Source: a virus. From it: a stretch of DNA of 64,000 bases. Below, piece after piece: positions 1 to 64,000 of the stretch. Below the pieces are notes generated by a model. That model was not told the DNA's origin. It did not search any database and saw only the letters and a program-made list of their open reading frames with translations. Position 1 is the stretch's first letter, and each line of letters opens with the position of its first letter. The position numbers were made by a program, and so were the translations under genes. The stretch spans positions 62,001-126,000 of the IMG/VR virus record IMGVR_UViG_3300022752_003639, one strand, 5' to 3'.

Positions 1-2057
1 ATCTCGAGATACAAAAACCTAGGAAAACTCAAACATTTGACAGAGTATTAAACAAAACATTTACTACAGTTCTTTTTGGCGGAAAAACTGTCATCGAACC
101 AATAGATTGTTTACTTGCAATATTTACAGAAAAGAAAAGTTATGCTCATTATTTTCTTAAACGAGCAAAAATAGATAAAGATAAATTGATTAACTTTTTA
201 CAAAAAGAAAATATAAAAGAAGTGGTAGAGGATGAAACAGGTGAAACAAGATTACATCCACACTTAGAAAAACTTCTAAATCAGTTTTGCGTAAATTTGA
301 CATTAAAAGCTAAAAATAAAAAAATAGATCCTGTTATAGGAAGAGAAAAAGAAATTGAAGAAGTTCAATTAGTGTTGGCAAGACGTAATAAAAGTAACGT
401 AATTTTAATAGGAGACCCAGGAGTAGGAAAAACTGCTATAGCAGAAGGACTTGCTAAAAATATTGTAGAAGATAATGTTCCCTCTTTTATTAAAGAACAC
501 AGTGTCTACAGTTTAGATATTAGTTCACTACTTGCCGGTTCAAAATATAGAGGTGATTTTGAAGAAAGATTAAAAACTGTTTTAACTGCCTTAGAAAGAA
601 AGAAAAATTGTATATTGTTCATAGATGAAGCTCATATGATGAATGGTGCAGGCGCAGCCAGCGGCAACAGCAATGATATGGCTAATATGTTAAAGCCAAT
701 ACTAACAAAAGGAACTATTAAAGTAGTTGCTAGTACTACATGGGAAGAATTTCGTAAACATTTTGAAAAAGATCGTGCATTGATGAGACGTTTTCAACGT
801 GTAGTAATTGATGAGCCTAGTGAGGATACTTGTATAAAAATTCTTAAAGGTGTAAAAAAATATTACGAAAAACATCACGGTGTAAAAATTACTAATCAAG
901 CATTGTTAGATGCAGTAAGTTATTCAGTCAAGTATATTCCTGATAAAAAATTGCCAGACAAAGCATTAGACCTTATTGACTGTGCTTGTGCTCGGTTTAA
1001 GGTAAAAGACGAAGAAAACGGTGTAGTAGACCATGAGGAAATTGTTTTTGAAGTTGCTAAGATAGCAAATCTTCCTATAGAACAGGTAGGTGCTAAAGAA
1101 TCAGTAAATCTTGAAAACTTGGACAAAACACTACGTCAAAAAATCTTTGGGCAAGAAAAGGCCATAGAAAGTTTAGTTGATAAAATCTATATTAGTCAAG
1201 CAGGTCTTAAAGCAGTTGATAAACCTATTGGTAGCTTTTTGTTTGTTGGGCCAACTGGAGTAGGTAAAACTGAAACAGCAAAGCAACTAGCCACTGGGCT
1301 AGGGATTAAACTAATAAGATTTGATATGAGTGAGTTTCAAGAAAAACATTCAGTGGCTAAATTTTTAGGCAGTCCGCCAGGATATGTTGGGTTTGAAGAA
1401 AATGCAGGTCAACTTATTACCAGTCTACAAGAAAATCCTAACTGCGTACTATTGCTCGACGAGGTAGAAAAGGCACATCCCGACGTACTTAGTATCTTAT
1501 TACAACTTATGGATAATGGATTTATAACAGGCAGCAATGGTAAAAAAGCAGATGGACGTAATGCTTTAATTATTATGACTTCAAACTTAGGTGCTGCAGA
1601 TGCTGAACGCAATTCTGTAGGGTTTGGTAGTCTAGAAAGAGACGGCGACCCTAAAGATGCTGTGAACAGATTTTTTGCGCCTGAATTTAGAAACCGTTTA
1701 GATGGTATGGTAAAATTTGGAAAACTTGATAAAATTACCATGGTAAAAATTGTAAACAAATTTATAGATGATCTAAATGTATTAATTAAAGAAAAAAATA
1801 TTCATGTTAGACCTAATTTAGCTGCGACTGATTTCTTAATCGCCAAAGGGTTTAATTCAAAAATGGGAGCTAGACCTTTGTCACGAGCTATTGACGAACA
1901 TATCAAGAAACCCCTTAGTAAAGAAATTCTTTTCGGAAAACTTAATAACGGCGGGCTTGTAGAATTAGATATTATAGATGATAAAATTGTATTCAATATA
2001 TTAGATATAATGCCTGTAAAAACTAAAAAACAAAGCGTTACAACGGAAATTGAATAA
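1..2057 (+). CDS. clpA: ClpA-like AAA+ protease-associated unfoldase (5' end cut by window edge)
   Basis: Two-ring AAA+ unfoldase that in bacteria feeds substrates to ClpP. The reading frame is open from base 3, so the gene begins outside the window; a TTG at 186 is only an internal codon. The first ~60 codons in view match a Clp N-domain. The D1 Walker A (GDPGVGKT) is near 411-434 with Walker B ILFIDEAH near 615. The D2 Walker A (GPTGVGKT) is near 1246-1270 with VLLLDEVEKAH near 1450. Where ClpA carries its IGL ClpP-docking tripeptide, this protein reads VGF (1617-1625), so docking to a host ClpP is plausible. The C-terminal D2-small domain is present and complete. No clpP or clpS is visible in the window. 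Family assignment is secure; the role in infection (remodelling, or host proteolysis takeover) is inference. Confidence 0.93.
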   Translation, partial: LEIQKPRKTQTFDRVLNKTFTTVLFGGKTVIEPIDCLLAIFTEKKSYAHYFLKRAKIDKDKLINFLQKENIKEVVEDETGETRLHPHLEKLLNQFCVNLTLKAKNKKIDPVIGREKEIEEVQLVLARRNKSNVILIGDPGVGKTAIAEGLAKNIVEDNVPSFIKEHSVYSLDISSLLAGSKYRGDFEERLKTVLTALERKKNCILFIDEAHMMNGAGAASGNSNDMANMLKPILTKGTIKVVASTTWEEFRKHFEKDRALMRRFQRVVIDEPSEDTCIKILKGVKKYYEKHHGVKITNQALLDAVSYSVKYIPDKKLPDKALDLIDCACARFKVKDEENGVVDHEEIVFEVAKIANLPIEQVGAKESVNLENLDKTLRQKIFGQEKAIESLVDKIYISQAGLKAVDKPIGSFLFVGPTGVGKTETAKQLATGLGIKLIRFDMSEFQEKHSVAKFLGSPPGYVGFEENAGQLITSLQENPNCVLLLDEVEKAHPDVLSILLQLMDNGFITGSNGKKADGRNALIIMTSNLGAADAERNSVGFGSLERDGDPKDAVNRFFAPEFRNRLDGMVKFGKLDKITMVKIVNKFIDDLNVLIKEKNIHVRPNLAATDFLIAKGFNSKMGARPLSRAIDEHIKKPLSKEILFGKLNNGGLVELDIIDDKIVFNILDIMPVKTKKQSVTTEIE

Positions 2058-2084
2058 TAATTCAGTGTAAGGAATAACTCTAGG

Positions 2085-2110
2085 CTGGCATAAATATCGT
2101 ATTATGCCAG
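2085..2110 (+). promoter_or_regulatory. Perfect inverted repeat covering the start codon of the next gene, with late-promoter-like octamer
   Basis: CTGGCATAA (2085-2093) and TTATGCCAG (2102-2110) are a perfect 9-bp inverted repeat with an 8-nt loop. The right arm contains the ATG at 2104. The octamer CATAAATA (2089-2096), close to the T4 late consensus TATAAATA, lies 7 nt before that ATG. There is no nearby Shine-Dalgarno; the only AAGGA is at 2069-2073, about 30 nt away. It could be a late promoter giving a near-leaderless mRNA, a hairpin that hides the start codon, or a weak terminator for clpA (no U-tract). Confidence 0.5.
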
Positions 2111-2538
2111 CACAGAGTCAAAATCTAACTTTTACAATAAATTCAACTAGTACGGTATCGGTAAACTACCCGAATACTGGTACAGGTGCCCTTACTCTTT
2201 TGAGCACAAAGGTCAAAGGAGATGGATATTTCAGTGGCAGTGATGGTAATCACACTGTACAAATTCAAACTACAAATTTTCTAGGCAAAATTGACATAGA
2301 AGCTAGTCTAGCGTTCAACCCTGGATCTACTGATTGGTTCCCTGTAACTCTTTACACAAATATTATGAGTGTAGATACAACAGGCCTTATACAAAATGGA
2401 AATACTTCAACACTAGTATATAATACAGCAACATCTGAAATAAAGGCATTTAATTTTGTAGGCAATTACGTTTGGGTTAGAGGTAAAATTCATCAGTTTA
2501 CTTCTGGATCTGTAAATGGCATCAGGTACAATTATTAA
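2104..2538 (+). CDS. Small putative virion or tail-fibre-associated protein
   Basis: A 144-residue protein rich in Thr, Ser, Asn and Gly with alternating hydrophobic residues, as in a beta-sandwich. It has no signal peptide, Cys or transmembrane segment. The composition matches the neighbouring fibre genes rather than the enzymes. It is the first gene after clpA, separated by an inverted repeat and a late-promoter-like octamer, and is followed 10 nt later by a long fibre gene. I do not recognise a specific family. A structural or assembly role is inferred from composition and position. Confidence 0.75.
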   Translation: MPAQSQNLTFTINSTSTVSVNYPNTGTGALTLLSTKVKGDGYFSGSDGNHTVQIQTTNFLGKIDIEASLAFNPGSTDWFPVTLYTNIMSVDTTGLIQNGNTSTLVYNTATSEIKAFNFVGNYVWVRGKIHQFTSGSVNGIRYNY

Positions 2539-2548
2539 GGAACGATAG

Positions 2549-5218
2549 ATGTCAAAGCAAACTATCAATGTAGGATCAGGAGAACTAACTGGAGATGGTG
2601 AAAGTCTACGTTCAGCCTTTCAAAAAATAAACTCAAATTTTACAGAACTTTATGGTGAAAAAATAGGTCCTACAGGCCCAATTGGCCCACAAGGACCTGC
2701 AGGTATCAGTGCAGATCAACTTCTAAACACTACAAACACTGTAAAGTTTGCAAGTTTAACAGTGACCAATAGTCTCGTTGTAGGAGGATTTCCGTTAAAT
2801 GATAAAGGAATTTTCCCTTCAATTTATAGCACTCTGTCAACTACTTTAGTTGTAGGCAATTATAATACAGGTACTGAAGGTGGTTTACTTATAAGAGGTT
2901 ATGGTCAAAATAGAACTCAAGGTACCACTTCAACAAACGGCATACCCTTTATACATTTTGAAAGCAGTAGAGGTTTACCTTCTAACCTGTTACCTGTAAG
3001 TAATACACATGTTTTAGGATCAATTTCAGTAGGGGGATACGACGGTAATAAATGGATTACAGAGTACGATAATAACCCCACTACAAACATTACCCCGACC
3101 GGAGCAATATTTTTTGCAGCATCTGAAAACTGGACTAATAGTTTAGGAACAGGAAGCAATACAGCAACAAACGTTGGCACGAATATAGGTATCAACCTCC
3201 AACCTCCAAATATTAGATTAGATTCTACTTCAAGACAACGTATTTTGCAATTAACTTGGGGAGTTGGAACAAACTCGGCGACAGTAAATTCTCCTCCTAC
3301 TTCTAATCTTATTCTAGGAAATGGTAGCCCTATTACACCAACCTTAGTAGGATCTACCGGATCATTTACTCATACTGGATTTGGAACAACATTCATCCAA
3401 GGTGTTAATTCAAATTTCTATCTTTTTTCTACACCAAACAATGAAGTTGCAACATTTGTAGGAGATATTTCAAACTCAACATTAAATGTAACATCTGTGG
3501 TGTCAGGCAGAATAAGCATTGGTCAAAGAATATTCTCCGTAGCAGCAGGAGCATGGGGATCTGTCTTAGTCGGTACTGTTATTACAGGGTATGGAACAGG
3601 TTCGGGATTAACAGGCACATATACAATAAATCAGAGTCAAACTGTTAGTTCAACAACATTATACTCGGGTCCAGATAATCATACATATAGCAGTAACGGT
3701 TCAACGATAGGACACATTACAGGCAGACGAAGTGGAGTAGCTGGTCGTCGTAATGCATTAAAAACAGGCGACAGAGTCGGGTCCTACACCTTTGCTAGTC
3801 AATTTACTGATAATTCATCAGGATCAGGCTCAGTTGTGTCTGAATTTTCGGTATACATGCTTGAAGATGCTACAGCATCAGCAAGAGGATCTAATTTTCA
3901 ATTAAGAACTGTTACAAGTGGAACAACCATATTATCAACAAGACTCCATTTAGATAGCGATGGACACTCGTACAATTCAAATGTACATATATTCGAAAGT
4001 GTTTCATCTGCTACAATAGCTGTACTTACTACATCATCGGCTAGTTTCAATACTCATGCAATTCCGTACACAGATAATAATTATGACCTAGGTAGTTCAT
4101 CTAATACATGGCGAAATTTATATCTTAACGGTTTAAATATTACAGGTTCAGGATCAGATTTATTAATAAATTCTATGCCTGTTAGTAAAGCAGGTTCGTT
4201 ATCCTACGGAACGTATACTATTGCTATTACTACATCGGGTAGTTTAGTATTTCCAGATGGGACTATACAAGATACAGCCTTCAAGAGCAATTATGACATC
4301 ACAGCAGTATCAGTTTCAACATTAACAAATAAAACTATTAATATACAAACCAGTACAGGCAATGTTTTTCAAATTCAAGGTAATTCACTTACAGCATATT
4401 CAGGATCAGGTAATTCAGTAGCACTGACAGTTAATCCTACATTTAACGCCTTAACCTTAGGAAATTCTTCTCTAATATCTTTAGATGGAGGACTAGGTTC
4501 TCTTTACTGGGCAGGGCAAACAGGAGTTGCTCAAGCTGGTATTAGCATGGCAGGATTTTATAGAACTCTAACAGCTTCGACCAATGCCTTGTTTACTTTT
4601 GGAGCCAGTGGCAATGGCAACATGAGTGTTGGAGTAGAAGGTAGTTTATTTGTAGGAACAAATTTACCAAATAACAACGCAGGATTAAATTCAGATTATG
4701 CAGGATGGTTAGTTGTACAAGCAGGCGGAAAGTTCGGAGGTGATATTAACACACTAGGTGCCGTAAAATTTGATAGCACCGTTACAGGATATATGCAGTT
4801 TGCAGATAATACCATACAAAACACTGCGTTTACTACCAGCCCAACTTTAAATATTCTAAAAATTAACGTAGGCGTACATGAAAACTTTCAATCACAGTCA
4901 GGAGCTACCGGAGTAATTACACATAATTGTTCATTAGGACATGTATTTAGACAAAATCTACCAACTTCTAATTATACTGCTAATTTTATAAATCTCAACC
5001 TTAATACAAGTTATGTCACAGCAGTAAGTGTAGTAATTACACAAGGACCTGTTGCTTATATACCTAATGTTGTTCAAATAGATGGTGTTACTCAAACAAT
5101 AAATTGGCAAGGTACTTATGTACCTGTCCCAAGTCCAAATAGAATCGATGTTGTAACTTTTAGTATTTTTAATAACGGTGGAAGTTATACTGTATTAGGT
5201 CAACTTTCAGGATTCTAA
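2549..5218 (+). CDS. Long tail-fibre-like protein
   Basis: An 889-residue fibre protein with a good ribosome site (AAGGAA) 7-8 nt before its ATG. The N-terminus (residues ~1-35, VGSGELTGDGESLRSAFQKI) is the short attachment module common to marine T4-like phage fibres. A short collagen-like Gly-Pro stretch follows at ~41-52. A beta-rich shaft is Ser/Thr/Gly/Asn-dense. At ~305-375 lies an inserted module with the pattern STLNVTSV...GTGSGLTGTYTINQSQTVSSTTL, split here for length, that recurs in many phage fibres. Motifs like FPDGTIQDTAF occur twice, as in fibre and chaperone-type repeats. It overlaps the next gene by TAATG-type spacing. Likely role is receptor binding; the receptor is unknown. 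Confidence 0.85.
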   Translation: MSKQTINVGSGELTGDGESLRSAFQKINSNFTELYGEKIGPTGPIGPQGPAGISADQLLNTTNTVKFASLTVTNSLVVGGFPLNDKGIFPSIYSTLSTTLVVGNYNTGTEGGLLIRGYGQNRTQGTTSTNGIPFIHFESSRGLPSNLLPVSNTHVLGSISVGGYDGNKWITEYDNNPTTNITPTGAIFFAASENWTNSLGTGSNTATNVGTNIGINLQPPNIRLDSTSRQRILQLTWGVGTNSATVNSPPTSNLILGNGSPITPTLVGSTGSFTHTGFGTTFIQGVNSNFYLFSTPNNEVATFVGDISNSTLNVTSVVSGRISIGQRIFSVAAGAWGSVLVGTVITGYGTGSGLTGTYTINQSQTVSSTTLYSGPDNHTYSSNGSTIGHITGRRSGVAGRRNALKTGDRVGSYTFASQFTDNSSGSGSVVSEFSVYMLEDATASARGSNFQLRTVTSGTTILSTRLHLDSDGHSYNSNVHIFESVSSATIAVLTTSSASFNTHAIPYTDNNYDLGSSSNTWRNLYLNGLNITGSGSDLLINSMPVSKAGSLSYGTYTIAITTSGSLVFPDGTIQDTAFKSNYDITAVSVSTLTNKTINIQTSTGNVFQIQGNSLTAYSGSGNSVALTVNPTFNALTLGNSSLISLDGGLGSLYWAGQTGVAQAGISMAGFYRTLTASTNALFTFGASGNGNMSVGVEGSLFVGTNLPNNNAGLNSDYAGWLVVQAGGKFGGDINTLGAVKFDSTVTGYMQFADNTIQNTAFTTSPTLNILKINVGVHENFQSQSGATGVITHNCSLGHVFRQNLPTSNYTANFINLNLNTSYVTAVSVVITQGPVAYIPNVVQIDGVTQTINWQGTYVPVPSPNRIDVVTFSIFNNGGSYTVLGQLSGF

Positions 5219-5219
5219 T

Positions 5220-5948
5220 GTGTATAGTAGATTCGTTGCCACAAAAGAATTTGGTAGAGGAAAAACTTCTAACGTAGTCGCATCGGGGTTAGTTTTTTAT
5301 CTAAATGCGAATAACTTATCTAGCTATTCAGGAACTGGTAATGTTTGGAACGATATCAGCGGGCAAGGAAATCATGCTATACTAACTAATGGTCCTGTAT
5401 ACAACTCATTAAATGGTGGCAGTTTTTTATTCGATGGGTTTGATGATATAGCTCCTATAGGTTCAACAAACTTTCCCTATGTAAGTTCACCCTCTACTTT
5501 ATCTGCCTGGGCAAAAACAAATATAATTACTCCTGGGCCAAAATCACCTAGTTCTTTTAGAATAATTGTAAGTTATGGAAGAGCTGTGGAAAATCAGGCT
5601 AGATACATAGGAATTAAAAATAGAGAATTTTATTTTGGTGGGTTTGGTGCCAGTGCTATTTTTTCAGATACTATAGTGCCATTAAATACCTGGTTCAATC
5701 TTACCGGAGTATATGATGGAAGTTATGCCAGTATATATGTAAATGGCGAACTAGTAATAGGTCCAGTTTCAAGATCATGGAGCACAGTGGCGGAAACAGC
5801 CAATGTTGGTAGACAAGTTTATACCGATCCTGCAAACTATGAAAGGTGGGATGGTAACATAGCTCAGGTTATGATTTATAATAGAGCCTTAAATCCAATA
5901 GAAGTCGCTCAAAATTTCAACGTCTATAGATCCACATATGGGCTATAA
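5220..5948 (+). CDS. LamG/concanavalin-like adhesin domain protein
   Basis: A 242-residue protein starting at GTG 5220, with AGGA upstream. The ATG at 5218 is in another frame and closes after about 19 codons. Residues ~20-235 follow the Laminin-G/concanavalin A-like (LamG_3) pattern: GLVFYLNANN, WNDISGQGNHA, FLFDGFDD, TLSAWAKT, WFNLTGVYDG, ASIYVNGELV, GNIAQVMIYNRAL. Such domains bind glycans on phage tails and cell surfaces. It directly follows the long fibre gene with one base between them, so it is probably a fibre tip or partner. Binding specificity cannot be read from the sequence. Confidence 0.85.
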   Translation: MYSRFVATKEFGRGKTSNVVASGLVFYLNANNLSSYSGTGNVWNDISGQGNHAILTNGPVYNSLNGGSFLFDGFDDIAPIGSTNFPYVSSPSTLSAWAKTNIITPGPKSPSSFRIIVSYGRAVENQARYIGIKNREFYFGGFGASAIFSDTIVPLNTWFNLTGVYDGSYASIYVNGELVIGPVSRSWSTVAETANVGRQVYTDPANYERWDGNIAQVMIYNRALNPIEVAQNFNVYRSTYGL

Positions 5949-5980
5949 TTTCATTAAATAGTATATTAGGAAAAATTATT

Positions 5981-6472
5981 ATGAGAATAATAGATATTTT
6001 AACAGAAGATAACAATTTAAGAACCGGCGATGTTCTAGCTATAGAATGTGATAATGGACTACTTATTGAATCTACCATAGTAGGATTTATGAACGACGGC
6101 GTAGTAATACAAGGAGACTCTGTTATTCTTTCTTATCTAAAATATGAACCTTTTAATGAATCTATCACAAAGTTTACCAGTATGGAACTGGCAGTTATGG
6201 AAGGCGGTGGTGATATTAGTGACTTATCTGAAGCAGAATATCAAGGTCGTAATGTCCCTTTAGGTAAGCCTATGGCGGGAGATGTCAAAAAGTCTAAAGT
6301 CTATGTTAAGGGACCAAGTGGTAGGGTAGTCAAGGTAAATTTCGGCGACAAGAAAATGAAAATTAAAAAGTCTAATCCAAAACGCCGAAAGAGTTTTAGA
6401 GCTCGTCATAATTGCAAAAATCCCGGACCACGTTGGAAAGCACGTTATTGGTCATGTAGGGCATGGGAATAA
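5981..6472 (+). CDS. Conserved hypothetical with basic Cys-containing C-terminus; candidate capsid-targeted protein
   Basis: 163 residues; ribosome site AGGAAAAA 8 nt before ATG. The N-terminus MRIIDILTE carries an LTE tripeptide at residues 7-9, like the cleavage signal of T4 internal head proteins. Residues ~10-60 look like a small beta-barrel. The C-terminal 45 residues are highly basic, with a conserved-looking KSFRARHNC...PGPRWKARYWSC block containing two Cys, Arg and Trp, suggestive of nucleic-acid or metal binding. I recall this C-terminal block in marine T4-like phage proteins without a known function. First gene of the ten-gene cassette ending at 15623. Confidence 0.8.
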   Translation: MRIIDILTEDNNLRTGDVLAIECDNGLLIESTIVGFMNDGVVIQGDSVILSYLKYEPFNESITKFTSMELAVMEGGGDISDLSEAEYQGRNVPLGKPMAGDVKKSKVYVKGPSGRVVKVNFGDKKMKIKKSNPKRRKSFRARHNCKNPGPRWKARYWSCRAWE

Positions 6473-6475
6473 ATC

Positions 6476-6832
6476 ATGTTACTTAACGAATTTTTTAATA
6501 ATCCTATAAATTTACATAGAAAAGAAAACCACGAATCGTCTACATATAAAGATGATTTGTTTCATTATATTTTAGATCATGACAAGCTGCATAAAGATTA
6601 TTTTTTTCCAATTGCAAAAAAATTAAAACATTTAAAAGAAAACACAGATAAAAAAATAATAGAAATTTTTATGCCTATGGTTATTAAGGGCTGTAAAGAA
6701 TATTATCATAATCAAAAAATGGAGGGTAGATTAAGTAAATTATTTCCTCAAGAAATGAGAGAGGAGCTTTGTCAACGTCTATACGATCACTACTATGAAG
6801 ACGTTCGTGCGGGCAAATATAGGCTGGGGTGA
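6476..6832 (+). CDS. Conserved hypothetical phage protein
   Basis: 118 residues beginning MLLNEFFNN, so an LNE tripeptide sits at residues 3-5. The remainder is predicted helical, with a run FHYILDHDKLHKDYFFPIAK (residues ~30-49) and later acidic/basic helices. No enzyme motif or membrane segment is visible. It starts 3 nt after the previous gene and its stop overlaps the region of the next start, so it is operonic. I recall similar proteins in T4-like marine phages but no function. Membership in a capsid-loaded group is inferred from the N-terminus and neighbours. Confidence 0.8.
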   Translation: MLLNEFFNNPINLHRKENHESSTYKDDLFHYILDHDKLHKDYFFPIAKKLKHLKENTDKKIIEIFMPMVIKGCKEYYHNQKMEGRLSKLFPQEMREELCQRLYDHYYEDVRAGKYRLG

Positions 6833-6834
6833 TT

Positions 6835-7722
6835 ATGTTTCTAGCAGAAGGTGGCAATGAATTTAAACTTGCAGATGGTAGCAATGCCACTAAACAGTCA
6901 GCGTCTACGGAAGAAGTAGATGCAGTCTTAGGTGCATTGAGCAAAGAAATAGGCATAGACTTACTGGCCAACGATCTAGAAAACAAACCTAAATATAAAA
7001 CAGGCAGTGCTATATATCCTGGTGCAGAAACAGGTGACGCAGACACACTGTTAGATCCTGTAGAATTTATACCTGTAGATAAAGGTGCCAAACCTAAAGA
7101 TGTGCAGAATCAATTTAGAGAATTTTTAGCCAAAAAACTACAGACAGCAGGTTATGAATTTCTTGAAAAGAAAGCCACAGTAGACCAACCAGGAAGATTC
7201 TATAAGATATCCGGAGATGGACTCACAGCCTGTGTGCAAATACCAGGCACAGAAGAATGGCTACAAGTAGACCTGGACATAGCAGAACCTGGAGAAGGTA
7301 AGTTTTCAGTATGGAGCAAACGTGGTGAACCTAATGAACCTGGCACACCAAAAGACAGTCGTGCCAAAGGTGCCTTTCGTCATATTCTGCTAGCGGCCAT
7401 AGGTAGTAAGTTAATCAGTCCAGAACATCCACAGGGCCTTAGTTGGAGTTTTAAGAATGGCCTATTTGACCGTGCTACCAAACAGGTAGTTAGCAAAGAT
7501 CCTAATGAAGTAGCCAATATCCTATTCGGTGGCAAGGCCAGCGATCTAGACAACATTAATGCCATACTGGCTAAATTTAAACAGACACATCCTAATCACT
7601 ATAATGATGTTGTACAAAATGTCAATGCTGGACTGGAAAAATATAACACACAGTATAGACTAAAAGAAAGTCATGCTGTGGGCACACCTCAATGGTTTAG
7701 GATCGTCCTGGATCTAATATGA
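6835..7722 (+). CDS. Putative Pol beta-type nucleotidyltransferase-fold protein; candidate capsid-targeted protein
   Basis: 295 residues from ATG 6835, preferred over GTG 6829 because GGGGTG is correctly spaced. The N-terminus MFLAE contains LAE at residues 3-5. The central sequence TGSAIYPGAETGDADTLLD (residues ~55-73) has the GS...DxD pattern of Pol beta-superfamily nucleotidyltransferases. A later acidic stretch (LQVDLDIAE) could provide the third carboxylate. Substrate is unknown. It lies directly before a ligase-like protein and a cytidylyltransferase-like protein. Alternative: an inactive fold. The next gene's ATG overlaps its stop. Confidence 0.65.
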   Translation: MFLAEGGNEFKLADGSNATKQSASTEEVDAVLGALSKEIGIDLLANDLENKPKYKTGSAIYPGAETGDADTLLDPVEFIPVDKGAKPKDVQNQFREFLAKKLQTAGYEFLEKKATVDQPGRFYKISGDGLTACVQIPGTEEWLQVDLDIAEPGEGKFSVWSKRGEPNEPGTPKDSRAKGAFRHILLAAIGSKLISPEHPQGLSWSFKNGLFDRATKQVVSKDPNEVANILFGGKASDLDNINAILAKFKQTHPNHYNDVVQNVNAGLEKYNTQYRLKESHAVGTPQWFRIVLDLI

Positions 7723-8849
7723 GAATTAGGGAACTACTAGAAGCGGCAGCAGTTGGTCGCAAATATCAACACATAGAAGACCTTGTGTTTACCAATGGTA
7801 GTCAAGGTGGACTTCATGCCGCAGAACGCCTGCGCAGCATGGCATCAACTGGTGGCACTGTTGAAATTAAGTGGGACGGTAGCCCTGTTGTCTACTGGGG
7901 GCGTGATGAACAAGGTCGCTTTTCAATGATTCCTAAAAATGCCTGGGAATATCTCAAGCGTGGCAAATCAGAAGTTGCCCCAGGTGTTCCTACTGCGATG
8001 TATAGTCCAGATGACATTAAAAAGTTTGTGTTGGGCACAGGCAAAGTAGAACCCGGTCAAGAAAAACAGCGACAGGCCTTTGCCAACAGCATGGCAGAAT
8101 TATGGCCCTACTTTGAAAAAGCCAGTCCACCTCGAGGTTATGTAGAAGGTGGTATACTGTTCAGTCCAGAAAAACCTGCTCAACTAAATTCTAAAACTAT
8201 GGAGTATGACTTTACTCCAAACATTACCAGCTTCCATATTCATAAAGACAGTGAGCTAGGACAGCGTATTTCCAAGGCCAAACTTATGGTAGCTGTTACA
8301 GGTTATTATGATAGTCTAGGCAGTTCAGATGAAGGACGTTTTCCAGATGCAGAAAAACTATCTACACCAGACGTAATTGTTCAAGGCACTACCTATGTGG
8401 CACAGGCACCTGGCATAGATGATACATTAGTAGATCAAGCAGAAGGTTTTATTGAAAAGAACGGTCAACGCATAGATCAATTCCTAGCACCCAAACCAGG
8501 ATTAAGTAAGGTAGGTGATATACTTTACAAATTCTATAACCAAAATCTGCGCATAGAAGGAACAAAACAAAAGTTTAAGGCTTGGGCAGCACAAAATCTC
8601 AGCCAATCGCAAGCTGCAAAGGTTCTAAACGATCCTGGTCTAGAAACTGTGCTAGATGCTGTAGAGTTATTGAGCAAGGCTAAAACAGATCTAATCACTA
8701 AACTAAGTTCAGGAACACATGCAGGTATTAGACAGACTAAACCAGAAGGTTATGTTCAAGCACATCCAGGTGGCAAATTCAAGAGTGATCTACCTGGGCA
8801 ATTTGTCAAGGCCATAGATCAAGCAACATGGGCACCAAGGAAAGACTAA
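7719..8849 (+). CDS. Nucleic-acid ligase-like adenylation-domain protein (DUF6267-like); candidate capsid-targeted protein
   Basis: 376 residues, ATG overlapping the previous stop (ATATGA). The N-terminus MRIRELLE carries LLE at residues 6-8. At ~48-62 EIKWDGSPVVYWGRD matches motif I (KxDG) of the ATP-dependent ligase superfamily, with Lys as the likely nucleotidyl acceptor. YVEGGILF and a late conserved Lys-rich C-terminus could correspond to later motifs. It resembles the RNA-ligase-like proteins (DUF6267) of marine T4-like phages as I remember them. Whether it seals RNA or DNA, or is a non-ligase adenylyltransferase, is open. The C-terminal ~120 residues are helical. Confidence 0.75.
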   Translation: MRIRELLEAAAVGRKYQHIEDLVFTNGSQGGLHAAERLRSMASTGGTVEIKWDGSPVVYWGRDEQGRFSMIPKNAWEYLKRGKSEVAPGVPTAMYSPDDIKKFVLGTGKVEPGQEKQRQAFANSMAELWPYFEKASPPRGYVEGGILFSPEKPAQLNSKTMEYDFTPNITSFHIHKDSELGQRISKAKLMVAVTGYYDSLGSSDEGRFPDAEKLSTPDVIVQGTTYVAQAPGIDDTLVDQAEGFIEKNGQRIDQFLAPKPGLSKVGDILYKFYNQNLRIEGTKQKFKAWAAQNLSQSQAAKVLNDPGLETVLDAVELLSKAKTDLITKLSSGTHAGIRQTKPEGYVQAHPGGKFKSDLPGQFVKAIDQATWAPRKD

Positions 8850-8850
8850 T

Positions 8851-11010
8851 ATGTTATTAAGACAATTATTTGAAAATACGTCAACACCTAAAACCGCAGT
8901 GTTAGGATGGGGTAGAGGTATGGGACACAAAGGTCATATGCTATTGGCCAAAGCTGTACTGCATCATGCTCAAGAAAATCAAGCTAAACCTTTCTTTGTG
9001 GTCAGTAGAACTAGTCTAGTAGATCCTAGCACAGGTCAACCCTGGGCAGATAAACCCACATTTACCAAGACCAAAGATGATCCTCTTACACCAGACGAAA
9101 AACTCAATACTTATCGCAAGGTATTCCCACAAAATGCAGAAGTATTCAGTGTGGCCACGGCAGATGCTACTAAGTTAGAACAGGTCATGGCAAAAATTGC
9201 CCGTGAAGGATTTAATAAAGTCATATTGGTTGTAGGTGAAGACCAAAAAGACTCAATGGGATATCTAACTCGTCCTGCTAAATCAACAGGCGTTCCACCA
9301 TATAAAGAAGCAGGAATAGATCAATTAGAAATTATCAGTAGGCAAGATACTACAGAACCCAGCAGTATGAGAGGCAGTCCAGAATATCAAGAAGGACCTA
9401 GAGCCACACCTATGCGGCAGGTCCTAATGGATCCCTCAAAGAGTGAACAAGAACAATTTGCCATATGGCGCAGAGACATGCCAGATAATTTAAGTGATGA
9501 AGAAGTCATGGATCTCATGCTCAAGGCTAAACAGCGTATGAGCATGGTTCCTGCTGGTAAGCGTGGCGTAAAAGAACGTATGCTACCACCTAGCACATTT
9601 GCAGGCTATCCAAAAAACAAACTTGGCGCTGCTGCTCATTTAAAAGGTAAAATGAAAAGACCTGCCAGAGCAGGTGATCTTGTAGGTGATGCTCAAGAAA
9701 GTATAGAAGAAGATTCATACAAAATTGCCCCCGGAGATAATTTATCCACTTTGGCTAAGAAATTTGGCACAACGGTAGATGCTCTAATGAAGGCCAATCC
9801 ACAAATAAAAGATGCTAATCGTATACAAGCAGGCGCTACACTAAATGTTCCTAGTCAAGGCAGTGATCCTAAAGGTTCAGTAAGATCCGGTCCTAACACA
9901 AATATCAGGCCAGATACAAGAGCAAGAGCACAGGCACAGGTAGCACCTTTAGACAAACCTAAAGCATCAATACCGCAAAAGTCTAATGCCTTACAAGAAC
10001 CTGGATTCATGGAAAAACTAAAACAGGTTGCAGACAATCTACAGATTAACGCAAATGATTTATTAGGTGTAATGAAACATGAATCACGTATGAATCCAGC
10101 AGCAGTGAATCAGCAATCAGGTGCTACAGGACTAATACAGTTTATGCCACGCACAGCGCAGAGTCTAGGAACTTCAACAGACGAACTCCGCACCATGAGT
10201 GCATTAGACCAATTAGATTATGTAGAGCGTTATTTTAAACCTATAGCAGGCAAGGCCAAAGACATAGGTGACCTATATATGTTTACATTCATGCCGGCAG
10301 CAGTGGGCAAACCAGATGACTTTGTAATTGGTGTAAAGAATGGTGACAAACCTTTGTTTGGTCTGAACCAAGGAAAATTATATGCTCAAAATTCAGTATT
10401 CGACAAAGATAAAAAAGGATATTATACTGTAGGTGATATCAAATCTCGTGTATCTGGATTTGCTGAAGGTGTAGAAGAAGGTTGGAAATCTAAACTAGCA
10501 GGACTTGGATTAGCGGCTGCTGCGGCTATGGCGCCAGGTAAATCAGATGCTAGAGTAAACATAGATGACCCAGATAGTTATCGTGCTCCGGCTCCTATAG
10601 CACAGCAACAAAAAATAGACTACACAGCACCCGGTCCTGTTACAAAAGACAGCATGGGACAGAAATTAGAGTATGGTATTCCTGTTACTCCAGACGGCAA
10701 ATTTAAGGCACCTAGTCAAGATTTACCAGACGACGAATATGCTCAACAGTTAAAAGCCTATAAGACATGGAAAGCAGACTTTATGTCTAGGTGGCCTGAC
10801 GCAGTATGGAATAGTGATGGTAGTGCGAAATCTAATATGAAACCAGGTCTAGCACCTATGGCGCCAGGATATAAACCGGGCAGTGGACAAGGACTAGCAC
10901 CTGTATTTCCGGGTGCGGTTAAAGAAGATAAATTTGTACCACTCAGTGAGGATGTAGCCAGTATCTACAAGAGTTTATTAGACACAATTTTAATTAACGA
11001 ACAAAAATAA
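8851..11010 (+). CDS. Fusion: nucleotidyltransferase-like + LysM + lytic transglycosylase; candidate processed head protein
   Basis: 719 residues; AAGGA 8 nt before ATG. Residues 1-8 MLLRQLFE hold LFE. Residues ~14-175 resemble an HxGH-type nucleotidyltransferase (GMGHKGH at 23-29, VILVVGEDQKDS near 124-135). Residues ~289-335 are a LysM peptidoglycan-binding domain (YKIAPGDNLSTLAKKFGTT). Residues ~384-480 are an SLT-type lytic transglycosylase with catalytic-type Glu411 (MKHESRMNP) and GATGLIQFMP. The last ~170 residues are low-complexity and Pro-rich. [L/I]xE tripeptides sit just before the LysM domain (IEE 285-287) and before the SLT domain (LQE 381-383), as if the chain were cut into separate proteins. 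No signal peptide or holin-like segment is seen. Confidence 0.85.
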   Translation: MLLRQLFENTSTPKTAVLGWGRGMGHKGHMLLAKAVLHHAQENQAKPFFVVSRTSLVDPSTGQPWADKPTFTKTKDDPLTPDEKLNTYRKVFPQNAEVFSVATADATKLEQVMAKIAREGFNKVILVVGEDQKDSMGYLTRPAKSTGVPPYKEAGIDQLEIISRQDTTEPSSMRGSPEYQEGPRATPMRQVLMDPSKSEQEQFAIWRRDMPDNLSDEEVMDLMLKAKQRMSMVPAGKRGVKERMLPPSTFAGYPKNKLGAAAHLKGKMKRPARAGDLVGDAQESIEEDSYKIAPGDNLSTLAKKFGTTVDALMKANPQIKDANRIQAGATLNVPSQGSDPKGSVRSGPNTNIRPDTRARAQAQVAPLDKPKASIPQKSNALQEPGFMEKLKQVADNLQINANDLLGVMKHESRMNPAAVNQQSGATGLIQFMPRTAQSLGTSTDELRTMSALDQLDYVERYFKPIAGKAKDIGDLYMFTFMPAAVGKPDDFVIGVKNGDKPLFGLNQGKLYAQNSVFDKDKKGYYTVGDIKSRVSGFAEGVEEGWKSKLAGLGLAAAAAMAPGKSDARVNIDDPDSYRAPAPIAQQQKIDYTAPGPVTKDSMGQKLEYGIPVTPDGKFKAPSQDLPDDEYAQQLKAYKTWKADFMSRWPDAVWNSDGSAKSNMKPGLAPMAPGYKPGSGQGLAPVFPGAVKEDKFVPLSEDVASIYKSLLDTILINEQK

Positions 11011-11013
11011 ATA
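11006..11013 (+). promoter_or_regulatory. Late-promoter-like octamer next to a start codon
   Basis: AATAAATA, one base from the T4 late consensus TATAAATA, ends 7 nt before the ATG at 11021. No Shine-Dalgarno is present. Transcription from it would begin within a few bases of the start codon, giving a near-leaderless mRNA. It overlaps the stop codon of the upstream gene. AT-rich chance occurrence cannot be excluded. Confidence 0.4.
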
Positions 11014-11020
11014 TATTATT

Positions 11021-11458
11021 ATGAAACAACTAATAGAAATAGCTAAAATTGCTTTTGCCAGTGAATTCAGTTTTTACTTAAAAGCACACCAATTTCATTG
11101 GAACGTAGAGGGTGAAGATTTCTTACAATATCACGACTTATTCGGTAAAATTTATGAAGAAGTATATGGAAGTATAGATGATTTTGCAGAAAAAATTCGC
11201 AGCTTAGGGTCTTACATGCCAGGCAGTTATACACGTTACAGTATGTTGAGTAAAATAGAAGATGAAGATCAAATACTTCCTAAAGATCAAATGGTATCTG
11301 AACTTATGAAAGATAACGAACGAATGTTAATTATTTTCAAACAGGTGTTCGATGCCAGTGAAGCTGAACATGAACATGGATTTAGTGATTTTATAGCAGG
11401 ACGTATGGACGCTCATCGTAAACATGGATGGATGTTAAGAGCATCAATGAAAAGATGA
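11021..11458 (+). CDS. Dps/ferritin-like protein
   Basis: 145 residues, four-helix Dps pattern. Residues 23-58 read AHQFHWNVEGEDFLQYHDLF and continue to DDFAEK. They align with the E. coli Dps ferroxidase segment: His26, His38, Asp53 and Glu57 correspond to Dps H51, H63, D78 and E82, while the position of D67 is Gly42. Dps proteins oxidise iron, protect DNA and some bind DNA. The protein is about 20 residues shorter than E. coli Dps and lacks its long Lys-rich N-tail. The N-terminus MKQLIE has LIE at residues 4-6. It sits inside the putative head-protein cassette, so packaging with DNA is possible. Its start lacks a ribosome site. Confidence 0.82.
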   Translation: MKQLIEIAKIAFASEFSFYLKAHQFHWNVEGEDFLQYHDLFGKIYEEVYGSIDDFAEKIRSLGSYMPGSYTRYSMLSKIEDEDQILPKDQMVSELMKDNERMLIIFKQVFDASEAEHEHGFSDFIAGRMDAHRKHGWMLRASMKR

Positions 11459-11796
11459 GAGCTAAAGAATTTATAAACGAAGATAAAGAAAAGAAAATTC
11501 GTATGGCATCGAGATTATCTCTACCATATGCGCTAAGATTAGATGGATCTGATCAATATTATGATTTTTACAGATTAGGATTGGCCATGGCAGGAGCTCC
11601 TGAAGACGGAACTCCGAAAGAAGGTCCAGCCAAAGATTCCCCTACTATTTGGCCATATTCCGATGCAGATGCACAAAAGGTAGAAAAAGCACTTAAAAAT
11701 CAAGGTGCGACCGGTAAGGTAATTATAAAAAAAGGTAAGAGTGAAGAACTGCCTTCAACAAACACAGTTAGCCCCGTAGCACAATGGATGAGATAA
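11455..11796 (+). CDS. Small conserved protein with T4-internal-protein-like N-terminus (paralogue 1)
   Basis: 113 residues from ATG 11455, which overlaps the Dps-like stop (ATGA). It begins MRAKEFINE, strongly resembling the T4 internal-protein targeting sequence MKTYQEFIAE; cleavage after INE would remove nine residues. The body is basic at first, then a compact domain with a Tyr-rich helix (DQYYDFYRLGLAMAG). It ends in STNTVSPVAQWMR. The following gene is a clear paralogue with the same beginning and end. Function unknown. Confidence 0.82.
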   Translation: MRAKEFINEDKEKKIRMASRLSLPYALRLDGSDQYYDFYRLGLAMAGAPEDGTPKEGPAKDSPTIWPYSDADAQKVEKALKNQGATGKVIIKKGKSEELPSTNTVSPVAQWMR

Positions 11797-12176
11797 TGAG
11801 AGCAAAGGAATTTTTGCAGGAAAGATCTGCTAAAACACATGGTAAATTTACAAGTTTATCAGCAGACGCAGATGCGGCACTTCCTGGTGTATGGGTACAA
11901 AGACAATTAAGAAATACTGATCCATATATGCAATATAGATATGCACTTGCTGTGGCAGCAGCAAGGGCAGATAAAAGTGGTGAAATAGAATTTAAACAAG
12001 AAAGTCCATGGGCTGAAAATTTAACCATAGTAGGATATACTCCAGAAGATGCAGATGTTGTTTCCATGGCAGATAAATTAATGGGAGTCAAAGGTACACG
12101 TATTGCTGATGATAAAAGTAAAGAACCTAAAGATACAAACACCGTAAGCCCTATACCAAATTGGAATAAATCATGA
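11796..12176 (+). CDS. Small conserved protein with T4-internal-protein-like N-terminus (paralogue 2)
   Basis: 126 residues from ATG 11796, overlapping the previous stop (TAATG). It begins MRAKEFLQE (LQE at 7-9) and ends DTNTVSPIPNWNKS, matching the preceding protein at both ends. The middle shares a Tyr-rich helix (DPYMQYRYALAVAAARAD) and a DADVVSMADKL segment corresponding to DADAQKVEKAL in the paralogue. Tandem duplication followed by divergence is the simplest reading. No catalytic motif is visible. Confidence 0.82.
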   Translation: MRAKEFLQERSAKTHGKFTSLSADADAALPGVWVQRQLRNTDPYMQYRYALAVAAARADKSGEIEFKQESPWAENLTIVGYTPEDADVVSMADKLMGVKGTRIADDKSKEPKDTNTVSPIPNWNKS

Positions 12177-14974
12177 GCGAATATAAGAAAATAACTACAC
12201 CCACTTTAACTCGTTTCGTTCTAGAAACTATGACCGCAGGTGCCACAGGTTCTGCAAATATTGCCACATCGATGGGCACTATAGGCAAGACTATCAAGCG
12301 TCAACAAGAAGCCAAAGATGACAAGGTGCCTCAAAAGCCACGTCAAGGTCCCCTACGCCCACAGACAGGTGCAGGCGCACACAAAGATAAAAAGCGAGAT
12401 CAAAAACAGGGCAAAGAAAAACATCGCAAGCCTTTCTATGAGCAACATACAGATCATGAAGTGGAAATGGCGCAGAGTGATACATACCAGTTGGCCAAAC
12501 AGGCTGCAGAACTACATAAAATTCTAATGCGTGCCAGTGAAGAGCAGGGTCTAGAAGGTTGGCAACAGGCTAAGATCACAAAGGCAGCAGACTATATCAA
12601 TGCTGTCTACAAAAATCTCAATCACGATGTAGACATGGACGGTCATATTGGTGAGCAAGCTCTATCAGAATTAGAAAAACCCAGCGGAACACTTTATATA
12701 ATATTATTAAGAGACAGAACAGAATCTGTTCGTGTAGTAGGAGACTTTGGGACATTTCCAGCAGAAGTGCAGGCCCGTGCCAGCAAGGTAGGTATTAAGG
12801 ATAAAGAAGGTCGCAAAGAGCGTCCTCTAAAAGTTAATTTTCTAATGACTAGTGCCAGCCAGGCTCTAGCAGAATTAGACAAAGCACTAGCAGATGTAGA
12901 TTTTATCGGCGGAGAAAAGGCCGAGTTCGTATTTAAAAATTCTGCTTTTGAAACAGACATAGAAGATGAGGTGAGGGAACTAAATGATCTAATTCGAAGT
13001 GGTGCGGACGAAAGATTTAAGAACTATGAAGAACCAGAAGTAGGTTCCGAACCAGAGACCAAACCTAAAGGTGTAGATCATTTTGTTGTTGGTCCAGATG
13101 GCAAGCGTCGTCGTGTGCCTATACCAGGAAAGCCAAGTAGTCAAATGGGAGGTCATGCTGTAGAACAACCTAAAACATTTACCTACCAACTTAAGAAAAC
13201 AGAACTAGGTCCTAAACTACGCTCAATGGGCTTTAAGGTAGATGGTAGTCAAATTGTATTGAGCAAACAACAGCGTGATCAATTACTGGCAAAAATGGGT
13301 GATCAACAGTTCGGACAGATATTCGGCCAGGGTGGTAAGTTCACAGAAGGTGGCTATGACGATCAGTTTAGCCTCGGAGGCAGACTAGAAAGAGACGACG
13401 ATTTTCGCAATAGAGAACGCAATGCTGGAGTTGAACATGAAAGAAATAACTACCAGGTAAGCATAAATGGTAGGCCTTGGAAAGTGTTTGCCGATCAAAG
13501 GCAAGCTATGAATATTGCTAGAAGTCTTAAAATGAAAGGCAAAGAAGTAGAAGTTTATCCTACAGGAGCTAGGCCCTCAGAAAGCGTGGGAGAGGCAGTG
13601 AAGAAACCTAATGCTACTACTCGTCATTTAAGAGATTATCCAGTTAGTGATAAGGACGTGGCCAAGCCTGTTAAGAAACCTGAAAAGAAAAAACCAGAGC
13701 AAGGTGTGGCGGAAATGGACAAGAGCCAACCCAGCCACGGTCGTGATGGTAAGATTAGCCACAGCACCTATGGTTCAAGAGATAAAGAAGGTTCTGACTA
13801 TTTCAAAGGTAAGGAAGTTTCTGTTAAGCCTATTACCGTAAAGAAGATGGAAAAAGACGCACTTGATATTCTCAAGAAGCAAGGTGTGGCGGAAGGCTCA
13901 TTGGAAACTGACAATATGGTATCACATATTAGTCAGGTAATACAAAGCATTTATCCACGCGGTGGTGATAAAAATACATATATGAAACTGGTAGCCCGAG
14001 AAATGCCACGTATAGTGAAAGCCAATCCTAAACTATTCAGAAGAGCATTCGGTATGGCATATGATAGATTCTTTCATATAGACCAAGACGACGATCAAGA
14101 TGACGATTTTGATTATACTGATCATAGTATGCGTAAGGGTGAGCGTGGTATGGCGGAAGTCAGAGGCAATATTGATGCTGATCAAGCAGGATTTTATGTT
14201 GTCGACGAGGACGGAAACGCAGTTTCTGGTCCATTTGCTTCTAAACAAGAAGCATACGAACGAGCAGCCGAAATGGGTCGTATGTATGATGTAAAATATA
14301 AAGGTGATATAATACCTTTAGATTCGTTAATTAGTAAAATAATAAAGACACTACCACCAGATGTAACAAGTGATGATCTTCAGGACCCAATGGATCTTGA
14401 GCAACAATTAGAAATACTAAGAAGTCCATTAGTAAAAGTATTTTCTAAATTATCACCTTACGAACAAGCCGAAGTCACAGACGAAGTAGCGAATTATTTT
14501 TATGACAGAAGATTTGGTGATTTAGATGAAGGAAAGATCAAAGGTGTGGACGGTAAAGCCTGCTGGAAAGGCAAGCGTTATGCTGGCAAGGTCAAGAAAG
14601 CAGATGGCACCTACAAAGACAAATGTGTAGAGGATGTAGTAGAAGCACTAGAAGAAGTTAAAAAAGGTCTTTACTACTATGTGAACAAGCGTAAGAAGGC
14701 AGGCACCAGTAGACCAGCCAGCCATCCAGATGCTCCAAGTCCACAAGACTGGAAGAACGCTGCCAAGACTGCTAAGAAAGAAGATACCTATTCAGAAAGT
14801 CTGTTGAATCAACTGGATGCACTGTTAAATGAAAAGGCACCTCCAGGTGACAAGTATGAGCGTATGGTCAAGCATATTAAAAAAGGCTATAGCAAAGACG
14901 GCAAAATTACAGACAAAGAACGCAGCATCGCATATGCTACAGCATGGAAGGCTAAAAACAAGGCAAAAAAGTAA
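12173..14974 (+). CDS. Large modular head-associated protein, zero-frame product (candidate polyprotein)
   Basis: 933 residues; ATG overlaps the previous stop (ATGA). It is highly charged and made of short modules separated by Lys/Glu-rich linkers. Residues 16-18 are VLE. ~105-150 is a helical unit with QAKITKAADYINAVYKNL, recurrent in marine T4-like phages. ~428-465 is a small sheet unit. The linkers at 509-514 and 569-574 share KQGVAE-type sequence, and 658-662 reads RGMAE. ~790-818 is a Cys-containing GKACWKGKRYAG unit. ~830-868 is KGLYYYVNKRKKAGTSRP. ~884-928 is LNEKAPPGDKYERMVKH followed by KDGKITDKERSIAYATAW. Such punctuation suits processing by a prohead protease. The reading frame ends at a probable -1 frameshift site (14965-15014). 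Confidence 0.85.
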   Translation: MSEYKKITTPTLTRFVLETMTAGATGSANIATSMGTIGKTIKRQQEAKDDKVPQKPRQGPLRPQTGAGAHKDKKRDQKQGKEKHRKPFYEQHTDHEVEMAQSDTYQLAKQAAELHKILMRASEEQGLEGWQQAKITKAADYINAVYKNLNHDVDMDGHIGEQALSELEKPSGTLYIILLRDRTESVRVVGDFGTFPAEVQARASKVGIKDKEGRKERPLKVNFLMTSASQALAELDKALADVDFIGGEKAEFVFKNSAFETDIEDEVRELNDLIRSGADERFKNYEEPEVGSEPETKPKGVDHFVVGPDGKRRRVPIPGKPSSQMGGHAVEQPKTFTYQLKKTELGPKLRSMGFKVDGSQIVLSKQQRDQLLAKMGDQQFGQIFGQGGKFTEGGYDDQFSLGGRLERDDDFRNRERNAGVEHERNNYQVSINGRPWKVFADQRQAMNIARSLKMKGKEVEVYPTGARPSESVGEAVKKPNATTRHLRDYPVSDKDVAKPVKKPEKKKPEQGVAEMDKSQPSHGRDGKISHSTYGSRDKEGSDYFKGKEVSVKPITVKKMEKDALDILKKQGVAEGSLETDNMVSHISQVIQSIYPRGGDKNTYMKLVAREMPRIVKANPKLFRRAFGMAYDRFFHIDQDDDQDDDFDYTDHSMRKGERGMAEVRGNIDADQAGFYVVDEDGNAVSGPFASKQEAYERAAEMGRMYDVKYKGDIIPLDSLISKIIKTLPPDVTSDDLQDPMDLEQQLEILRSPLVKVFSKLSPYEQAEVTDEVANYFYDRRFGDLDEGKIKGVDGKACWKGKRYAGKVKKADGTYKDKCVEDVVEALEEVKKGLYYYVNKRKKAGTSRPASHPDAPSPQDWKNAAKTAKKEDTYSESLLNQLDALLNEKAPPGDKYERMVKHIKKGYSKDGKITDKERSIAYATAWKAKNKAKK

Positions 14975-15014
14975 GTGAGCAGGAACCAGAAGATCCGACC
15001 ACGGATCCTGCTCA
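14965..15014 (+). promoter_or_regulatory. Programmed -1 ribosomal frameshift signal
   Basis: The slippery heptamer A AAA AAG (14965-14971) sits in the zero frame (GCA AAA AAG TAA), immediately before the stop codon. Four nt later (14976) a strong stem begins: TGAGCAGGA (14976-14984) pairs with TCCTGCTCA (15006-15014). GATCCG (14992-14997) can pair with CGGATC (15002-15007) around an ACCA loop as an inner or competing stem. A -1 slip enters an open frame of 77 codons that ends exactly at the next gene's start (TAATG). This is the arrangement of the E. coli dnaX signal. An indel error in the six-A run is the main alternative, but it would not explain the hairpin. Confidence 0.82.
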
Positions 15015-15204
15015 GAAGATAAAACCAGTCGGGCCACAACCTAAACTAACACCTAACATGCCTCTAGATACATGGGTAGATAGATTTAAGAATGAAAAGA
15101 ATGTGTCCAAATATAAACAGTTTAAAAACAAGAGTCCGGAAAAACGTGAACAAATGGCCTGGGCTGCTTACTATGACGCACATGAACCAAAAAGGAATGC
15201 ATAA
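14971..15204 (+). CDS. -1 frame extension of the large modular protein (77 codons)
   Basis: After slippage the frame reads VSEQEPEDPTTDPAQ, then IKPVGPQPKLTPN, then a helical basic domain beginning MPLDTWVDRFKNEKNV and ending YYDAHEPKRNA, stop at 15202-15204. The first 29 codons have no ATG, GTG or TTG start, yet look like an acidic, Pro-rich linker. That argues for entry by frameshift rather than independent initiation. The fused product would be 1010 residues. An ATG at 15058 could alternatively give a stand-alone 48-residue protein, but no clear ribosome site precedes it. The stop overlaps the next ATG (TAATG), consistent with translational coupling. Confidence 0.75.
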   Translation, partial: VSEQEPEDPTTDPAQKIKPVGPQPKLTPNMPLDTWVDRFKNEKNVSKYKQFKNKSPEKREQMAWAAYYDAHEPKRNA

Positions 15205-15623
15205 TGAGATCATATATTGCCATAGTTGAAGCGTTGAATAAGGGCTGCCCTGTGGCCACATATAATCTAGATGTTAATCTAAAAAATCGTCAAAAGGCCA
15301 TAGATGAATATCATTATGGTCCTGCTAATCCAGATGATGCCGGCGACTACTGGAAGAAGGCTGCTGCAAGATGGAATATCACAGAAAAAACTGCTAAGAC
15401 TATGAAGTGTGGAAATTGTGCTGCCTTTGATGTGTCTGATAAAATGCGTAAGTGTATGGAAGATGGTATCAAGGGGGACGACAAGGCTGTAGACAGTATG
15501 GCCACAATCGAAAAAGCAGATCTAGGTTATTGTAACTTCTTGCACTTCAAATGTGCCGGAACTAGATCATGCACAGCATGGGTCACAGGCGGGGTAATAG
15601 ATAACAAAGATAGAACTGAGTGA
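15204..15623 (+). CDS. Cys-rich conserved phage protein, putative metal or Fe-S binding
   Basis: 139 residues starting on the stop of the frameshift frame. The N-terminus MRSYIAIVE gives IVE at residues 7-9. Residues ~35-60 contain YGPANPDDAGDYWKKAAARW. Cysteines cluster afterwards: CGNC, MRKC, LGYC, FKC and RSC, i.e. six Cys between ~73 and ~126, plus an early one. The order and spacing suggest a structural zinc or iron-sulfur site. I recall homologues in marine T4-like phages with no assigned role. Last of the ten genes sharing the N-terminal tripeptide. Confidence 0.8.
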   Translation: MRSYIAIVEALNKGCPVATYNLDVNLKNRQKAIDEYHYGPANPDDAGDYWKKAAARWNITEKTAKTMKCGNCAAFDVSDKMRKCMEDGIKGDDKAVDSMATIEKADLGYCNFLHFKCAGTRSCTAWVTGGVIDNKDRTE

Positions 15624-15633
15624 TTAATGCACT

Positions 15634-16248
15634 ATGTTTACAATTTTAAACACACAGTTTGTAAGATATTTAGAAATAAGTAAACCCATAGATGACAATT
15701 TATTTACAGAAGAAAATGTTCGCTACTTTGACAATGACGGTTTTCAATTAAGTTTATTAGAACAAGAATACTACAAGGCTAATCATGTGCCTGTAGTTAA
15801 TACCCTAAATCGTGCAGGTGATAGGCCATTATGGATGACCTGCAATCATACATCATTTTATCTCGACCATAGTATGACTCCCCAGCGTTGGTGCTATGTA
15901 GCAGAAGCCAAGGAACAATTAACGCATTATATCAAAAAGTTTCCTAGTTTAATAAAATATATAAATCTAAAATCTAAATGGGGATTAGACTTTGCCCTAG
16001 AATACTATGATGACACAGAGGCATTAGAAATTCTACACATAGAATTTGACTTTAGAAATTACTACCAAGCCGTGCTTATGAAACAAGAACTTGAACAAAA
16101 AATATCTAGCACAGACTGGGCAGATTTTAAATCACGATTAATCAACAAAAAATCATATTGGGAAAACCTACAGGGCCTTGATCAGAACGACTGGAAAGCC
16201 AAATTCTGGGGTTTACCAAAGGCCGAAAAAACCTACAAAGTTATTTGA
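15634..16248 (+). CDS. Hypothetical protein
   Basis: 204 residues, not recognised. It is acidic and aromatic-rich with many Tyr and Trp (WMTCNHTSFYLDHSMTPQRW in the middle). No membrane segment, signal peptide or clear catalytic motif is seen. Its start lacks the N-terminal [L/I]xE feature of the preceding genes, so it appears to lie outside that cassette. It is followed by a sigma70-type promoter, so it probably ends the upstream transcription unit. Confidence 0.75.
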   Translation: MFTILNTQFVRYLEISKPIDDNLFTEENVRYFDNDGFQLSLLEQEYYKANHVPVVNTLNRAGDRPLWMTCNHTSFYLDHSMTPQRWCYVAEAKEQLTHYIKKFPSLIKYINLKSKWGLDFALEYYDDTEALEILHIEFDFRNYYQAVLMKQELEQKISSTDWADFKSRLINKKSYWENLQGLDQNDWKAKFWGLPKAEKTYKVI

Positions 16249-16272
16249 CTTTACCTATAAAGACTGTATAAT
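16245..16272 (+). promoter_or_regulatory. sigma70-type promoter
   Basis: TTGACT (16245-16250), 16-nt spacer, TATAAT (16267-16272). It lies in the gap before the DsbA-like gene, whose AAGGAG ribosome site is at 16281-16286. The -35 differs from consensus by one base. Its form matches the other promoters in the window, so it is probably read by host RNA polymerase in early or middle infection. Confidence 0.72.
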
Positions 16273-16291
16273 TAAAACACAAGGAGATCGT

Positions 16292-16567
16292 ATGAGTAGA
16301 GCATTCGGGGCACCGGAACAAGCAAAAATTAAACAGATTGTAGCAGAGGGGGTTACAGTTATGCAGGAAATTCAAGACCTTACAGAAGGCCTAAATGATA
16401 CAATTAAAGCAGTTGCAGAAGAATTAGAAGTTAAACCTGCAATTATAAAAAAGGCTATTCGTATCGCCATGAAAGATCAATGGGATCAAGTATTCAGAGA
16501 ATTTGATGATCTTGAAACTATTGTAGATATCAGCGGACATGCCAATCGAAGAGAAGACAATGTTTAA
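16292..16567 (+). CDS. DsbA-like double-stranded DNA-binding protein (tentative)
   Basis: 91 residues from ATG 16292, 5 nt after a perfect AAGGAG; longer in-frame starts upstream lie before the promoter and are rejected. All-helical and acidic in the middle (ILE/VAL-rich AEGVTVMQEIQDLTEGLNDT, then VKPAIIKKAIRIAMKD). The pattern of an N-terminal helix pair followed by a basic helix resembles the T4-like DsbA family, which binds near late promoters and aids late transcription. Similarity is from memory of marine phage homologues, so the name is tentative. Confidence 0.62.
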   Translation: MSRAFGAPEQAKIKQIVAEGVTVMQEIQDLTEGLNDTIKAVAEELEVKPAIIKKAIRIAMKDQWDQVFREFDDLETIVDISGHANRREDNV

Positions 16568-16664
16568 TTGGATTAAAAAAATTATTGCCGACTATCGTAG
16601 GCGTAGGCAAATAAAGAAACGTATAGAAGAGCTTAAAAAGCGAGATCCGTTTATCTACAAATGA
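16560..16664 (+). CDS. Small basic conserved peptide (34 aa)
   Basis: ATG 16560 overlaps the end of the DsbA-like gene, and its TGA (16662-16664) overlaps the ATG of the carbamoyltransferase (ATGA). The peptide starts MFNWIKKIIADYRRRRQ, is a single amphipathic, strongly basic helix, and ends KKRDPFIYK. I recall tiny proteins with a DPFIY end beside equivalent genes in marine T4-like phages. Perfect packing between overlapping neighbours supports real translation. Function unknown; nucleic-acid or membrane-surface binding is possible. Confidence 0.72.
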   Translation: MFNWIKKIIADYRRRRQIKKRIEELKKRDPFIYK

Positions 16665-18133
16665 TTATTTGGGGAATAAGTGCTAACAGTCACGATGCTG
16701 CCTTGTCTGTGTGGCATGACAAAACAATACAATTTGCTGCTCATAGTGAACGGTATAGCAAGATTAAAAATGACGGCGATCTACATCCCAAACTTATCGC
16801 AGAAGCAAAACAGTATGGCGAGCCAGATCTTGTTGTCTGGTATGAAAATCCTTTACTAAAAACATTTAGGCAATTTACAGCAGGCCAAGGATGGAACTGG
16901 TCTGAGAACAATATAAGACAATATCTTAAACGCTATGACATACACAGTCATGTACACATAGGTTCACATCATCACAGTCACGCCGCTGCCGGTTTTTATA
17001 CCAGTAAGTTTAATGATGCAACAGTCATCTGTATAGACAGCATCGGTGAATATGAAACGCTGACAATTTGGCGAGGTATAGGTAACAATCTCAATAAGTG
17101 GTATACGCAGGGTTATCCTCACAGCATAGGTCTTTGGTATAGCGCAATGACTCAAAGGATAGGCCTCAAGCCCAATGAAGAAGAATATATCCTAATGGGA
17201 ATGGCAGCATATGGCAACCCAGAAAGATTATATCATGTTATTCTAGAAGATTTTTTTAAGAGCACAAAGGCTCCTGGAATAAAGTTTAAGAATAATTTGC
17301 ATAGAGGCTGCAAATGGTGGCGCCCTGATTTAGTTTCCGAACAGGATATGTTCGATATAGCAGCGGCTACCCAGGCAGTATACGCTGACCTATTACGATC
17401 TATTACACAGTATGCAAGAAAAGTATTACCAAGCAGAAATCTAGTGTTAATGGGCGGATGTGCCTTAAACTGTTCTGCCAATAGTCTAATTACTGCCGAC
17501 TGGGATAATGTATGGATAATGCCTAATCCGGGAGATGCAGGCAGTTCCATAGGTAGTGTATGCAGTTATTTTCAAGAAAAAATCTCATGGCCAGGTCCAT
17601 ATCTAGGCACAGACATGGGAGGTCCTTATCCTGTTGAGGAAACTATCAATGTTCTTAGATCTAGAAAAATTGTGGGTATGGCTAATGGTAGAGCCGAGTT
17701 TGGGCCTCGTGCCCTTGGACATAGAAGTTTACTGGCGGATCCGAGGGGAAATGATATTAAAGATAGTGTGAATGAAATTAAACGCAGACAAAAATTTAGA
17801 CCGTTTGCACCTGCTATATTAGAAGAACATGCGGCCGATTATTTTATCATGCCCCAAAATATATCATCCAGTCCTTACATGCAATTTGTAGCAAAATGTA
17901 GACATCCTGATCTGTTTCCTGCTATAATTCATGCAGATGGTACAAGTAGAGTTCAAACAGTTGGAAAAAATGACAGCCCTGGATTTAGGTCTCTACTAGA
18001 AAAATGGTTTGAAGAAACAGGATGTCCTATGTTACTAAACACTAGCCTTAATATAAAAGGACAACCAATTGTAAATGACGAAATTGATGCGTTAGCATTC
18101 GAAGAAAGGTATAATGTTAAAGTTTTTACGTAG
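16661..18133 (+). CDS. NodU/TobZ-family carbamoyltransferase
   Basis: 490 residues. It transfers a carbamoyl group from carbamoyl phosphate via carbamoyl-adenylate to a hydroxyl or amine. The N-terminal Kae1-like ATPase half starts GISANSHDAALSV and has a His cluster (HHHSHAAAGF, residues 103-112), CIDSIGE near 124, MGMAAYGNP, and LMGGCALNCSAN. The C-terminal half contains GRAEFGPRALGHRSLLADPR and RQKFRPFAPAILEEHAADYF, typical of Carbam_trans_C. Length is slightly shorter than NodU. Related genes occur in T4-like marine phages; the acceptor could be a modified base, a sugar or a host metabolite. No acceptor is visible from sequence. Confidence 0.93.
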   Translation: MIIWGISANSHDAALSVWHDKTIQFAAHSERYSKIKNDGDLHPKLIAEAKQYGEPDLVVWYENPLLKTFRQFTAGQGWNWSENNIRQYLKRYDIHSHVHIGSHHHSHAAAGFYTSKFNDATVICIDSIGEYETLTIWRGIGNNLNKWYTQGYPHSIGLWYSAMTQRIGLKPNEEEYILMGMAAYGNPERLYHVILEDFFKSTKAPGIKFKNNLHRGCKWWRPDLVSEQDMFDIAAATQAVYADLLRSITQYARKVLPSRNLVLMGGCALNCSANSLITADWDNVWIMPNPGDAGSSIGSVCSYFQEKISWPGPYLGTDMGGPYPVEETINVLRSRKIVGMANGRAEFGPRALGHRSLLADPRGNDIKDSVNEIKRRQKFRPFAPAILEEHAADYFIMPQNISSSPYMQFVAKCRHPDLFPAIIHADGTSRVQTVGKNDSPGFRSLLEKWFEETGCPMLLNTSLNIKGQPIVNDEIDALAFEERYNVKVFT

Positions 18134-18356
18134 TTTAACATGGCTGTTCTGGTTTGAGTGGTCTTGCACTATAATTTTATTGGCAGGAGTTATTTTAACT
18201 AGTTTTAATATATATCCTACAAATATATGGTTTTTATTAATAGGAAACCTTGGCTGGATCGCCCTAGGATATATATGGCGTAAATGGAGTTTAATTATTT
18301 TACAAGTTATAATAACACTAATCTATATTGCCGGATTAGTAAAGACTTTACTATAA
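18114..18356 (+). CDS. Small integral membrane protein
   Basis: 80 residues, three hydrophobic stretches (~10-32, ~38-54, ~58-78) with only a few charged residues between them (WRKWS). The start overlaps the carbamoyltransferase end by 20 nt with AAAGG upstream. The layout resembles small phage inner-membrane proteins such as DUF6552, but this is only a pattern match. It has no lysis-gene context. Possible role in membrane association or transport; unknown. Confidence 0.75.
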   Translation: MLKFLRSLTWLFWFEWSCTIILLAGVILTSFNIYPTNIWFLLIGNLGWIALGYIWRKWSLIILQVIITLIYIAGLVKTLL

Positions 18357-18359
18357 ATA
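18352..18359 (+). promoter_or_regulatory. Perfect T4-late-type octamer TATAAATA upstream of DNA polymerase
   Basis: TATAAATA (18352-18359) is identical to the T4 late promoter core and lies 73 nt before the polymerase ATG. It could give polymerase mRNA an extra late or middle start. It overlaps the stop of the membrane-protein gene, and no good -35 box precedes it. Confidence 0.45.
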
Positions 18360-18392
18360 AATTTGAGTAAGGTTCGCGAGCCATAAATCGCA

Positions 18393-18412
18393 TAAGTGGT
18401 TGTCCAGCCTTA
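18393..18412 (+). promoter_or_regulatory. Hairpin just upstream of the polymerase ribosome site, possible translational operator
   Basis: TAAGTGG (18393-18399) can pair with CCA (18404-18406) and CTTA (18409-18412) around a TTGT loop, with a GC bulge. It sits 8 nt before the Shine-Dalgarno AAGGAG (18421-18426). T4 gp43 represses its own translation by binding a hairpin in the same place. The sequence itself is not similar to the T4 operator, so the assignment rests on position. Confidence 0.4.
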
Positions 18413-18431
18413 AGTGGAACAAGGAGAAATT

Positions 18432-21104
18432 ATGAGTTATGTAGATGCCATCTGGGATCGTGATAATGATATTATCAAAGTTGTTGAACGTGATCCTAAA
18501 AAGGGTCGCTTATTTCAAGAATACCCTGCAAGATATATATTTTACTACCCGGATTCAAAAGGTAAGTATAAATCAATTTACGGTGATAATCTTTCTAGAG
18601 TATTAACCAAATCATTTAAAGACTTTCAAAAAGAACAAAGAATACATAATAGTCATAGACTATTTGAAAGTGACATAAACCCCATATTTAGAACACTAGA
18701 AGAAAATTATTTAGGTAAAGAAGAACCTAGACTAAATGTAGCATTTTTTGACATCGAAGTCGATTTTGATCCAGAAAGAGGATACGCTAGTCCAGACGAT
18801 CCCTTTATGCCTATCACAGCTATTACAGTAAACCTACAGTGGTTAAATGTTTTAATAACATTGGCTATCCCTCCAAAAAGTCTTACATTAGAAGAGGCAA
18901 AAGAACAGGTAAAAGATTTTCCAAATACACACTTATTTGAATCTGAAGGAGAAATGTTAGAAACATTCTTAGAATTATTAGATGATGTAGATGTATTGAG
19001 TGGATGGAATTCAGAAGGCTATGATATTCCCTATACAGTAAACAGAGTAACTAAAGTATTAAGTAAAGAAGATACTAGAAGATTTTGTTTATGGGATCAA
19101 TTTCCTAAAAAAAGAGAATACGAAAAATACGGCAAGACCGCCGTGACATATGATCTTATAGGTCGAGTACATTTGGATTCTTTAGAGCTTTATAGAAAAT
19201 ATACCTATGAAGAACGTCACACTTTTAGATTAGATGCTATAGGTGAAATTGAAATTGGAGAAAATAAAACAGTTTACGAAGGAACACTTGACCAATTATA
19301 TAATAACGACTTTCGTAAATTTATAGAATACAACAGACAAGACGTTGCTTTATTAGACAAATTAGACCGAAAACTTAAATTTATCGACCTTGCCAATAAA
19401 ATTGCTCATGAAAACACAGTATTATTACAGACTACTCTAGGAGCTGTAGCAGTAACCGAGCAAGCAATTATTAATGAAGCACATCATCGAGGTATGATGG
19501 TTCCTAGTAGAGCTAAACGCGATGAGCTAGGTGATACAGGAGCAGCGGGCGCATATGTAGCCTACCCTAAAAAAGGACTTCATGAATGGATCGGAAGCAT
19601 TGACATCAATAGTCTATATCCAAGTGTAATTCGTGCATTAAACATGGGACCGGAGACCATTGTAGGTCAACTACGCCCAGAAAAAACTGAAAAATATATA
19701 AACGAACAAATATCTATACATAAAAAAACATTCGCAGGGGCCTGGGAAGGAATGTTTGGAACGCTAGAATACGAAGCAGTAATTAAAAAAGATAGAGCAT
19801 TTGAAATTGTTATAGATTGGGAAAACAACGAAACCAGTGTGTTATCTGCGGCAGAGGTACATAATTTAATTTTTGAAAGTAATAACCATTGGATGCTCAG
19901 TGCAAATGGAACTATTTTTACCTATGAAAAAGAAGGCATAATTCCTGGCCTACTGAAACGATGGTATGCTGAACGTAAAGAATTACAAGGAAAATTAAAA
20001 TTAGCTAAAGATGCGGAAAATATTATAGAAGAAGAGTATTGGGACAAGAGACAATTAGTTAAAAAGATTAATCTTAATAGCTTGTACGGCGCTATTTTAA
20101 ATCCAGGATGTAGATTTTTTGACAAGCGTATAGGTCAATCAACAACATTAACAGGTAGATCTATAGCAAAACACATGGCAGGAACAGTAAATGAAATTGT
20201 AACAGGTGAGTTTGATCATGTAGGGAAAGCTATAATCTATGGTGATACAGACAGTTGTTACTTCAGTGCATACTCTACATTAAAAAGAGATATCGAAAAA
20301 GGACAAGTACCTTGGAATAAAGATATTATAATTCAACTTTATAATCAAATCGCAGATAAAGTAAATCAAACATTCCCAGAATTTATGCTTGCAGCATTTC
20401 ATTGTCCCAAATCTAGAGGAGATGTTATTAAAGGGGGCAGAGAAATTGTTGCAAGCAAAGGTTTGTTTATCACTAAAAAACGCTATGCAGTTCTATATTA
20501 TGATAAGGACGGAAAACGCACAGACGTAGACGGAAAAACTGGCAAAATTAAAGCTATGGGCTTAGACTTAAAAAGAAGTGACACTCCTGAATTTATGCAA
20601 AAATTCCTAGAAGAAATTCTTGGCAAAGTTCTACACGGCGAACAAGAAAAAGAAATTTTAGATAGAATTAGTGAATTTCGAACAGAATTCAAAGCTCGCC
20701 CAGGTTGGGAAAAAGGTTCGCCTAAACGTGCTAATAATATTACAGAATACGAAGCTAAAGAAAAGAAAGCAGGCAAGGCTAATATGCCGGGACATGTACG
20801 TGCAAGCATAAATTGGAATACTTTACGAAGAATGAATGGAGACAAATATTCCATGCAAATTGTTGATGGTATGAAAGTTATAGTTTGTAAAGTAAAAGAC
20901 AATCCATTAGGATTTACCAGCGTGGCCTATCCTACAGACGAATTACGGTTACCAAAATGGTTTCAAGAATTACCATTCGACCATTCAGAAATGGAAACAA
21001 CAATCATTAACAATAAATTAGACAATCTCATCGGTGTTCTAGAATGGGATTTAGAAAGCACTACACAGGATAATACTTTTGGCAAGTTATTTTCTTTTGA
21101 ATGA
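18432..21104 (+). CDS. 43: DNA polymerase, family B (T4 gp43-like)
   Basis: 890 residues from ATG 18432 with AAGGAG; an upstream GTG at 18414 covers that ribosome site and is rejected. It replicates phage DNA with proofreading. Exonuclease motif I FFDIEVDFD has Asp107 and Glu109; exo II is LSGWNSEGYDIPY; exo III is EYNRQDVALLD. Polymerase motif A DINSLYPS is near 390, motif B KKINLNSLYGA near 545, and motif C YGDTDS near 602. Spacing and length match T4 gp43 (898 aa). The C-terminus ends GKLFSFE, a plausible clamp-binding tail. Both exonuclease and polymerase carboxylates are intact. The clamp gene follows 55 nt downstream. Confidence 0.97.
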   Translation: MSYVDAIWDRDNDIIKVVERDPKKGRLFQEYPARYIFYYPDSKGKYKSIYGDNLSRVLTKSFKDFQKEQRIHNSHRLFESDINPIFRTLEENYLGKEEPRLNVAFFDIEVDFDPERGYASPDDPFMPITAITVNLQWLNVLITLAIPPKSLTLEEAKEQVKDFPNTHLFESEGEMLETFLELLDDVDVLSGWNSEGYDIPYTVNRVTKVLSKEDTRRFCLWDQFPKKREYEKYGKTAVTYDLIGRVHLDSLELYRKYTYEERHTFRLDAIGEIEIGENKTVYEGTLDQLYNNDFRKFIEYNRQDVALLDKLDRKLKFIDLANKIAHENTVLLQTTLGAVAVTEQAIINEAHHRGMMVPSRAKRDELGDTGAAGAYVAYPKKGLHEWIGSIDINSLYPSVIRALNMGPETIVGQLRPEKTEKYINEQISIHKKTFAGAWEGMFGTLEYEAVIKKDRAFEIVIDWENNETSVLSAAEVHNLIFESNNHWMLSANGTIFTYEKEGIIPGLLKRWYAERKELQGKLKLAKDAENIIEEEYWDKRQLVKKINLNSLYGAILNPGCRFFDKRIGQSTTLTGRSIAKHMAGTVNEIVTGEFDHVGKAIIYGDTDSCYFSAYSTLKRDIEKGQVPWNKDIIIQLYNQIADKVNQTFPEFMLAAFHCPKSRGDVIKGGREIVASKGLFITKKRYAVLYYDKDGKRTDVDGKTGKIKAMGLDLKRSDTPEFMQKFLEEILGKVLHGEQEKEILDRISEFRTEFKARPGWEKGSPKRANNITEYEAKEKKAGKANMPGHVRASINWNTLRRMNGDKYSMQIVDGMKVIVCKVKDNPLGFTSVAYPTDELRLPKWFQELPFDHSEMETTIINNKLDNLIGVLEWDLESTTQDNTFGKLFSFE

Positions 21105-21113
21105 AAATAATAG

Positions 21114-21142
21114 TTGACATTATCCTTAATTCTAAATATAAT
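21114..21142 (+). promoter_or_regulatory. Consensus sigma70 promoter before the sliding clamp gene
   Basis: TTGACA (21114-21119), 17-nt spacer, TATAAT (21137-21142): perfect boxes at the ideal distance. It lies between polymerase and clamp, 17 nt before the clamp ATG, with AAGGA as ribosome site. The clamp and genes downstream can therefore be transcribed independently of the polymerase. Confidence 0.88.
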
Positions 21143-21159
21143 TATACAAAGGAAAAATC

Positions 21160-21894
21160 ATGCAAGATATATTAAAAGACATCGTAAGTCATACACATAA
21201 TCTAGGCTTTCTCAATATTGTCAAAGTCACAGGTGACGAATCTAGTACAAAAATCAATAGTATGGCAGATGACAGAACAGTAATTATGTTCGGTGAAACT
21301 GCCAACCCATATCCGGAAATGATAGGCGTTTTTGGAATGCCGCAATTGAATAAATTAAAATATTTGTTAGACTGCCCTGAATATAAAGAAAACGCCAATA
21401 TAAACATAACACACATTAATAAAAATGGTGTAGATATTCCGTCAGGTATTCATTTTGTAAACGAAAATGGTGATTTTAAAAACGATTATAAGTTTATGAA
21501 TACTGAAATTATCAATGAAAAAATTAAAGATATAAAATTTAGAGGCGTAAAATGGGACGTAGAGCTAACGCCTACAGTTCAGTCGATACAGAAATTTAAT
21601 TTCCAAGTTAATGCTAATAATGAACATACAACATTTTTAGCTAAAACAGATGCGGATAAATTAGTATTTTCATTTGGCGATGCTAGTAGTCATAGTGGTG
21701 AATTTATATTTGCAAACGGAATCACTGGTAAATTAAGCAAAAGCTGGACATGGCCTGTTTCATCTGTCCTAGCTATTTTGAAAGCAGCAGATGTGAATAA
21801 TACTAAAATGAGTTTAAGCAATGAAGGTGCTTTACAAATTACTTTAGATAGCGGATTGGCCACATATCAATATATCATTCCTGCAACAATATGA
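21160..21894 (+). CDS. 45: Sliding clamp, DNA polymerase processivity factor (T4 gp45-like)
   Basis: 244 residues; T4 gp45 is 228. It forms a trimeric ring that tethers gp43 and, in T4, also activates late transcription. The strongest match is the C-terminal third: GKLSKSWTWPVSSVLAIL and MSLSNEGALQITLDSGLATY, followed by YIIPA, the characteristic gp45 ending. The middle MFGETANPYPEMIGVFGMPQ also fits. The clamp loader genes 44 and 62 are not in the window, and the order 43-then-45 differs from T4. The stop overlaps the next ATG. Confidence 0.93.
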   Translation: MQDILKDIVSHTHNLGFLNIVKVTGDESSTKINSMADDRTVIMFGETANPYPEMIGVFGMPQLNKLKYLLDCPEYKENANINITHINKNGVDIPSGIHFVNENGDFKNDYKFMNTEIINEKIKDIKFRGVKWDVELTPTVQSIQKFNFQVNANNEHTTFLAKTDADKLVFSFGDASSHSGEFIFANGITGKLSKSWTWPVSSVLAILKAADVNNTKMSLSNEGALQITLDSGLATYQYIIPATI

Positions 21895-22259
21895 TTAGAT
21901 CAGTCTCGGGAGGGCCTCATATACAGGTAGATGGTGGTCATCCATCTGCCTCGTATATCTATTCTGAAAATGCAAATAAACCCATGGCCGGTATGGTAAG
22001 ATATATCAACAACCAATTTGAAGTATACGACGGTAATACATGGCATCAGATATCAGTCGGACATACTACCGTAAAATTAACAAACGAAGCCAGTAAGGCC
22101 ATTGACTGGGCATTAAGACAAATGCAGGAACAGGCTGACATTGAAAAACTGGCAAAAGACTACCCTGCGGTCAAACTGGCACACGATAATCTTAAACGTG
22201 CTGCCGAACAATTAAAGGCCACTATTATATTGAGTAAAGATGAGCAATCCACCAATTAA
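21891..22259 (+). CDS. Conserved hypothetical protein
   Basis: 122 residues in two parts. Residues ~1-57 are a small beta unit ending in FEVYDGNTWHQIS, the kind of repeat seen in phage structural proteins. Residues ~58-122 are helical and charged (AIDWALRQMQEQADIEKLA, KRAAEQLKATIILS). It overlaps the clamp stop (ATGA) and the next gene by 20 nt. I recall similar proteins in marine T4-like phages, without function. Confidence 0.78.
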   Translation: MIRSVSGGPHIQVDGGHPSASYIYSENANKPMAGMVRYINNQFEVYDGNTWHQISVGHTTVKLTNEASKAIDWALRQMQEQADIEKLAKDYPAVKLAHDNLKRAAEQLKATIILSKDEQSTN

Positions 22260-23793
22260 CCTAACACCATTACAGAAAGACTATGCTGTATTTTTACCAG
22301 CAGTTAGTTCTTTTTATTCAACCTATGTAGCCAAACAAAAATTAGAGGAATTCGTTCCTAAGCATCGTATCCCTAAAGGATTTGATCGTGATATTGAAGG
22401 TATGAACTTTCTAAATCCAGAACAAGGCTATTTTACCTACAAATATGCTTTATACTCTGCAGGACATGCACAATTAGACTTGAATAAAAGTATAGTACAA
22501 GAAAGTATGATTCAACAGCGTGATAGAAACGCAACAATGATTCTAGGAGATTCCGGTGGATACCAGATTGGTAAAGGTGTGCTAAAGTTTGATTGGCTAA
22601 ATTTTGAAGGAGCAGAAGCAAACAAGGTTCGTCAACGTATTCTAGAGTGGTTAGAACTAACTGCTGATTGGTCAATGATGCTAGATGTTCCTACTTGGGC
22701 CTGTGATCATATTCATAGTCCAAAGACGGGTCTTAAAACGTTTGATGACTGTTTAGATAAGACCAAATTTAACAATGAATACTTTCTAAAAAATAGACTA
22801 GGTCAAACTAAATGGCTTAACGTGCTGCAAGGATCAGATTGGGATACCGCAGAGAAATGGTACGACGGTGTTAAAGAATTTTCAGATCCTGCCGTATGGG
22901 GGGATAAGGCTGCAGAAGGGTGGGCCTTTGGTGGTGCTAATATGTGTAAAATGGACATTACATTAAAGCGTCTAATGACCTTACGTGAAGATGGTCTACT
23001 AAAAAATAAAAACTGGATTCACTTCTTAGGTACAGCCCAACTTGATTGGTCCTGTTATCTTACCTCTATTCAACGACAAATTAGAAAGCACATTAATGAA
23101 GAAATTACCATATCTTTTGACTGCGCCTCACCGTTTATTGCAACCGCCCACGGACTTGTCTATACAAACGCACAGCACACGCCGAAACGTTGGAGCGTTA
23201 TTATGGACAAGGCCCCAGACAACAAAACACTTGCAAGAAGCACAATCCCATTTCCGTTCGAATCAGAAATAGGTCGCAGGCTTAACATGGGAGATATCTG
23301 CTGGTATGCTCCTGGAGATCTTAATAAAATTAAAAAAGAAGGTAAAACGTCGTGGGATAGTTTTTCATATGCACTAATGATGGGGCATAATGTATACTGC
23401 CATATTGTTGCCGTACAACGTGCCCAGCAATTAATGGATATTGAAGTTGCTAAAACACAACAAAAAATAAATTGGCGTTTTTGGAAAAAAGTAAAATCCG
23501 GCGATATGAGCGACGAATATAGTGACTGGGTTCCTAGAAATGTGCTATACTTCAATAACTTTGTAGAAGATTTATTTAATACAAAAACGAAAAAAGAAGC
23601 ATTTGAGATGATTGAAGAAGCTGGATCATTTTTAAGATCGTTAGAAGGTGCAAGATTACGAGGTGGCCCTGCTCAGAACAATTTCAACACTTTCTTTGAA
23701 TTTGAAGAAGTAACCAAAGCAGAAGAGATTGATTTAGAAAACCCTGATGATGATAAATTAAGGGCTCTTGAAGAAGAAATTATGGAGAATTAA
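22240..23793 (+). CDS. dpdA: DpdA-like tRNA/DNA guanine transglycosylase-fold protein
   Basis: 517 residues. TIM-barrel signatures of tRNA-guanine transglycosylase are visible: GDSGGYQIGKG (Asp104), MMLDVPTWACD (Asp149), NVLQGSD near 194-200, GWAFGGANM, IHFLGTA, and ISFDCASPF with candidate nucleophile Asp294. The CxCxxC zinc signature of bacterial TGT is not evident. Phage DpdA proteins exchange guanine in DNA for 7-deazaguanines. QueE (30332-31198) and a QueD-like T-fold protein (25641-26030) in the same window support DNA modification. The C-terminal ~100 residues are acidic and helical. Substrate (DNA versus tRNA) is inferred from context. Confidence 0.82.
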   Translation: MSNPPINLTPLQKDYAVFLPAVSSFYSTYVAKQKLEEFVPKHRIPKGFDRDIEGMNFLNPEQGYFTYKYALYSAGHAQLDLNKSIVQESMIQQRDRNATMILGDSGGYQIGKGVLKFDWLNFEGAEANKVRQRILEWLELTADWSMMLDVPTWACDHIHSPKTGLKTFDDCLDKTKFNNEYFLKNRLGQTKWLNVLQGSDWDTAEKWYDGVKEFSDPAVWGDKAAEGWAFGGANMCKMDITLKRLMTLREDGLLKNKNWIHFLGTAQLDWSCYLTSIQRQIRKHINEEITISFDCASPFIATAHGLVYTNAQHTPKRWSVIMDKAPDNKTLARSTIPFPFESEIGRRLNMGDICWYAPGDLNKIKKEGKTSWDSFSYALMMGHNVYCHIVAVQRAQQLMDIEVAKTQQKINWRFWKKVKSGDMSDEYSDWVPRNVLYFNNFVEDLFNTKTKKEAFEMIEEAGSFLRSLEGARLRGGPAQNNFNTFFEFEEVTKAEEIDLENPDDDKLRALEEEIMEN

Positions 23794-23794
23794 C

Positions 23795-24223
23795 ATGGCA
23801 ATATGGCGTATTACAAATTATCAAAAAAAGTCGGCTGATGAAATTCAAACCTGGCGTAAAGGTGATGATGAATTTCAAAAAACAGAAACATACCGTTGGG
23901 GTGTTTGGGAATGTGAAAGTGATGAAAAGCCTGTAGTTGATTTAAACAACCCAGGTGGCTGGAGTCCAGATAATGCAGATCAAGAAGATTATACCTGGGA
24001 AATGGTTGAAATGATTGATGGTTGTTATGTGGATTGGGATTTTATAGGCTGTCCGGATATGGATGAGGAAGAACAAGAACGTATTCAAGAACTTTGGAAC
24101 GAAAACTATTACGAAGGATTAGAAGGCGAAGACTGGATTAATGACGAAACTGAATATTGGCTTCATGGCCCATTGAAATTAACCAATGTAGATACTGGTG
24201 AAGAATGGCATGGAGAAGACTGA
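23795..24223 (+). CDS. Acidic hypothetical protein
   Basis: 142 residues from ATG 23795, with GGAG upstream; the longer frame overlapping dpdA is rejected. It is very acidic (many Glu and Asp) and Trp-rich, with repeated units like WGVWECESDEKP and GGWSPDNADQEDYTWEMVE. No catalytic motif is visible. Acidic, Trp-rich small phage proteins are sometimes DNA mimics or inhibitors of host nucleic-acid-binding proteins, but nothing here proves that. It belongs to the dpdA operon. Confidence 0.75.
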   Translation: MAIWRITNYQKKSADEIQTWRKGDDEFQKTETYRWGVWECESDEKPVVDLNNPGGWSPDNADQEDYTWEMVEMIDGCYVDWDFIGCPDMDEEEQERIQELWNENYYEGLEGEDWINDETEYWLHGPLKLTNVDTGEEWHGED

Positions 24224-24455
24224 CTCAATTTTAGAAAAACTTATCTACAGGGCAGGGTTCAGCTCAACCTTTGAACGTGTAAGGCTAGAAAGACTAATTT
24301 GGTTAGCTGCCCGCGATATTCAACATATTGTAACAGACGAGCAATGGCAACAAATTGTAAATCATTTATCTATTCCAGAAGATTTTAATAAACGAACCAA
24401 CAATAATTATCTTACAAAAAAATCCGCAGATCAACCAGAAGGATATTTAGAATGA
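24210..24455 (+). CDS. Small helical hypothetical protein
   Basis: 81 residues from ATG 24210; GTG 24198 is an alternative. The first half is basic and helical (KLIYRAGFSSTFERVRLERL), followed by LAARDIQHIVTDEQWQQIVNHL. No motif is recognised. It overlaps the upstream gene by 14 nt and the downstream gene by 4, which supports translation in this compact operon. Confidence 0.68.
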   Translation: MEKTDSILEKLIYRAGFSSTFERVRLERLIWLAARDIQHIVTDEQWQQIVNHLSIPEDFNKRTNNNYLTKKSADQPEGYLE

Positions 24456-24751
24456 AATCTGTTCATGAACTTAGTGATGAAGAATTAGAAAGTTGTATAG
24501 ATGGTTCTTTTCACATTGAAACTTTAAGAGAAATTCTTAGTAAACAGGGTGTAGTAGATTTAGAAGGTTGGGTAGATCCGGAAATTTTTGCAGATTGGTT
24601 CGCTCAGTCTCTCGTAGATATAATAGGCGTAGAAGAAGATACACCAGAATGGACTGAAGCATTTGATAACAATTGGAATTGGGGTTATGACGTTGGTGAT
24701 AATATCAATTCCTTTATTAGTGATAATTTTAAGGATAAAAAAGATGCCTAA
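24452..24751 (+). CDS. Acidic hypothetical protein
   Basis: 99 residues, ATG overlapping the preceding stop (ATGA). Acidic, with SVHELSDEELESCIDGSF at the start and several Trp in DTPEWTEAFDNNWNWGYDVG. Not recognised. Probably co-translated with its neighbours in the dpdA-queD-like operon. Confidence 0.7.
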   Translation: MKSVHELSDEELESCIDGSFHIETLREILSKQGVVDLEGWVDPEIFADWFAQSLVDIIGVEEDTPEWTEAFDNNWNWGYDVGDNINSFISDNFKDKKDA

Positions 24752-24944
24752 GAAAAAAACAGAACCAACTAGTAAATTAGCAAAAAATAAAAAAACAGAT
24801 GCAAAAAAAGAAAGTAACGAATATACTATTGAGACAAAAGATGAGTCAGGAAAATTATCATTTGATATAGATTGGGATAGGCTTAAAATTCATGTCCAAA
24901 ATGCCTTGACTGACTTTGAAAAAACAAGTAAAATTAAAACATGA
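24744..24944 (+). CDS. Small basic-acidic hypothetical protein
   Basis: 66 residues from ATG 24744; a much longer in-frame start at 24663 lies wholly inside the previous gene and is rejected. The first 30 residues are Lys-rich and probably disordered (PKKKTEPTSKLAKNKKTDAK). The rest is a short beta-helix unit (KLSFDIDWDRLKIHVQNAL). The ending overlaps the next ATG. Function unknown. Confidence 0.66.
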   Translation: MPKKKTEPTSKLAKNKKTDAKKESNEYTIETKDESGKLSFDIDWDRLKIHVQNALTDFEKTSKIKT

Positions 24945-25453
24945 AAAGAAATTATTCCTCTGATTGTTTAGATGATGTTGTTTTCTTTGTAGGAACAGAA
25001 ATCGAACATACTCCTGCTTATGGGTTGAATACACTCTTTGTAGTTGGTATTCAAGGATATGACGAAATTTTGTATAGGCTAGAAAACATAGAACATATTT
25101 TCTTTGGAGCTAATCATAGCTTTAACCCGCAAACTACAGAAGAATGGAACCGCTGGGAAAACATGATTATGTATTTTCTAGAAAAAGATTATTTGTGCTC
25201 ATTAGACATTCCTATTAACCAAGTTGAAGAGTTTCATGAAGGGGGTCTTTGTGAACATAACAACTTTATTCCACAAATTCGTGTGCCAATTCCTTATATT
25301 AAATTATGGAATTACAACACAATGCTCAAAATTGATGATAAAGATTTTGATGCAACTAATCCCGGTGTGTGGTCACACAGTCTACACTCACTAATGGAAC
25401 GTAGTAAATTTACAGACTGGAAACAATATAATAAGGATGTAGTAATAAAATGA
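24941..25453 (+). CDS. Conserved hypothetical phage protein
   Basis: 170 residues. Recognisable blocks are FVGTEIEHTPAYGLNTLFVVG, here cut to its core EIEHTPAYGLNTLFVVG, and HIFFGANHSFNPQTTEEW, LWNYNTMLKIDDKDF, and NPGVWSHSLHSL. I recall this protein from marine T4-like phages, often close to modification genes, with no known function. His, Asp and Glu residues in the conserved blocks could bind metal. It overlaps both neighbours by 4 nt. Confidence 0.78.
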   Translation: MKRNYSSDCLDDVVFFVGTEIEHTPAYGLNTLFVVGIQGYDEILYRLENIEHIFFGANHSFNPQTTEEWNRWENMIMYFLEKDYLCSLDIPINQVEEFHEGGLCEHNNFIPQIRVPIPYIKLWNYNTMLKIDDKDFDATNPGVWSHSLHSLMERSKFTDWKQYNKDVVIK

Positions 25454-25638
25454 TTAATAGCAAATTAGCAAATCAACTTAGTTCTGAAGAAAAACTTTTT
25501 AAAATGTTAGAAAGCATTGACTGGAAACTTTGGGAAATGTATAACATTTTAAAGGCACAGACTGAAGGAGCAAAGGTATCAACTAAAGCAGTTTCAGCAG
25601 TTAAAAAAACTAAAACATCTGCAAAAACAGACAACTAA
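25450..25638 (+). CDS. Small conserved hypothetical protein
   Basis: 62 residues. A helix (EEKLFKMLESIDWKLWEMYN) is followed by a Lys/Thr/Ala-rich tail likely disordered and basic. I recall the LESIDWKLWE block from related marine phages. ATG overlaps the previous stop (ATGA). Function unknown. Confidence 0.7.
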   Translation: MINSKLANQLSSEEKLFKMLESIDWKLWEMYNILKAQTEGAKVSTKAVSAVKKTKTSAKTDN

Positions 25639-25640
25639 AA

Positions 25641-26030
25641 ATGATTATTAAACAAGACATACGACCAAGTAAAATGATCTGGATTACTTTTAGTAAAGAA
25701 GGTATCCATAAATATCCAGCAGCACTAACTGATCCCAACTTAGCAACAGGAGATGAATACGATGTTTCGTTCCTTGGTTATCCGCATCGTCATATATTCC
25801 ATTTTAGGGTGTGGATTAATGTACTTCATAACGATCGCGAAATCGAATTCATACAGTTCAAGAGATTCTGTGAGCGTCTCCTGCGTGAGGGGGTAGTACA
25901 ATTAGATTATAAAAGTTGCGAAATGATGAGCGATGATCTATATGCTCAAATCATCGAAAAGTATCCTGGCCGTGAGGTATGGATTGAAGTCTCCGAAGAT
26001 GGAGAAAATGGTAGTTTCATTAAATATTAA
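25641..26030 (+). CDS. QueD/PTPS-like T-fold protein (possibly non-canonical)
   Basis: 129 residues. Aligning by eye to QueD (6-carboxytetrahydropterin synthase): F17...H23, then PHRHIFHFRVWI (49-60) against the LHGHSFMVRLEI pattern of QueD, then EIEFIQFKRF, SCEMMSDDLYAQI, and VWIEVSEDGE against the VKET ending. The three zinc His (23, 49, 51) appear preserved. The catalytic Cys two to four residues before the HxH is absent, as is the usual LDHH loop. It may therefore have altered chemistry or be a structural T-fold. It sits between dpdA and queE, fitting 7-deazaguanine synthesis. Confidence 0.55.
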   Translation: MIIKQDIRPSKMIWITFSKEGIHKYPAALTDPNLATGDEYDVSFLGYPHRHIFHFRVWINVLHNDREIEFIQFKRFCERLLREGVVQLDYKSCEMMSDDLYAQIIEKYPGREVWIEVSEDGENGSFIKY

Positions 26031-26053
26031 TCTTTTTTAGGAAATAGACAAAC

Positions 26054-26278
26054 ATGGCCCTCAGTGCATCTGTTCAAAAAACTCTTCGTATGAAACCAGA
26101 AGTTAGTAAAATCTTTGATGACCTTGAAGCATGGCACGATTATTGTAGAATGGAATTAATTGCATTTAATCCGGCCCATCTTTATAAATCTAGAGAATAT
26201 AAGGAATGGTCTAAAGACAGAAGAATTTCCAAAAACCGTAAACTAAAAAGTAAAAATGGCAAAAATATTTCTAGTTGA
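26054..26278 (+). CDS. Small conserved phage protein
   Basis: 74 residues, ribosome site AGGAAA. The core VQKTLRMKPEVSKIFDDLEA, then CRMELIAFNPAHLYKSREY, is one I recall from many marine T4-like phages next to glycosyltransferase genes. Basic C-terminus. Function unknown. It overlaps the next gene by 23 nt. Confidence 0.76.
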   Translation: MALSASVQKTLRMKPEVSKIFDDLEAWHDYCRMELIAFNPAHLYKSREYKEWSKDRRISKNRKLKSKNGKNISS

Positions 26279-27356
26279 CCTAGAAGCTGTTGAAACACGT
26301 TATACAGCACAATGGAAAAGTCATGTTCCCAAAATTCTCAAAGCACAAGGACATCAAGTTCACGTTATCTCTGGTCCTGAAGATATTCCTAGTGCCACTA
26401 CTCCTGGTGCCTTTCTTAACTTTGGGGGGACTAATATCTATAAGTCTCGCCAAGTTGAAGAGATTGCTCGCCTTTTTACCTCCGGAACCATTGTGGCCGG
26501 CGACCATTTTCTTTTTACTGATGCTTGGCATCCAGGCATTATAAATTTAAAATATATGAGTTCTTTACTGAATATACCAGTAAAGATTCACGCACTATGG
26601 CACGCCGGATCATATGATCCCCAAGACTTTTTAGGTAGGCTTATTGGAAACGCTAGTTGGGTAAGACATTCAGAAAAGGCATTTTTTGAAGCTATCGACT
26701 TTAACTATTTTGCCACAGACTTTCATATTGAAATGTTTGTGCGTAATTTATTAAATGACGGACTAAGCGAGAATCCTTGGTTAGATGAGGATTTAGATGA
26801 TGCCTTAAAAGGACGATGGGCTGGGATCGTACGCTCAGGTTGGCCTATGGAATATATGGCAGAAACGTTAGCGCCATACAAAGGTATAAAAAAACGTGAC
26901 CTAATCCTATTTCCACATCGAATAGCACCTGAGAAACAGATTGAAATCTTTTGGGATCTTAGATTGATACTTCCGCAATATGATTTTGTAATATGTCAAG
27001 AACAACCACTTACCAAAGCTCAATATCATAAATTATTGAGTGAGGCTAAGATTGTGTTTAGTGCTAACCTACAAGAAACCTTGGGCATCAGTTGTTATGA
27101 GGGTGCCCTGGTAGATGCTATTCCGATGGTGCCAGATCGGTTATCATATACAGAAATGTACTATGAAGGATTTAAGTATCCCAGTCATTGGACAGAAAGT
27201 TTTGATAGTTATATGAGATATCGTGCTGATTTGGTTCATCATATCATTGTCACTATGACACACTATGAAAAACGTCTGCCGCAGTTGGCTAAACAAACTG
27301 ATGATTTAACAGCGAGGTTTTTCTCATGTCAGGCATTACTGAACAACTTGAATTAG
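26256..27356 (+). CDS. GT-B fold glycosyltransferase
   Basis: 366 residues. The C-terminal half follows the GT4-type donor-binding pattern: LFPHRIAPEKQIEIFWDL, YDFVICQEQPL, AKIVFSANLQETLGISCYEG, then PMVPDRLSYTEMY. The N-terminal half has a GHQVHVISGPEDIP start and LNFGGTNIYKSRQ. Such enzymes in T4-like phages may glycosylate modified DNA bases or surface structures. No DNA-binding extension is evident. The next gene overlaps by 31 nt. Confidence 0.86.
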   Translation: MAKIFLVDLEAVETRYTAQWKSHVPKILKAQGHQVHVISGPEDIPSATTPGAFLNFGGTNIYKSRQVEEIARLFTSGTIVAGDHFLFTDAWHPGIINLKYMSSLLNIPVKIHALWHAGSYDPQDFLGRLIGNASWVRHSEKAFFEAIDFNYFATDFHIEMFVRNLLNDGLSENPWLDEDLDDALKGRWAGIVRSGWPMEYMAETLAPYKGIKKRDLILFPHRIAPEKQIEIFWDLRLILPQYDFVICQEQPLTKAQYHKLLSEAKIVFSANLQETLGISCYEGALVDAIPMVPDRLSYTEMYYEGFKYPSHWTESFDSYMRYRADLVHHIIVTMTHYEKRLPQLAKQTDDLTARFFSCQALLNNLN

Positions 27357-27586
27357 ACTTTGAAGAGGAATGGCCCGTGCGTGATTACTACGATGATGGT
27401 CCTGTGACCATAGACGATTACATTGTAGAATATAAAACATTTGAACAGGTCAGTTGGTGGAGGCTGAAGCAAATGCTGGAACGGTGGCCTGCCATGCGTA
27501 AGAGTTGGGAAGCATTTATAGTTGATTATAATGTATGCTTGGCTACTCTGAAATCAGAAGAAGACAATGATGATATCCCTTTCTAA
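27326..27586 (+). CDS. Small acidic hypothetical protein
   Basis: 86 residues starting at ATG 27326 with GAGG 8-11 nt before. The N-terminal half is strongly acidic (EQLELDFEEEWPVRDYYDDG); a helix with VSWWRLKQMLERWPAMRK follows. It overlaps both the glycosyltransferase and the cupin-like gene. Function unknown. Confidence 0.7.
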   Translation: MSGITEQLELDFEEEWPVRDYYDDGPVTIDDYIVEYKTFEQVSWWRLKQMLERWPAMRKSWEAFIVDYNVCLATLKSEEDNDDIPF

Positions 27587-28040
27587 ATTTATCTTAAATA
27601 CATTAGATCGAATGGGTCGAAAACGTATTGTATTGGATAGACAAAGTGCTGAACCATATCTCGAACGCTATTATATTTTTCTCCGCGACAGAAAACGGTT
27701 TCCTTTCAATTTGTTCTTGCACAAGTTTCTTAAATCAGATCCCGATGACGTGCATGATCATCCATGGCCTTATGCTACTCTAATTCTCAAAGGCGGGTAT
27801 TGGGAATACAAACCCGTTTTCAATGAGAAAGGAATAAAAGTTGGAGAACAGAAACATTGGTGCTCACCTGGTCATTTTCGCACTAGCTCTGCTACTAGTT
27901 TTCATCGTATCGAGTTAGAACCAGGTATTGATTGCTGGACATTATTCATGCCCGGTCCTACTAAACGTGAATGGGGATTTCTTGTTAATAATCGATGGAT
28001 TCATAACGAGCAATACCTCCAAGAGAGAGCTATAAAATGA
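27567..28040 (+). CDS. Cupin-like protein
   Basis: 157 residues. Cupin-like double-strand pattern with His ligands: DDVHDHPWPYATLILKGGY (first motif with HxH) and GHFRTSSATSFHRIEL (second motif), then CWTLFMPGPTKREWGF. Cupins in phages include sugar epimerases, isomerases and dioxygenase relatives. Conservation of the HxH suggests a bound metal. Adjacent to glycosyltransferase and GMP reductase, so a sugar or nucleotide role is possible. Exact reaction unknown. Confidence 0.76.
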   Translation: MMISLSKFILNTLDRMGRKRIVLDRQSAEPYLERYYIFLRDRKRFPFNLFLHKFLKSDPDDVHDHPWPYATLILKGGYWEYKPVFNEKGIKVGEQKHWCSPGHFRTSSATSFHRIELEPGIDCWTLFMPGPTKREWGFLVNNRWIHNEQYLQERAIK

Positions 28041-28210
28041 AAATAGGAACCAAATGGTATGGAGCCAATGGTGATCTATTTGAAATAGATGACTTAAGAT
28101 CTATAAATGGAGAAACTTGGGTTTTTTATACTAATACCTTTACTATGAAATCTTTTAGTACCCTCCTGCCTGCATTTTTACAGAGATTTCGCCGTTATGA
28201 TGACAAATAA
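28037..28210 (+). CDS. Small hypothetical protein (57 aa)
   Basis: ATG 28037 overlaps the cupin-like stop (ATGA) and the gene overlaps the next start by 14 nt. The sequence starts MKIGTKWYGANGDLFEIDDL, a compact beta unit, and ends [15 protein letters not shown]. It fills what would otherwise be a 156-nt gap, in the same overlapping style as its neighbours. No family recognised. Confidence 0.65.
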   Translation: MKIGTKWYGANGDLFEIDDLRSINGETWVFYTNTFTMKSFSTLLPAFLQRFRRYDDK

Positions 28211-28379
28211 AAATGTTTTTGAAACTATCCTTAGTAAGTACAACTCTAAATCCTTAAATGAAATTAGATACGAATTGTATGAGGATATAGTAGAAGAATG
28301 TGCAAGATCAGTGGAACATATACGTGTATGGGACAGTAATCTAGGTGATCATATTCGAAGTAAGATGGGAACTTTATGA
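28197..28379 (+). CDS. Small helical hypothetical protein
   Basis: 60 residues; ATG 28197 or 28200. Helical and acidic ([20 protein letters not shown]). It overlaps the 57-aa gene before and GMP reductase after (ATGA). Not recognised. Confidence 0.65.
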
Positions 28380-29392
28380 GAATAGAAGAGGATATCAAGT
28401 TAGACTTTAGGGATGTTCTGATTCGTCCCAAACGTAGCACACTAGGCAGTCGTCGTGATGTAGATCTAATAAGATTTTACAAATTTAAGCATAGTAGATA
28501 TGAATATGAAGGCATACCTATTATGGCTGCTAATATGGACGGCGTGGGCACAATGGCAATGGCACTAGCTTTAGGTCGGCATAGACTGTTCACCTGTCTT
28601 ATCAAAACATATAATAAAGACATAGAAAACTTTGCTGAATTTAGAGTATGTAAGGATCATTATGCCGTAAGCACAGGTACCAGTTATGAAGACTTTCGTA
28701 ACTTAAACACCATTGTAACAGGCATCGGCGCTCAATTTATCTGTATAGATGTGGCTAATGGCTACAGTGAAAACTTTGGTGACTTTGTTGAAGAAGTAAG
28801 AAATCGTTGGCCAGACAAAACTATTATTGCTGGTAATGTTGTTACTGGTGATATGACACAGGAGTTAATTTTACGTGGAGCAGATATCGTTAAAGTTGGT
28901 ATTGGTCCTGGCAGTGTATGTACTACTCGTGTACAAACTGGTGTTGGTTATCCTCAACTCAGTGCAATCATCGAGTGTGCCGATGCGGCTCACGGTCTCG
29001 GTGGGCACATTATTGCTGACGGTGGCTGCACTTGCCCCGGAGACGTTGCAAAGGCTTTTGGTGCTGGCGCAGACTTTGTGATGCTAGGCGGTATGCTGGC
29101 TGGACACGATGAAGGTGGTGGCACTGTGGAAAACGGAAAGGTGACCTTCTATGGTATGAGTAGTGATACCGCTATGGAACGTCATCACGGAGGCGTAGCA
29201 GAATATCGTAGTTCAGAAGGACGTACAGTGAATATTCCATATCGTGGTCCTGTAACAAAGACTGTACTAGACATTTTAGGTGGGCTGCGTAGTGCCTGTA
29301 CCTATGTTGGAGCAGAAACTCTTAAACAACTGCCTAAATGCACAACATTTATTAGGGTCAATAGACAAATTAATGATGTTTTTATTAAGTAA
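28376..29392 (+). CDS. guaC: GMP reductase (IMPDH/GMPR family)
   Basis: 338 residues; E. coli GuaC is 347. Converts GMP to IMP using NADPH. Catalytic loop [20 protein letters not shown] has Cys182 and Thr184. [36 protein letters not shown] and [11 protein letters not shown] form the barrel phosphate site. [20 protein letters not shown] followed by SSEGRTV and IPYRGPV is typical of GMP reductase rather than IMP dehydrogenase, and the CBS domains of IMPDH are absent. In a phage it would rebalance guanine pools during host DNA recycling. Its stop overlaps the convergent radical SAM gene by 8 nt. Confidence 0.9.
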
Positions 29393-30260
29393 CTGTTAGT
29401 AGGTTTTTATCTTTATCACTTACACAGTAGACCATTCCGCACTTGTGTAGTTCAACAGGATATGCGAATGTTGAATTCCAAATATTACCTAAAGGGCGAT
29501 TCCCACATTCACTTCCTGATGCCCATCCAGTTTCTTGAATATAGATAGTATCTATGCCTGCACTACATAATTGACCTGTATAACTAGGATTTTTTATTTG
29601 TAAAATTTCAATTTTTTCATTAAATGTTTTTTTTGACATTTCTTTTTTTTCTTCCAATACAGACTTACCTAATAATTTTATAATTTGTGCATCGGTATAT
29701 GGTATCCACCCTAACGCTTGTTCTCCGTTTTTGTACAAAAGTTGTTTATTAACAATTATGTTAAACTCATTCTGAATACGCTCTAAACGATACAAATCGT
29801 TATCGAAATAATCAGGTCTTATCGGAACATTTACAACAATATTTTTTTTATTTTTTTGAAACGCCTCTATAATAAACTTGATAAGATTATAATTTTGCCA
29901 GTAATGAAAAGTTAAATGTAGTTTGTCAACATGAGGTTCAATAGCCCACCAATCTAACCACATTTTACCGCCATTGGTAATTAATTCAATATTTCCATTA
30001 TTATCTTTACATATTTTTAAAATTTCTGGAAAATCGTGAAACTCCAATGGTTCGCCTCCATCAAATGTCCAATCGATAAGTCTACCTAAATTGCTGAAAT
30101 GTGTAATTGTATATGATACAAATTTTTTGTATTCTTCTACAGATCTAGGTTCTTCACCACCCCAATACTTGGTAGGACAATATGAACATCCTCCAGAGCA
30201 GTAATTATGTAATGCCCACCAAATCTTAGTTCTTTTTAATTCTCTTCTTGCGATATTCAT
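29385..30260 (-). CDS. Radical SAM enzyme with SPASM/Twitch-like C-terminus
   Basis: 291 residues and the only minus-strand gene in the left 39 kb. The radical SAM cluster motif is CSGGCSYC (Cys21, Cys25, Cys28). DGGEPLEF supplies the GGEP SAM-binding motif. The C-terminal third has a SPASM/Twitch pattern: [20 protein letters not shown], then ECG, PLGNIWN, and HKCGMVYC. Such enzymes often modify peptides or other macromolecules. No precursor peptide was recognised nearby. Its 3' end overlaps guaC, and it diverges from queE. The orientation suggests separate acquisition or regulation. Substrate unknown. Confidence 0.84.
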
Positions 30261-30261
30261 G

Positions 30262-30290
30262 TTGACAAACTCTAAATAAACATATATAAT
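30262..30290 (+). promoter_or_regulatory. Consensus sigma70 promoter before queE
   Basis: TTGACA (30262-30267), 17-nt spacer, TATAAT (30285-30290). Perfect boxes lie in the divergent gap between the minus-strand radical SAM gene and queE. No equally good promoter was seen for the minus strand. Confidence 0.88.
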
Positions 30291-30331
30291 ATATTTAAAC
30301 TAATTAGGATTTTAACAACAGTGAGAAAAAA

Positions 30332-31198
30332 ATGAGTAAACTTAAAGTATCAGAACTTTTTTACAGTGTGCAAGGTGAAGGAAGATACATGGGTGTTCCC
30401 AGTGTGTTCCTTCGTGTATTTGGTTGTAATTTTACATGCGACGGATTTGGAATGCCAAAAGGAGAAAAATCCAATGAACGACATATTATCGCCGAAAATA
30501 TTTCAAGCATTACACAATACAGAGATCTACCTTTGGTTCATACAGGGTGCGATTCTTATGCTAGTTGGGATCCTAAGTTTAAGGATCTTAGTCCTGTGCT
30601 CGAAACAGATAGTATTGTGGACACAATCATGGATATGCTCCCTCACAAAGAATGGAGGAAAGAACACCTAGTTATAACAGGAGGAGAACCACTTCTAGGT
30701 TGGCAGCGTAGTTATCCTGACTTACTTAATCATCCTAAAATGAAAGGACTTACAGAAATAACGTTTGAAACAAACGGGACTCAAGAAATTTCACGGAATT
30801 TTAGTGAATATCTTAATGATTGGCTAGCGCCAGATGATCAAACACAATTCGAAAACTGGAGAGAATTAACCTTTTCAGTAAGTCCTAAATTATCAGTTTC
30901 TGGAGAACGTTGGGAAGATGCCATAAAACCAGATATCGTAGTTTATTATGAATCATTTGGCTATACATACTTAAAATTTGTAGTAGCAAGTAACGAAGAT
31001 GTAGCAGAAGCAGAAGATGCGGTAAACGAGTATAGAAAGGCTGGATTTAAAGGACCAGTTTACATAATGCCATTAGGCGGTGTTGAATCAGTATATAGCT
31101 TAAATAATAAAAATGTAGCACTCATGGCTATGAAAAAAGGATGGCGTTATAGTGATAGGCTTCAGGTGCCGCTCTTTAAGAACGCATGGTCGACATGA
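30332..31198 (+). CDS. queE: 7-carboxy-7-deazaguanine synthase (QueE), with long insertion in the cluster loop
   Basis: 288 residues. Radical SAM enzyme making 7-carboxy-7-deazaguanine from 6-carboxytetrahydropterin. YSVQGEGRYMGVPSVFLRVF and GCNFTC begin the cluster loop (Cys32, Cys36). The third Cys is Cys73 in GCDSYASW, equivalent to WCDTxYAW of standard QueE, so about 35 residues are inserted between the second and third Cys. LVITGGEPLL and ETNGTQ provide SAM and substrate contacts. It works with a QueD-like protein and the DpdA-like transglycosylase upstream. QueC was not seen, so the modified base may stop at the carboxy form. Confidence 0.9.
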   Translation: MSKLKVSELFYSVQGEGRYMGVPSVFLRVFGCNFTCDGFGMPKGEKSNERHIIAENISSITQYRDLPLVHTGCDSYASWDPKFKDLSPVLETDSIVDTIMDMLPHKEWRKEHLVITGGEPLLGWQRSYPDLLNHPKMKGLTEITFETNGTQEISRNFSEYLNDWLAPDDQTQFENWRELTFSVSPKLSVSGERWEDAIKPDIVVYYESFGYTYLKFVVASNEDVAEAEDAVNEYRKAGFKGPVYIMPLGGVESVYSLNNKNVALMAMKKGWRYSDRLQVPLFKNAWST

Positions 31199-31443
31199 CA
31201 CAACCGTTAGATATTCCAGAATTTGTCAAAATATATTTCCTTGTAAAACAGGATGGTATGATGTTTTCCCCTACAGGTAATTCAGGAGGAAATTATTTAG
31301 GCACTGGATTTTATTTGACAAGAACAGAAGCAGAACATACTAGAACAATGGAATACCTAAGAGAAACTGATTCTAAAACAAAGGTTCATATATTTGAATT
31401 AGATGTTCCCAACCCGGCGTATAAACATGAAAAATCTACTTAA
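31195..31443 (+). CDS. Small conserved phage protein
   Basis: 82 residues from ATG 31195, which overlaps the queE stop (ATGA); ATG 31186 is an alternative. Conserved-looking blocks are KIYFLVKQDGMMFSPTG, GTGFYLTRTEAEHTRTMEYL and HIFELDVPNPA. I recall such a protein in marine T4-like phages. Alpha/beta, no catalytic motif clear. Function unknown. Confidence 0.74.
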   Translation: MTQPLDIPEFVKIYFLVKQDGMMFSPTGNSGGNYLGTGFYLTRTEAEHTRTMEYLRETDSKTKVHIFELDVPNPAYKHEKST

Positions 31444-31822
31444 AAAAATATTCGGCATAACCGAAATGGAAAATGCCATTAAAGAAACCAGAGCCGCCGC
31501 AGAAGCAGCAGAAGTTAAATCAGATTTAACTCCGAAAGATCTAGCTACTCAAAACAAGGAACCCTGGGTAACTGTTATTAATACCCATGTAAATAAAGAA
31601 AATATTAGAAATGGTTTTTTTGAACTTGACTGGAATGAATATTTTGTGCTACAATTAAGGACTGCGGGATTTCGTGGCGACACCGACGAAGACATTGTAA
31701 ATCAATGGTTTACAGAACTTTGTAAAAATGTAGCCGCAGAAGAAGGTATAGACATGAGCCGTAGAAATACAGGCTATATAAACGTAAACAATATTGGGAA
31801 CGGACGTTCAGAGGTTAGCTAA
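31427..31822 (+). CDS. Conserved phage protein
   Basis: 131 residues from ATG 31427 (MKNLLKKIFG); an earlier in-frame start lies inside the upstream gene. N-terminal amphipathic helix, then Ala/Glu-rich coiled-coil-like region (AIKETRAAAEAAEV). The C-terminal domain carries PWVTVINTHVN, GFFELDWNEYFVLQLR and DEDIVNQWFTELC. I recall this domain in marine T4-like phages. Function unknown. Its stop abuts the flap endonuclease start. Confidence 0.75.
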   Translation: MKNLLKKIFGITEMENAIKETRAAAEAAEVKSDLTPKDLATQNKEPWVTVINTHVNKENIRNGFFELDWNEYFVLQLRTAGFRGDTDEDIVNQWFTELCKNVAAEEGIDMSRRNTGYINVNNIGNGRSEVS

Positions 31823-32814
31823 TGGCCAAAACATATCTACTGATTGATACTGCTAATGTTTTTTTTAGAGCAAGGCATGTCATGCGTGGCAACTTAGAGG
31901 ATAAGATAGGACTTAGTATTCATACGGTACTAAGTAGTGTTAGGAAAGCATGGAGAGATTTTAATGGCGATCATGTTGTATTCTGCTTAGAAGGTAGATC
32001 ATGGCGCAAAGACCATTATGAACCTTACAAACGACAACGTACCGAAGCTCGCGCGGCATTGAGCCCTAGAGAAGCAGAAGAAGAAAAAATCTTCTGGGAA
32101 ACATTTGATCAGTTTAAAGAATTTGTAATTAATAAAACAAATTCGACTGTATTGCATCATCCACAATTAGAAGCGGACGATCTTATTGCGGGCTGGATTG
32201 ATTTACATCCTAAAGATAATCATGTAATTATTTCTACCGATGGGGACTTCGCACAACTTATCTCTCCAAATGTCAAACAATATAACGGCGTGATGGAGGT
32301 CACTACTACCCACTTAGGGTATTTCGATTCCAAAGGCAAACCAGTCACAGATAAAAAAACAAAGTTACCTAAAGATCCGCCTGACCCGCAATGGTTATTA
32401 TTTGAAAAATGTATGAGGGGAGATACTTCAGACAACATTTTTAGTGCTTATCCTGGGGTACGAGAAAAAGGAACAAAAAATAAAGTTGGTCTAAGAGAAG
32501 CATTTGCAGATAGAAACTCAAAAGGATATAACTGGAATAATCTCATGTTACAAAGATGGGTTGACCATGAAGGAAAAGAACATCGTGTGTTAGATGACTA
32601 TACAAGAAATAAACTGTTGTGTGATTTGAGAGGACAACCAGAAGAAATAAGAAATCTTATTTTTGATGTAATAAATGAATACATAAACCAAAATAAAGAT
32701 GTTCCACAGGTCGGAATTAGACTTCTGAAATTTTGTTCTACTTTTGATTTACAAAAAATTACAGATCAAATTCAAAGTTATTCTGAACCATTAAATTCAA
32801 GGTATATTGTATGA
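31822..32814 (+). CDS. rnh: 5'-3' exonuclease / flap endonuclease (T4 RNase H-like)
   Basis: 330 residues; T4 rnh is 305. Removes RNA primers and 5' flaps. FEN-family acidic motifs: LIDTANVFFRARHV (Asp9), VVFCLEGRSWRKDHYEPYKR, LEADDLIAGW, ISTDGDFAQLI, and KCMRGDTSDNIF with its helix-hairpin metal site. The order fits the T4 RNase H / FEN fold. It belongs with gp43 and gp45 in lagging-strand maturation. ATG overlaps the preceding stop by one base. Confidence 0.91.
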   Translation: MAKTYLLIDTANVFFRARHVMRGNLEDKIGLSIHTVLSSVRKAWRDFNGDHVVFCLEGRSWRKDHYEPYKRQRTEARAALSPREAEEEKIFWETFDQFKEFVINKTNSTVLHHPQLEADDLIAGWIDLHPKDNHVIISTDGDFAQLISPNVKQYNGVMEVTTTHLGYFDSKGKPVTDKKTKLPKDPPDPQWLLFEKCMRGDTSDNIFSAYPGVREKGTKNKVGLREAFADRNSKGYNWNNLMLQRWVDHEGKEHRVLDDYTRNKLLCDLRGQPEEIRNLIFDVINEYINQNKDVPQVGIRLLKFCSTFDLQKITDQIQSYSEPLNSRYIV

Positions 32815-33287
32815 ATGCTGTTAGTAAAACTTTAATTCCAAATCAAGAATGGATCATAGAAGATCATGGAAAAAAAATAGGTTCTGTTTATAAAAAGAAA
32901 AAATCCTATTATTTTATTAGGAAAGGTAAAACAATTAGTTTTCCTAATTTAGATGAGATAAAAAATAAATTAGGAGTTTCAATTTCTGAAAACACAGCTT
33001 CTAAGAAAAATAATAACGATGACAATACATATTCAATTTATGATTATCCATGTGGAGTAAAACCATATAACACTTTATATAATATAAAAGAAAAATTGCC
33101 ATTGTTTTCTAAGAGCTCTAAAAGCCAAAGTTTGTATTGTGCAGGTTACTATGTTATTAAATTTCGTAAAGGTTGGGTTAAAAGTTTCTGTCCAAAATTA
33201 ATTACTTTAGAAAGATATCCTTATTACGGACCATTTAAACATGAACAGGAAATGAAACAAATGTTATCTACCTTAAATAAATCATGA
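32811..33287 (+). CDS. Conserved hypothetical protein
   Basis: 158 residues, basic. The N-terminal ~50 residues form a small beta unit (WIIEDHGKKIGSVYKKKKSY), then a polar Asn/Asp linker, then a conserved-looking end SLYCAGYYVIKFRKGWVKSF, with CPKLITLERYPYYGPFK. I recall the C-terminal block from marine T4-like phages. Possibly nucleic-acid binding by charge. It overlaps both neighbours by 4 nt. Confidence 0.76.
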   Translation: MNAVSKTLIPNQEWIIEDHGKKIGSVYKKKKSYYFIRKGKTISFPNLDEIKNKLGVSISENTASKKNNNDDNTYSIYDYPCGVKPYNTLYNIKEKLPLFSKSSKSQSLYCAGYYVIKFRKGWVKSFCPKLITLERYPYYGPFKHEQEMKQMLSTLNKS

Positions 33288-33502
33288 AACAATTAAACAC
33301 TATACCTATTGAAAATTTTTTAAATAAAGCTCGATTAGCAGTGAAAAGCAGTCAAAGAAACTTAACTTTGCCAATAGAAGAAGTAACGGAATTGTCAAAT
33401 AGTCTAAGCGTAGTAATGACTAGGTTGGCAGGTGAATTAGATCAAATTAAAGAATCTAATAACCAACCTATACAAATTAGAGTAGATGGTGGCAAATTCT
33501 AA
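33284..33502 (+). CDS. Small helical hypothetical protein
   Basis: 72 residues, mostly one or two helices (IEEVTELSNSLSVVMTRLAG) with a coiled-coil look and an IRVDGGKF end. It overlaps the preceding gene (ATGA). Function unknown; possibly an oligomeric accessory of the neighbouring nuclease operon. Confidence 0.7.
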   Translation: MKQLNTIPIENFLNKARLAVKSSQRNLTLPIEEVTELSNSLSVVMTRLAGELDQIKESNNQPIQIRVDGGKF

Positions 33503-33508
33503 ATTGTA

Positions 33509-33516
33509 AATAAATA
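33509..33516 (+). promoter_or_regulatory. Late-promoter-like octamer
   Basis: AATAAATA lies in the 43-nt gap before the gene at 33546, 29 nt from its ATG. That gene has no Shine-Dalgarno. It may drive late expression; AT-rich chance is possible. Confidence 0.3.
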
Positions 33517-33545
33517 TATACGCATTTTAATAGTGCTTATATATT

Positions 33546-33845
33546 ATGTCCAGACCTAAACCACAAATATTATTAGAGTATACAAATAAAAAAAATTTTA
33601 AAACAGAACAAGTTTTAGAATCTCAAGCTATTTGGGCTGTATTCTACAAAGATAAACCAATAAATTTAAAAACTGTGGGATATTTAGGACAATCTCTTGG
33701 TCCTAAATATAAAAAAGTAAGTTTTTCAAATAGTGGACATGCTTTTAATCTTGCAGAAAAATTAAACAAAATGTTTAATACGACTGACTTCACCGTTTTC
33801 AAATTAACCACAGGTGAAAAAGTTACTGATGAATCCGAAAATTGA
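33546..33845 (+). CDS. Conserved hypothetical phage protein
   Basis: 99 residues. Blocks RPKPQILLEYTNKKNFKTEQ, IWAVFYKDKPINLKT and GPKYKKVSFSNSGHAFNLAE, then NTTDFTVFKL, match a family I recall from marine T4-like phages. Alpha/beta, basic. Function unknown. It overlaps the following gene by 17 nt. Confidence 0.77.
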   Translation: MSRPKPQILLEYTNKKNFKTEQVLESQAIWAVFYKDKPINLKTVGYLGQSLGPKYKKVSFSNSGHAFNLAEKLNKMFNTTDFTVFKLTTGEKVTDESEN

Positions 33846-34224
33846 ATTAACCAAGTACGCATTAGATACTTTAGAACTTCCTTATAATCAAAAAACGTTT
33901 AGAAAATACATGCACCTATGGTGGTGGAACACCAGGAACAAACAAAAAGGTGGATGGCGCCTTACCGAACTTGGATTTATGCATCTAAACGGGCCTATAA
34001 AATCCTACGAAATTAAATTTGACGAAGCTCCATTTTTAACCAATGAATTGATAATTTGGATTGACCAGAATATAGATTGTCCATTTTATATTCATGGAAA
34101 AAGAATCTGGGTATTCTGTGAAAAAATGGCCGTTCAATTAGTGTTGTTTTCTGGCAACATAGAAAAATTCCATAGAGCATATAAAAAGTCTAAAATCTCA
34201 GAAAACTCATTGACAGCAACATAG
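33829..34224 (+). CDS. Conserved hypothetical protein
   Basis: 131 residues from ATG 33829; GTG 33814 is an alternative. Contains FRKYMHLWWWNTRNKQKGGW, RLTELGFMHLNG, and an end with FCEKMAVQLVLFSGN. Resembles a small marine phage family with a KGGxRLT core, as I recall. A winged-helix-like DNA-binding fold would fit but is not proven. Last gene before a strong promoter. Confidence 0.74.
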   Translation: MNPKIELTKYALDTLELPYNQKTFRKYMHLWWWNTRNKQKGGWRLTELGFMHLNGPIKSYEIKFDEAPFLTNELIIWIDQNIDCPFYIHGKRIWVFCEKMAVQLVLFSGNIEKFHRAYKKSKISENSLTAT

Positions 34225-34238
34225 ATTTTTCATATAAT
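34210..34238 (+). promoter_or_regulatory. Consensus sigma70 promoter before the MoxR-like gene
   Basis: TTGACA (34210-34215), 17-nt spacer, TATAAT (34233-34238), overlapping the end of the previous gene. The MoxR-like ATG is 45 nt further, with AGAG upstream. Confidence 0.88.
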
Positions 34239-34282
34239 AATACTGTAGCAACTAAAACAAATTTTTTTCTTAAGAGAGTAAT

Positions 34283-35365
34283 ATGGCAAAAGAGATTTTA
34301 GCTAATCGCACTGTTACGCCAAATGAAGCCAAAGCGGCTATTCGTAAGGCAATTAAAAAGCAACGTCCAATTTTTATGTGGGGTCCTCCGGGTATTGGTA
34401 AGTCAGATATTGTTAAGCAAATCGGTGCTGAACAAGATCGTGAGGTCATTGATGTTCGTTTGAGCCTTTGGGAGCCCACTGATATCAAAGGTATTCCGTA
34501 TTATAATAGTCAAGCCAACACTATGACTTGGGCTCCTCCCGCTGAACTCCCCTCTGACCCAGATAGTAAAGCTATCTTGTTTTTAGATGAGCTCAACTCT
34601 GCTGCTCCGGCAACTCAGGCTGCGGCTTATCAGCTCATTCTTAATCGTCGTGTTGGCACTTATCGTTTGCCTGATGGCGTAGACATTGTGGCGGCTGGCA
34701 ATCGTGAGGCTGACAAGGGTGTTACTTACCGTATGCCTGCTCCATTGGCTAATCGCTTTGTTCATATTGAACTTCGTGTAGACTTTGAAGATTGGCATCA
34801 GTGGGCTGTTATGAACCGTGTCCATGAACAGGTTGTAGGATATGTTGGCTTTGCCAAACAGGATCTCTACGATTTCGATCCAAAATCTTCCAGTCGTGCA
34901 TTTGCCACACCCCGTTCTTGGACTTTTGTTAGTGAACTTTTGGAAGATGATGATGTTAGCGAAAGCACACTTACAGATCTAGTATCTGGTGCTGTAGGTG
35001 AAGGTCTCGCTGTTAAATTTATGGCACACCGTAAAGTTGCCAAACAGATGCCTAAGCCCGAAGATATTTTGACAGGCAAGGTTAAAAAGTTTGACATCAA
35101 GGAAATCTCTGCAATGTACTCATTAACAATCAGTTTGTGCTATGAGCTTCAAGAAGCCAGTAATAAAAAAGTAAAAGACTGGGATTCTATGGCAGATTAC
35201 TTTTTTGGATTTATGATGGATAATTTTCCAACTGAGTTAGTTGTTATGGGTGCCAAAGTTGCGCTCACCAATTATGCTTTACCGTTCGACGCAAGCAAAC
35301 TTAAAAACTTTGATAAGTTCCATGACAAGTATGGAAAGTATATTATCCAGGCTATGGAAGGATAG
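34283..35365 (+). CDS. MoxR-like AAA+ ATPase
   Basis: 360 residues. Walker A GPPGIGKS (34-41); Walker B ILFLDELNSA (Asp102, Glu103); sensor/arginine region VDIVAAGNREADKGVTYRMP and PLANRFVHIEL. MoxR ATPases act as chaperones with von Willebrand A proteins, inserting metals or activating complexes. The next gene encodes exactly such a VWA protein. Codon use is somewhat richer in T- and C-ending codons (GGT, CGT, GCT, CTC) than its AT-extreme neighbours, as in the highly expressed phage genes. Transcription is bounded by its own promoter and the terminator at 35367. Confidence 0.9.
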   Translation: MAKEILANRTVTPNEAKAAIRKAIKKQRPIFMWGPPGIGKSDIVKQIGAEQDREVIDVRLSLWEPTDIKGIPYYNSQANTMTWAPPAELPSDPDSKAILFLDELNSAAPATQAAAYQLILNRRVGTYRLPDGVDIVAAGNREADKGVTYRMPAPLANRFVHIELRVDFEDWHQWAVMNRVHEQVVGYVGFAKQDLYDFDPKSSSRAFATPRSWTFVSELLEDDDVSESTLTDLVSGAVGEGLAVKFMAHRKVAKQMPKPEDILTGKVKKFDIKEISAMYSLTISLCYELQEASNKKVKDWDSMADYFFGFMMDNFPTELVVMGAKVALTNYALPFDASKLKNFDKFHDKYGKYIIQAMEG

Positions 35366-35366
35366 T

Positions 35367-35391
35367 AAAAGGGCCCTTAGGGCCCTTTTTA
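35367..35391 (+). terminator. Rho-independent terminator
   Basis: AAAAGGGCCC (35367-35376), loop TTA, GGGCCCTTTT (35380-35389), with T at 35390. The 10-bp perfect stem and U-tract follow the MoxR-like stop directly. The next promoter begins at 35393. Confidence 0.92.
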
Positions 35392-35392
35392 A

Positions 35393-35421
35393 TTGACAAA
35401 GTGTTAATTAGGCTATATAAT
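35393..35421 (+). promoter_or_regulatory. Consensus sigma70 promoter before the metallopeptidase/VWA gene
   Basis: TTGACA (35393-35398), 17-nt spacer, TATAAT (35416-35421). It lies two bases after the terminator T-tract, so the MoxR-like and VWA genes have separate transcription. Confidence 0.88.
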
Positions 35422-35447
35422 AGTATATTACATTGTTAGGAGTAATT

Positions 35448-36701
35448 ATGTCATCAGTTATGAAATCAGAGCGCCAAAAAAAACCCAATTGGACAAACAA
35501 AGAATTCTCTAAACATGAAAAAGATAAAATTTTAGACAAGCTAGTAACAGCTCGTGTTGGCTTACTGCTACGTCATCCGTTTTTTGGCAATCTTTCTACC
35601 AGAATGAAATTAGTCGAAGCTAGTGAATGGTGCCAAACACTTGCCACCGACGGTAGAAACTTTTACTTTAATCTTGGATTTGTGGATAAGCTCAGCCCTA
35701 AAGAGTGTGAGTTTGGCTTTGCACACGAGGTTTTACATAATGTATTTGACCATTTAGGCAGACGAGAAGGTAGAGATCCTATCCTAAGTAATATTGCCGC
35801 AGACTACGCAGTTAACCAAATTCTTAAAGATGAGAAAATAGGTGTGGCACCTAGCTGGATTAAAATTTTCCAAGATAACAAATACCGTGGCAAGTCTTAT
35901 GAAGAGATTTACAATGACATCTACGAACAAGCCAAAAAGATTAATGTAGGTGATCTAGGCGAGTTATTAGATGAACATCTAGATGGTGACGGAGACGGAG
36001 AGGGAGAAGGTGATGAAAACGGTAAAGGTCGTCCCAAACTTACTCCAGAAGAGCGCAAGGCTATTCGTGACGAGATTAAAGAGGCAATGGTAGCTGCCGC
36101 ACAGAGTGCCGGTGCAGGCAAGGTTCCAGCAGGAATCGCACGGTTTATTAGTGAATTTACAGAACCTAAAATGGACTGGCGTCAACTTTTGAGAATGAAT
36201 ATTCAAAGTCTCCTCAAAAGTAATTTTAGTTTTGCCCGTCCTAATCGCAAAAGCCAACACTCAGGTGCCATCCTTCCTGGAATGACCAATCATGAAACCA
36301 TAGATATCTGTGCAGGTATAGATATGAGTGGTAGTATTAGTAATGCTATGGCTCAAGATTTTATTAGTGAAATCAAAGGTATCATGGATGAATACATAGA
36401 TTTTAAAATACGTCTATGGTGTTTTGACACTGAAGTTTATAGTTATGCAGAGTTCACAGGAGATAATATTGACGAGATTAGCTCTTATGAATGCAAAGGC
36501 GGAGGTGGTACTGATTTTGAAGCAAACTTTATATATATGAAGGATAATGACATAAATCCAAAAAAGTTTGTAGTTTTTACGGATGGTTATCCTAATGGAT
36601 CTTGGGGCGACGAAGACTACTGTGACACATTGTTTATTATCCATGGTAACGAAAATATTGTTGCTCCATTTGGACAGACTGCCTATTACAAATCTGTATG
36701 A
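35448..36701 (+). CDS. Metallopeptidase-like (DUF2201) plus VWA domain protein
   Basis: 417 residues from ATG 35448 with AGGAG. Residues ~30-165 have a zinc-peptidase-like AHEVLHNVFDH (HExxH at 93-97). Residues ~170-200 are an Asp/Gly/Glu linker (DGDGDGEGEGDENGKG). ~285-410 is a VWA fold with the MIDAS motif DMSGS (292-296), GGGGTDFEA, and FTDGYPNGSWGD. This domain pair commonly pairs with MoxR ATPases; the MoxR-like gene is immediately upstream. Target unknown; in bacteria such pairs regulate metal loading or proteolysis. Confidence 0.89.
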   Translation: MSSVMKSERQKKPNWTNKEFSKHEKDKILDKLVTARVGLLLRHPFFGNLSTRMKLVEASEWCQTLATDGRNFYFNLGFVDKLSPKECEFGFAHEVLHNVFDHLGRREGRDPILSNIAADYAVNQILKDEKIGVAPSWIKIFQDNKYRGKSYEEIYNDIYEQAKKINVGDLGELLDEHLDGDGDGEGEGDENGKGRPKLTPEERKAIRDEIKEAMVAAAQSAGAGKVPAGIARFISEFTEPKMDWRQLLRMNIQSLLKSNFSFARPNRKSQHSGAILPGMTNHETIDICAGIDMSGSISNAMAQDFISEIKGIMDEYIDFKIRLWCFDTEVYSYAEFTGDNIDEISSYECKGGGGTDFEANFIYMKDNDINPKKFVVFTDGYPNGSWGDEDYCDTLFIIHGNENIVAPFGQTAYYKSV

Positions 36702-36985
36702 CTATTAAGAGGGGAGAAGTAAATCCGCTAGGTCTTTTGGGATTAAGGAAATTAACCTTTATCCCAGACCATTTTGCAAAAGTTACGATCGAAAATAGAA
36801 TAGAAACCAAATCTGTAGAGAGATGGATTGAATCAAACTTAAATAGTAGATATGCTATAAAATCCAAAATTACATTGAATAACGAAAACAAATTTATTAT
36901 CGTATTAGAAATAGGACTAGAAGATCCAAAAGAAATTTCAATGTTATCTTTAGGATGCCAATATCTATATAAAGAAAGGACATGA
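36698..36985 (+). CDS. Conserved hypothetical protein
   Basis: 95 residues, ATG overlapping the VWA stop (ATGA). Alpha/beta with ENRIETKSVERWIESNLNSR and KSKITLNNENKFIIVLEIG, then ALxCxYL-like end (SLGCQYLYKERT). Similar small proteins in marine T4-like phages follow comparable genes, as I recall. Function unknown. Confidence 0.73.
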   Translation: MTIKRGEVNPLGLLGLRKLTFIPDHFAKVTIENRIETKSVERWIESNLNSRYAIKSKITLNNENKFIIVLEIGLEDPKEISMLSLGCQYLYKERT

Positions 36986-36987
36986 TA

Positions 36988-37230
36988 ATGGAAGATCAAT
37001 TTAATACTAATGGTCAAGAGGGTGAAGTAACAACTGATTCAAATAATGAAGGGCAAAATCAGATGCCTGAATTGACTATAAACGATTTAATTAATTGTAG
37101 AACAATCATAGATGTTGCTGTAAAAAGAGGAACATTTAGTGCTTCAGAAGTTGCCGGAGTAGGTGGTTTATACAATAAATTAGATCAGTTTATTGCGGCT
37201 ACTACACCTGCAGAAAATAAGGATAACTAA
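36988..37230 (+). CDS. Small conserved phage protein
   Basis: 80 residues from ATG 36988, chosen over 36982 because AAAGGA is then 7 nt away. Acidic, disordered first 30 residues, then a helical domain LTINDLINCRTIIDVAVKRG and SEVAGVGGLYNKLDQFIAAT, which I recall in many T4-like marine phages. Function unknown. Overlaps the next ATG by one base. Confidence 0.76.
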   Translation: MEDQFNTNGQEGEVTTDSNNEGQNQMPELTINDLINCRTIIDVAVKRGTFSASEVAGVGGLYNKLDQFIAATTPAENKDN

Positions 37231-37874
37231 TGAAACATGTAGGAAAAATGAAGAATAACTCTGCTAGAATAGCAGTTGTTTATAGAACTGTTCCAAATGA
37301 AGCAACTAATTGCCTTGTTGTAGGGACAAATGGTTTGCCAGATGCATATCACGACTCGTTAATGAGTGTGATTGAAAGTGACAGCGGCCAACAAGCCAAC
37401 GAGTTAGCAGACATTTTGGCAACAAGACGATTTCCGGATGGCGAAGTCATGCTAAACTGGTTACATACAAGAGGACATCTTAAGAAGGTTCCTACTAACC
37501 TTGTATTAATGACACCAAATTCTCAAACACAAGTTCCTTTGAATGAACTCAACAAAATTATTGCTGAACAAAAAGGAGTAAGTATAGAGGACCTAAGCGT
37601 AACAGATGGAAGTCAAAAGAAAACTACTTCACGAAATAAAGAAGAAATAATTGTTCCTCCATCAGATGATCCTTCATATAAGAAAATGGTAGATGAAGCA
37701 CCATATCATCCTGGATACGAAAGTGCTGTTGTAGATAACAAACCAGTAACTGCTTCAGATTTAAGGTCTATGGCAGATAAATTATTTAAAGAAGCACAGG
37801 CATTACGGAAAAAAGCCGAAGAACTAGAGCCAAGTAAAAAGAAATCTAGCTCTGAAAAGGTTAAAGCAGAATGA
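37230..37874 (+). CDS. Conserved phage protein
   Basis: 214 residues. N-terminal domain (~1-90): KHVGKMKNNSARIAVVYRTV, NCLVVGTNGLPDAYHDSLM, SDSGQQANELADILATRRFP, which I recall as a conserved marine T4-like phage protein. The C-terminal half is charged and probably disordered except for a final helix ending in Lys-rich residues. Function unknown; the position next to thymidylate synthase suggests early expression. Confidence 0.78.
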   Translation: MKHVGKMKNNSARIAVVYRTVPNEATNCLVVGTNGLPDAYHDSLMSVIESDSGQQANELADILATRRFPDGEVMLNWLHTRGHLKKVPTNLVLMTPNSQTQVPLNELNKIIAEQKGVSIEDLSVTDGSQKKTTSRNKEEIIVPPSDDPSYKKMVDEAPYHPGYESAVVDNKPVTASDLRSMADKLFKEAQALRKKAEELEPSKKKSSSEKVKAE

Positions 37875-38053
37875 ATTTCCAGATAGGAGATTACGTTGAA
37901 AAGGTTTCTGGTTACAAATGGCCTGGCGTGGTAATAGCTGTATTCGATACCTTATCCGGTGAGCGAAGAGTAGTTGTAGAATGCACCGTGCCAGAAGTGA
38001 AAGGAGCACTTCATATCTACAATGAGCAACAACTAACCTTAAAAAATCAATAA
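37871..38053 (+). CDS. Small SH3-like conserved protein
   Basis: 60 residues. FQIGDYVEKVSGYKWPGVVI, ERRVVVECTVPEVKG and LHIYNEQQLTL form a compact beta-barrel pattern known in phage and bacterial small proteins. No active site visible. ATGA overlap before and TAATG overlap after. Confidence 0.78.
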   Translation: MNFQIGDYVEKVSGYKWPGVVIAVFDTLSGERRVVVECTVPEVKGALHIYNEQQLTLKNQ

Positions 38054-38934
38054 TGTCAGAAAGATCATATCTAAACTTACTAAAAGATATCTTAGAAAAT
38101 GGCGAACATAGACAAGATAGAACAGGCGTAGGTACAATAAGTAAATTTGGCGGGCAATTAGAATTCAATTTACAATTAGGATTCCCTGCTATAACTACAA
38201 AAAAACTTGCATGGAAATCAGTTGTATCTGAATTATTATGGTTTATTGAAGGTAGCGGAGATGAATTTAGGCTTAGAGAAATTCTACATGGTACTAGATA
38301 TGCTGATAAGAAAACAATTTGGTCTGATAATGCCGCGGCATCTTATTGGACTTCTAAAAGAGTTGCAAGACATCCGGGTGATCTAGGTCGCATATATGGA
38401 GTGCAGTGGCGTAGGTGGCGTAAACCTATAATTAGAATTAATAAAGTCGTACTGGCCAATCACGACCAGCTTATTGAACTTGTTGAGTCTCTCAAAAAAG
38501 ATCCATACAGTAGACGTCATATATTGTCTGCTTGGAACCCTGGAGAGCTAGAATTAATGGCTTTACCACCCTGTCATTTACTAGCCCAATTTTATGTGTC
38601 ATCTAATAACGAATTAAGTTGTCATATGTATCAACGTAGTGCAGACATGTTTTTAGGAGTGCCTTTCAATATTGCAAGTTACGCATTATTGACTCATATG
38701 CTTGCTAAAGTTACTGATTTAAATGTAGGGAAACTTATCATATCTTTTGGCGATGTTCACATATATAATAATCATATAGATCAAGTACAAGAACAATTAA
38801 CGAGGACACCGTTAGCATTACCTACGCTAATTTTAAATGAGTCTATAGACGATATAACTAGATTTAGAATGAATGATATAAATCTTGTAGACTATTCAAG
38901 TTACGATGCCATTAAAGCAGAAATGGCTGTTTAA
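38053..38934 (+). CDS. thyA: Thymidylate synthase (ThyA-type)
   Basis: 293 residues. Makes dTMP from dUMP with methylene-tetrahydrofolate. RTGVGTISKFGGQL near the start; DLGRIYGVQWRRW; catalytic Cys174 in ALPPCHLLAQF; QRSADMFLGVPFNIASYALL with Asn206, the residue that selects dUMP (Asp in dCMP hydroxymethylases). HIYNNHIDQV near the end completes the fold. So it makes ordinary thymidylate rather than a hydroxymethyl base. Its stop overlaps the convergent minus-strand fibre gene by four bases. Confidence 0.95.
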   Translation: MSERSYLNLLKDILENGEHRQDRTGVGTISKFGGQLEFNLQLGFPAITTKKLAWKSVVSELLWFIEGSGDEFRLREILHGTRYADKKTIWSDNAAASYWTSKRVARHPGDLGRIYGVQWRRWRKPIIRINKVVLANHDQLIELVESLKKDPYSRRHILSAWNPGELELMALPPCHLLAQFYVSSNNELSCHMYQRSADMFLGVPFNIASYALLTHMLAKVTDLNVGKLIISFGDVHIYNNHIDQVQEQLTRTPLALPTLILNESIDDITRFRMNDINLVDYSSYDAIKAEMAV

Positions 38935-40220
38935 ACCATTATTTCTACTTTACCTCTATCACCTATAAAATCCTGTAGGGCCTTACCAATTACTGCACAA
39001 GGATGATCGCCGTCTTTAGCTGCTTCTGCATAACCTCTTACTGAACTGGTTACTAAAAGTTGCCCTTTGGTTATCGGGCCGATTACTTTGCATGGAACTT
39101 TACCTTTTAAAGCTACAAAAGGATGAGTTTGATTTTCACCAACAGAATCGTTCATTCTATAAGCTGGATTTTTAGATATTACTCCTGCTACAGATGTATT
39201 TGCTCTGATATCTGTTAAGGTAATTTCTTTTTCACCGCCAATTACAACAACCGTACCATACTGATAAACATCATCTGCTTCATATCTTTCTGCTAGATCA
39301 GCATATAAGGCACTACTTGCTATGGTACTTAAAACTCTGGTTACCGGATTATATTGTAACCCGGTATTTGCATATACAACTGCTGAACTTGTACTTGTAC
39401 TCAAAAACGGTACAAACCAATTTTTATTATTCGCTCCTGCTGCCGAAGATATTTCTGTATAACCCATGCTTGAAGCATATGTAGCTGTTGCGGCTGTTAG
39501 AGCATATAGGGATTCCGCTGCTGTTCCCCACAAGTACGTGCTTGTAGATAATCCTGTAATTTCTTTTCTTGTAGAACCTGTAGCAGGATCAGCTCCTAGT
39601 AATGTAATACCCCTTACTAATCTCTTTGTTATAGGATACAAAGGATATTCAGATGGGTTTTGAACTGATTCAGATTGTGGTAAATTATATGTATCTGCAG
39701 AGACTATGGCTATACTTTCTTCCGCACTTCCAATCACAGCCTTAAGATTATAGATAGGTAAGTCAAGAGAACTTACATTATATTCAAAATCTCCATGCCA
39801 TTGCGCTCTTGTATCGGAACCAATAGGAGGACCAACTGTTATATAATCATTTCCATCATATATGTTTAGTTGTTTTTTTGTTGTATTAAACCACAAGTCG
39901 CCTTGAACAGGTGATTTTGTAGACGTAGGAATATTTGTTTCAGAGCTAGATTCTAAATTAGCGACACCTTTCCAATGCAGACTATCGTATGCATAAAACT
40001 TTTTCTCAGTTACATTGAAATAAAGTTGTCCTTCGATAGGTTTAGCAGGAGCTGTGGTATTTGCAAAATTCTCTAATAATTTTAAAAAATTTTCGTTTTG
40101 ATATTCACCATAGCCTGCAAAATTTTTGCCTACAAAAAGTAAATCTGTAGTTTGATCTAAACTTGCATCCTGTACAGTAACTAAAATTGTTCCATTTGTT
40201 TTATTAAGAATATATGGCAT
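38931..40220 (-). CDS. Fibre-like structural protein, paralogue A
   Basis: 429 residues. Residues ~1-85 are the shared module found in three adjacent genes: TDLLFVGKNFAGYGEYQNEN, FLKLLENFA, EGQLYFNVTEKKFYAYDS. A second copy-like piece, QGDLWFNTTKKQLNIYDG, follows at ~105-122. The C-terminal ~110 residues (YGTVVVIGGEKEITLT, VISKNPAYRMN, HPFVALKGKVPCKVIGPITK, GDHPCAVIGKAL) form a terminal domain typical of phage fibres and related surface proteins. Ribosome site AAGGA is 7-8 nt from the ATG. Last gene of the minus-strand block. Confidence 0.84.
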   Translation of the reverse strand: MPYILNKTNGTILVTVQDASLDQTTDLLFVGKNFAGYGEYQNENFLKLLENFANTTAPAKPIEGQLYFNVTEKKFYAYDSLHWKGVANLESSSETNIPTSTKSPVQGDLWFNTTKKQLNIYDGNDYITVGPPIGSDTRAQWHGDFEYNVSSLDLPIYNLKAVIGSAEESIAIVSADTYNLPQSESVQNPSEYPLYPITKRLVRGITLLGADPATGSTRKEITGLSTSTYLWGTAAESLYALTAATATYASSMGYTEISSAAGANNKNWFVPFLSTSTSSAVVYANTGLQYNPVTRVLSTIASSALYADLAERYEADDVYQYGTVVVIGGEKEITLTDIRANTSVAGVISKNPAYRMNDSVGENQTHPFVALKGKVPCKVIGPITKGQLLVTSSVRGYAEAAKDGDHPCAVIGKALQDFIGDRGKVEIMV

Positions 40221-40230
40221 TTTTTAATCC

Positions 40231-41436
40231 TTACACTACTATATTAGTCATAGTGAAATTACCTAAATTAACTCCGACTGTTGTAGCAGTATATATCTCA
40301 TATGGAGCCCATCTTGTAGTTGGTGTGCTAATCACTGTGTAATGCCTTACAGACGTTGTAACTGTGCTTAATGCAAAAACAGATCCTGTACTAATAGTTG
40401 AAATAATAGCATTACTTACTGTCATAACAAACGAAGATACTGTAGAAACTATAGTTTCAGGATATAAACTAACAGGACCTTGTACTATAAGTCCAGGCTG
40501 AATCGCAGTGTTTGTTGAAATTGCTATAGTCGTAGTGCCTGTACTTGAAAATCCTGTAGCTGTAGTAATTGCTACAACATTTTTAAAGTCGCAAACTACT
40601 CTGCAACTTGAACCTAATGGGTATTCTACTGCTCCTGGAGGGAATACCTTGGTTATTGCCGCTGCAATCGCAATATTTGCATTATCGTAATTAATCTTAT
40701 TAGTTAAAGAATTAGCAGATACATTATCAACTTTACCAAATCTTGTAATATCATAATAAGAGCTTTCTTGTCTTGCTCTGGTCAATATATTACTATCATT
40801 TTGGTATATATTACCTCTAATATTAATATCGTTGAATATAGTTAATCCTTTTACTATATTCAACGTTGTGTTAACACTGTAAAATACTGTTCCAGAACTT
40901 GCCTGCAGAGTAAAAGCACTTTCTGATATCATCCCAACATAATTTCCCCTAGTATATAATACACTAGGATAATACTGTTGTGCAGAAACTACATTATCAA
41001 ATATTTTAAATGTGGCTGTAGAAAATCCTATTGTTCCGTCTTGAGGATTGGTACCGGGTCCTACTAACCAAAATTGAGTACCATCATAAGCAAATGTTTG
41101 TTTTGTACTATCGTTAAACCAAAATTCCCCGGTTCCTACATTACTTGGCTCTACTGAATCTACATAAGACCCTAAACTTGAATTCCAACTGGCTCCATCA
41201 TATAATTTCAATCTTCCGGCAACGGTGTCAAACCATAGTTGACCTTGTTGAGGACTTAATGGTTGGGTGTCATCGGCGAAATTTGTTAACAATTTGACAA
41301 AATTATTATTAATATATTCGCCATAATTGTTAACATTTTTGCCAAGAAGATCCAAACTTGTAGTAGTGTTGTCTATTTCACCAACATCTATTACTGTTAG
41401 TACTGAATCACCATTTTTATAAATTACGTAAGCCAT
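40231..41436 (-). CDS. Fibre-like structural protein, paralogue B
   Basis: 401 residues. Shared N-terminal module (~1-82): TSLDLLGKNVNNYGEYINNN, FVKLLTNFADD, QGQLWFDTVAGRLKLYDGAS. A second shorter unit GTGEFWFNDSTKQTFAYDGT follows. The C-terminal half is Ser/Thr/Val/Ile-rich and differs from its paralogues, as expected if it contacts a different target. Short spacing on both sides; operonic with the flanking fibres. Confidence 0.82.
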   Translation of the reverse strand: MAYVIYKNGDSVLTVIDVGEIDNTTTSLDLLGKNVNNYGEYINNNFVKLLTNFADDTQPLSPQQGQLWFDTVAGRLKLYDGASWNSSLGSYVDSVEPSNVGTGEFWFNDSTKQTFAYDGTQFWLVGPGTNPQDGTIGFSTATFKIFDNVVSAQQYYPSVLYTRGNYVGMISESAFTLQASSGTVFYSVNTTLNIVKGLTIFNDINIRGNIYQNDSNILTRARQESSYYDITRFGKVDNVSANSLTNKINYDNANIAIAAAITKVFPPGAVEYPLGSSCRVVCDFKNVVAITTATGFSSTGTTTIAISTNTAIQPGLIVQGPVSLYPETIVSTVSSFVMTVSNAIISTISTGSVFALSTVTTSVRHYTVISTPTTRWAPYEIYTATTVGVNLGNFTMTNIVV

Positions 41437-41440
41437 TATA

Positions 41441-43210
41441 TTAAGTCTTTATAAGATAATAAATCGTTCCTGTAGTCAAACTTAGAGTAAAATTAGGCAC
41501 ACTGAAATTAGCTCCAGACCCGCCATAACGATAACCAAGAATAGAAAATAAATTAAATTGGGCAGATGTAGATGTAGTTTGCCCATTGCATAACAGCCAA
41601 GAAGGCTGACCATCTGATTTAACTAATGTTGGTTGAGTTGTAGTGGTCCAAGGTACAATCATGCCTGTGTTAAAAGAATATTCAGGGGAATCTGAAAGAA
41701 ATTGTCTTTTTGAAGTATTTTGTATTACTGGATTAGCAGTTCCTGTATTAACAACCAATAGTGTCAATGTTCCTGTGGTAGAAGTGGTATAAGTTGTACC
41801 AGTAATTAAAGAAGCATTTGTAGTAGCTGTAAGGACCACACTGGATGTACCATTAAATAACACACTGGTACTTGTAATTACACCATTTATACTAAACGAC
41901 CTTAAAGTTGAAAGTTTCTGCGCAGACTCTACTTCACCATAAATGTATACAGATGTTCCTGTAGTTCCTATTCTACTTACATAAAGTTGATAAAAAGGAG
42001 TACTAGTACTACCTATTACACCAGAACTATTTGTTGCTAGAATATTTTTTGTAGTTATTGTGTTAACTACGGATAAAGAATTACCTACCGTTATACTATT
42101 AGTACTGGTAATGCCTCCAATTATGTTTACATTACCCAACACTTCAATAGCCGTTAATGTACTATTAACATTTACTGTTAAGGTTCCTGAAAAACCTGCT
42201 CCTCCGTTAACGGTTAATGTAGGACTAGCAGCAGATAATTGACTAGCTGTTGAATTAATGCCTACTTTTTTATAAATGCCGTTAAAAGATATATACGAAT
42301 TGGCTTCTATTCCTACTCTAAACAGCTGACTAGTTGCTGTGTAACTAATTATGCCGTAAGTTGGATAAACTTGTAACTTTATTTCGGGGCTTGTTGTATT
42401 TCTTCTAACACTAAATCCGTTGGTTGATTCTACAATGAATGTTCCAGTATGTATTTGTTTACTGGTACTGACAATATTATTTCTTAAAACTTCGTGAGAA
42501 CTGAAAGTTACACCATTGGTTAACTGTAAATTAGATGCCCTAGATGCTAAACCTAGAAAGGCCGCTCCGTTTCTACCGGTTAAGTTTGCTCCAATGCTTA
42601 TGGATCCGAATCCATTAATCACAGATCTCGGTGTAAATTCGTAATTACTTATAATTTCAACAACCTGCCCATCTACCCAATTTAATATAACAGGGTAAAA
42701 TTGTCCGGTGGTACTTTCTAAAACAACATTTTCAGGTCCGGTTTTATTTGCATTGATAGATGTACTAGGTCCCACTATGGTCCATCCCGGACCATTTCTT
42801 ATTTTTACCTGCATATTCTGTGTATCTACCCACATGTCACCTTCTACTATAGACTGTGTATACTGAGTAGCAGGATCAGTTGGTTGAGTGTAAATACCAC
42901 TGGCTACAGGCCATCTATCACTTGTCTGATTTCCATTGTTAACTCTTAAAATATTACGATCGGGGTCACTTGTATCATACCATAACTGTCCTTCAATCGA
43001 ATTTTGAGGAGGATTAGGTCCTGCAAAGTTTTCAACCAATTTAACGAAATTCTGAGCTATGCTTTGCCCATATAAAAGATATCCTGGTCCGACTAAATCT
43101 AAGCTAGTATCGTAATTATTAATTCCGGTTCCGTTATTAGTTCCTATTACTTGGATTGGATTTTTAGTAGGATCTGCAAAAGTTAAAGTATAAATGTACT
43201 GTGTAGGCAT
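41441..43210 (-). CDS. Fibre-like structural protein, paralogue C
   Basis: 589 residues, the longest of the three. Shared N-terminal module: TSLDLVGPGYLLYGQSIAQN, FVKLVENFAGPN, EGQLWYDTSDPDRNILRVNN. A second unit EGDMWVDTQNMQVKIRNGPG follows. The middle is a beta shaft. The last ~70 residues (GMIVPWTTTTQPTLVKSDGQ, PSWLLCNGQTTSTS, LGYRYGGSGANFSVPNF) match the phage tail collar / microcystin-dependent-protein fold, a common fibre tip. Probably host contact. Confidence 0.85.
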   Translation of the reverse strand: MPTQYIYTLTFADPTKNPIQVIGTNNGTGINNYDTSLDLVGPGYLLYGQSIAQNFVKLVENFAGPNPPQNSIEGQLWYDTSDPDRNILRVNNGNQTSDRWPVASGIYTQPTDPATQYTQSIVEGDMWVDTQNMQVKIRNGPGWTIVGPSTSINANKTGPENVVLESTTGQFYPVILNWVDGQVVEIISNYEFTPRSVINGFGSISIGANLTGRNGAAFLGLASRASNLQLTNGVTFSSHEVLRNNIVSTSKQIHTGTFIVESTNGFSVRRNTTSPEIKLQVYPTYGIISYTATSQLFRVGIEANSYISFNGIYKKVGINSTASQLSAASPTLTVNGGAGFSGTLTVNVNSTLTAIEVLGNVNIIGGITSTNSITVGNSLSVVNTITTKNILATNSSGVIGSTSTPFYQLYVSRIGTTGTSVYIYGEVESAQKLSTLRSFSINGVITSTSVLFNGTSSVVLTATTNASLITGTTYTTSTTGTLTLLVVNTGTANPVIQNTSKRQFLSDSPEYSFNTGMIVPWTTTTQPTLVKSDGQPSWLLCNGQTTSTSAQFNLFSILGYRYGGSGANFSVPNFTLSLTTGTIYYLIKT

Positions 43211-43211
43211 T

Positions 43212-43871
43212 TTAAATTCCGTTACTTAAACTTTGAATCCTTATGGTGTAATCTACCTGAATTAATCTGTTCAGAGATTTTTGTACAGGATGGAAAATTA
43301 CATGTGTTAACAACAAACCTAAATTAGGACCGCCAGGATCGTAACTGCGAAGCCCTATTTCATCAAAAACATAATCACCTTCTGTAGACGTTGCGGTGTC
43401 AAACGCTTCTTGTCCAAATGGTTCACCAAAGTCTAATAAACAACTTACCAAAACATCACTGTATGCTACCCCTAATATATGCCTTGCCTCCATAAAATTT
43501 CTAGCAGGGTCCGTACTAAATGGGCTTCTAGCATCAACAGCTTTAGAGTAAGTTTGATTATAAAGGGAAGATCCGCTACCTATTGTGTTTGGTGTTAGGT
43601 ATGTTATTATCCCTGTACTATCTACCAATGTACCGCCGTTACCAAAACACATTTCCCCTATGGTGCCTTCTCCCTGATTGGCAATACTTTTAGCTAAAGC
43701 TATGCTAAAATTTTCATAATGAATAGCATTTCTTTTATTAACAAATACTTCTTTGCTAATAGGATCGTAAATTTTCAAATGTCCTTGGAGAGAAATAGGG
43801 CTTGTTTCGTTAGGTTTTGAAACAGGCATTGAAGGTTGAACTTGTTTATTAGGAGGAATGTTTTGATTCAT
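43212..43871 (-). CDS. Conserved virion structural protein
   Basis: 219 residues. After a Pro/Ser/Gln-rich head, SLQGHLKIYDPISKEVFVNK, RNAIHYENFSIALAKSIA, GEMCFGNGGTLVDSTGIITY, LYNQTYSKAVDARSP follow. I recall a family with this pattern in marine T4-like phage baseplate regions. The C-terminal half is beta-rich. No catalytic motif. The start has no ribosome site but a late-promoter-like octamer 5 nt upstream, so it may be expressed separately from the preceding protease gene. Confidence 0.78.
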   Translation of the reverse strand: MNQNIPPNKQVQPSMPVSKPNETSPISLQGHLKIYDPISKEVFVNKRNAIHYENFSIALAKSIANQGEGTIGEMCFGNGGTLVDSTGIITYLTPNTIGSGSSLYNQTYSKAVDARSPFSTDPARNFMEARHILGVAYSDVLVSCLLDFGEPFGQEAFDTATSTEGDYVFDEIGLRSYDPGGPNLGLLLTHVIFHPVQKSLNRLIQVDYTIRIQSLSNGI

Positions 43872-43876
43872 AATGA

Positions 43877-43884
43877 TATTTATT
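43877..43884 (-). promoter_or_regulatory. Late-promoter-like octamer next to a start codon
   Basis: On the minus strand AATAAATA ends 5 nt before the ATG at 43871. No Shine-Dalgarno is present. By analogy with T4 late promoters, transcription would begin at or next to the A of ATG, giving a leaderless mRNA. Confidence 0.45.
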
Positions 43885-43897
43885 AAAAAAAATTCGT

Positions 43898-45556
43898 CTA
43901 CGATTTACCATATCTAAAAATCCTAGCCCTGGGATATACTTGACCCTTAGTAGGTCTATTGCCATAATTTGACACAGGTCCTAGCTGCCCTTGCGTAGGT
44001 CTTTTCGGGTAAAAATATAGATACCTGTTAGTACTTCCTTGTAGACTGGTATAATCACTAGGACCTCCACCTGTATCTGTAATTTGAGATACCTTGGCAT
44101 AATTGGTTATATGAGTTACAGCATCAGTTTGTTTCATTGTAGGCCAATTTTCTGCTAGACAAGCTACAATTCCTGTAACTTGAGGACAGGCTTGAGATGT
44201 TCCAGATCTTTTACCTAGCACAAACGAGCCATTTCTATTATCTGTTACATAGGTATCTACTGTTGAATTAACACTACTTATTATTCTTCTACCAGGAGCA
44301 TATACATCTACCCTAGGACCGCAATTACTAAAATTTGTTTTATACTCAACGACCGTTGAATCTATCGCTCCTACTAACAAAGCGTTTGTTACAGCGGTAA
44401 CAGTACCTCTCATATAATAATAATCTATATTATTTGCACGAAAATAATTATTATAATCATTACTTGCTGTAGCACTGTAATTAGCTATCTTGCTATATGT
44501 ATTACCTGCCGCACCTACTACTATAGCTCCGGCATTCATTAAATCGGTTATGTCTTGTTCAATACTAGCATTTCTTACCATGGTATAAGCAAAATTACCA
44601 TCATTATAGATTCCAAAGTTTGTTAATTGAACGCTAGTAAAGTTACCAACATATTGCGTTCCTTGATATACAACACGAGTTATTGTAGTAATGTTAACAC
44701 TAGTTGTTAAACCAATGCTCATATTAACCACAGTTGGATTTTTTATTCCTGTTATTGGATTAATTTGTTTAGTTTGATGCCATACTTTGACATATTGTAA
44801 AAAATAACTCGTATAACTTGGATTAGTAGAATAGGGGTTTATATTGTAAATGCTTGCATCTCGCGCCCAGCCTTGACTATTACCTGCTGCTATACCTGCT
44901 ACATGACACCCATGGTCATTGTCGTAAGTTCTATCAGGAAATCCATCATTATTGAAATCCCCGTAGGAATTATCAATATATGGAGTGTAAACATAGGTGC
45001 TTACAGGACTTTGAATAACAATAGGGTTAAGATCAAACCAATTGTATTGCACAACTCTTGTACCTCCTGAACCATCTGCATTTACAGCAAACTCTGGATG
45101 AGAAGGGTTAAAATGTCCATCTATAATAACCACATCAACATATTTTCCGCTGGCGGTAACATTAATAGAGCCACTTACGTTTGTAGTGCCATTACTACCC
45201 CAATTAGGTCTAGTTTCTCCCTCAACACATCTTAATAAACCCCAATTTACATGTGTATTGCTTATTGTATTACTTTTATTCCATGTAGAACTATATTGAG
45301 TATACAATGGTCGAAATACTAGATTTTGTTCTTTTATACTTAATTCTACCGCCATTACTCTGGGGTCGTTTCTAACCTGTTCAGCTTCTTCATCTGTTAA
45401 CAAATATGTTGTATTTCTGCTTGTAGGTTGCCTTTCTTGAACTGAAATAATTCTGTTAGGAACATATAATGCGCCACCTTCAGTTTCCATATCTAGATAA
45501 AAATTTTCTAGATCTTCAAAATTATGTAGCGTAACTACATATTCTCTTAAAGACAT
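43898..45556 (-). CDS. Subtilisin-like (S8 family) serine protease in the tail gene block
   Basis: 552 residues. N-terminal ~75 residues look like an I9-type inhibitor prodomain (EYVVTLHNFEDLENFYLDME ... DPRVMAVELS). The catalytic domain is intact: Asp146 in VVIIDGHFNPSHPEF, His218 in NDHGCHVAGIAAG, oxyanion Asn352 in VVGAAGN, Ser454 in SGTSQACPQVTG. There is no signal peptide. The C-terminal ~60 residues are Pro/Gly/Arg-rich with repeats of PTKGQ-like sequence. It lies between the collagen-like fibre and a structural protein, so it may be virion-borne, maturing tail proteins or degrading host surface proteins. Role is inference. Confidence 0.92.
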   Translation of the reverse strand: MSLREYVVTLHNFEDLENFYLDMETEGGALYVPNRIISVQERQPTSRNTTYLLTDEEAEQVRNDPRVMAVELSIKEQNLVFRPLYTQYSSTWNKSNTISNTHVNWGLLRCVEGETRPNWGSNGTTNVSGSINVTASGKYVDVVIIDGHFNPSHPEFAVNADGSGGTRVVQYNWFDLNPIVIQSPVSTYVYTPYIDNSYGDFNNDGFPDRTYDNDHGCHVAGIAAGNSQGWARDASIYNINPYSTNPSYTSYFLQYVKVWHQTKQINPITGIKNPTVVNMSIGLTTSVNITTITRVVYQGTQYVGNFTSVQLTNFGIYNDGNFAYTMVRNASIEQDITDLMNAGAIVVGAAGNTYSKIANYSATASNDYNNYFRANNIDYYYMRGTVTAVTNALLVGAIDSTVVEYKTNFSNCGPRVDVYAPGRRIISSVNSTVDTYVTDNRNGSFVLGKRSGTSQACPQVTGIVACLAENWPTMKQTDAVTHITNYAKVSQITDTGGGPSDYTSLQGSTNRYLYFYPKRPTQGQLGPVSNYGNRPTKGQVYPRARIFRYGKS

Positions 45557-45557
45557 C

Positions 45558-47426
45558 TTAGGCTTCCAATCCTAATACTACCAACGACACACTGATAGCA
45601 CTTGAAACTGTATTTTTATTTGTAACTGCTAGGTAAATTGTGTTAGTTGTTAAAGCATCATTATTAAATCCTATAACTCCAGGAGTTATTAATTGTGTTA
45701 ATGACCCAGCAGTTGTGATAACTTCTGCAATGACGCCAGATCCAGGTAATGGATCATTACCCTCAGCTCGTGAACTATCCGATGACCTACTTGTACTATC
45801 AGAGTATATTCTAACCCATGCAGGCACAGAAGTTATAACTTTACTCAATACATAACTTTTATAACCAACTACATGTGTACTAGCAGTTGTGCCTGTGGAT
45901 AAGGAGTTGGTAACGGTAGTAGACGTTGTTCTAAATGTAGCTAATCCTCCCCCGCCTGCAGAGTATGACCACCCTGTGTCAAAACTAGCATTACTTAATT
46001 TTACTAATGCCTGGCCTGCTACACCGCCGCTAGGAACACCTGGGCCAGTTGGACCTGTAACTCCTGCTCCAGTTGGACCTGTTACTCCTTGTGGTCCTTG
46101 TGGTCCAGTTATACCTTGTGGTCCACTTGGTCCTTGAGGACCTGTTACTCCACTAGGACCCCCACTTGGACCTGTTGGACCAATAGGACCAGTAATACCT
46201 TGTGGTCCTGTAACTCCGGGATCGCCTGTGAATCCTCTTGGTCCTTGTGGACCTGTAATACCCATTGGTCCTTGAGGTCCTATAGGTCCACCGCTAGGAC
46301 CGGTAGGACCTAATGGGCCGGTAGGACCTGTTGGTCCGCCTGGATCACCTTTGTTACCTGCCGGTGCAAATATTAATGCCATTGTAGCTGTTGAAGGTAT
46401 AGAACCTGAAATATACTGAACTGGTACTTCAATATGATTAGTTTGAATCGTTGAAGTATCTATTACTTTAAATATATTTGTTACAGTTGTTCCAGTAGAT
46501 AAAGCATTACTAATATACAAAAATCCACGTCCAGTTGGGTTTGTTGAATCATCCCATGCCCCTATCCATGGTGATTGATCTATACCATAGGCATCAGTTT
46601 TATGTATATAAATTACGTTTACATTGGCAATAATATTTGTGCTATATTTTATATTTCCCGATCCAGGATTACCGCTACCAAATAACGGTTGGAAATTATA
46701 AATTACTCCAGACCTTAAACCAATAGTGCCGCTTGGTCCACTAGGTCCACTGGGTCCGCTTGGTCCACTAGGTCCTTGTGGGCCTCCTGCCGGGCCTGTA
46801 GGTCCTGGAGGTCCTGCTGGACCGATATCACTTAATGTTATAATCCCTTGCATTGCAAGAGAATTTTCACTTATATAATATAAAGTATTAGGAGCGTTCA
46901 ACGGTGGAGTGAACACCACCGTACCAGTAGCTGTACCATTATTTGATATACCGGAAGTATAACCATTGAGAACACCAATTGATGCTGTAGTCTTAATCCA
47001 AAAAGGCTGTCCTGGCGCATTCACGTTAAAATAATAAGTAAATCCTCTGATCAAACTTATTGTTGGATCATTATTTCCATTTATTACAAAATCGTTAGTG
47101 GCATTATTTGTTATTGTATAATTAATTCCTCCAAGAGGACCAGTAGGGCCTTGCGGACCTGTAGCACCTGTAGGACCTTGAGGACCTCCTGCTGGACCTG
47201 TGGGCCCCGGTATTCCAGATGGGCCTGAAGGTCCAATAGGTCCTGCTGGTCCAGATGGTCCTTGTGGACCAGTGGTTCCAATGTAACCCATTCCAGTTAA
47301 AGAATTTAAAATTTGATTTCTTACTGTATTGAAACTGACTCTTCTAGTCAGTTGGTTATCTACAACAACAAATGTTGTATTTGTAGATGCTGTAGAAAGT
47401 ATCGTTAATTGGGTAACATTAGGCAT
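45558..47426 (-). CDS. Collagen-like fibre protein with cupredoxin-like domain
   Basis: 622 residues. Short N-terminal attachment segment (1-50), then Gly-X-Y collagen blocks at ~53-99, ~202-233 and ~359-465. Between the first two is a ~100-residue domain with [17 protein letters not shown] and [19 protein letters not shown], the sequence pattern of cupredoxin-like folds but without the usual copper Cys/His/Met set. ~470-622 is a beta-rich end with [20 protein letters not shown], suited to host contact. Ribosome site AAGGA upstream. Forms probable trimeric rods. Confidence 0.88.
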
Positions 47427-47429
47427 ACC

Positions 47430-50400
47430 TTATAATCCTTGTAATAAATCACCATCATTCTCTGCTAGTGGGTCATTGTTTTCATCATATAATTCTAAGT
47501 TTCCTCCATAATAGTATACGCTTGGTAATTCAGCCGGTCCACGACGTAAGAACTTAGCTTGAGTGCTTGTACTAGTCAATATCGAACTGGTTGAAATATC
47601 CCAAATCTTACTGGTTTTCTTAATTACAGTAATTCTAACACCTGGAATAACTTCTTCGCTAATATTTAACCTTAATGTTTGACTCGTGCCCACTTGTATT
47701 GAAAACTCTGGAGGTAAAATTTCATAACTAGCTGTATATACACCATTTACAAATACAGAAGATGTATTATCATAAGCACGACTTATATCATGCACGGTAA
47801 CAGAATCCTTACGTAAACGACGACCTCCATAATATACTTCTACCTGATCTTCGAAAGCAGGTAACACACCATTAGTTGTAGTGGTTAATAAAACTATACC
47901 ATTTCCTACACTAGTTGTTGTATTAACACTGAAAGAACTAGTATTAGTTAGAGTACTAATAATGTAGGTTGTTGTATTGGAACTAGGAATATGTTGTATA
48001 TAACTTCTTTCTTCCGTGGACATATTCTGTCTCATACTCTGATCATAGACTAATGTACCAGCATCTGAATACCAAGGAGTACCAGTACCATAAGTTCCCC
48101 TGCGTAATTGTGTAAGTTCGTTACCGTTTTTCACAAAAAATTCAATTCTTTCACTGTCAATAAACACAACACCTGGTATATTTTTACTAGGATTAGGAGA
48201 AAATAATACACTTCCATCTTCAACATGAATACTTGTATCATAATAATTTAAAGGCTGCGCCAGACGAGTCCTAAAAAATCTTGTTATACGTTGTAGACTT
48301 TGTCTGTCAAAAATATCTTTCCATATTCTGTAGGCTAAAATATTCGTTGAATAATTCACCGGATTAATTGTATTAATTACAATCTTAGATCCTAATACCA
48401 TATCAACATCATTACCAATTACAACCGTTTGCATATCTGACTTCAAATAAAAATCAAATCCTGCAATAAGTGACTGATCATTTGCAGTGACCCAAACGTA
48501 GTTTTCATTGAAAACTGGCAGGCTTAGGTAATATTCGTTGTTGTGACTTAGGTCAAAAGTTTCAGTTCTTATTCCCATAGAATCATGATTTTGGAAATGG
48601 GTTACCTTTAATGATCCGCTGGTAAGTGCAGTTTTTAGTCTAATCTGATTTTCTAAAACAACGTAACCATAATCAACTAGATCCATAATTGTTATGGTAT
48701 CATTATTCCTAAGAATGCCTGTATTAATTGTAACAGTTTCAGCACCTTGATTAATAGTAAAATCAAATCCTGGTCTAATTTCATATCCATTTACATAGAC
48801 TTTTACATTTTGGTTATTATAAATTCTTCCGCTGCGTTTATTGTTAATATCATATGTATTTTGTAAGTTGCTTACCTTGTAATAACTTATATCAGGAGGA
48901 AGCAATCTTACTCTGCTACCATAATTATTACCAGATAAATGTTCTACTATCACCTGACCAGATATTGGTTCTAGCATAAAGGGCGGACTTGCAAATGTCA
49001 GTAAAGAAGTTGTTGTACTAATGACATAGTACTGCTCGACTATACGATTTAGTGATTCAAAATTATTTCTAAAAAACCATGCTAGAACTTCATGCCTACC
49101 AGAAGGTATATTTTTAATTTTTACAGACGCACGTTTGTTGTCTGCACTGACCGGTTCTAATACATATCCTAACGATGTGCCTGTTACATATTGGTTAACT
49201 GATACTCCATCGAGCTCAACATAAGCTCTGCTGACATCGCTGAATGCTAGATCACTAATTAAAATTGTATTAGATGTTGTCACAAAATCAACTGCTGCTG
49301 TTTGACTGTCTAAGCCTGTAGATGATCCTGCTGTTACATAGGAATATCCAATTTTACCTTGTGCGCTTTGAGCTGCTACAGTTAGTTTATTTCCTTGCAA
49401 GAAGTAACTACTGCTGTTTAGTCCGGGTAAAGGATATGACGACGACCTACTTAAAGGTCTTCCGTCAAAAGTTACTAATAATCCTGCAGGTATTTCACCT
49501 GTTATAAAGTTTATTGTGGCCGTTGTCTCTACTCCCGGTTGAGTAAAAATAGCACCATTAAACATTATAGGATTTATTTTTTCAGGTCTAGTGTATACAC
49601 TTAAAGATAAACTATCTTTTGTATCTCCAGGAACAAATTCTTCTGGAGCATAACTTCTAAATGGATTAACTAATCCATCAGGATTAAATGAGGCTGAAAT
49701 TTGTTGACTTTCTGAACTAGCTTTAATGTAATTTTCAACGTCCAATAAAGTCTGATAACCGTCGACTATAGTTTGTACCCAATAATCTAATCCTCCCTGG
49801 TCTGCATGTCTGTATAGGTATTTTAGATAATACCCATCAATAGAATCTGCATAAACTGTAGCAGTTGTGCCTGGAACTGTTGTATTAAGTTTATTGCCAT
49901 AATATTGACCAACTGGTTTAATCCATCCTCCGCCTTGTACAGAAACATCAGTGGCCGTGATTCCAAATGCACTGGTATTCGTACCATTAAAATAACTGCC
50001 ACCTGATAAATTCACTGTTAATAAATCAGGATCATAATTGTACTTCCAAAAATCTATTTCAGTGTATCCGTATATAGTAGCTGTTGCAGTGGTCATCACT
50101 CCTGTGCTTACCCCAGTAACATTAATAACAGCTCTGGTTACTGTGCCTGAACTAGTTGTTATATACCAGGTAGGTGATCCTGAACTAAATTGCACTGTAG
50201 CAGTTGCAACTTGAGAAAATATTGCATAAGTTTGTATAGAAAAAGTAGAAGTTCCTGTGCTCAGCTTGACTACTTTGTCTAAGACTGATGCTGTAGAACT
50301 TACTGTACTAAGAATACTTAATATTCTAACCTGAGTAGCAGTAGTAACCTGCGAAGTAGTTGCACTAAGAACTTGGGTAGCAGTTACCTCGAAAGTTGAA

Positions 50401-53400
50401 TTAGTAGTGGTTAAAATTGAATATAAACTATTGAAAGTATTATTAACAACATTGGTTATTAAAACTTTATCTCCAACTTTGATGTCACCTCTAAACAACT
50501 TAGTAGTCGTAAACGTAATTCTAGAACCAATTGCAGTGGCAGTGGACACTACCTTTTTAATTCTATAAGTAGGACTACTGATAGTTATTTCGTTTGTATT
50601 TGAGTTTATTGCAGTGACAATAGTTTCAGGTCTTATTCTAATAGTACTGGTATTGCCAATAATTATACTTTGCCCTGTTGTGATTCCGGTGGTTGTGTTA
50701 ACTTTTATTATAGTAGAAGTAGTGTATAAATCTTCTTTTAATTTTACAGTAACATATTCTTGAACTAAATCATCCCAAGGAGCAGTATCATAATTTGTTG
50801 TTCCCCAAGGTGGTGTATCTTGAAATATCATTCCTTCATAAGTAGTCAATGGATAGTCTAATCCAGATACCAAATTAGGAACATCTTTTTCTAACATACC
50901 TGTTGTAGGATTGTAATATTGTTCTATTCTTTCTACAGCATTAAAAAGTGAAATGTTCTTTTTATAAACTACTTTGAATACCTGGTTCGCAGACGGTATC
51001 ACATTTAATAAAGTTATACGAGTAAACGATTTTGCATAATACCCTTCATAATCTTGTTTAAAATATTCTAACTTGTAATCTGTAGAATAGATTAACTTTC
51101 CATTTAAGGTAGGAGTAATTGTACTTCTATCTGTGTTTGCTAACCAGGTTAGTACAAATGTATTTTGCTCTCCGTTACAGATAAATTGATCAGTAACATA
51201 GACATCTTCTATTTCAACGTCCTTAGAAATTCTATCAAATTTAAAACCAATTAAATTTTTACGGATAGTATCATTTGCGATTATAACACTAGCCGTGGCC
51301 TGTTGAGTAACTGAGTTTCCTCCGCCGGTAAACTGAATAATCGGCGCAATAAGGTAACCGCTTCCTGGATTTGTAACTGTAATTTTAACAACTTTTCCTG
51401 CACGTATAAATGCTTCTGCGGTTGCACCTGAACCAAAATCACCACTTACAGGTACTAAAGTTACAGTAGGTCTTTGTGTATATCCTTGTCCACCGTCGGC
51501 AACAATTATTTCCTTAACATAATATGTATGATTCTCTGTCCAGTTTTTCCAAGGCAAGACATTTGTTAATGTGTTGGTTAATGTAAATGCTGTGGCAGTA
51601 GATGTACTTGAAATATGCATCGGAAAGTAACCTAGAGTTTCTTGACTATAAACCGGAGGCATATCGAAGTCTGTTATATTATGTGAAAAATATTCAATTG
51701 CATTATATTTTGAAGTATAATTCCTTAATTGACTATGATAAGGTTTAATTTCTTTAATATAATCTTCAAAATATTTTTCGTTTTCTAATTTATAAACTGC
51801 CCGTTGATCTAATACTCCAAGATCAGTAACAAAATTAACAAATGATGTTTTAAATGCCCAATCTAACATCTTCTGTTCGGTTAATGCATAACGAACACCT
51901 GCAAAAAATAATAAATTCCAATAAACTTTTAAGGCATCTTTGAAAATATCATGCTTTAAAGCATTAATAATATTTCTTAATTCAATAACATTTTTTTGGT
52001 CAAATAGAGTATCCGACAAACCTGATTCGTCATAGTTATAAACTGATAATTCAGTATTCCATAGCTTATCGAGAATTTTAATTGTTCCAGATTCAACGTA
52101 TACACTGTTATAAAATGGTGTTAATGTTCCGTTATTAACTCTTTCAACTATAGTAAATTTGCCATTACCGTTGTTTTTCACTTTAATATACGTTCCTAAT
52201 GGAGCATTATTATAAGCAGTTATACTAGATAAGTTATCTAAAACATACAAAGGAGTTTTAAATTCATTGTAATCATCTGATTTCCAATCAATATAATCCC
52301 AAAATTCTTCAGTATTATAACGTTGGGCGTAAACTTTTACCCATTGATTTAATTGCTTGTTATATTCATGAGCTGTCCATCGTCCATTATTTTCTGCATT
52401 ACTTGTTAATATCGCTGTATAGGAACGAACATAAAGTAACGGAGCTGTTACAAATTCATATCCAGAATTTTCAATTAAGGTAGAAATGATTTCTCCGAAC
52501 TCGTTAATAAATGTTCTTATAGTTGCAGGGGTCTTATTTTCTAAAATTACAACATTAGGTGCAAACAAATAACCTTTTCCAGAATTAACGATATTAACTG
52601 CAACTATTTTTCCATTTTCTACTACACAGGTTAATTGTGCCTGTATAAAAGCTATGGTATCTATTTGAGATAATTGTTGAATAGTATCTACTAAAAAGTC
52701 ATATTTTCCTAATGACTCTGACGGTATTTCATCTTTTAATTTTAAGTTGTCTAAGTTATATAAACCTACAATTTCTTCTTTAGACAATCTGTAATTTGCA
52801 AATGATATAATATTCCTTAGAGCTTCTATTCTATTTTTAAATATTGTTTGTTGCGGTCTGATCCCTATACCATATCTATTTCTATAGGTTAAACTAGGAT
52901 CAGGTACTGGATTACCATCTATGTCTTCACCTAATAAGCTGTCAATAAATTTTTTCTCTAGTAACGCATTAGGAACACTATTAGCATCTCCTTCTGTTAA
53001 CAATAACCATTCTGTATGTCTTGGAATAGGATTATTTTTATTGAACGATATATTAGCACTTATGCGATCATCTATTAATAAAGGCTGTACATTTGCAAAC
53101 GCTACAGAATTAGGACTTAGCAAGGCTGCAAATCTAACACCATTTGCCTGTGGATCTGAAATATAGCTAGCAACTTGGTATGCACTTAATCTTCTATTTT
53201 TTACATCAGGAACTATCAATTTATTTTTTACCCAGAAATAATAAACATTTTCAAATATTCCTGAAACGCTATTATAAATTTGTTTGACAGATATAACTTC
53301 ATTATTAGGATATTTAGGTTGCCCGCTTATTCCCGATGTAATACCCTCGTTGGTATCTGCCTGCGCAGCCCATACACTTGGCAATACATTAGATCTTACC

Positions 53401-56400
53401 CATTCATAAATGTCAATGGTAGATCCGGGAAATACTTTACCCCAATTATTCTTTCTAAAAAGATCATCTCCTTGTTCATACCATGTAAACTTAACTGTAC
53501 TTAGATCCCACCATAATTCGCCGACATGCTCATCTAACCAATTATTTTTATCATCTACAATATTGCTAGATCGACCAATTGAATATATTGCAGGATCACT
53601 AGGAGTTTTATATTTTAATTCCTGCTCTGCTAGTCCTGAAATTTTACCCTTTAACGGATCTATCACTTCTAAATATTCTGTAACTTCTTCTTTATGCTTA
53701 TCTATTAGCGCAATTCGTTCTGCACTATTCGTATCTACTAAATTAGGTTGCTGACGTTTTACAGAAAATATAGATGGCATATCGAAAATAAATGCCATGC
53801 TATTGTCTTCGCCTTGTGTAGTTTCAGAATAAGGAGCGCCAACATATGAGTATCTATTGGTAGAAACTACATCATATCCATATCTACTACCTTCAACTAC
53901 AGCATTATCAATTAGTTCGTGTGCCAGTACAAAATATGAACCAAATCTCTGGTAAGCATAGACAACACCTGCATCAGGAACTATTTCAATAAATTTAGTT
54001 GTACCACCATCAAAAGTAGTTTCATTCTCTTGACTGCTCTTATCAAAAATTAAAGTAACAGATCTATTCGTACCTAGCCCGCTGACCAAAAGTTTCGTTT
54101 CATTTCTATCCAATGACAAACTATGACCAAACTTAAGATCGCTAATAGCCACTGGGTTATAAAGACTTTGTAAAAACTGATATTTGTTATTGCTGTTTAA
54201 TCTGTAAATTACTACAGCTCCATATGAAGTGTCGTAATTTCTATATTCTGGAGCACTGACAATTAAGTATCTTCCTGAATACGAAATAATATGATCCTTA
54301 CCGAATTCTCCTACTGGGCCTGCCGGATTGAATAGTGTTTGATAATGAGTAATCAAGGCATTTGTATATCTAAATACCTGTACCACTCCTGAAGATGTAG
54401 AATCCTGATAACCAGGAGCACTTACTGCTACCAAGGATCCTGTAGCACTACCGCTAACTTTATAACCCCACTGGTCACCTACTTTTAATGTTACCGAACT
54501 AGTCGAATAAACTGCAATTCCACTAAAAGGAATACCGATCTGTATTCCTGCGGCTTTTCTAATTCTGTATGCATAGACATTGCCTTGAGTACCAGTTGTT
54601 ATATTAGTTACTGCGCTTACTATTGTTGCAGAAACTGTTGAAGTAGTTGTAGTATTTAAAGCAAATGTAACTTGATTAGGATAAATGTAAAGCCCTAGAC
54701 CTATATTTTTAGTTCCAGGTGCACCTACTAAAAGTAAAGTATTAGAGGTAGTTGTTACTTCATTTATGTACACAGAATGACCAAATCGTATTCTATCTGA
54801 AGATGTGGAAGAATTAGGGTAAGGATTAGTTAAAACTGCTTCTACTATTTCGTCATCATTGTAAGGTCCTATACTACTGATTTTTACAAGACCTTCGTCT
54901 TCGTATATTCTAGGACTTATTGTTAAATATCCTGTACTGGAAGTAATACTACTAGTAGTAGCCGACAATGACATTGTCCATTGAACATAATCAGGGCTTA
55001 CTACAAATCCGCTATTACTTATTGCTCTTCCTGATGCAGAAAGAACTGTAGCACTATTACTAATAAGAATATCTATTCCATAGACAACATCACTAGGTTC
55101 TTCCTCTAATCCTGTAAACCCATAGATGTTACTAGCTCTTGGTGCGCCGACAATTATATAATTTTTGTTATAATCATAAGCCATGCTGTAACCAAACTCG
55201 GTTGGTTTGGTAGCATTAGCATAGGTTAAATTACTGGAATTTAATGTGTATTCGAACAACCTCTTAGGTAGATCATTTTCTCTTGAAAATACTTTTACCC
55301 TACCATAACTGTATGTAGCAGATGTATAAAAATTAGGCGCTGATACAAAAAATTTATCAGTTCCGTCTCCTGCCCAAATAGTATGACCTAGCTCTTGGGC
55401 GGAAGGTTCTGGAATTGAAGTAATATAGTCTGTTGGATAATCTGTTGTTTTTTCGTACACCTGCCATTTGTTATTGATGCCGCTGTCTACCCAAAATAAC
55501 TCACCTTGATCTAGAGTTAATAACTGTTTCTTATTAACAATTTCTAACAATGTAGAATATCTAACAACGTCAAACACAAACAAATTTCCATAGGCAAATT
55601 GTTCTTCATTTTGTATAGAAGTCAAGGACGATTGAACTGTAAACTGATTAACCTGAGGAATAGCTGTTACTATATATACACCATTAACCTGCGAATTAAA
55701 ATTTACTACACTAACTATATCACCTATACTGAGATAATGATGTAAATTACAACTAAACGTAATATTTTCTCCAGGAGAACTTACATATACTCCGGAAATC
55801 TTTGCTATTTTTTTAATGTACCTATAAACAGACCATTGACCGTTTTCTAAAAATCCGGTCCAAATAGTAGATTTATTTTGTATTTGATTGTTACGAGCAA
55901 TATCTAACAAACTGTTTTTATTATAAGCCGTAGCTGTTACATCATCTAATCTTACGTATCCAGCTGTTGGTAAAATTATCCCAGCATCGTTGAATGTACC
56001 AGATAACTCTGAAGCTGATTGTGTGTAGTTAGAATCTGGTACTTGGATATTTTGTACAGTTATAGTCGGAAAAACTGATGTAGATACATAATCTACAGGA
56101 GTTAATAACAAATCATTTGGTGTAATATAATTAATTAATGGACTAGAATCGTTAGGTAACGACTCAACAAAAGTAATTAAGTATGGATTTTCTAAACTGG
56201 TACCTTCTATTAGCGGAAATTCAACTTCATCATAATTGCTGAATCCTCCATAAAACCCTGACCTAAATGCCCATTCTTCATTAAAGGTAATATCTCCTTT
56301 GTTAACAAACTTACTTGCCTTAGATAATTTGTCAATGGCATTTTTTGTACCTTTATCTTTAATATATCCCTGATAAAATTTATATTGGCTGATAGAATTT

Positions 56401-59400
56401 GTAAAAATGTTGTCAAAATAAGTTCTAGGAGTATAACCTATTAAATGTTGCGCTAATTTTTGTTGACTATAATCAAAGTTATCTATATCTAAACTATAAA
56501 AATCTTCAAATTGTCCAATCTTGTAATCAAAATTAGGAAGTAAATCTGGTACAGGTTTTTCATTTAGCAACGTCCATTTGCTAAAAATAAATTTATCTGA
56601 GCTTTCTACTTTATAAGCAGCCTGATAATAAGAACCATTGAACCTTACAATATCTCCTATTTCATAAGTTTTATAAATTTCCCAATCACCAATTGTAAAG
56701 TTATCATATACAAATCCGGGACTATACAGGTCTCCATTCCAGTCTTTGGTTCTGAAACCCGACAATCTAATTCTTCTTTGTTTATAACCTGTTTCAGTAT
56801 CGAAGATAGTATCATTAAACACAGTTGAATTATTCAATATAATCCCATGCTCTTTCTGTACGCTAATAAATTTTACAAAGAAAAAACCTTCTTCTGTATC
56901 CACAGTTTGTAATGTACAATATCCATCCTCTCTTGTAAGGCTAAAATTTTCCTGAGGGAAGGGTTTACCGTCTGCTTTTAACAAACTATATTCATATCTA
57001 TTATCTTTCAAGTTTTCAACAACACTGTTTAAAAAACTATATTTTAATGAATAAGCGAACGGACTTAATGTGATTAAATTATTATCAGCCCAACCTTGTG
57101 TACACCAATATAGAAATTCTTTTCCACTGTACTTCCAGTCCATTACCTGTGAATACTTTGTTGAATAATAATCAAATTCAAACCCTTGACTTTCTAAGTA
57201 TGCACCGTAACCTGTAATAATATCATATACTTCTTGAATAGAATTTATTTCTGTACCATATATGTATCTTGTAACTTCATTACTAAACTTTTTAGTAGTT
57301 TGTACAGTTACTCCACCTTTACTAGGTAAACTAGGTATACTAGTCCAATATGTAATATCAAAAACACTGCCTGGATTGTGACTAATTTTACATCTGTAAA
57401 ACTTATTATTGTATCTAACAACTTGTCCCTGTTTATAAAAACGTGTAGTAGGACTTGTATTAGCAGAGGATGTCTCAGAATTACTCAATTTATAATTTTT
57501 GTTCTGAGTTATTCCCGACCATTCGGTAAAATCTTCAGTAGTTCCTCCTACAGTTAATGCAGGACTACTATATTCCTTAATAGGCAACAGTGTATCAAAA
57601 TATGGTTTTTCTAAATCATATCCTTTAATAATAAATCTACCATTAACCTTTTGTATTATAATTCCGCTTGCAGAAGCTACCTTAACCGGATTGCTGATGT
57701 TTAATATTATATTGTAATCTTCATAAGGTAATACAAGTCCAGGACTATTAGATACAGGATCGATAGAATCAATATTAATTTGTAATTTTTCTTTATTTGT
57801 AAATCCGCCTAGTTTATAAAACAAATTAAAGTTAAGATAATCTAAATCATTCCTCAAATTTGTAATATAATCTTTATTTCGAATTTTTCCTGCTTCAATC
57901 ACAAGTTGACTATAACCGCTACTTTGTGCGTTATCCTCACCATCTAATATAATCTTTTTAGGACTTAAGTATAAATCGTCCTGTGTATAGGTAATCTGAT
58001 TTATCACATTATAAGAAAGTCTACTAGTATCGAATAACGCAGACAAATAATCTGCTGGATTTAATAACAGACTAACAATGTTTACAGCGTATGGCCAATA
58101 ACTACTATTTTTCCATGCAGTTTCTGATGGACTACCATCTCCAAAGTTCCAAGGGCCGGCACGAGCTCCTAAACTATTTTCTGTAACGAGAGTAGAGGGG
58201 TTAACTAAATTACCAGATAAATCTACAGGAACAATGGTACTAAATCCAGTACGAGCATAGTTTAGATCATACTTAGCAGCCTGAGACGGATTAGATATTT
58301 TCCCCAATGTAATAGCATTTATTAATGCTGCACGTTTAGGTACGTTTGTCCAACTGTAATATGAATCCCACCATGCAGGTTTTTTTGAAAATCCTAACAT
58401 TACCCAGGGTTCGGTATGAGGATGGTCAGTATCGTAAAAATAATTAAAAAAACCTCTCCAATGTTTAGGAATCTGAGTATTATGAATTTTATCTATAGAA
58501 TCTTTATAATTCCAAGTAAAGGAATCAGCGGCATCATAGATTGAATTTGTCCTTACGTCAACGGTATTAATTCCTGCCCAATATGAAAAGTCTTGATTTA
58601 AAATTTCCGTAGCTTGTTCGAATTTAGATCTATTTCTAAATAACCCAGGATAACCTGCTTTAACATCAAATATATTAGATTGGTATGAAACCTTTATATT
58701 ATTATATACCCTCTTTTCATATTCTAATATAATAGCATCTCTATAATCACCAAAAGCAACTAATAAACTACCGTCATGACCTCTGATCATTTGTACAGGA
58801 TTTATAAAGGTGTCATCTGTATAAATTTTAGGTTCATACTTGGGATAGAGTCCTAACTTACTAGGTGTCGGAGGAACAAAGGATCCTTGTGTATTACTAA
58901 ATGTATGAATTTCTATAATATCATTAACAGCCAATGTAGCGACAAATGAAATTTCATCTATATTAATAGTATAATCCGTCTCATAAACACATTGAGTTCC
59001 GTTAAGATAAATGTATAACGATTTAAAACTAAGACTTGTTAGGTTAAAGTCAAACCCAATAGGATAATCGGTAATTGCTGGATTGGTAACTTTATAAGAT
59101 TTAACAACTCTAGTATCTCCGTGGCCTAACATATCTGATCTATAATACGCAGAGGTAAAATCTTTGGTAACGTTAATTTCTTTTAATATTGTATCAACTG
59201 CATCATATACACTTGCATTAGATGATATACCTGATAACTTTCTAATAAAATTTTGTTTAAATTGCTGATAATGATTACCCACAGTTCTTAGAGCATCTAC
59301 TACATTATGTTCTTTTTTACCTATGAATAAATCAGTAAACGCTATTGGATTAGCATTGGTTACAATACGAGTACCATATTTTGTATATCCTGTAATATCT

Positions 59401-61388
59401 CTAAGATTGGTCCCATCATAATGAATATCGGTAATATCATCTAACATGGTATTAAGATGATCTTTTAATTCAGACAATGTAAAATCAGTAACTGGACCAT
59501 TTAACGGATTGTTACTTAAACTTAAAGGAGTTTCATAATATCCATTATTATTTGGTATTTGATCGGTAACAATTTTGATAGATACGAGATCATTTTCTGC
59601 TAAGTTTTCTTCCAAAGTAATATGAGTCGAGGTTGTGGTTGCAGTAAAAGAAGATTTTAAAACAACATCATTTTTAATAACCTTAACTGAATCTATCCCA
59701 GATACATCTATAGGTACATCTAATGATTTCAATGATAAAGAAGAGGTTGAATTAGTAACTGTTTGAATTTCAATTATTGGTAATTTGTACTCACTTATAT
59801 TCTGCCAAACATTAAAAGCCTTTTGAGTTTCTATATTTTTTAAGTAGCAAATACTGACGTTCTTGCTTGAACTTAGATTATTTTCTTTTATAACAAATGT
59901 GTCTGTCATAAAATAATTTTTAAATAAGAAACTACCTATCCCTGCACTGTTTTGGTATTTTAAAGGAAATCCTAAAACTGTATCATTGGCACCTGTGCCT
60001 ACATCATAACCAAAAACTTTAGTTCCTTGAAAATTAGTTTCATATGTTGAAGTATTTGAAAAACTTATTAAATCTTTATCATAGGCATCAAATAAAGGTG
60101 CCTGGTTTAAAGATTTACGTTGTTGTCCAAATTTCCATAAACTAGACCCTGCATCAAAATACCATGTTGTTCCGCTATATTCGTCTCCAAAATTTACAGA
60201 AATTGCATAACTTAGAGTACTGGCAACCGTTACAGTGGTTAAAACTATTGTCGAAGTAGTACCTGTAGTAAATCCTACACTGAAAATTTTATTTTTATTA
60301 TTGGGGTCTGCGTTGAAAATTACTCTATGACCTGATTGCAATAAAACATTATCTATGTAATATCCATAAGAACCATGAACTGTTTTAAAAGCATCTACGG
60401 TGTTTTCATCTATAACATCTACATTCTCTAACCCAACTTCGCCGTGGTTGTATAATTTTATGTTTGCCCTAAACTCTATAATAGGTCTTTTCGCTCTTGA
60501 ATCAAATTCATAATTTACTGCAATGTTATTAATGATAGAAGAAACTTTAATTACATCTTTATGAAACCATCTATTATATCTTGACCACGAATTTAAATCT
60601 TTACTTGCTCTGTTAATTGTAATATATTCGTGTTCAGTTGCAAGTTTTCTATCTCCATCAAAGGGATAAGAGTCAAACTTATCAGAGTCAAATGTTTCAT
60701 TATAGGCTGTAGATAACCCGTCGTAACTTTCTAGTAATCTTATTTCTATTAGTTTTATAGATTCTCCTACACCTTCTACAAAAAATAATTTTTCTCTATA
60801 ACTGCTTGGTGTTACTTGGTCGCCAAATGCCACTTGCATTCCGTTAGATAATTCATAAGCTATTTGGTTGCCGACTGAATCAGTATAATAATAGGGTAAA
60901 CTATAATTTGAATTTCCTATAATTTCATTATCAACATTTAATCCAAGCTCATTAATAACAATGGTATTAGGCCCTTCAGGTAGCCAAAAGTAATCATAGT
61001 AATTAACTAGTTTATCCCAATCTATATAAGGATCATATGCGTAATATTTGGATCTCAACAAACTATCTATATTAGAAACATTTACTTTGTAAACCTGTAA
61101 TTCATTTAATAGATCCTCAAATGAAATTACATCAGTTACATCTCCTGAAGAATTTTTTAATATTAACGCAGGTTCTAATGGATAAGTTTTCCTAAATTTT
61201 GTACCATTATCAAGATAAAAGTCAGTATTCGAATTATAGTTAGGAGTAAGTTTTGTTCCTACATATCCGTCTAGTCTTTCTAATTCCGGTGTTTGAATTA
61301 AATGATCAAATGTACTAGCTAAAAACTTTTTGTTTTTATCAGTTTTTAAATATTCAGGTAAAAAATTAGCAGATTTTTTCTTAGCCAC
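47430..61388 (-). CDS. Giant virion structural protein (4652 aa)
   Basis: Begins at GTG 61388 with ACAGGAAG upstream; one uninterrupted frame of ~14 kb. Residues ~1-170 are an N-terminal domain with FLPEYLKTDKNKKFL, DGYVGTKL, and NYYDYFWLPEGPN that I recall at the start of large structural proteins in T4-like phages. ~1995-2535 contains an FG-GAP-type beta-propeller: repeats such as GHTIWAGDGTDKFFVSAPN, FGYSMAYDYNKNYIIVGAP, FGHSVYINEV, WGYKVSGSATGSLVAVSAPG, and YGYDVVSTNRYSYVGAPYSE. ~2930-2980 and ~3295-3365 have GxGYxxAPxV repeats. ~3850-3898 is DUF4214-like (YLYRHADQGGLDYWVQ). The last third is Ser/Thr/Val-rich. It follows gp6, where T4 has gp7, so a baseplate or tail role is likely. Confidence 0.88.
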   Translation of the reverse strand: MAKKKSANFLPEYLKTDKNKKFLASTFDHLIQTPELERLDGYVGTKLTPNYNSNTDFYLDNGTKFRKTYPLEPALILKNSSGDVTDVISFEDLLNELQVYKVNVSNIDSLLRSKYYAYDPYIDWDKLVNYYDYFWLPEGPNTIVINELGLNVDNEIIGNSNYSLPYYYTDSVGNQIAYELSNGMQVAFGDQVTPSSYREKLFFVEGVGESIKLIEIRLLESYDGLSTAYNETFDSDKFDSYPFDGDRKLATEHEYITINRASKDLNSWSRYNRWFHKDVIKVSSIINNIAVNYEFDSRAKRPIIEFRANIKLYNHGEVGLENVDVIDENTVDAFKTVHGSYGYYIDNVLLQSGHRVIFNADPNNKNKIFSVGFTTGTTSTIVLTTVTVASTLSYAISVNFGDEYSGTTWYFDAGSSLWKFGQQRKSLNQAPLFDAYDKDLISFSNTSTYETNFQGTKVFGYDVGTGANDTVLGFPLKYQNSAGIGSFLFKNYFMTDTFVIKENNLSSSKNVSICYLKNIETQKAFNVWQNISEYKLPIIEIQTVTNSTSSLSLKSLDVPIDVSGIDSVKVIKNDVVLKSSFTATTTSTHITLEENLAENDLVSIKIVTDQIPNNNGYYETPLSLSNNPLNGPVTDFTLSELKDHLNTMLDDITDIHYDGTNLRDITGYTKYGTRIVTNANPIAFTDLFIGKKEHNVVDALRTVGNHYQQFKQNFIRKLSGISSNASVYDAVDTILKEINVTKDFTSAYYRSDMLGHGDTRVVKSYKVTNPAITDYPIGFDFNLTSLSFKSLYIYLNGTQCVYETDYTINIDEISFVATLAVNDIIEIHTFSNTQGSFVPPTPSKLGLYPKYEPKIYTDDTFINPVQMIRGHDGSLLVAFGDYRDAIILEYEKRVYNNIKVSYQSNIFDVKAGYPGLFRNRSKFEQATEILNQDFSYWAGINTVDVRTNSIYDAADSFTWNYKDSIDKIHNTQIPKHWRGFFNYFYDTDHPHTEPWVMLGFSKKPAWWDSYYSWTNVPKRAALINAITLGKISNPSQAAKYDLNYARTGFSTIVPVDLSGNLVNPSTLVTENSLGARAGPWNFGDGSPSETAWKNSSYWPYAVNIVSLLLNPADYLSALFDTSRLSYNVINQITYTQDDLYLSPKKIILDGEDNAQSSGYSQLVIEAGKIRNKDYITNLRNDLDYLNFNLFYKLGGFTNKEKLQINIDSIDPVSNSPGLVLPYEDYNIILNISNPVKVASASGIIIQKVNGRFIIKGYDLEKPYFDTLLPIKEYSSPALTVGGTTEDFTEWSGITQNKNYKLSNSETSSANTSPTTRFYKQGQVVRYNNKFYRCKISHNPGSVFDITYWTSIPSLPSKGGVTVQTTKKFSNEVTRYIYGTEINSIQEVYDIITGYGAYLESQGFEFDYYSTKYSQVMDWKYSGKEFLYWCTQGWADNNLITLSPFAYSLKYSFLNSVVENLKDNRYEYSLLKADGKPFPQENFSLTREDGYCTLQTVDTEEGFFFVKFISVQKEHGIILNNSTVFNDTIFDTETGYKQRRIRLSGFRTKDWNGDLYSPGFVYDNFTIGDWEIYKTYEIGDIVRFNGSYYQAAYKVESSDKFIFSKWTLLNEKPVPDLLPNFDYKIGQFEDFYSLDIDNFDYSQQKLAQHLIGYTPRTYFDNIFTNSISQYKFYQGYIKDKGTKNAIDKLSKASKFVNKGDITFNEEWAFRSGFYGGFSNYDEVEFPLIEGTSLENPYLITFVESLPNDSSPLINYITPNDLLLTPVDYVSTSVFPTITVQNIQVPDSNYTQSASELSGTFNDAGIILPTAGYVRLDDVTATAYNKNSLLDIARNNQIQNKSTIWTGFLENGQWSVYRYIKKIAKISGVYVSSPGENITFSCNLHHYLSIGDIVSVVNFNSQVNGVYIVTAIPQVNQFTVQSSLTSIQNEEQFAYGNLFVFDVVRYSTLLEIVNKKQLLTLDQGELFWVDSGINNKWQVYEKTTDYPTDYITSIPEPSAQELGHTIWAGDGTDKFFVSAPNFYTSATYSYGRVKVFSRENDLPKRLFEYTLNSSNLTYANATKPTEFGYSMAYDYNKNYIIVGAPRASNIYGFTGLEEEPSDVVYGIDILISNSATVLSASGRAISNSGFVVSPDYVQWTMSLSATTSSITSSTGYLTISPRIYEDEGLVKISSIGPYNDDEIVEAVLTNPYPNSSTSSDRIRFGHSVYINEVTTTSNTLLLVGAPGTKNIGLGLYIYPNQVTFALNTTTTSTVSATIVSAVTNITTGTQGNVYAYRIRKAAGIQIGIPFSGIAVYSTSSVTLKVGDQWGYKVSGSATGSLVAVSAPGYQDSTSSGVVQVFRYTNALITHYQTLFNPAGPVGEFGKDHIISYSGRYLIVSAPEYRNYDTSYGAVVIYRLNSNNKYQFLQSLYNPVAISDLKFGHSLSLDRNETKLLVSGLGTNRSVTLIFDKSSQENETTFDGGTTKFIEIVPDAGVVYAYQRFGSYFVLAHELIDNAVVEGSRYGYDVVSTNRYSYVGAPYSETTQGEDNSMAFIFDMPSIFSVKRQQPNLVDTNSAERIALIDKHKEEVTEYLEVIDPLKGKISGLAEQELKYKTPSDPAIYSIGRSSNIVDDKNNWLDEHVGELWWDLSTVKFTWYEQGDDLFRKNNWGKVFPGSTIDIYEWVRSNVLPSVWAAQADTNEGITSGISGQPKYPNNEVISVKQIYNSVSGIFENVYYFWVKNKLIVPDVKNRRLSAYQVASYISDPQANGVRFAALLSPNSVAFANVQPLLIDDRISANISFNKNNPIPRHTEWLLLTEGDANSVPNALLEKKFIDSLLGEDIDGNPVPDPSLTYRNRYGIGIRPQQTIFKNRIEALRNIISFANYRLSKEEIVGLYNLDNLKLKDEIPSESLGKYDFLVDTIQQLSQIDTIAFIQAQLTCVVENGKIVAVNIVNSGKGYLFAPNVVILENKTPATIRTFINEFGEIISTLIENSGYEFVTAPLLYVRSYTAILTSNAENNGRWTAHEYNKQLNQWVKVYAQRYNTEEFWDYIDWKSDDYNEFKTPLYVLDNLSSITAYNNAPLGTYIKVKNNGNGKFTIVERVNNGTLTPFYNSVYVESGTIKILDKLWNTELSVYNYDESGLSDTLFDQKNVIELRNIINALKHDIFKDALKVYWNLLFFAGVRYALTEQKMLDWAFKTSFVNFVTDLGVLDQRAVYKLENEKYFEDYIKEIKPYHSQLRNYTSKYNAIEYFSHNITDFDMPPVYSQETLGYFPMHISSTSTATAFTLTNTLTNVLPWKNWTENHTYYVKEIIVADGGQGYTQRPTVTLVPVSGDFGSGATAEAFIRAGKVVKITVTNPGSGYLIAPIIQFTGGGNSVTQQATASVIIANDTIRKNLIGFKFDRISKDVEIEDVYVTDQFICNGEQNTFVLTWLANTDRSTITPTLNGKLIYSTDYKLEYFKQDYEGYYAKSFTRITLLNVIPSANQVFKVVYKKNISLFNAVERIEQYYNPTTGMLEKDVPNLVSGLDYPLTTYEGMIFQDTPPWGTTNYDTAPWDDLVQEYVTVKLKEDLYTTSTIIKVNTTTGITTGQSIIIGNTSTIRIRPETIVTAINSNTNEITISSPTYRIKKVVSTATAIGSRITFTTTKLFRGDIKVGDKVLITNVVNNTFNSLYSILTTTNSTFEVTATQVLSATTSQVTTATQVRILSILSTVSSTASVLDKVVKLSTGTSTFSIQTYAIFSQVATATVQFSSGSPTWYITTSSGTVTRAVINVTGVSTGVMTTATATIYGYTEIDFWKYNYDPDLLTVNLSGGSYFNGTNTSAFGITATDVSVQGGGWIKPVGQYYGNKLNTTVPGTTATVYADSIDGYYLKYLYRHADQGGLDYWVQTIVDGYQTLLDVENYIKASSESQQISASFNPDGLVNPFRSYAPEEFVPGDTKDSLSLSVYTRPEKINPIMFNGAIFTQPGVETTATINFITGEIPAGLLVTFDGRPLSRSSSYPLPGLNSSSYFLQGNKLTVAAQSAQGKIGYSYVTAGSSTGLDSQTAAVDFVTTSNTILISDLAFSDVSRAYVELDGVSVNQYVTGTSLGYVLEPVSADNKRASVKIKNIPSGRHEVLAWFFRNNFESLNRIVEQYYVISTTTSLLTFASPPFMLEPISGQVIVEHLSGNNYGSRVRLLPPDISYYKVSNLQNTYDINNKRSGRIYNNQNVKVYVNGYEIRPGFDFTINQGAETVTINTGILRNNDTITIMDLVDYGYVVLENQIRLKTALTSGSLKVTHFQNHDSMGIRTETFDLSHNNEYYLSLPVFNENYVWVTANDQSLIAGFDFYLKSDMQTVVIGNDVDMVLGSKIVINTINPVNYSTNILAYRIWKDIFDRQSLQRITRFFRTRLAQPLNYYDTSIHVEDGSVLFSPNPSKNIPGVVFIDSERIEFFVKNGNELTQLRRGTYGTGTPWYSDAGTLVYDQSMRQNMSTEERSYIQHIPSSNTTTYIISTLTNTSSFSVNTTTSVGNGIVLLTTTTNGVLPAFEDQVEVYYGGRRLRKDSVTVHDISRAYDNTSSVFVNGVYTASYEILPPEFSIQVGTSQTLRLNISEEVIPGVRITVIKKTSKIWDISTSSILTSTSTQAKFLRRGPAELPSVYYYGGNLELYDENNDPLAENDGDLLQGL

Positions 61389-61390
61389 AA

Positions 61391-64000
61391 TTAACTTCCT
61401 GTTGATGTAACAATATTTGTAGTTTGAAGTTGGCTAGATGTAAGCGCATCTATCACTTCAACATCATTGACTGTGGCGCCACTGATTAATATTTCGTTAG
61501 ATAAACAAGTTATTTCGTAAAAACTTCCAAAACCATTTTCATTTTTTGGAAGTATAACAAAGTTAACAATATCAGGTGAAAGTAAATTCATTACATAGGC
61601 ATTTAATTCACTGAAATAAAAACTTTGTCCGAAGTCCCAATTGTTTAAACTAAAAAAAGAATTTATTGCACTTATGATTCTTGTTTTAATATCATTATCT
61701 GTTGTAACAATCTTACTATTTCTTACTGCTTTAAACTTAGCTTGCAGATTACTTGAGGCTTTATCGCCAAATAAAACTTTATATTTTACCGGATTAAAAA
61801 TAATTTCATCACTTATTGCTTTTATTTGAATAAGATATGATTTATAATTTTGTTCTAATTCTTGACTAGTAGGAGGCATTGGTTCAACAGTTAAATCTCC
61901 TTTTAAATAACTTCTAAAATTATTATCATAATTTGTCGTTAACATATAAATGTCAATTAAATTCGTCTTGCTAGGATCTATTCTACGTTCTCTTCCGCTG
62001 TTATGCAGATAATGGAACTTAATGTCGCTTCTTCCTACTCTAGCAAAATATTGATCAGTATATATAAAAGAAGCGGTTGCACTATCATAATACTTTACAA
62101 CATTAACATCTATATCATAAAAATAAAATAATTGTCCGTTAACTTTATCTGTGTCATTTACTAAACTTTCATTAGGTAAAGAAATAAAATTAGCAGAATC
62201 TTGTAAAGAATAACGTAAACCATCGGATAGTTTTTTAAAATATATGAAGTGTTCTCTATATCCGGTAGTACCTAATTCATCTGGTAAAACTATAGCATTG
62301 AAACTTTCTGGATCATCTAACTGTCCAGTATTATTATAGTCATAAAACGAAACTTTAACTTTTTTAGGATTAGCATAGCCGTCCGATTCAACAACAGCAT
62401 CATCTATTTGAAATAATCTATCATAGCCTAAACTAGATGTGCCAGCGGTGTTAATTGATAAAACTTCAATTTTATCTTTTATAACTTGATTAGTTACATA
62501 GTCAAAATTTATACTTGTGCTGTCAATATGGAACGCCGTTTGAGAGAGACTTTCAAATATATAATTCAAGTTTCTAAATCTTACCTTATAATATTGTCCT
62601 GTCCAAACAAAGGCTACAAACCAACTTGAATCAAAACCGGAATCGTCTATGTTTCCTTGTTTATCTAAACTAAACTGGTTTAATAAATTGAGGTTAGAAC
62701 TTAATATTATATCCCATTTTCTTGTAAGCTGATCTATCGTTAATCCAAAGTTTTTTTGTGTCATACAAATATTAGATATTTCATTTTCAATAGTGTATTC
62801 TAATAATTTCGGATACTTTGGAATTATAACATTAGGTACTGAACCCTGGGGAACCCTACAAGAAAATATAACAGGGCCCGTTCCATCATCTAAAAGACCA
62901 TTGCCATAATTAGAGCCATCACCTATTATCTGTTGAACAAGTGCCCAAATATACGATCTTCCTCCTTGAGGAACTGTTGCACTTGCTTTTAAATTATTTT
63001 TCTTATCGTAATAATATCCACTAGGAGCTGCAAATTGTATTAATGCACCTGTAGAAATATACTTCATATCGCTTTGACTAAATTGCCCTACAGACACTGG
63101 CAAATTATTAATTGTGAAATATCCTCTGCTCTGTGAAACAACTTTATTTGTTTCATTCCATGAAACACCTAACACAGATAAACTTAAATTTTCATATTTT
63201 TCAATATAAAAGTTTTTCATAAAACTGCTAGCGATTATATCTGCTAAAGAAGTTTTAACAAAGGCCAATACTTGATTTCTATTAGTAAATGTAAGCTCTA
63301 CAATATTTTCTGTTTCTTCTTGGTAAAGCATTCCGTCGTCTGCAAATATATTTGTTTTACTATAGGCACCACTGACATCAGACAGTTCAAAATATCTACT
63401 GACTCCGCTAGCTATTCTATTAACCGACTTGACCTTTAATATATCGCTACCAGCATTTAATGGCGCAATATTGTAATCTTCCCCAGTTATCATTCTATTT
63501 TGTAGATAATAATTTTGAGGAGCTTTTAATTTTATATTAGCATTACTCTCTGGACCGCTACTATTGGATACTGTATATTGTAAACTTAATGTTAGTTGTA
63601 ATTGATGTGATTGTCCTAAACTATTTACATATGGCAAAGATATTGTAACTCCAGAAAACTGTTCAGGTTTTAATACATACGATGAACCGTTACTTTGCCT
63701 GTAAAATAACCTAAATTGTCCTTTTGGTAAATCTCCAAAAACGCCATCACTAAAATTTAGGTCAATTTGATCGTCTTGTCTAGAACTTATTGCATAAAAT
63801 GTTCTTAAACTTTTACTCAAACTATTGTAAATTACGTTGTTATTCTGTGTTGCAGAATTAACCTTGGTCCATAATGTATTATAATTTCCCGATTTATCTT
63901 TCTGCCATAACCAAACGTCTGTATCATTAATGTTTGTAGTATTAACTGCTATGATTTCATTTGGTACTGGATTGTCAACAGTGAAATCTGCAAAATTTAG
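61391..64000 (-). CDS. 6: Baseplate wedge protein gp6-like (5' end cut by window edge)
   Basis: At least 869 residues in view. The frame stays open to the right edge, so the TTG at 63818-63820 is internal and the true start lies outside. Residues beyond that point read FTVDNPVPNEIIAVN and VWLWQKDKSGNYN. The diagnostic part is FYAISSRQDDQIDLNFSDGV, then FGDLPKGQFRLFYRQSNGSS, matching the central domain of T4-like gp6, which forms the iris of the baseplate. The C-terminal domain has a plausible gp6 dimerisation region (DIKTRIISAINSFFSLNNWD, then FGQSFYFSELNAYVMNL). It is immediately upstream of the giant structural gene, with 2 nt between. Confidence 0.87.
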   Translation of the reverse strand, partial: LNFADFTVDNPVPNEIIAVNTTNINDTDVWLWQKDKSGNYNTLWTKVNSATQNNNVIYNSLSKSLRTFYAISSRQDDQIDLNFSDGVFGDLPKGQFRLFYRQSNGSSYVLKPEQFSGVTISLPYVNSLGQSHQLQLTLSLQYTVSNSSGPESNANIKLKAPQNYYLQNRMITGEDYNIAPLNAGSDILKVKSVNRIASGVSRYFELSDVSGAYSKTNIFADDGMLYQEETENIVELTFTNRNQVLAFVKTSLADIIASSFMKNFYIEKYENLSLSVLGVSWNETNKVVSQSRGYFTINNLPVSVGQFSQSDMKYISTGALIQFAAPSGYYYDKKNNLKASATVPQGGRSYIWALVQQIIGDGSNYGNGLLDDGTGPVIFSCRVPQGSVPNVIIPKYPKLLEYTIENEISNICMTQKNFGLTIDQLTRKWDIILSSNLNLLNQFSLDKQGNIDDSGFDSSWFVAFVWTGQYYKVRFRNLNYIFESLSQTAFHIDSTSINFDYVTNQVIKDKIEVLSINTAGTSSLGYDRLFQIDDAVVESDGYANPKKVKVSFYDYNNTGQLDDPESFNAIVLPDELGTTGYREHFIYFKKLSDGLRYSLQDSANFISLPNESLVNDTDKVNGQLFYFYDIDVNVVKYYDSATASFIYTDQYFARVGRSDIKFHYLHNSGRERRIDPSKTNLIDIYMLTTNYDNNFRSYLKGDLTVEPMPPTSQELEQNYKSYLIQIKAISDEIIFNPVKYKVLFGDKASSNLQAKFKAVRNSKIVTTDNDIKTRIISAINSFFSLNNWDFGQSFYFSELNAYVMNLLSPDIVNFVILPKNENGFGSFYEITCLSNEILISGATVNDVEVIDALTSSQLQTTNIVTSTGS

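Follow-up and report, generated by a model that had tools for sequence, protein, structure and literature searches.

An N-terminal tag resembling the T4 capsid-targeting sequence, and recurrence of its predicted cut code at internal module joints, in a predicted head-cargo cassette of a T4-like phage

A run of genes in an uncultured virus encodes proteins that start alike, with a short peptide ending in [LI]xE. The gp21 protease of phage T4 cleaves after L/I-x-E (PMC9026906; also PMC3012670); mutation of T4 IPIII showed that positions 4 and 7 of its tag set targeting and positions 8 and 10 set processing, and T4-like phages in general may make use of the capsid-targeting tag (PMC9026906). The locus raises the question whether these proteins are loaded into the phage head and cut there.

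The record and its tagged gene block

The window, i.e., the whole stretch of 64,000 nucleotides that was studied, covers bases 62001-126000 of the 138,457-base virus record IMGVR_UViG_3300022752_003639, the remainder of which was also analysed. A simple codon-based caller placed 172 genes on the whole record. It is a fragment of a T4-like phage, with further genes for ClpA, PhoH, DnaJ and peptide deformylase, and with genes that we take, from recognition of their sequence, to be replication genes (DNA polymerase, clamp loader and gp46/47-like). At 47430-61388 of the window (minus strand), a single 4652-aa open reading frame lies amid large minus-strand genes and is probably tail or fibre related.

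The block at 5981-15623 is one operon-like run of 11 genes (Table 1). The initial annotation had counted ten, overlooking a 48-aa gene (118) without the motif, and each of the N-termini that it quoted is present in the sequence. [LI]xE with its E at residues 4-10 occurs in 9 of the 11 block genes and in 7 of the 161 other genes of the record (Fisher 2e-9, for a comparison chosen after the fact), i.e., the tripeptide is not equally common elsewhere. In 100,000 label shuffles, no window of 11 genes held 9 matches (maximum 8) and no window of 8 genes held 8 (maximum 7); equal-sized internal protein windows contain [LI]xE 6.5% of the time. Genes before and after the block were first described as free of the motif; gene 92, upstream of the window (record 55252-55995; 247 aa; MRKHLKEG / MNLNE), belongs to a family in which 12 of 16 N-termini carry it, and is possibly another head protein.

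Table 1. Genes and predicted or candidate cut sites of the block, with motif-bearing ORFs of relatives (positions are those of the window unless a relative is named; an arrow marks the end of a tag or joint)
Feature	Position	Strand	Description
Gene 109	5981-6472	+	163 aa; tag MRIIDILTE and two modules, the second after LSE84 (phrog_7595 domain)
Predicted internal cut site LSE, residues 82-84 of 109	6224-6232	+	supported by relatives
Gene 110	6476-6832	+	118 aa; MLLNEFFNNP; targeting half of motif kept in 16/16
Gene 111	6835-7722	+	295 aa; MFLAE↓GGN; predicted polymerase beta/mu-type nucleotidyltransferase fold
Gene 112	7719-8849	+	376 aa; MRIRELLE↓AAAVGRKYQH; DUF6267; invariant KWDG
Gene 113	8851-11010	+	719 aa; MLLRQLFE; cytidylyltransferase/NMNAT-like domain, LysM, SLT transglycosylase
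Candidate cut site IEE285-287 of 113	9703-9711	+	directly before LysM (290-334); position only
Candidate cut site LQE381-383 of 113	9991-9999	+	start of SLT region (379-535); position only
Candidate cut site FAE537-539 of 113	10459-10467	+	after SLT region; weak, one relative
Gene 114	11021-11458	+	Dps/ferritin-like; MKQLIE contains LIE by chance
Gene 115	11455-11796	+	113 aa; MRAKEFINE; paralogue of 116
Gene 116	11796-12176	+	126 aa; MRAKEFLQE; homologous module internal after RAVAE in relative L020
Gene 117	12173-14974	+	933 aa; polyprotein-like; TRFVLE↓TMTAGATGSANIAT (E18) and, after it, modules joined at xxE
Predicted gp23-like cut site VLE16-18 of 117	12218-12226	+	gp23-type junction
Predicted cut site LSE164-166 of 117	12662-12670	+	LSE↓LEKPSGTLYII; LYE, VME, LDE here in relatives
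Candidate cut site VAE512-514 (QGVAE) of 117	13706-13714	+	QGVAE-type joint; GLKE↓MDKSQ in one relative
Candidate cut site VAE572-574 (QGVAE) of 117	13886-13894	+	motif; no relatives at joint
Candidate cut site MAE660-662 (RGMAE) of 117	14150-14158	+	motif; no relatives at joint
Predicted cut site LDE784-786 of 117	14522-14530	+	before GKIKGVDGKACWKG module; LPE, VAE, KNE, VEE, TDE, VDE in relatives
Predicted cut site LEE826-828 of 117	14648-14656	+	before KKGLYYYVNKRKKAGTS module; supported by relatives
Gene 118	15058-15204	+	48 aa; untagged; large proteins of relatives contain a similar segment close to their C-terminus
Gene 119	15204-15623	+	139 aa; MRSYIAIVE
gp67-like ORFs with the motif	L112 8490-8714; L114 8995-9237; L115 8324-8572		MFLNEMY, MILRELFY, MFLREFIY

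The tag in relatives, in T4 and in cyanophage virions

Loci of 99 relatives were fetched with proteins 116 and 113 as queries, their genes were called, and the proteins were clustered on the sequence beyond residue 15, which kept the tag from influencing the clusters. The motif was present in the homologue N-termini of families 112 (37/43), 113 (32/37), 111 (23/27), 110 (16/16) and 115/116 (30/38; the search patterns of query 116 partly included its own N-terminus, which may inflate family 116 and leaves the other families unaffected), as well as of two further cassette families absent from the record (23/24 and 9/9). Nearly all of the housekeeping neighbour families were without the motif, and most had not one instance. 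The homologue N-termini gave a fuller motif, M[RK][IAL]xE[FL][LIF](x)E, which is far more specific than the tripeptide and was derived from the same data. Gene 119, whose tag is putative, has no counterpart in the loci that were fetched, a tblastn search of isolates with 111 and with a module starting NFADGKN gave no match, and the nucleotidyltransferase of Klebsiella phage K64-1 carries no tag.

A short propeptide ending in (L/I)xE on otherwise unrelated proteins, the property by which the members had been proposed as capsid-targeted, is found in 109, 112, 113, 115 and 116 and partly in 110 and 111. Family 110 conserves M[LK]LxEFF, with no conserved cut site downstream, and these proteins may for this reason be targeted without being processed. 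The Dps-like protein 114, at first included as a DNA-binding member, was rejected as a tagged one: the motif occurs in 1 of 18 distinct homologue N-termini of this family, and the match in MKQLIE is thus a coincidence. Family 115/116 (window 11455-12176) has a conserved C-terminal TNTVSPVA, followed by KxKRNKYGV or NWNKxK as alternative endings.

Two explanations that need no targeting signal can be weighed here. Chance combined with the shared ancestry of duplicated genes could draw on the facts that 115 and 116 are paralogues and that about 6% of windows contain the tripeptide, but the other families are dissimilar past their first residues and the clustering was matched by no permutation, which leaves this account with very little probability. 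Just as remote is a cause at the DNA level, be it ribosome binding, the context of the translation start or a regulatory element that is repeated. It would suit the placing of all signals at gene starts of one operon-like run, but the motif is also used inside proteins as a joint, neighbours 114 and 118 in the same run lack it, and identical hexapeptides are encoded by up to 13 different DNA spellings. We rejected a DNA-level cause as contradicted by this synonymous diversity, from which it follows that selection acts on the peptide.

The T4 genome (271 proteins) was taken as a control. The bare [LI]xE rule matches 37 of the 271 proteins, including eight known gp21 substrates (gp21, gp22, gp24, gp67, gp68, Alt, IPII and IPIII), and was rejected as a marker on its own for being too loose. 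A position-specific profile trained solely on the uncultured relatives, without T4, placed Alt at rank 1, gp24 at 3, IPIII at 9 and IPII at 10 of the 271; on the record itself, with the family of the scored protein left out, the top six were 112, 109, 113, 116, 110 and 115. Rank 5 in T4 is held by gene 61.1 (NC_000866, 18966-19130, minus strand), which encodes 54 aa starting MKTFKEFIKE, a classic example of a capsid-targeting sequence, and is possibly an unrecognised T4 internal protein.

Searches of the whole 138-kb record for gp21 (PF03420) and gp23 (PF07068) gave no match. The right end of the record falls directly after the gp46/47-like genes; in two relatives (G007 and G003) such genes adjoin a head module, gp20-67-68-21-22-23. 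Since the record stops at these neighbours of the head module, its absent head genes probably sit just beyond the contig end. Four relatives extend into the head module, and each of them encodes a T4-type gp23 (E 1e-80 or better) and, adjoining it, a Peptidase_S77/gp21 homologue (S77, PF03420; E 4e-26 or better; at 11576-12202 in L114), i.e., a gp21-like protease, for which the initial annotation had advised looking, is absent from the fragment and present in every relative with head genes. Candidates for the scaffold proteins gp22, gp67 and gp68 lie between portal and gp23 in relatives, as judged by position and composition. The gp67-like ORFs of 74-82 aa, located between portal and gp68/gp21, carry the N-terminal motif (Table 1).

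The N-terminal region of gp23 in relatives ends with TRKYLAE↓SATAGATSAGNVATL, a predicted cut junction. This junction, LAE↓SATAGATSAGNVAT, recurs after MKIRELLE on proteins of 60-85 aa (in the version MKIRELLE↓TATAGATSAG) and close to the start of the proteins of the 117 family, and its pattern occurs past residue 90 four times in 311,151 residues. In relative L007, one QGVAE joint stands before gp23-type sequence. FVLE at residues 15-18 of 117, listed at first as the exception to the N-terminal rule, turned out to represent a real second class, a gp23-like cut junction; the shared junction ties both the tag and this exception to the predicted cut site of the capsid protein.

Three published cyanophage virion proteomes list non-structural enzymes whose route of entry the available text leaves unexplained. 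Mass spectrometry found in S-CREM2 virions the SAM hydrolase gp6 (MKDFDSFLEE), gp13 (MKDLHSFLTE), the kinase gp14 (MKRFDAFLTE) and the cytidylyltransferase gp154 (MKNFSSFLTE) (PMC10665884), in S-SZBM1 virions the cytidylyltransferase gp140 (MRFRQFIIE) (PMC9146016), and in S-SCSM1 virions an NMNAT (MKSFLQFLKE) whose gene lies within a run of virion proteins (PMC9602691); the S-CRM01 kinase (MISFDQFLSE) is cited as a virion protein in PMC10665884. Tagged homologues of 113 are thereby recorded in the virions of S-CREM2, S-SZBM1 and S-SCSM1, and most of the tagged cyanophage virion proteins agree in kind with T4 IPIII at positions 4, 7, 8 and 10. In the S-CREM2 data available, F[LIM]xE within the first 12 residues, a motif picked after viewing these proteins, marks 5 of 210 genes, of which 4 encode virion proteins (p 0.01). 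The profile of the relatives tells S-CREM2 virion proteins apart from the others only weakly and without overall significance (19 v 112 genes, p 0.08), the majority of virion proteins being structural and the cyanophage tag following the T4 register. The S-CREM2 protein gp12 (OR473000, 7704-10313), detected in the virion and annotated as Cas9-like, carries LRFASFMAE at residues 17-25, a shifted tag.

The order DUF6267 to cytidylyltransferase in S-SZBM1 equals that of 112-113 in the window; gp141, the DUF6267 neighbour of gp140, has no tag and is not among the virion proteins listed in the available text. The S-SCSM1 virion proteins 89, 90 and 92 also have no tag, and the tag is therefore not the sole route into the virion. 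The cyanophage authors caution that the enzymes could be contaminants of the preparation. In our partial coverage of the literature, just one T4 review joined capsid targeting with cyanophages.

T4-style capsid targeting with gp21-type cutting, as initially proposed, is strongly supported by several independent lines: (i) the motif on unrelated families, (ii) the blind recovery of T4 proteins, (iii) the protease and gp23 in relatives, (iv) the shared junction, and (v) published cyanophage virion mass spectrometry. We consider tag-based targeting to the head very probable.

Internal xxE joints

Overlooked in the first reading was that interchangeable modules are joined, inside larger proteins, at the same xxE code that ends the tag. 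A module standing behind the tag in one phage stands behind an internal xxE of a larger protein in another, e.g., MRAKEFLPE↓GAKAHGSFVGIGA and RERKRAVAE↓GAKAHGSFIGIGA (98% identical over 60 residues), or MKISEIIVE↓NFADGRN and PVAE↓NFADGKN. At 43 independent internal junctions, [LIVMF]xE lies no more than 3 residues from the module start in 35 and exactly at it in 25, against random expectations of 3.7 and 0.6, respectively; five of the remaining eight nonetheless end in E. Sites of the form [QKRN][GA][VMI]AE are about four times denser in large cassette (tagged) proteins than in others, and mutated patterns are rare. The cyanophage isolates P-SSM2 and S-CAM9 contain module chains of the same kind.

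In the window, the joints supported by relatives are LSE84 of 109, residues 166, 786 and 828 of 117 and, with one relative, residue 514 of 117. Position or motif matches are residues 287, 383 and 539 in 113 and residues 574, 662 and 887 (a further candidate site) in 117. The AEYQGRNVPLGKP module, which stands behind LSE84 in 109, is preceded by [LI]xE in four contexts among relatives, and the module of 112 is also found internally, after xxE. For 113, the IEE285-287 joint showed no xxE in the few relatives aligned, and no relatives were found at the LQE381-383 junction among the fetched loci.

That cutting takes place at the internal joints seems to us somewhat better than an even bet. If the N-terminal tag alone were real, the joints would be uncut acidic linkers between domains, an account that we consider unlikely but take seriously, given that E is common in linkers, that P3 is not hydrophobic at several joints (QNE, ENE, NNE, TDE), and that for three joints in 117 and two in 113 there is just a match of position or motif. 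Against it, the same module begins at residue +1 after tag or joint (exact in 25/43, with 0.6 expected), the QGVAE pattern is four times denser in tagged proteins with mutated patterns rare, and the QGVAE joint in L007 precedes gp23-type sequence. A different objection concerns the fate of the proteins: they could be structural parts of the scaffold core, like T4 gp67, gp68 and gp22, that are chopped and lost from the head instead of being delivered. The T4 proteins gp22, gp67 and gp68 likewise begin with [LI]xE, and the gp67-like ORFs of relatives share the N-terminus (MFLREFIY, MILRELFY); the cassette, however, contains enzyme domains (SLT, LysM, cytidylyltransferase and the pol-beta fold) and varies between phages, and tagged homologues of its enzymes remain in mature cyanophage virions according to the published data available. 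We regard a scaffold-core role as improbable, and hold it very likely that the block is a cassette of head-loaded cargo cut by the head protease, and probable that part of it is made as polyproteins.

Predicted cargo, its delivery and known systems

The presence of nucleotidyl-transfer folds and a cell-wall hydrolase, suggested at the outset, agrees with the predicted fold of 111 and with the cytidylyltransferase/NMNAT-like, LysM and SLT domains of 113. Protein 111 gave a Foldseek match to Pol mu (E 5e-4, prob 1.00, TM about 0.4) and a profile match to the TUTase Tailor (E 0.006), and has invariant G57, S58, D68, D70 and D146 (GS...DxD...D active-site residues); from the predicted fold and these residues we assign it to the pol-beta superfamily of nucleotidyltransferases. 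Protein 112 (DUF6267) has an invariant K51-W-D-G54 and its best fold matches are RNA/DNA ligases, but with E 0.03 and TM 0.2, and no sequence match was found; it is possibly a ligase-like nucleotidyltransferase. The proximity of 111 to this possible ligase invites the speculation that the two serve RNA/DNA end repair right after entry.

In the proposed mechanism, a short amphipathic tag, mostly M[RK][IAL]xE[FL][LIF](x)E, would direct a protein into the scaffold core of the assembling head, where a gp21-type head protease would cut after [LIVM]xE and remove the tag. Protein 117, and probably also 113 and 109, would be polyproteins from which cuts at the same code release a number of smaller proteins within the head. 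The cargo would comprise the pol-beta-type nucleotidyltransferase, the DUF6267 protein, the NMNAT/cytidylyltransferase with its cell-wall hydrolase, and small, often basic proteins; by analogy with T4 Alt and IPI, it would exit with the DNA and act immediately in the new host. For the phage of the record we infer encapsidation and cleavage, and likewise injection, on the model of T4 Alt and IPI, and functions of the cargo in the host.

The closest known system is the tag of T4 IPI-IPIII, Alt and gp24, likewise a short N-terminal tag with hydrophobic residues that ends in [LI]xE and stands on sequence-unrelated proteins; a gp21-family protease and gp23 are present here in relatives. The tag described here is usually one residue shorter and the contiguous cassette is larger, and multi-module polyproteins with repeated internal sites are not described for T4 cargo in the literature found; in T4 it is core proteins such as gp22 that undergo many cuts, and these are for the most part discarded. 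The enzymes of T4-like cyanophage virions (NMNAT/cytidylyltransferase, APH/ChoK kinase and SAM hydrolase) include the 113 homologue and share a T4-type tag, which the available text of the publications describing these proteins does not mention; in contrast to the tag of the window, most cyanophage tags retain the T4 register exactly (MKxFxxFLxE).

Polyvalent proteins combine many domains per polypeptide and are predicted to be packed in the head and freed by proteolysis (Iyer, Burroughs, Aravind 2017, PMC5512222). Proteins 113 and 117 resemble them in holding several distinct domains and in the shuffling of modules between proteins. Polyvalent proteins embed a peptidase domain, whereas in the present proposal the head protease would make the cuts at xxE sites in trans: Pfam gave no protease domain in 113 or 117, and the sole 'peptidase' label from PHROGs, phrog_21656 on 113, covers the SLT region. 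In the heads of the giant phages phiKZ and SPN3US, too, a prohead protease of gp21 ancestry cleaves ejected proteins behind xxE, in some cases at several sites within the propeptide; these systems differ in the A-x-E motif of SPN3US and in their long propeptides, and interchangeable cargo modules are not reported in the available text.

It is somewhat more likely than not that freshwater and marine T4-like phages make part of their injected kit as polyproteins, in which one tag loads the whole chain and the head protease frees the modules at [LIVM]xE (often QGVAE) joints. A cut at the tag and a cut at a joint would give identical mature N-termini, so that modules would be free to switch between stand-alone and fused forms, as plug-and-play head cargo. 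The tag offers a readable sequence code for head-carried proteins of T4-like phages beyond the T-even phages in which it was defined, and a possible mechanism for the unexplained enzymes of cyanophage virions. It also marks proteins of unknown function (DUF6267, DUF6321, DUF5872 and many PHROGs) as likely virion cargo, and the joint code would make the polyprotein idea testable on existing virion mass-spectrometry data.
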